A stretch of DNA of 13,908 nt from Pseudolysobacter sp. (GTDB lineage Bacteria; Pseudomonadota; Gammaproteobacteria; Xanthomonadales; Rhodanobacteraceae). Made by a program: the position numbers and the translations under genes. The notes beneath the pieces are model-generated. The model ran no database searches, was not told where the DNA came from, and was given only the letters and a program-made list of their open reading frames with translations. This document shows positions 1-13,908 of the stretch, piece after piece. Location: the NCBI GenBank assembly GCA_025351985.1, contig JANXUW010000576.1, forward strand, positions 1 to 13,908, read 5' to 3'. Within the stretch, counting starts at the first letter, position 1; each line of letters starts with the position of its first letter.

Positions 1-1519
1 CGCCGTGTTTGAGGCCGGCCGCAATCATCTGTTCCGGCGCTGGCAGTGGCGTCCACGGTTTGCCGGCAGCGTCGCTGTACGCCGCGCCGAGCGCATTGAA
101 GATTTCCCAGTCGCCGCGTTCGTGTTCGGTTTGCGCACGCAGTGGCGTATTCAATCGCGTCACGCGGCGCACCGCAAAGCCGTTGAAAATGAGATCGTAG
201 TGATGCTGCGTCAATGAAGAAACCGGCGGCAGAATCAGATCCGCATGCCGTGTGGTTTCGTTGATGTACACATCGATCGAGAGCATGAAATCCAGCGATG
301 CCAGCGCGCCTTCCAGCGCGCGACCGTTCGGCGTCGACAACACCGGATTGCCGGCGCTCGTGATCAGCGCACGAACCTGGCCGTCGCCGGGTGTGAGGAT
401 TTCTTCGGCCAGCGCCGATACCGGCAATTCACCGGCGAATTCCGCCAGACCACGCACGCGGCTGCGCCATGCGCCGTGGTGACCGCGAGCGGTGCCCGGG
501 CCGGTGAGGCTGATGATGGCATCGTTCGGCACGATGCCGCCGGGCCGATCCAGATTGCCGGTATAGATCGCGATGAGCTGCAACAACCATTGCGCCAGCG
601 TGCCAAACATCTGCGTCGAAAGTCCCATGCGGCCGTACACCGCAGCGCGCGGCGCCGCGTACAACTCGGTGGCGATACGCTCGACGTGCACCGTGCTGAT
701 GCCGGTACGCGCGGCGATGAGTTCGTTGTCGAAATGCGCGATGCTCGCCAGCGCGATATCGAAATCCTTGAGCTTGCCGGCGTAATGATCGAGCCGCGCC
801 GGACCGCTGCGTTGCAATGCTTGCAACAACGCGATCAGGAACAACGCATCGCTACCCGGACGAATAAAAATATGCTCGCTCGCTACCTCGGCGGTTTCGC
901 TACGACGCGGATCGATCACCACGAGTTTGCCGCGCGCGCACAGCGCCTTGAGGCGTTTTGCAATGCCCGGCGCCGTCATCAGGCTGCCCATCGACGCCAT
1001 CGGATTGGCACCGAGCATCAGCATGTAATCGCAGTGATCGATGTCTGGAATCGGCAACAAAAACTGGTGCCCGTACATCGCCCACATCACCACTTGATGC
1101 GGCCACTGATCGACACTGGACGCGGAAAAAATATTGCGCGATTTCAGCGCGCGCAAAAATGCCGGCGCGTACGCGATGCTGCCGAAATGGTGCGCGTTCG
1201 GATTGCCGAGATACGCCGCCACCGAATTCGCGCCATGCGCGCGCTGGATCGCAGCGAGCTTTTCGCCGGCAAAGGCGAATGCCTCGTCCCACGAAATTTC
1301 CTCGAACTCCGCACCGCGCCGACGCAGCGGTTTGCGCACGCGATCGGGGTCGGCTTCGAGGTCGAGAATCGCGTTGCCTTTCGGGCAGATGTGGCCTTGG
1401 CTGAAAGGATCGGCCGCGTCGCCGCGAATCGCGACGAGTTGCTCGTCTTCGTACTGGAATTCGAGGCCACAAATCGCCTCACACAGCGGGCAGGCACGGA
1501 AACGGGATAGTCGCGACAT
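1..1519 (-). CDS. Molybdopterin-dependent oxidoreductase (DMSO reductase family), 3' end cut by window edge
   Basis: The minus strand reads open from an ATG at 1519 to the window edge: 506 codons, no stop. Residues 10-48 form the N-terminal 4Fe-4S motif (C10-x2-C13-x3-C17, then C45 in GHICPKG). This is the Mo-bisMGD fold of formate dehydrogenases, nitrate reductases and related enzymes. Further family blocks are LGANPM (169-173), VIDPRR (201-206), the GNLDRPGG loop (321-328) and SAGNP (388-392). The C-terminal dinucleotide-binding domain is missing because of the edge; relatives run to about 700-750 residues. There is no Tat signal, so it is probably cytoplasmic. The start at 1519 is chosen for a GGAG six bases upstream; an in-frame ATG at 1540 has no such site. 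The substrate cannot be told from this part. Around residues 131-137 (FSASSVD) a serine may occupy the Mo-ligand position, which is an inference. Long open frames on the plus strand here are shadows. Confidence 0.9.
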   Translation of the reverse strand, partial: MSRLSRFRACPLCEAICGLEFQYEDEQLVAIRGDAADPFSQGHICPKGNAILDLEADPDRVRKPLRRRGAEFEEISWDEAFAFAGEKLAAIQRAHGANSVAAYLGNPNAHHFGSIAYAPAFLRALKSRNIFSASSVDQWPHQVVMWAMYGHQFLLPIPDIDHCDYMLMLGANPMASMGSLMTAPGIAKRLKALCARGKLVVIDPRRSETAEVASEHIFIRPGSDALFLIALLQALQRSGPARLDHYAGKLKDFDIALASIAHFDNELIAARTGISTVHVERIATELYAAPRAAVYGRMGLSTQMFGTLAQWLLQLIAIYTGNLDRPGGIVPNDAIISLTGPGTARGHHGAWRSRVRGLAEFAGELPVSALAEEILTPGDGQVRALITSAGNPVLSTPNGRALEGALASLDFMLSIDVYINETTRHADLILPPVSSLTQHHYDLIFNGFAVRRVTRLNTPLRAQTEHERGDWEIFNALGAAYSDAAGKPWTPLPAPEQMIAAGLKHG

Positions 1520-1871
1520 CGATGGCTCCGGGAAGTACATGGCAGGGGCGATGTTGGAATATATACACCACCACGCAACCTGCGGGTCGCCATCTTCGCT
1601 GTTAGCCAAATGGCGCACGGAGACTTTACCCGATGTGGAGAAATGACGTCCAAGATTGTCTCGATGAATTGCGAAATCCTGCGTCGTTTCGGGCTACGAC
1701 TAGAAACATCTCGCACGAAACCTCATCGTGGCGAAAACATGCTTGAATAGACAGGATATTGACCGCACGTTTATTCGCGGCATCGCAAAATCAAATGGCA
1801 ACTCCACTTTTTTTATTCCACGTGCGCTGCCTCGGCAGGCATTTCGTTTTTCATCTCGCGGGAGCAATCGC
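1520..1871. other. Divergent intergenic region between the oxidoreductase and ene-reductase genes
   Basis: These 352 bases separate two outward-facing genes, so both promoters should lie here. Positions 1558-1566 are an AT-rich patch (TATATA-like) that could be a -10 element for the minus-strand gene, but no convincing -35 pairs with it. Plus-strand AT-rich stretches near 1755-1775 and 1800-1820 could serve the ene-reductase, also without a clear consensus pair. The ene-reductase frame stays open upstream to an ATG at 1728, but the 48 extra codons (basic, without family resemblance) have no good ribosome binding site and are treated as untranslated leader. No RNA gene or repeat was recognised. 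Confidence 0.45.
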
Positions 1872-2933
1872 TTGGCACTTTTCACTCCGTTCACTTTGCG
1901 TGGCCTCACGCTGAAAAATCGCATTGCCGTCTCGCCGATGTGCCAATATTCGGCGTTGGATGGTGTGCCGAATGACTGGCATATGGTGCATCTCGGCAGC
2001 CGTGCGGTAGGTGGTGCGGCGCTGGTCATGACCGAAGCCAGTGCTGTGCTTGCCGAGGGCCGCATCTCGCCAGGTGATGCAGGCATTTACAACGATGCGC
2101 AAGTTGCGGCGTGGCAACCGATCACACGGTTTATCCAGTCGCAGGGCGCAGTCGCGGCGATGCAGCTGGCGCACGCGGGCCGCAAGGCCAGCACCGATGT
2201 GCCGTGGCGCGGCGGGAAGCCGATCGCGGTTGAGCAGGGTGGCTGGTCGCCGATTCCGGCGCCGAGCGCGCTCGCGTTTTCGGACGAATATCAGGTGCCG
2301 CACGAAATGTCGCTCGAAAATATTCAGGTGTGCATTGCGGCGTTCCGTCGTGCCGCGCAACGCGCGTTGGAAGCCGGATTTTCGATCGTCGAGGTGCATG
2401 CCGCGCACGGTTATCTGCTGCATGAATTTCTCTCGCCGCTGAGCAATCGGCGCACCGATCAATACGGCGGAAGTTTCGATAACCGTACGCGTTTGCTGCG
2501 CGAAATCACCGCGGCGATCCGCGAAGTCTGGCCGGAAAATCTGCCGCTGTTCGTGCGCATTTCCGCGACCGACTGGGTCGATGGCGGCTGGGATATCGAG
2601 CAAAGTATCGCGCTCGCCAAACAGCTCAAGCCGCTCGGTGTGGATCTGATCGATGTCTCCAGCGGCGGCAATGTGCCGCATGTAAAAATTCCGGTCGGGC
2701 CGGGTTATCAGGTGCCGTTCGCCGCACGCATTCGACGCGAGGCGGATATCCCGACGATCGCCGTCGGCATGATCACGGAATCGTTGCAGGCCGAAGCGAT
2801 CATCGAGAACGGCGAAGCGGATATGGTCATGCTTGCACGCGAGTTGTTGCGCGATCCGTACTGGCCGCGGCGTGCTGCACACGATCTCGGTGTCACCTTG
2901 CCACCGCCTGAGCAGTATCAGCGCGCGTGGTGA
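1872..2933 (+). CDS. NADH:flavin oxidoreductase, Old Yellow Enzyme family (YqjM/NamA-like ene-reductase)
   Basis: A 353-residue FMN-dependent TIM-barrel enzyme that would reduce activated C=C bonds with NAD(P)H. The family is established; the physiological substrate is unknown. The YqjM-type signature is clear: PMCQYS at 22-27 places the flavin-tuning Cys24 and Tyr26. QLAHAGRK spans 98-105. The substrate-anchoring pair is His176/His179 in VHAAHGYLLHEF. SNRRTDQYGGSF (191-202) is the family loop. MLARELLRDP near 320 carries the phosphate-binding Arg323. I chose the TTG at 1872 because GGGAG lies seven bases upstream and the protein then begins LALFTPFTLRGL, as homologues do, at the normal family length. 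The upstream ATG at 1728 would add 48 unrelated residues. It appears monocistronic and ends at a terminator hairpin. Confidence 0.93.
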   Translation: MALFTPFTLRGLTLKNRIAVSPMCQYSALDGVPNDWHMVHLGSRAVGGAALVMTEASAVLAEGRISPGDAGIYNDAQVAAWQPITRFIQSQGAVAAMQLAHAGRKASTDVPWRGGKPIAVEQGGWSPIPAPSALAFSDEYQVPHEMSLENIQVCIAAFRRAAQRALEAGFSIVEVHAAHGYLLHEFLSPLSNRRTDQYGGSFDNRTRLLREITAAIREVWPENLPLFVRISATDWVDGGWDIEQSIALAKQLKPLGVDLIDVSSGGNVPHVKIPVGPGYQVPFAARIRREADIPTIAVGMITESLQAEAIIENGEADMVMLARELLRDPYWPRRAAHDLGVTLPPPEQYQRAW

Positions 2934-2967
2934 CTATCTCGTCACGATAGGTTTGATCGATGTTGCA

Positions 2968-3026
2968 ACACGCGGCGCTGCGGTTTTGAAATCACAGCGC
3001 CGTGTCTTTATTATCGCGGCGCTGCG
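2968..3026. terminator. Three-armed, probably bidirectional terminator between convergent genes
   Basis: A central arm (2995-3005, CAGCGCCGTGT) can pair with a left arm (2968-2980), giving an 11-bp stem with a 2-base bulge. On the plus strand this is followed by CTTTATTAT at 3006-3014, as in an intrinsic terminator for the ene-reductase. The 12-base sequence CGCGGCGCTGCG occurs both at 2971-2982 and at 3015-3026. A minus-strand transcript of the gene ending at 3049 can therefore pair its own copy with the same central arm (about 8 bp). The minus-strand tail is poor in T, so termination on that side is less certain. Confidence 0.6.
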
Positions 3027-3048
3027 TTGCCATCTTGCGAAGCGGGAA

Positions 3049-3513
3049 TCAGTCGAGCAATGGTCGATTCAATTCGGTGCGATACGTGGCTGAGTCGGCG
3101 TCCGATTCCGGGCCGGAAAGATAACGCTCCCACAAATCTGTCGCGGGCGAGAACCCGTTCGCCGTGATCCACGCGCCGAACTCGCCCCACGCCGCGCCGA
3201 GCCCTTCGTACGGCCCGGTGTAAATCGTTCGCGCCAGTTTCATCGCAGGCCACTGGCCCTGCCTGACTCGGCCGATAGCCGCGACTGGCGCCGACACTGG
3301 CACGCAAATCTCGAAATCGAATTCCTCTGCGGTGATGCGCAGATGATGAGTGAACCATGGGCCGGTCGGACCAATGCCCTGCGCTTTCACCGCTGCGATA
3401 ACTTCCCCGATGCCAGGCTCCATGATTTTCTGCATCTCCGAACGCGCCATCTTGAGCGGAATGATGGCGGTCAGTAACGCCGTGGTCTGAACAACGACGG
3501 GTGTATCGAGCAT
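3049..3513 (-). CDS. GyrI-like / AraC effector-binding domain protein
   Basis: A 154-residue stand-alone protein of the GyrI-like small-molecule-binding fold, as found at the C-terminus of AraC-type regulators and in SbmC/GyrI. The best evidence is the C-terminal half: TIYTGPYEGLGAAWGEF (residues about 95-111), then W-I-x-A-x-G, an LWERYLSGPES block and a terminal RTELNRPL. These are hallmark positions of the family. The N-terminal half contains the usual PTGPWFTHH and FDFEICVPV strands. There is no DNA-binding helix-turn-helix and no signal peptide, so it is a cytosolic binding protein whose ligand is unknown. The ATG at 3513 is preceded by CCGGAG eight bases upstream. It is divergent from pirin across about 150 bases and convergent with the ene-reductase. 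Confidence 0.85.
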   Translation of the reverse strand: MLDTPVVVQTTALLTAIIPLKMARSEMQKIMEPGIGEVIAAVKAQGIGPTGPWFTHHLRITAEEFDFEICVPVSAPVAAIGRVRQGQWPAMKLARTIYTGPYEGLGAAWGEFGAWITANGFSPATDLWERYLSGPESDADSATYRTELNRPLLD

Positions 3514-3660
3514 GATCGGATCTCCGGCTGGTTTTTGCTATGCGTCATGCAGGATGTTACGCCCGCCGTGTTGCCGTTGTGATGCAAATAATATCCAGAT
3601 CGTATGGCTCGGCGTCAGGTATTCTTTGCACTCCCCATCCACCGCTTGGCGAGCCACGAC

Positions 3661-4530
3661 ATGTCGAACAAGATCATCGCGATTCTCGATCCGCACAGCC
3701 GCGATATCGGTGACTTTTCGGTGTGGCGTTTGTTGCCCGCGCTGAATCATCGTATGGTCGGGCCGTTCGTTTTTTTCGATCACTTTGGGCCGGTGAATTT
3801 TGCGCCGGGGCAGGGCATGGCCGTGCGCCCGCATCCGCACATCGGGCTCGCCACGGTGACGTATCTCTACGACGGCGCGATCGTGCATCGCGATAGTCTC
3901 GGCAATAACCAGACGATCATGCCGGGCGATGTGAACTGGATGACGGCGGGGCGTGGCATCGTCCATTCCGAGCGTTCGTCCGAGCAGGATCGCAACAACG
4001 GCAGCTCACTGCATGGCATCCAGACGTGGGTGGCATTGCCGCTCGATCAGGCCGAATGCGATGCGGATTTCAATCATCATGCCGCGCAAACCTTGCCGCA
4101 ACTCGAACGTGACGGCGTGACATTGCGATTGATTGCGGGTTCTGCGTTTGGCCTGCAATCGCCGGTGGCGACTCGGTCGGCACTTTTTTATGTCGACGTG
4201 CAGATGCCGGCTTCGACGCAATTCTCGCTGCCGCCCGAGCATGAGCAACGCGCGATCTATGTCGTCGAAGGCAGCGTGATTATCGACGAGCAAATCGTGC
4301 AAAGCGGCCAGATGGCGATCTTCGCAAGCGGCGGCGATATCGACATCCTCGCGAGCGCAGATGCACGCCTGATGCTGTTCGGCGGCGCGCCACTCGGCGA
4401 CCGCATCATCTGGTGGAACTTCGTCGCAAGTTCACACGAGCGTATTGAGCAAGCCAAGGCTGCATGGAGCGCGCAGGCGATGGTGCAGGTATCGGACGAA
4501 CACGAGTTTATTCCGTTGCCGTTGCGCTGA
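3661..4530 (+). CDS. Pirin family protein (bicupin)
   Basis: A 289-residue double-cupin metalloprotein. Pirins bind one Fe through three His and one Glu, and some (YhhW type) act as quercetin dioxygenases. All four ligands are visible: His58 and His60 in RPHPHIG, and His102 and Glu104 in GIVHSER. The conserved PGDVNWMTAGRGI loop lies just before the last pair, at 88-100. The second cupin spans about 150-260 (IYVVEGSVIIDEQ, GQMAIFASGGD) and ends with the typical LFGGAPLGD and IIWWNFVASS block. The ATG at 3661 is preferred because the protein then begins as in relatives; an in-frame ATG at 3604 adds 19 unrelated residues. A weak GGCGAG lies upstream. Its cellular role here (redox sensing or dioxygenase) is not settled by sequence. 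Confidence 0.93.
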   Translation: MSNKIIAILDPHSRDIGDFSVWRLLPALNHRMVGPFVFFDHFGPVNFAPGQGMAVRPHPHIGLATVTYLYDGAIVHRDSLGNNQTIMPGDVNWMTAGRGIVHSERSSEQDRNNGSSLHGIQTWVALPLDQAECDADFNHHAAQTLPQLERDGVTLRLIAGSAFGLQSPVATRSALFYVDVQMPASTQFSLPPEHEQRAIYVVEGSVIIDEQIVQSGQMAIFASGGDIDILASADARLMLFGGAPLGDRIIWWNFVASSHERIEQAKAAWSAQAMVQVSDEHEFIPLPLR

Positions 4531-4570
4531 ACTGTCGACGGTCCGATAGCCAACTTTGCGATGAGTTCTG

Positions 4571-5215
4571 CTAGCGAACTGTCAAAGACTGCAGTTTCTC
4601 CATCAGATCGACAACGAGCGTGTGGGGATTGTCCAGCCGTTGCGAGTTGATGCGTTTGGCCCGCTGGCTCGCGTCCTCCAATCGAGCTTTGGTAGACGAA
4701 AAAATATCAATATTCCCCTTTCCGTAATTCGGCATATATTTTTTCAGCAGCGAAATTGCGCAGGCGCCTGGACTCTTCTTCCCTTTCACAGAGAAACTCT
4801 GTGATGTATCAGTAAAATGAAGGATTAGCCAATATTCAAAGCATGGATTGGATGTAAGAGCAATGAAAGGGCATTTCTTTTTTTCTATATTTATTTTTTT
4901 CAAAGAAAGACACCGATCTCGCGCCGCCGAATAGTCCTGGTGCTGGTCTCTATCAAATACACAGTAGACGAGATCGAAATCCTGATCACTATCGAAACAT
5001 TTCGATGCAAATTCCACCACGGTGGTTGGACTAGAGCCGCAGTCTTTTCCATGAATTTTTACATTTGCGGTAGGAAGGCGATATTCGTCAATTACTTCTT
5101 TGAAATAGTTTGGTTCTGTTTTCGATCCCTCACAAACGATAAGAATCCGCTCCTTCGGCACCAAATTCGCGCGACTGATACGCTTTTCATGAAAGGAGCG
5201 CGCGCGGCTATTCAT
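4571..5215 (-). CDS. rloB: RloB-like TOPRIM-fold protein (putative defence effector nuclease)
   Basis: A 214-residue protein. ILIVCEGSKTEPNYF (about 25-39) carries the TOPRIM-type glutamates E29 and E34. VFDRDQH supplies D88-x-D90. SNPCFEYWLILHF (122-134) and a late NPHTLV are further RloB-family blocks. TOPRIM proteins use the Glu and DxD set to bind Mg2+ for nucleic-acid cleavage, so a nuclease role is likely but unproven for RloB. The start at 5215 is chosen because its ATG overlaps the rloA stop (ATGAATAG, 8 bases shared), the classic arrangement for coupled translation; a start at 5248 would overlap by 41 bases. RloB partners RloA. RloAB genes were first named for their linkage to type I restriction loci, and similar ATPase-plus-TOPRIM pairs (PARIS, and by recollection AbiL) abort phage infection. 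No restriction genes are nearby. The G+C content is low. Confidence 0.88.
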   Translation of the reverse strand: MNSRARSFHEKRISRANLVPKERILIVCEGSKTEPNYFKEVIDEYRLPTANVKIHGKDCGSSPTTVVEFASKCFDSDQDFDLVYCVFDRDQHQDYSAARDRCLSLKKINIEKKKCPFIALTSNPCFEYWLILHFTDTSQSFSVKGKKSPGACAISLLKKYMPNYGKGNIDIFSSTKARLEDASQRAKRINSQRLDNPHTLVVDLMEKLQSLTVR

Positions 5216-6494
5216 CGATAAAACTCTGAGAAATGAAAGGTACGGCACCGTATCTTCCCTGAAGGTAGCCTCGCGAAAGTAATGTATCTTTTCGGGGGCT
5301 AAAATCTGATAGCGGATAAATTTCTGTTGCGTGAGAGGTTGTCTTTTCTACAAACCAGATTTGATCACGACGAAATATTTCTAATGACAATATTGAAGTC
5401 CCATGCGATGCGAATATTAGCTGTGCATTGTTAGTGTTAATTTTCGGATCGTGAAACATTTCTACTATATTCTTCAGTATGATCGGATGTAAGCTGTTAT
5501 TCAGCTCGTCTACAACGATTATTCTTCCCTTTCTGATGACGTCCAAAAACGGACCAGCGTAAGAGAATAGCTTGATTGTCCCCATGGATTCGTCCTCGTC
5601 AAGACCGAACCAGACTTCTTCGCCATTTACTTTTGTGTGTTTGACGTTTACCGACCGTCCGACGCTCTTGAGATACGCGCTCCTTTGTGCATCTGAAAGC
5701 ATTTTATTTTCTTCGAAAAGCTTCATCGCCCTAATAACTTCTTCTGGGGGTTTCTTGGGCTTCATTTCTAATTCTTCGATGCCTAGATCGGCGCCTTTCA
5801 AGAATCTCAGAATTCCATTTCTACTGGATGGGTCGTCTAATAGGTCGATCGAATAGCTAGAATTAACGTCACCACTACCAAGAATTAGCCTTAATTTCAC
5901 ATGGAACCAATCAAATACCGGTTTTAATTGTTCGGAATTTAGATTTACAGCGGTCGATAAGAAAAGCGAGTTTTCTCTAGTTGCAATACTCCACGATATC
6001 TTACTGCCTTTTAGTGAGCTCCCAAATTTCCATGTATATTTCTCACTCTGAGAGTCAAATTTGCGCTCGAACCATTTTTGCGCGCGTCCCTCCGGAAAAG
6101 CGTACAGCCACTCTTCGATGATCTGCGTTGACGTTGCGGAAAAGCCATACTGGTATTTCACAGAATCGTGAACAAAGGTGGCTTCAAATTGCGTGGGCTC
6201 GTCGACCGATTCGTCTAAACGAAAAGGGATGATGGGAAGATCGTCTCCTCGCAAACTTTCCTTTGCTGAAAGCGTCACAATATCCTTCATCGTTCGGAGT
6301 GCATGGAGGAAATTCGATTTTCCAGCTGCATTCGCTCCGTATATGACAGCGGTCCTCAACAGCCTTGTTGCCCCAGCAAAGCCAGAGGCAAATACGTTAG
6401 TGTCCTCATGGTGCTTATCCGGAGATGCGACCATTGAAAATCTCTGTTCGTCCCGCAGCGAGCGAAAATTCTTTACCGCAAATTCGACGAGCAT
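5208..6494 (-). CDS. rloA: RloA-like ABC/AAA-type ATPase (defence system sensor/motor)
   Basis: A 428-residue ATPase of the AAA_15/AAA_21 (OLD- and SMC-related) group. It opens with MLVEFAVKNFRSLRDEQ, the family N-terminus. Walker A is GANAAGKSN (53-61), a signature-like ESMGTIKL lies near 302-309, and Walker B is IIVVDELNNSLHP (325-337) with D329 and E330. The switch histidine is in FASHGTSIL (H364). All ATPase elements look intact. The central region (about 150-290) lacks a recognisable motif and is probably the regulatory or coiled insertion. In related systems the ATPase recognises a phage trigger and controls a TOPRIM effector; here that partner is the overlapping rloB. The start is uncertain: ATG 6494 fits the family, but ATG 6521 and TTG 6551 are in frame, and GGAG lies about 11 bases before the TTG. 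The gene is AT-rich relative to its neighbours. Confidence 0.9.
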   Translation of the reverse strand: MLVEFAVKNFRSLRDEQRFSMVASPDKHHEDTNVFASGFAGATRLLRTAVIYGANAAGKSNFLHALRTMKDIVTLSAKESLRGDDLPIIPFRLDESVDEPTQFEATFVHDSVKYQYGFSATSTQIIEEWLYAFPEGRAQKWFERKFDSQSEKYTWKFGSSLKGSKISWSIATRENSLFLSTAVNLNSEQLKPVFDWFHVKLRLILGSGDVNSSYSIDLLDDPSSRNGILRFLKGADLGIEELEMKPKKPPEEVIRAMKLFEENKMLSDAQRSAYLKSVGRSVNVKHTKVNGEEVWFGLDEDESMGTIKLFSYAGPFLDVIRKGRIIVVDELNNSLHPIILKNIVEMFHDPKINTNNAQLIFASHGTSILSLEIFRRDQIWFVEKTTSHATEIYPLSDFSPRKDTLLSRGYLQGRYGAVPFISQSFIDE

Positions 6495-6661
6495 AGTTGG
6501 TTCCAGATGAGTGTTTAACATCGATTCTTGCAGTTTTTCCGCAAAATACAAGCTGAATTGATCTCCGGTGACGTATTTTGATGGTTTGCATTGTTGTAAC
6601 TACGCAGGGACGTACTTTGCTGCTACTGATCTATCCCCCAAATACTTGTAACCGCGCCGTA

Positions 6662-6681
6662 ACACAGCATTCCTACTGTGT
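6662..6681. promoter_or_regulatory. Candidate operator dyad upstream of the phosphate transporter
   Basis: A perfect inverted repeat, ACACAG-N8-CTGTGT, lies 79 bases before the transporter start in the roughly 265-base gap between divergent rloA and the transporter gene. It has the size of a dimeric regulator site. It does not match the direct-repeat Pho box (CTGTCAT twice), so phosphate control through PhoB is not supported by it. The chance of a 6+6 dyad occurring at random is not negligible. Confidence 0.3.
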
Positions 6682-6759
6682 CCTATCGTGACGCTGGACA
6701 ACGCGCCAATTGCGACGGCGTGAGTCGATCAGCGTCGATCGGGCAAGGGGGAATGCGGG

Positions 6760-8250
6760 ATGGAATTTTTATTCGACGGGTCGCTGGCGACACCGGTGTT
6801 GATCTTGCTCGCGGCGGCGCTGCTGCTCGCGCTGGGTTTCGAGTTCGTCAACGGTTTCCACGATACCGCCAACGCGGTCGCCACGGTGATCTACACACAT
6901 ACGCTCAAGCCGACGCAGGCGGTTATCTGGTCGGGCATGTGGAATTTTCTCGGCGTGCTTACTTCCTCGGGGCTCGTCGCGTTCGGCATCATCGCGCTAC
7001 TGCCGGTAGAACTGATTATCAACGTCGGTTCGGGCGCGAGTTTTGCGATGGTGTTCGCGTTGCTGGTATCGGCGATCATCTGGAATCTCGGCACGTGGTA
7101 TCTCGGTTTGCCGGCGTCAAGTTCGCATACTTTGATCGGTTCGATCGTTGGTGTCGGTCTCATGAATTCGCTGATGAGCGCCGGCTCGAAATTCGGCGAA
7201 GGCGTGAACTGGGGCAAGGTGTCGGACGTCGGCATGTCGTTGCTGATCTCGCCGCTGATCGGTTTTGTCTGCGCCGCGTTGTTGTTGTGGCTGGCGAAAA
7301 AACTCATCAGCAATCCCGATTTGTATCGTGCGCCGGAAGGCAACAAACCGCCGCCGCTGTGGATTCGCGCCATCCTCATGCTGACGTGCACGGGCGTGAG
7401 TTTTGCGCACGGTTCCAACGACGGGCAGAAAGGCATGGGCCTGATCATGCTGATCCTGATCGGCATCGTTCCGGCGACGTATGCGTTGAACCCGGATACA
7501 TCACCCGAGCAGATCCACAAAATCGTCGCCTCCACGCAAAGCATCGCCAGCGTGCTGCAGCTGAGCGGCAAGGTGCAGCCGATGACGGCCGATGAGGCGA
7601 AGGATGCATTGTCGCAGTACCTGCGCGCCGGCAAGCTCGATGACAAAATCTATGCCGCGCTCGCGCAGAAAAATCAGGAAGTCGCCAACACCATCGCCAG
7701 CGCAAATGCGTTCAAGGATATTCCGGTGGAGTCACGCCGCACGCTGCGCAGCGATATTTATCTGCTCAGCGAATCGATCGGCAAACTGGTCAAGGCCGAT
7801 ACCAGCATCACGCCGGAAAATCGCACCACGCTCAACGCCTATAAAGATCAGATCAAGGGCGTGACCAATTTCATTCCGACCTGGGTCAAGGTGGCCGTTG
7901 CGCTGGCGCTCGGCCTCGGCACGATGATCGGTTGGAAACGCATCGTGGTCACGGTCGGCGAAAAAATCGGCAAGGCGCATCTCACCTATGCGCAAGGCGC
8001 ATCGGCCGAACTCGTGGCGATGGTCACGATCGGCGCGGCGGACGTGATGGGCTTGCCGGTGAGCACCACACATGTGCTTTCGTCAGGCATCGCCGGCACG
8101 ATGTTCGCGAACAAATCCGGGCTGCAGCGCGATACCGTGCGCAACCTGATTCTGGCGTGGGTGCTGACGTTGCCGGTGTGCGTATTCATGGGCGCGATGC
8201 TGTTCGCCGGCGGCTTGTTCATGGTGCTGCGCGTGTTCGGCATGCATTGA
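6760..8250 (+). CDS. Inorganic phosphate transporter, PiT family
   Basis: A 496-residue inner-membrane carrier, the size of E. coli PitA (about 499), for low-affinity import of metal-phosphate or phosphate with protons. Two inverted PiT signatures are present: NGFHDTANAVAT at 31-42 and FAHGSNDGQKGMG starting at 215, each with the essential Asp/Asn pattern. About ten hydrophobic segments lie before residue 240 and after 375. The hydrophilic stretch 245-375, rich in Ala, Lys and Gln, is the central cytoplasmic loop. A second pair of half-repeats reads PASSSHTLIG (about 119-128) and PVSTTHVLSSG near 431, as expected of the family. GGGGGA lies upstream at normal spacing. No PhoU-like (DUF47) partner gene is adjacent, unlike many PiT loci. 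The gene ends before a terminator hairpin. Confidence 0.95.
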   Translation: MEFLFDGSLATPVLILLAAALLLALGFEFVNGFHDTANAVATVIYTHTLKPTQAVIWSGMWNFLGVLTSSGLVAFGIIALLPVELIINVGSGASFAMVFALLVSAIIWNLGTWYLGLPASSSHTLIGSIVGVGLMNSLMSAGSKFGEGVNWGKVSDVGMSLLISPLIGFVCAALLLWLAKKLISNPDLYRAPEGNKPPPLWIRAILMLTCTGVSFAHGSNDGQKGMGLIMLILIGIVPATYALNPDTSPEQIHKIVASTQSIASVLQLSGKVQPMTADEAKDALSQYLRAGKLDDKIYAALAQKNQEVANTIASANAFKDIPVESRRTLRSDIYLLSESIGKLVKADTSITPENRTTLNAYKDQIKGVTNFIPTWVKVAVALALGLGTMIGWKRIVVTVGEKIGKAHLTYAQGASAELVAMVTIGAADVMGLPVSTTHVLSSGIAGTMFANKSGLQRDTVRNLILAWVLTLPVCVFMGAMLFAGGLFMVLRVFGMH

Positions 8251-8266
8251 TGCGGTTATCTCAATT

Positions 8267-8291
8267 CCGCGCAGCCTGCTGGGCTGCGCGG
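8267..8291. terminator. Hairpin between convergent genes
   Basis: A perfect 10-bp GC-rich stem, CCGCGCAGCC / GGCTGCGCGG, with a 5-base loop lies 16 bases after the transporter stop and 31 bases from the stop of the convergent small secreted-protein gene. The plus-strand tail is only TT, with no long T run, so it may work in both directions with factor help. Confidence 0.65.
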
Positions 8292-8322
8292 TTGGCAAAT
8301 CCTTTCGCGAATCAGCACGTGC

Positions 8323-8757
8323 TCAGTCGTTGTTGACCGTAATAATCTTTATTTTGTCGTCCGCCTCGTTCAACCACACCTCGCCATCGCCGAGCATGAT
8401 GCCCTGATCGTTCCAGAACACGCAGCGGTAATCGTTTGCGGAACGAAAGCGCGCGGCGAGGATGGCCGCGGTGACTTTCTGAGTAAACACCTCGTCGAAA
8501 TTCGCCAGTAATTGACTGCGCCGCAACTGCACGCTTTTGCCGCCCAGCGCCGTGCGCAGCGGAAACTGGACGAGGTCGGCCACCGCGGTATTGTCCTCAC
8601 GCGAGATCGCGCGTTGCAGCGATGTCAGAAACGACGCTGCCGCAGCTTCGCTGGAAAAAGGGAACGCCCCGGGTACGCTGCCGTCATCGCACGCGGCGCC
8701 GCAAAGGCTTGTTGCCAGCAAGATAGGAAGCGATAAAAAAAGTCGGCGCAGCATCAT
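8323..8757 (-). CDS. Small secreted protein, possibly NTF2-like fold
   Basis: A protein of about 144 residues. The N-terminus MMLRRLFLSLPILLATSLCGAA is a signal peptide (basic start, hydrophobic core, small residues at the likely cleavage site before CDDG). The cysteine after GAA is not in a good lipobox, since position -3 is Gly, so lipidation is doubtful. The mature part, with a helix like FLTSLQRAISREDNTAVADL followed by VQFPLR and ending VFWNDQGIMLGDGEVWL, resembles small SnoaL/NTF2-like periplasmic proteins. That is an inference from pattern only. The start at 8757 is supported by GGAA six bases upstream; ATGs at 8754, 8769 and 8772 are close alternatives. The function is unknown. It lies convergent with the transporter and divergent from the LolA-like gene. 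Confidence 0.75.
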   Translation of the reverse strand: MMLRRLFLSLPILLATSLCGAACDDGSVPGAFPFSSEAAAASFLTSLQRAISREDNTAVADLVQFPLRTALGGKSVQLRRSQLLANFDEVFTQKVTAAILAARFRSANDYRCVFWNDQGIMLGDGEVWLNEADDKIKIITVNND

Positions 8758-9054
8758 TTTGCGTTCCATCATTCGTTCGGCGGGATATTCGGACATTAAG
8801 CGCGGACGTCGAGACAGTCAACGCCGCTTTCGTCGCGGCGCGATATTTCCTGGTGCGGCTCGACGCGGGGTTTCGTATCGCACAACGCGACTGCGCGGCA
8901 TGACTTCTGTCGCATGGAGTTAGTCATTGCGGACTAGTAGTATTCGGTCGGACGATGGAGTTGGTAGATCTCCAGATTGGTTTTGCTCGAACTGCATCGT
9001 CTCGTTTTGACGCATACGGCCTTCGTCTGCGCCGGGCTTATGGGAGAGACAGCG
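8758..9054. other. Divergent intergenic region
   Basis: About 297 bases between the small secreted-protein gene and the LolA-like gene must hold promoters for both. No consensus -35/-10 pair, convincing dyad or RNA gene stands out on reading. Confidence 0.4.
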
Positions 9055-9801
9055 ATGCGTGGCACTGATTGGCTGATCACAGCGACGATGATTTTGAGCA
9101 TGGGCACGGCGCATGCGCTGACTGCCGATGAACTCGTGGCGAAAAATATCGAGGCGCGCGGTGGCGCCGAAAAACTGCATGCGATCCAGACGCTGAAACT
9201 CACCGGCAAGCTGGTCGTGAACGGCCAGTTCGAGCTGGCGCTGATGCAGATCAGCAAACGCCCGGCGATGTACCGCAACGAAGCATCGTTGCAGGGATTG
9301 ACCGCGGTGCAGGCTTACGACGGCAAACAGGCGTGGCAGATCCAGCCGTTCGGCGGGCGCAAGGATCCCGAAAAACTTTCTGCCGATGATGCGAAGGATC
9401 TGGCCGAATCCGCTGACATCGACGGCCCGCTGGTCGATTACAAGTCCAAGGGTTACACGCTCGATTATTTCGGCACCGAAGATGTCGATGGCACCGAGGC
9501 ATACAAGCTCAAACTCACGAAAAAAGACGGCGATATCGAAATCGTCTATCTCGATCCCGATCATTTTCTCGAAATCCGTTCGCTGACCCAGCGCATCGTG
9601 CATGGCGTCGAGCAGGTCAACGAAACCGACTTCGGCGAGTTCGAAAAAGTAAATGGCGTGTATCTGCCGTTTGCGATCGAATCCGGCCCGAAAGGTGTCG
9701 CCGACAAACCGCAGAAAATCAGTTTCGACAAGGCCGAAATCAACGTGTCGGCCGACGATGCGACCTTCCACTTCCCGGCCAGCGCCGGCGTAGCCAAGTG
9801 A
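9055..9801 (+). CDS. Periplasmic LolA/LolB-like protein (COG2834-type outer-membrane lipoprotein-sorting family)
   Basis: A 248-residue secreted protein. Residues 1-21 (MRGTDWLITATMILSMGTAHA) are a signal peptide cleaved after AHA. The mature start TADELVAKNIEARGGAEKLHAI is typical of the LolA-like family (COG2834), whose members have an unclosed beta-barrel that can bind lipids or lipoproteins. The body alternates strands (LTGKLVVNGQFELALMQIS, AYDGKQAWQIQPFGG, YTLDYFGTEDVDGTEAYKL, IEIVYLDPDHFLEIRS), ending with VYLPFAIES. Family annotation does not prove Lol function, since true LolA is usually encoded elsewhere. The start at 9055 has GGGAGAG at good spacing; an open frame from 8977 adds 26 unlikely residues. 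The next gene starts 13 bases after the stop, so the two are almost certainly co-transcribed. Confidence 0.85.
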   Translation: MRGTDWLITATMILSMGTAHALTADELVAKNIEARGGAEKLHAIQTLKLTGKLVVNGQFELALMQISKRPAMYRNEASLQGLTAVQAYDGKQAWQIQPFGGRKDPEKLSADDAKDLAESADIDGPLVDYKSKGYTLDYFGTEDVDGTEAYKLKLTKKDGDIEIVYLDPDHFLEIRSLTQRIVHGVEQVNETDFGEFEKVNGVYLPFAIESGPKGVADKPQKISFDKAEINVSADDATFHFPASAGVAK

Positions 9802-9814
9802 TCGGGAGATGACC

Positions 9815-12800
9815 ATGAAACGATTGATCCAACTCACGTTCGCTACGCTTGCCGCATCGATATTTGCCACGGTTACCGCAACTGCGGCAGCGCCGGTGCC
9901 GCTCAAATTCGATGCCGGAAGTATTTCCGGACTCAGCGCGCGCAACATCGGCTCGGCGACGATGAGCGGGCGTATCGCCGCGATCGATGCGGTTGATGAA
10001 AAGAATGGCAAGACCACGATTTATGTCGGCGCCGCGAGTGGCGGTGTGTGGAAATCCAGCGATGGCGGCACGACCTACAAGCCGGTTTTTGATCTGCAGA
10101 ATGTGCAGTCGATCGGTGCGATCACGATTGATCCGAGCGATCCGCGCACGATCTGGGTCGGCACCGGCGAGCCGTGGACACGCAACAGTGTTTCGGTTGG
10201 CGACGGTATCTACAAGTCCAGCGACGGTGGCGAAACCTGGACGCATCTCGGTCTCGAAAATTCCGAACGCATTGCCAAGATCATCGTCGATCCGAAAGAT
10301 CGCAACACGGTTTACGCGTGTGTTCCGGGCAAGCTCTGGAGCGACTCCGCCGAACGTGGTTTGTACAAAACCAGCGATGGCGGCAAAAACTGGTCACTGG
10401 TTTTGAAGGGCGCAAATCCATCGACCGGTTGCGCATCGATCAGCATGGATCCGCAAAATAGCGGTGTGATGTTTGCGTCTTTGTGGGATTTCCGCCGCAA
10501 GGGTTGGACGTTCCGTTCGGGCGGCGAAAACCCCACTTCGCCGAGCGGCAGCGGCCTGTTCCGCAGCAGTGACGGCGGTACGCATTGGACCGAAGTCAGC
10601 GACAAAACCAACAAGGGGTTTCCGGTAAAACCTTACGGCCGCATCGCGGTGACGGTCGCGCCATCGAACAATAAAATCGTCTATGCATTGGTCGAATCGC
10701 CGCGCAGCGCTTTGTTTCGTTCGGACGATGGTGGCCAGACCTGGGAAGAACGCGATCGCAGCCAGTTCATGGTATGGCGGCCGTTTTATTTCGCGACCTT
10801 GTTCGTCGATCCGAGCAATCCCGAGCACCTGTTCAAACCCGACCTCGGCCTGATCATGAGCGAGGATGGCGGCAAGAGTTTTTCCAACGCATCGGGCGGC
10901 ACGCATGGCGATCATCACGCGGTGTGGATCGATCCGAAAAATCCGCAACAGGTTATCAGTGGCGACGATGGCGGCATCTGGTATTCGCAGGACGCCGGCA
11001 GCAAATGGCGCAAGGGCGAAAATCTGCCGATCTCGCAGTTCTATCATGTCAGTGTCGATGATCGCGATCCGTACCAGGTTTACGGCGGTTTGCAGGACAA
11101 TAGCTCGTGGGTCGGGCAGTCCGAATATCCGGGCGGCGTGGGCAACGCGCAGTGGGAAAACATGTATGGCGGCGATGGTTTCTGGTCGTTCTCCGACCCG
11201 GCCGATCCGGATTATTTGTATACCGAAGCGCAAGGCGGCACGATCGGGCGGGTCAATCGTAAGACGCATGAGATCCGCGATATCCAGCCACGCGCCAATT
11301 TCCACGAGAAGCTGCGCTTCAACTGGAACACGCCGATTGCGTTGAGCCCGAACGAGAAAGGCACGATCTACATCGGCGCGCAGTTTCTGTTTCGCTCGCG
11401 CGATCACGGCCAGTCGTGGGATCGCATCTCACCGGATCTGACCAGCAACGATCCGCTCAAGCAGAAACAGGAAGAATCCGGCGGCGTGACCGTGGACAAT
11501 TCTGCCGCGGAAATGCATACCACGATCTATTCGATCAGCGAGTCGCCGAAGAATGGCCAGTTGATCTGGGTCGGCACCGATGACGGCAATCTGCAACTCA
11601 CACGCGATGGCGGCAAGAGCTGGAACAATATGGTCGGCAACATTCCGGGCCTGCCGAAAAATGCGTGGGTATCGTGGGTGGAGGCGAGCCGTTTCGATGA
11701 ATCCGTGGTGTATGCCGCGTTCGATCGCCACAGTTTCGGCGACATGCAGCCGTGGGTTTATCGCAGCAAGGATTACGGCAAAACGTGGACGCGTATCGTC
11801 GCCCCAGCGCAAGGCGTGCGCGGTTATGCGCATGTGATCCGCGAAGATACGCGCAAATCGGAGCTGCTGTTTCTCGGCACCGAATTCGGCTTGTGGGTGT
11901 CGATCGACGGCGGTACGCAATGGGCGCAATACAAGGGCGGCAATTTCCCGAATGTCGCGGTGCGCGATCTGGTGGTGCAGCCGCGCACGTCGGATCTGGT
12001 AATCGCAACGCACGGCCGTGGCATCTGGATCATCGATGACATCACGCCATTGCGCGCGCTCACGCCATCGGTGTTGAATCTGGAAGCGGGCTTTATCGAA
12101 GCGCGTCCGCAGCAGCAACGTCTGAACGCGCAAGGCGGCTGGCCCGGCGGCGATGCGGTGTTCACCGGCGACAATCCGCCGAACGCCGCGGTAATCACGT
12201 ATTACCAGAAATCGCGACACCTGTTCGGCAAGATCACGCTGGAAATTCTCGACAGCAAAGGCGTCGTCATCGACAGCATCGCCGCGAGCAAACGGCGTGG
12301 TTTGAATCGCGTGACGTGGGGCATGCGGGTGAAGCCGCCGCGTGTGCCGTCGGCCGCGCAAGTTGCGTTTAACGCCTCGCAAGGGCCGCGGGTTTTACCG
12401 GGCGATTACACCGTGCGATTGACCAAGGGCGAACAAGTTTATTCGGCGCCATTGAAGATCGGCATTGATGCGCGTGCGAAATATCCGCTGGCCGAACGGC
12501 AGCAGGAATTCGACGCCGCGATGCGCGTGCATGCCTTGTTCGGCACGATGACCGATCTGGTGTATCGCATCAACGCGGCGCGTAGCGGCGTGCAGGAACG
12601 CAGCGGCAAACTGCCCGAAAAAGATGCGTTGCGTGCCCAGCTCGCCGCCTATTGCAGCAAGCTCGACGAGGTGCGCAAGCAGATCGTTGCGACCAAGGAA
12701 GGCGGCGCGATCACCGGCGAAGAACGTATCCGCGAACACATGGATTCGCTGTACGGCGCGATCGTCAATTACGAGGGGCGTCCGAGCGACTACCAGCTCG

Positions 12801-13003
12801 CCGCGATCGATACGCAGCAGCGCGAGCTGGCCGATGTCGCCGAGCAGTTCAAGAAGCTCAATGGCGAGCAATTGACCAAGCTCAACACCGCGCTCTCCGC
12901 CAAACAATTGCCGCCGATCGCGATCCCCGACGCGGCGCCGGAAGAAGCCGGCAAGCAGTCCGCGAGCGGCGACAAAAAAGGCGGCTGGCTGGAACGCGAC
13001 TGA
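9815..13003 (+). CDS. Large secreted Asp-box (BNR/sortilin-like) beta-propeller protein
   Basis: A 1062-residue exported protein. Residues 1 to about 26 are a signal peptide (MKRLIQLTFATLAASIFA, small residues after). About 30-740 are built of WD40/YVTN/BNR-like repeats with eleven Asp-box-like turns (S/T-x-D-x-G-x-T/S-W type), with Asp near residues 83, 137, 188, 253, 305, 351, 393, 530, 598, 653 and 698. This suggests one large or two stacked propellers, as in sortilin-VPS10 and oligoxyloglucan hydrolases. The repeats close with ATHGRGIWIIDDITPL. The remaining C-terminus has a beta-rich module containing LPGDYTVRL and then a helical, charged tail. Such proteins are often called glycosyl hydrolases, but no catalytic pair can be assigned here. 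The start at 9815 is chosen over ATG 9809 because GGGAG (9804-9808) is correctly spaced only for the former. It is the second gene of an operon with the LolA-like protein. Confidence 0.9.
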   Translation: MKRLIQLTFATLAASIFATVTATAAAPVPLKFDAGSISGLSARNIGSATMSGRIAAIDAVDEKNGKTTIYVGAASGGVWKSSDGGTTYKPVFDLQNVQSIGAITIDPSDPRTIWVGTGEPWTRNSVSVGDGIYKSSDGGETWTHLGLENSERIAKIIVDPKDRNTVYACVPGKLWSDSAERGLYKTSDGGKNWSLVLKGANPSTGCASISMDPQNSGVMFASLWDFRRKGWTFRSGGENPTSPSGSGLFRSSDGGTHWTEVSDKTNKGFPVKPYGRIAVTVAPSNNKIVYALVESPRSALFRSDDGGQTWEERDRSQFMVWRPFYFATLFVDPSNPEHLFKPDLGLIMSEDGGKSFSNASGGTHGDHHAVWIDPKNPQQVISGDDGGIWYSQDAGSKWRKGENLPISQFYHVSVDDRDPYQVYGGLQDNSSWVGQSEYPGGVGNAQWENMYGGDGFWSFSDPADPDYLYTEAQGGTIGRVNRKTHEIRDIQPRANFHEKLRFNWNTPIALSPNEKGTIYIGAQFLFRSRDHGQSWDRISPDLTSNDPLKQKQEESGGVTVDNSAAEMHTTIYSISESPKNGQLIWVGTDDGNLQLTRDGGKSWNNMVGNIPGLPKNAWVSWVEASRFDESVVYAAFDRHSFGDMQPWVYRSKDYGKTWTRIVAPAQGVRGYAHVIREDTRKSELLFLGTEFGLWVSIDGGTQWAQYKGGNFPNVAVRDLVVQPRTSDLVIATHGRGIWIIDDITPLRALTPSVLNLEAGFIEARPQQQRLNAQGGWPGGDAVFTGDNPPNAAVITYYQKSRHLFGKITLEILDSKGVVIDSIAASKRRGLNRVTWGMRVKPPRVPSAAQVAFNASQGPRVLPGDYTVRLTKGEQVYSAPLKIGIDARAKYPLAERQQEFDAAMRVHALFGTMTDLVYRINAARSGVQERSGKLPEKDALRAQLAAYCSKLDEVRKQIVATKEGGAITGEERIREHMDSLYGAIVNYEGRPSDYQLAAIDTQQRELADVAEQFKKLNGEQLTKLNTALSAKQLPPIAIPDAAPEEAGKQSASGDKKGGWLERD

Positions 13004-13017
13004 TATCGATGCTCGGT

Positions 13018-13060
13018 GCTGGCTGATCCCGGCCGATCAAATCGGTCGGGATCAGCCAGC
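13018..13060. terminator. Long near-perfect hairpin between convergent genes
   Basis: A 14-bp perfect stem (GCTGGCTGATCCCG at 13018-13031 with 13047-13060) continues inward as six more pairs, one of them G-U, to a 3-base loop at 13038-13040. It starts 15 bases after the propeller-gene stop and ends 19 bases before the stop of the opposing cytochrome gene. No T-run follows on either strand, so it may act as a bidirectional terminator, a 3'-end stabiliser or both. Confidence 0.65.
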
Positions 13061-13078
13061 GATATTACGAGCGGGATT

Positions 13079-13477
13079 TCAGCGAAATTCGCGATGGCAG
13101 TTGTCGCAATGTTCGCCGATCGCGGCGACGTTTCTGCTCAACGCCAGACAATCCGAAATCGGCGCAGTCATCGACTGATCCAGTGTGACGCGCAATTTTT
13201 CGGCGTAACGATGGAACGTCGGATCGACCTCATCCTGAGGATACATCGCCGGTTCGATTTCCTGCGTGGCGTTGCGCAGCCGCTGCAGTAACGCGGCACT
13301 CCCGGTCGCATCACATGGCTGCACTTTTGCGATGTCGCGCAACCTGCCGAGATCGTTTTGCAGCACCGCCATCACGCCGCGCGGGTAAGCACTGCGCTGT
13401 TGTTGCGCGTTGATCGCGAGTGCCGCGATCGCGCCGCCGAGCACCGCGCCGAGGATAAAAAGTACCAGCAAACGCAT
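13079..13477 (-). CDS. Small cytochrome c'-like haem protein
   Basis: A 132-residue exported protein with a single c-type haem motif, C124-D-N-C127-H128, four residues from the C-terminus. A CxxCH at the very end is the mark of the class II (cytochrome c', four-helix bundle) group. Residues 1-22 (MRLLVLFILGAVLGGAIAALAI) form a signal peptide or uncleaved anchor. The rest is predicted helical (GVMAVLQNDLGRLRDIA, ALLQRLRNATQEIE, HRYAEKLRVTLDQSM, SDCLALSRNVAAIGEH). Cys55 and Cys110 are extra cysteines that could form a disulfide. The start at 13477 has GGAG seven bases upstream; the frame is open to 13567 without family support. It should act in the periplasm in electron transfer or gas binding; the partner is not visible. 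It is convergent with the propeller gene. Confidence 0.8.
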   Translation of the reverse strand: MRLLVLFILGAVLGGAIAALAINAQQQRSAYPRGVMAVLQNDLGRLRDIAKVQPCDATGSAALLQRLRNATQEIEPAMYPQDEVDPTFHRYAEKLRVTLDQSMTAPISDCLALSRNVAAIGEHCDNCHREFR

Positions 13478-13594
13478 GGCGGTTCTCCGCTTCAATTCGA
13501 TACGCAGCATGATAACCGAGCGCTGGGCAATCCCGTTTTGACACGTGCGCGGCTGTGCCCGCCGCAACCGATATTTTTGCCAATGCGCACGCGG

Positions 13595-13623
13595 TTGACA
13601 TGTCGTATGGCGGATACTAAAAT
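13595..13623 (+). promoter_or_regulatory. Near-consensus sigma-70 promoter
   Basis: TTGACA at 13595-13600 (perfect -35) and TAAAAT at 13618-13623 (-10, one mismatch to TATAAT) are separated by exactly 17 bases. Transcription would start near 13630, leaving a leader of about 210 bases before the ATG at 13843. Confidence 0.7.
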
Positions 13624-13671
13624 CCGCGCGCCTTGGCTGCTACGAGGCCTGTGCTATCAACCGGAACCCGA

Positions 13672-13794
13672 ATGGATTGTCCCCCTAGTCGCTGCGCCTA
13701 TCGTCGTGTGATCACGCGAAAGCCGGCGTCGTTATCCTGCCTTGTGAATATCTGCATCGACCGCATCCGGTCGGGCGGCACTTTCCGCGATTAG
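13672..13794 (+). CDS. Candidate 40-residue upstream ORF / leader peptide
   Basis: It lies inside the transcribed leader. An ATG at 13672 is preceded by GGAA with a 5-base gap (13663-13666) and opens a frame of 40 codons ending in TAG at 13792-13794. The peptide begins MDCPPSRCAYRRVITRKP and has four Cys and many Arg. A double proline near the start followed by RR is loosely reminiscent of ribosome-stalling leader peptides such as mgtL, though this is an analogy and not homology. Its stop codon falls at the loop edge of a hairpin (13780-13800), just before the hairpin that hides the next gene's ribosome binding site. This geometry suits translation-coupled control. It could also be a chance open frame. 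Confidence 0.4.
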   Translation: MDCPPSRCAYRRVITRKPASLSCLVNICIDRIRSGGTFRD

Positions 13795-13842
13795 GAAAGT
13801 TCCGACTCGGCTCCTGCGTTATCGGCGCAGTGGAGTCGAGTC
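13758..13842 (+). promoter_or_regulatory. Leader hairpins including a Shine-Dalgarno-sequestering stem
   Basis: Three stems follow each other. Stem A (13758-13763 with 13768-13773) has a CATC loop. Stem B (13780-13786 with 13794-13800) is a perfect ACTTTCC/GGAAAGT pairing. Stem C pairs 13804-13814 with 13832-13842 (11 pairs, one G-U) and continues as TGCG/CGCA (13815-13818 with 13826-13829) beyond a 2-base bulge. The GGAG at 13832-13835, seven bases before the ATG at 13843, lies entirely within stem C, so the ribosome binding site should be closed by default. I recognise no known riboswitch aptamer upstream. Confidence 0.6.
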
Positions 13843-13908
13843 ATGAATCTGATCATTTTGTTTCGTGCAGCCGTGGGCCGCATTTCTTCCCTTCGCGCGC
13901 GTGACGCG
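13843..13908 (+). CDS. 5' end of an unidentified protein gene, cut by window edge
   Basis: ATG at 13843 follows GGAG by seven bases and opens 22 codons to the window end, beginning MNLIILFRAAVGRISS. The first residues are hydrophobic and then basic. That could be a short membrane-proximal start, but too little is present to name a family. The strong promoter, long structured leader and correctly spaced (though buried) ribosome binding site argue that it is a real, regulated gene. Confidence 0.5.
   Translation, partial: MNLIILFRAAVGRISSLRARDA

What the first reader, a model, noticed from the sequence alone, without database searches (positions are those of the whole stretch)
4571..6494. Stand-alone rloA-rloB cassette: an ATPase plus TOPRIM defence candidate on an AT-rich island
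Two overlapping minus-strand genes encode an intact ABC/AAA ATPase (GANAAGKSN, DELNNSLHP, ASHG) and a TOPRIM-like RloB with its E and DxD residues. Composition drops well below that of the neighbours. ATPase-plus-TOPRIM pairs are established anti-phage architectures (OLD, Gabija, PARIS), and RloAB was named for its link to type I restriction loci. Here there are no restriction genes, so the pair may work alone. The divergent 150-290 stretch of RloA could hold the phage-trigger sensor.
Basis: partly seen in the sequence, partly recalled or inferred. Interest (0 to 1): 0.7.

Follow-up and report, generated by a model that had tools for sequence, protein, structure and literature searches.

The report
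Acquired AbiL-type phage-defence gene pair
This is an intact copy of a widespread two-gene bacterial defence cassette (an ATPase switch plus a predicted nuclease, known as RloAB or AbiL) that was slotted between two ordinary genes of its host; it is a good example of a known kind, not a new kind of system.

Summary
Window 4571-6494 (-) holds two intact overlapping genes: RloA, an ABC-type ATPase (428 aa), and RloB (214 aa). HMMs name them AbiLi (8e-102) and AbiLii (3.5e-28). The cassette is a clean insertion: the only congener held has 86 bp where this genome has 2115 bp (44% GC against 59%), within otherwise largely collinear DNA. No repeat, recombinase or tRNA was seen at its ends. A defence role is well supported: relatives sit in the gpA-gpQ hotspot of P2-like phages, on 3.5-5.3 kb plasmids, beside restriction genes and inside Hma operons. 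Of 109 RloB loci, 105 have RloA and four lack upstream sequence; RloA sometimes lacks recognisable RloB. This fits an ATPase restraining a toxic effector. Weak points: TOPRIM membership of RloB rests on catalytic pattern, predicted topology and a profile match (46%, E 2e-4), and Foldseek found no solved relative. Trigger, substrate and activity of this copy are untested. Verdict: new member of a known kind (AbiL/RloAB); interest modest.

The parts
4531..6645 (.). inserted segment (2115 bp, 44% GC) absent from the congener G001, which has 86 bp here
   Evidence: blastn of window against G001 loci; GC
5208..6494 (-). rloA / abiLi: ABC-type ATPase, 428 aa (in-frame TTG at 6551 is an unlikely earlier start)
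   Evidence: AAA_21 4.5e-32; AbiLi 8.4e-102; M1 99% conserved; AlphaFold2 pLDDT 95.5; Foldseek Rad50/SMC/PtuA/OLD
4571..5215 (-). rloB / abiLii: predicted TOPRIM-like effector, 214 aa (in-frame GTG at 5248 is an alternative start)
   Evidence: PF13707 4.2e-35; AbiLii 3.5e-28; AlphaFold2 pLDDT 92.7
5208..5215 (-). 8-base overlap of the RloB start and RloA stop (ATGAATAG), suggests translational coupling
   Evidence: sequence; in 146 relatives with both ORFs, RloB start minus RloA end is 0-9 in 90 and negative in 45, measured with the longest possible RloB start
6312..6338 (-). Walker A, GANAAGKSN, RloA 53-61
   Evidence: G53, N55, G58, K59 invariant in 123 of 123 sequences
5577..5591 (-). ABC signature-like ESMGT, RloA 302-306
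   Evidence: S303, G305, T306 invariant in 123 of 123, E302 in 121
5484..5510 (-). Walker B and following loop, DELNNSLHP, RloA 329-337
   Evidence: D329, E330, H336 invariant in 123 of 123
5400..5411 (-). H-loop ASHG, RloA 362-365; H364 invariant; S363 in place of T is shared with one other sequence, G365 is unique to this copy
5238..5267 (-). C-terminal motif YLQGRYGAVP, RloA 410-419, family hallmark of unknown role
   Evidence: Y410, G413, P419 invariant in 123 of 123
5595..5894 (-). most variable internal stretch of RloA, residues 201-300 (only the 8-residue C-terminal tail is more variable), just before the ABC signature; candidate trigger or partner surface (inference)
   Evidence: mean entropy 2.3-3.0 bits and up to 30% gaps; folded in the model, block pLDDT 87-97
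5129..5131 (-). RloB E29, at the end of strand 1 (TOPRIM-type catalytic Glu)
   Evidence: E in 115 of 118; strand 24-28
4946..4954 (-). RloB D88-R-D90, at the end of the third strand (TOPRIM-type DxD)
   Evidence: D88 118 of 118, D90 112 of 118; strand 82-88
4817..4852 (-). RloB S122-H133 (SNPCFEYWLILH), family motif with near-invariant S122, F126, E127, W129 and invariant H133

Best explanation
A horizontally acquired, self-contained AbiL/RloAB anti-phage cassette. RloA is an ABC-type ATPase that forms the scaffold and sensor. RloB is a small TOPRIM-like nuclease held inactive by RloA. A phage product or an infection-induced change acts on ATP-loaded RloA, which frees or activates RloB. RloB then cuts a host nucleic acid (more likely RNA/tRNA, as AriB of PARIS does; DNA is possible), growth stops and the phage burst is aborted. 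Shown here: gene content, family membership, intact motifs, insertion at an empty site, tight linkage, and defence-type surroundings of relatives. Inferred: complex formation, trigger, substrate and abortive outcome.
For: AbiLi 8.4e-102 and AbiLii 3.5e-28; RloB 4.2e-35. Empty site in the one congener; patchy presence, 7 of 99 genomes with the window's own counted. RloA and RloB adjacent on one strand in 145 of 166 loci; distances correlated, r 0.89 for 112 pairs against a permutation maximum of 0.20. Of 109 RloB loci 105 have RloA and the other four have at most about 150 bases of upstream sequence; of the 105, RloA is full-length and adjacent in 100, full in two segments of one frame in 1, cut by the locus end in 3, broken in 1. 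Conversely 12 RloA loci with 1 kb or more downstream had no intact recognisable RloB. That one-way dependence is what a restrained toxic effector predicts. Relatives lie in the P2 gpA-gpQ region, which Rousset 2022 describes as a hotspot of antiviral systems (PMC9122126, passages); on small plasmids; next to genes matching REase_I, HmaB, DarG, PglZ models. Published: F. nucleatum AbiLii toxic in E. coli (PMC3985639, passages); an RloB-class (D44) toxin shown as neutralised by its AAA partner (PMC10440598, section 11 part 1).
Against: No function was measured. Foldseek found no solved structure for RloB at E <= 0.001, so TOPRIM is not proven by fold. Dy 2014 saw no toxicity of lactococcal AbiLii in E. 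coli and no antitoxicity of F. nucleatum AbiLi. Loci were not dereplicated, many RloB loci are the same contigs as RloA loci, and linked genes diverge together even without a physical complex. At least three RloA loci without RloB (L140, L169, L177) have another same-strand ORF right behind RloA that could be an unrecognised RloB or a different effector. G365 in the H-loop of this copy is unique in 123 sequences.
Confidence: 0.7

Rival explanations
1. It is a defence cassette but RloB attacks invading DNA directly, with RloA as a Rad50/OLD-like DNA-end engine, rather than causing abortive growth arrest. (Odds given here are not exclusive of one another.)
For: RloA model is nearest to Rad50, SMC, PtuA and OLD heads; the RloB profile aligns its E and DxD to OLD-like TOPRIM.
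Against: RloB-class proteins were toxic to E. coli when expressed alone in two published cases, and RloB was not found without RloA where upstream sequence exists, which points to a host target.
Confidence: 0.2
2. It is a toxin-antitoxin or addiction module that keeps the element in place, with no phage role of its own.
For: Neutralisation of a D44 toxin by its AAA partner; abundance on small plasmids; orphan asymmetry.
Against: Placement in the P2 gpA-gpQ region and in defence operons; lactococcal AbiL is described in the papers read as a phage abortive infection system (Deng 1999 itself was not read); F. nucleatum AbiLi did not neutralise its AbiLii.
Confidence: 0.1
3. It is a PARIS (AriA/AriB) system.
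For: RloA also matches a PADLOC AriA model at 1.2e-30, a model with nearly the same length and matched range as Pfam AAA_21.
Against: AbiLi beats AriA by 233 bits; RloB shows no DUF4435 match up to E 0.1; the RloB profile does not align to a small DUF4435 set (prob 0.3%, only 3 sequences).
Confidence: 0.04
4. It is an inert relic or a housekeeping gene pair.
For: One unusual H-loop residue, G365; promoter-like sites no more frequent than in shuffles beyond noise (6 against 3.6, sd 2.1).
Against: Both frames intact; of the RloA columns conserved at 80% or more the window departs at 7, of RloB at 2, and apart from S363 beside H364 none lies in the motifs listed here; absent from the congener.
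Confidence: 0.06

Closest known systems
AbiL (abiLi/abiLii), lactococcal abortive infection system, PADLOC AbiLi and AbiLii
   Same: Two-gene order, ATPase then RloB-type protein; both PADLOC models matched. In Lactococcus prophage proPhi7 the RloA relative (29.6% identity) is followed by a second gene, both annotated 'abortive phage resistance protein' (I did not HMM-check that second gene).
   Different: About 30% identity to that lactococcal protein; chromosomal here; activity untested.
RloA/RloB of type I restriction loci (R-linked ORFs; the meaning of the name is recalled, the association is stated in PMC10440598, passages)
   Same: Same Pfam families; L069 shows the pair directly before a type I REase gene.
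   Different: No restriction gene seen in this 13.9 kb contig.
PARIS (AriA/AriB)
   Same: ABC ATPase plus Toprim partner encoded as two genes; the mechanism used here as analogy (PMC12409363, passages).
   Different: Different families by HMM; in PARIS deletion of either gene is non-toxic (PMC9122126, passages), unlike the reported toxicity of RloB-class proteins.
OLD and Gabija GajA
   Same: ABC head with a TOPRIM-type active site (family knowledge; PMC10440598 and PMC12409363 passages).
   Different: One polypeptide there, two here; RloB is much smaller and no solved structure matches it.
Septu PtuA/PtuB and retron I-A PtuA
   Same: Closest solved defence ATPase by sequence profile (8ee4, 3.3e-7) and among the best by fold.
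   Different: Partner is an HNH nuclease there (PMC10440598, passages).

Membership tests
AbiL / RloAB | First gene encodes an AbiLi/RloA ATPase | tested here: met
   AbiLi 8.4e-102, matched residues 12-444 of the TTG-start ORF
AbiL / RloAB | Second gene encodes an RloB/AbiLii protein | tested here: met
   PF13707 122 bits against a cut-off of 31.5; AbiLii 3.5e-28
AbiL / RloAB | Adjacent, co-directional, ATPase first | tested here: met
   8-base overlap; 145 of 166 relatives adjacent on one strand
AbiL / RloAB | Confers phage resistance by abortive infection | not testable with these tools
   needs a phage challenge
ABC-type ATPase (OLD/Rad50/PtuA class) | Walker A, signature, Walker B and H-loop intact | tested here: met
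   invariant residues present; Foldseek 1.2e-10 to Rad50, 94 chains at E <= 0.001
TOPRIM nuclease (RloB) | Glu after strand 1 and DxD after strand 3 of an alternating a/b fold | tested here: met
   E29 after strand 24-28, D88/D90 at the end of strand 82-88; strongly conserved. The rule itself is recalled; active-site distances were not measured
TOPRIM nuclease (RloB) | Profile similarity to a TOPRIM family | tested here: inconclusive
   hhalign to 22 OLD-like TOPRIM domains: prob 45.7%, E 2.1e-4, E and DxD aligned; control against the RloA profile prob 0.2%, E 0.29
TOPRIM nuclease (RloB) | Structural match to a solved TOPRIM protein | tested here: not met
   no PDB chain at E <= 0.001, the 50 rows shown are mostly other a/b folds; in the viral library one match at E <= 0.001, an RloB-like model
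PARIS | AriA plus AriB (DUF4435) pair | tested here: not met
   RloB has no DUF4435 match up to E 0.1 and does not align to it (3 sequences); AriA model far weaker than AbiLi. That DUF4435 is AriB is recalled
Type I restriction-linked RloAB | hsd genes next to the pair | tested here: not met
   neighbours are a pirin-like and a phosphate-transporter-like gene (names recalled from sequence), collinear with a congener that lacks the pair
Toxin-antitoxin | RloB toxic alone and neutralised by RloA | not testable with these tools
   relatives only: toxic but not neutralised, neutralised; RloB not found without RloA where upstream sequence exists

The most novel reading that the evidence does not exclude
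RloAB is a portable guard module of the restriction world: born as a backup effector inside restriction-type operons (type I, Hma), it senses phage counter-defence proteins or the failure of restriction, and stand-alone copies such as this one have been freed to guard another host process, with RloB as a host-RNA nuclease of a divergent TOPRIM fold not yet solved.
Probability: 0.2. Interest if true: 0.5.

Novelty: new member of a known kind. Interest (0 to 1): 0.25.

Why it matters
AbiL/RloAB is common (48 of 299 genomes sampled from the phylum, the window's own among them, carry RloB above the cut-off) and is found on phages and small plasmids. In the open-access library searched I found no paper that reports its trigger, nuclease substrate or solved structure (searches; listings, with passages read in six papers). 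A copy with a sharply bounded insertion and an empty-site relative is a clean natural experiment, and the observation that RloB does not occur without RloA makes the restrained-toxin model directly testable. For this one locus, though, the result is a textbook acquired defence cassette.

Tried and rejected
PARIS membership: rejected on HMM scores and profile comparison (weak test). Core-locus reading: rejected by the empty site. Mobile-element ends: no tRNA, no convincing target-site duplication or terminal repeat, no recombinase ORF recognised by eye in the contig (not HMM-scanned); the mode of entry stays open. Polarity of the insertion could not be fixed by a further outgroup: the pirin gene was not found within 1.5 kb of the PiT gene in the eight loci of other genera (L011-L018), so gain rather than loss rests on composition and patchiness. 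Promoters and terminators: scan counts near shuffle expectation. Rfam: no match. Naming the host: no 16S in this assembly; the congener's 16S was 86-87% identical over its full length to the eight plasmid-collection rows listed (Methylomagnum, Halomonas, Acinetobacter); two further records in that tally lie at 90-99% identity but were not shown, so the class is a guess only. Single-sequence searches of the PDB gave nothing useful; the RloB profile search gave only helical-bundle and other chance-like matches. An own-genome defence inventory was not made beyond RloB, OLD-like TOPRIM and DUF4435.
Full report
What is there. Two minus-strand genes fill window 4571-6494. RloA starts at ATG 6494 (M1 is 99% conserved) and encodes 428 aa. 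RloB starts at ATG 5215, overlapping the RloA stop by 8 bases, and encodes 214 aa. RloA matches AAA_21 (4.5e-32) and RloB matches PF13707 RloB (4.2e-35, 122 bits against a cut-off of 31.5). PADLOC calls them AbiLi (8.4e-102) and AbiLii (3.5e-28); the next best model for RloA, AriA, is at 1.2e-30. NCBIfam gives only weak hits for RloA and none for RloB.

It is an insertion. The window is the whole of contig C316 in a 766-contig, 86% complete assembly. The genus has two genomes in the collection. The other one (G001, 2 contigs, 100% complete) aligns with window 1-4530, 6646-8760 and 8899-13594 in the same order at 87-89% DNA identity. Window 4531-6645 (2115 bp) is replaced there by 86 bp. Two other stretches did not align: 8761-8898 (138 bases here, 160 there) and the last 314 bases of the window. 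The insert has 44.1% GC against 59.2% for the rest; GC3 is 45-47% for the pair and 67-79% for nine other genes; the lowest 2115-bp flanking window is 56.9%. RloB above the cut-off occurs in 7 of 99 genomes of the family and order, the window's own included. In the 18-19 kb stretches fetched around the six others neither the pirin nor the PiT neighbour of this locus was found, and their RloA proteins are 41-49% identical. No tRNA, clear target-site duplication or terminal repeat was found.

Conservation. In 123 RloA sequences, Walker A (G53, N55, G58, K59), signature-like S303/G305/T306, Walker B D329/E330, E128, H336, Q358, H364 and C-terminal Y410, G413, P419 are invariant. In 118 RloB sequences Y37, D88 and H133 are invariant and E29, D90, E127, W129, Y164 nearly so. 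The window departs at 7 RloA and 2 RloB columns of 80% or higher conservation; only S363, beside the H-loop histidine, lies in a motif. G365 after that histidine is unique to this copy (the column is D, E or N elsewhere). The most variable internal stretch of RloA is residues 201-300, with entropies of 2.3-3.0 bits; only the 8-residue C-terminal tail is higher (all).

Structure. AlphaFold2 models are confident: RloB pLDDT 92.7, pTM 0.87; RloA pLDDT 95.5, pTM 0.92. RloA matches ABC heads: Rad50 1.2e-10, SMC, PtuA, OLD. The profile search of PDB sequences agrees: PtuA 3.3e-7 is best, with AriA near 6e-4. RloB has strand-helix alternation with E29 after strand 24-28 and D88/D90 at the end of strand 82-88, the TOPRIM layout as I recall it. 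Its profile aligns with 22 OLD-like TOPRIM domains at 45.7% probability, E 2.1e-4, with E and DxD in register, against 0.2% and 0.29 for the unrelated RloA profile. But Foldseek finds no PDB chain at E <= 0.001; in the viral library one model passes that limit, an 'RloB-like protein'. An alignment to three DUF4435 (AriB-family) sequences failed. The assignment to TOPRIM is therefore likely, not proven.

Partnership. Of 166 loci with an RloA ORF (L020-L185, not dereplicated; L026 comes from a below-cut-off RloB match), 145 have RloB adjacent on the same strand within 300 bases and one (L043) has it 1.76 kb away. Of the 20 without, 8 have under 250 bases of sequence after RloA and 12 have at least 1 kb. 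Of these 12, two keep only RloB fragments (L058, L072), one has a divergent match (L026) and nine show nothing recognisable within 2.5 kb; three of the nine (L140, L169, L177) have another same-strand ORF of 233-336 aa right behind RloA, so an unrecognised or different partner is possible there. In the reverse direction 109 RloB loci were examined: the best 80 of 102 viral ones (many on the same contigs as the RloA set) and the 29 phylum-genome loci L309-L337. RloA was found in 105; the other four have at most about 150 bases upstream of RloB, and for one of them (L272) the neighbouring piece of the same contig, L119, ends with RloA. Of the 105, RloA is full-length and adjacent in 100, split into two segments of one frame in one (L317), cut by the locus end in 3, and broken in one (L337), where RloB is partial too. 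Pairwise distances of the partners correlate at r 0.89 over 112 pairs, permutation maximum 0.20; linkage alone would also give a correlation. The one-way dependence, RloB not found alone and RloA sometimes alone, is what a toxic effector restrained by its ATPase predicts.

Surroundings of relatives. Nearest genes in genome loci (139 proteins; the 25 commonest of 192 PADLOC families shown, and one protein can match several models) include 4 matching HmaB/DUF1156 methylases, 3 type I restriction enzymes, 3 mad3, 2 DarG, 2 each BrxH and DrmD (models that HmaA helicases also match), and single PglZ, SIR2 and PD-Lambda-2 genes. Ordinary metabolic genes are among the neighbours too. Nearest genes in viral loci (121) include 15 phage integrases, 7 portals and 3 GPA replication proteins. 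In the Klebsiella Peduoviridae phage ST13-OXA48phi12.1 the pair lies between replication endonuclease and portal, with small genes on the way; L110, L117 and L120 have the gpA-type and portal genes on the two sides. Rousset 2022 (PMC9122126, passages) names that gpA-gpQ region a hotspot of antiviral systems and the home of P2 old and tin. In Lactococcus prophage proPhi7 the RloA relative follows the lysin and is annotated 'abortive phage resistance protein'. Among plasmids 62 records match RloB; of the 60 listed, 42 are at most 5.3 kb (many are near-identical). Three opened examples carry the pair plus replication or mobilisation genes and, in one, a hypothetical gene (the PLSDB gene table is incomplete). 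pCAQ10.10 lists only RloB and Rop, although RloA matches its sister record. An 11.3 kb Psychrobacter plasmid carries the pair with other genes, a DNA methyltransferase and a BrnT toxin among them. Stand-alone RloAB is thus common.

Literature. Dy 2014 (PMC3985639, passages): F. nucleatum AbiLii inhibited E. coli growth, its AbiLi did not neutralise it, and the lactococcal AbiL proteins were not toxic. Ernits 2023 (PMC10440598, passages and section 11 part 1): RloB homologues (D44) are linked to AAA ATPase antitoxins; the C. algidicarnis D44:AAA pair is shown as validated by neutralisation; HHpred links RloB to OLD TOPRIM; their AlphaFold models gave no convincing AAA-toxin interface. PMC12409363 (passages) lists AbiL among ABC-plus-Toprim systems and describes AriA holding AriB, which cleaves tRNA after triggering. 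PMC12839542 (passages) describes TOPRIM-linked OLD-ABC dyads as backup effectors inside BREX and BREX-related (Hma) loci. PMC8565338 (passages) describes Hma. Deng 1999 was not read.

Mechanism. Best account: ATP-loaded RloA restrains RloB, an infection cue acts on RloA, and RloB is released or activated and cuts host nucleic acid, most likely RNA, aborting infection. The family, linkage and context steps are shown; the complex, cue, substrate and outcome are inferred by analogy. Verdict: real, acquired, very probably a working defence cassette, and a new member of the known AbiL/RloAB kind.

Noticed in passing
L031:3745-17260, L051:2034-13554, L023:3-12672, L097:3381-12398: RloAB sits between the HmaA helicase and HmaB methylase genes (HMM-checked for L031 A/B/C, L023 A/B, L051 A/C; the rest by clustering); RloB overlaps the start of the HmaB-type gene in L031, L023 and L097. 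In L023 two opposite-strand genes also lie between. PMC12839542 (passages) already describes such dyads as backup effectors.
   Followed up: partly
L028, L047, L053, L058, L072, L106, L140, L141, L169, L173, L177: RloA genes without intact recognisable RloB; L058 keeps only RloB profile positions 175-216 and L072 only 1-55; L140, L169 and L177 have another ORF right behind RloA. Whether solo RloA still acts, or has another partner, is unknown.
   Followed up: partly
window 5238-5267 (RloA 410-419): The C-terminal YLxGRYGAxP motif of RloA is invariant at Y410, G413 and P419 in 123 sequences and has no role known to me; it could be the RloB dock.
   Followed up: no
window 8761-8898 and 13595-13908: Two further stretches that did not align to the congener: 138 bases here against 160 there, and the last 314 bases of the contig.
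   Followed up: no
G000:C438:1987-2112 (L219): The same assembly holds a partial OLD-like TOPRIM match (E 6.8e-6) on another contig, a possible second ATPase-TOPRIM gene.
   Followed up: no
L187 and UViGs L110, L117, L120: RloAB occupies the gpA-gpQ cargo region of P2-like phages, the region of old and tin in P2 (PMC9122126, passages).
   Followed up: yes
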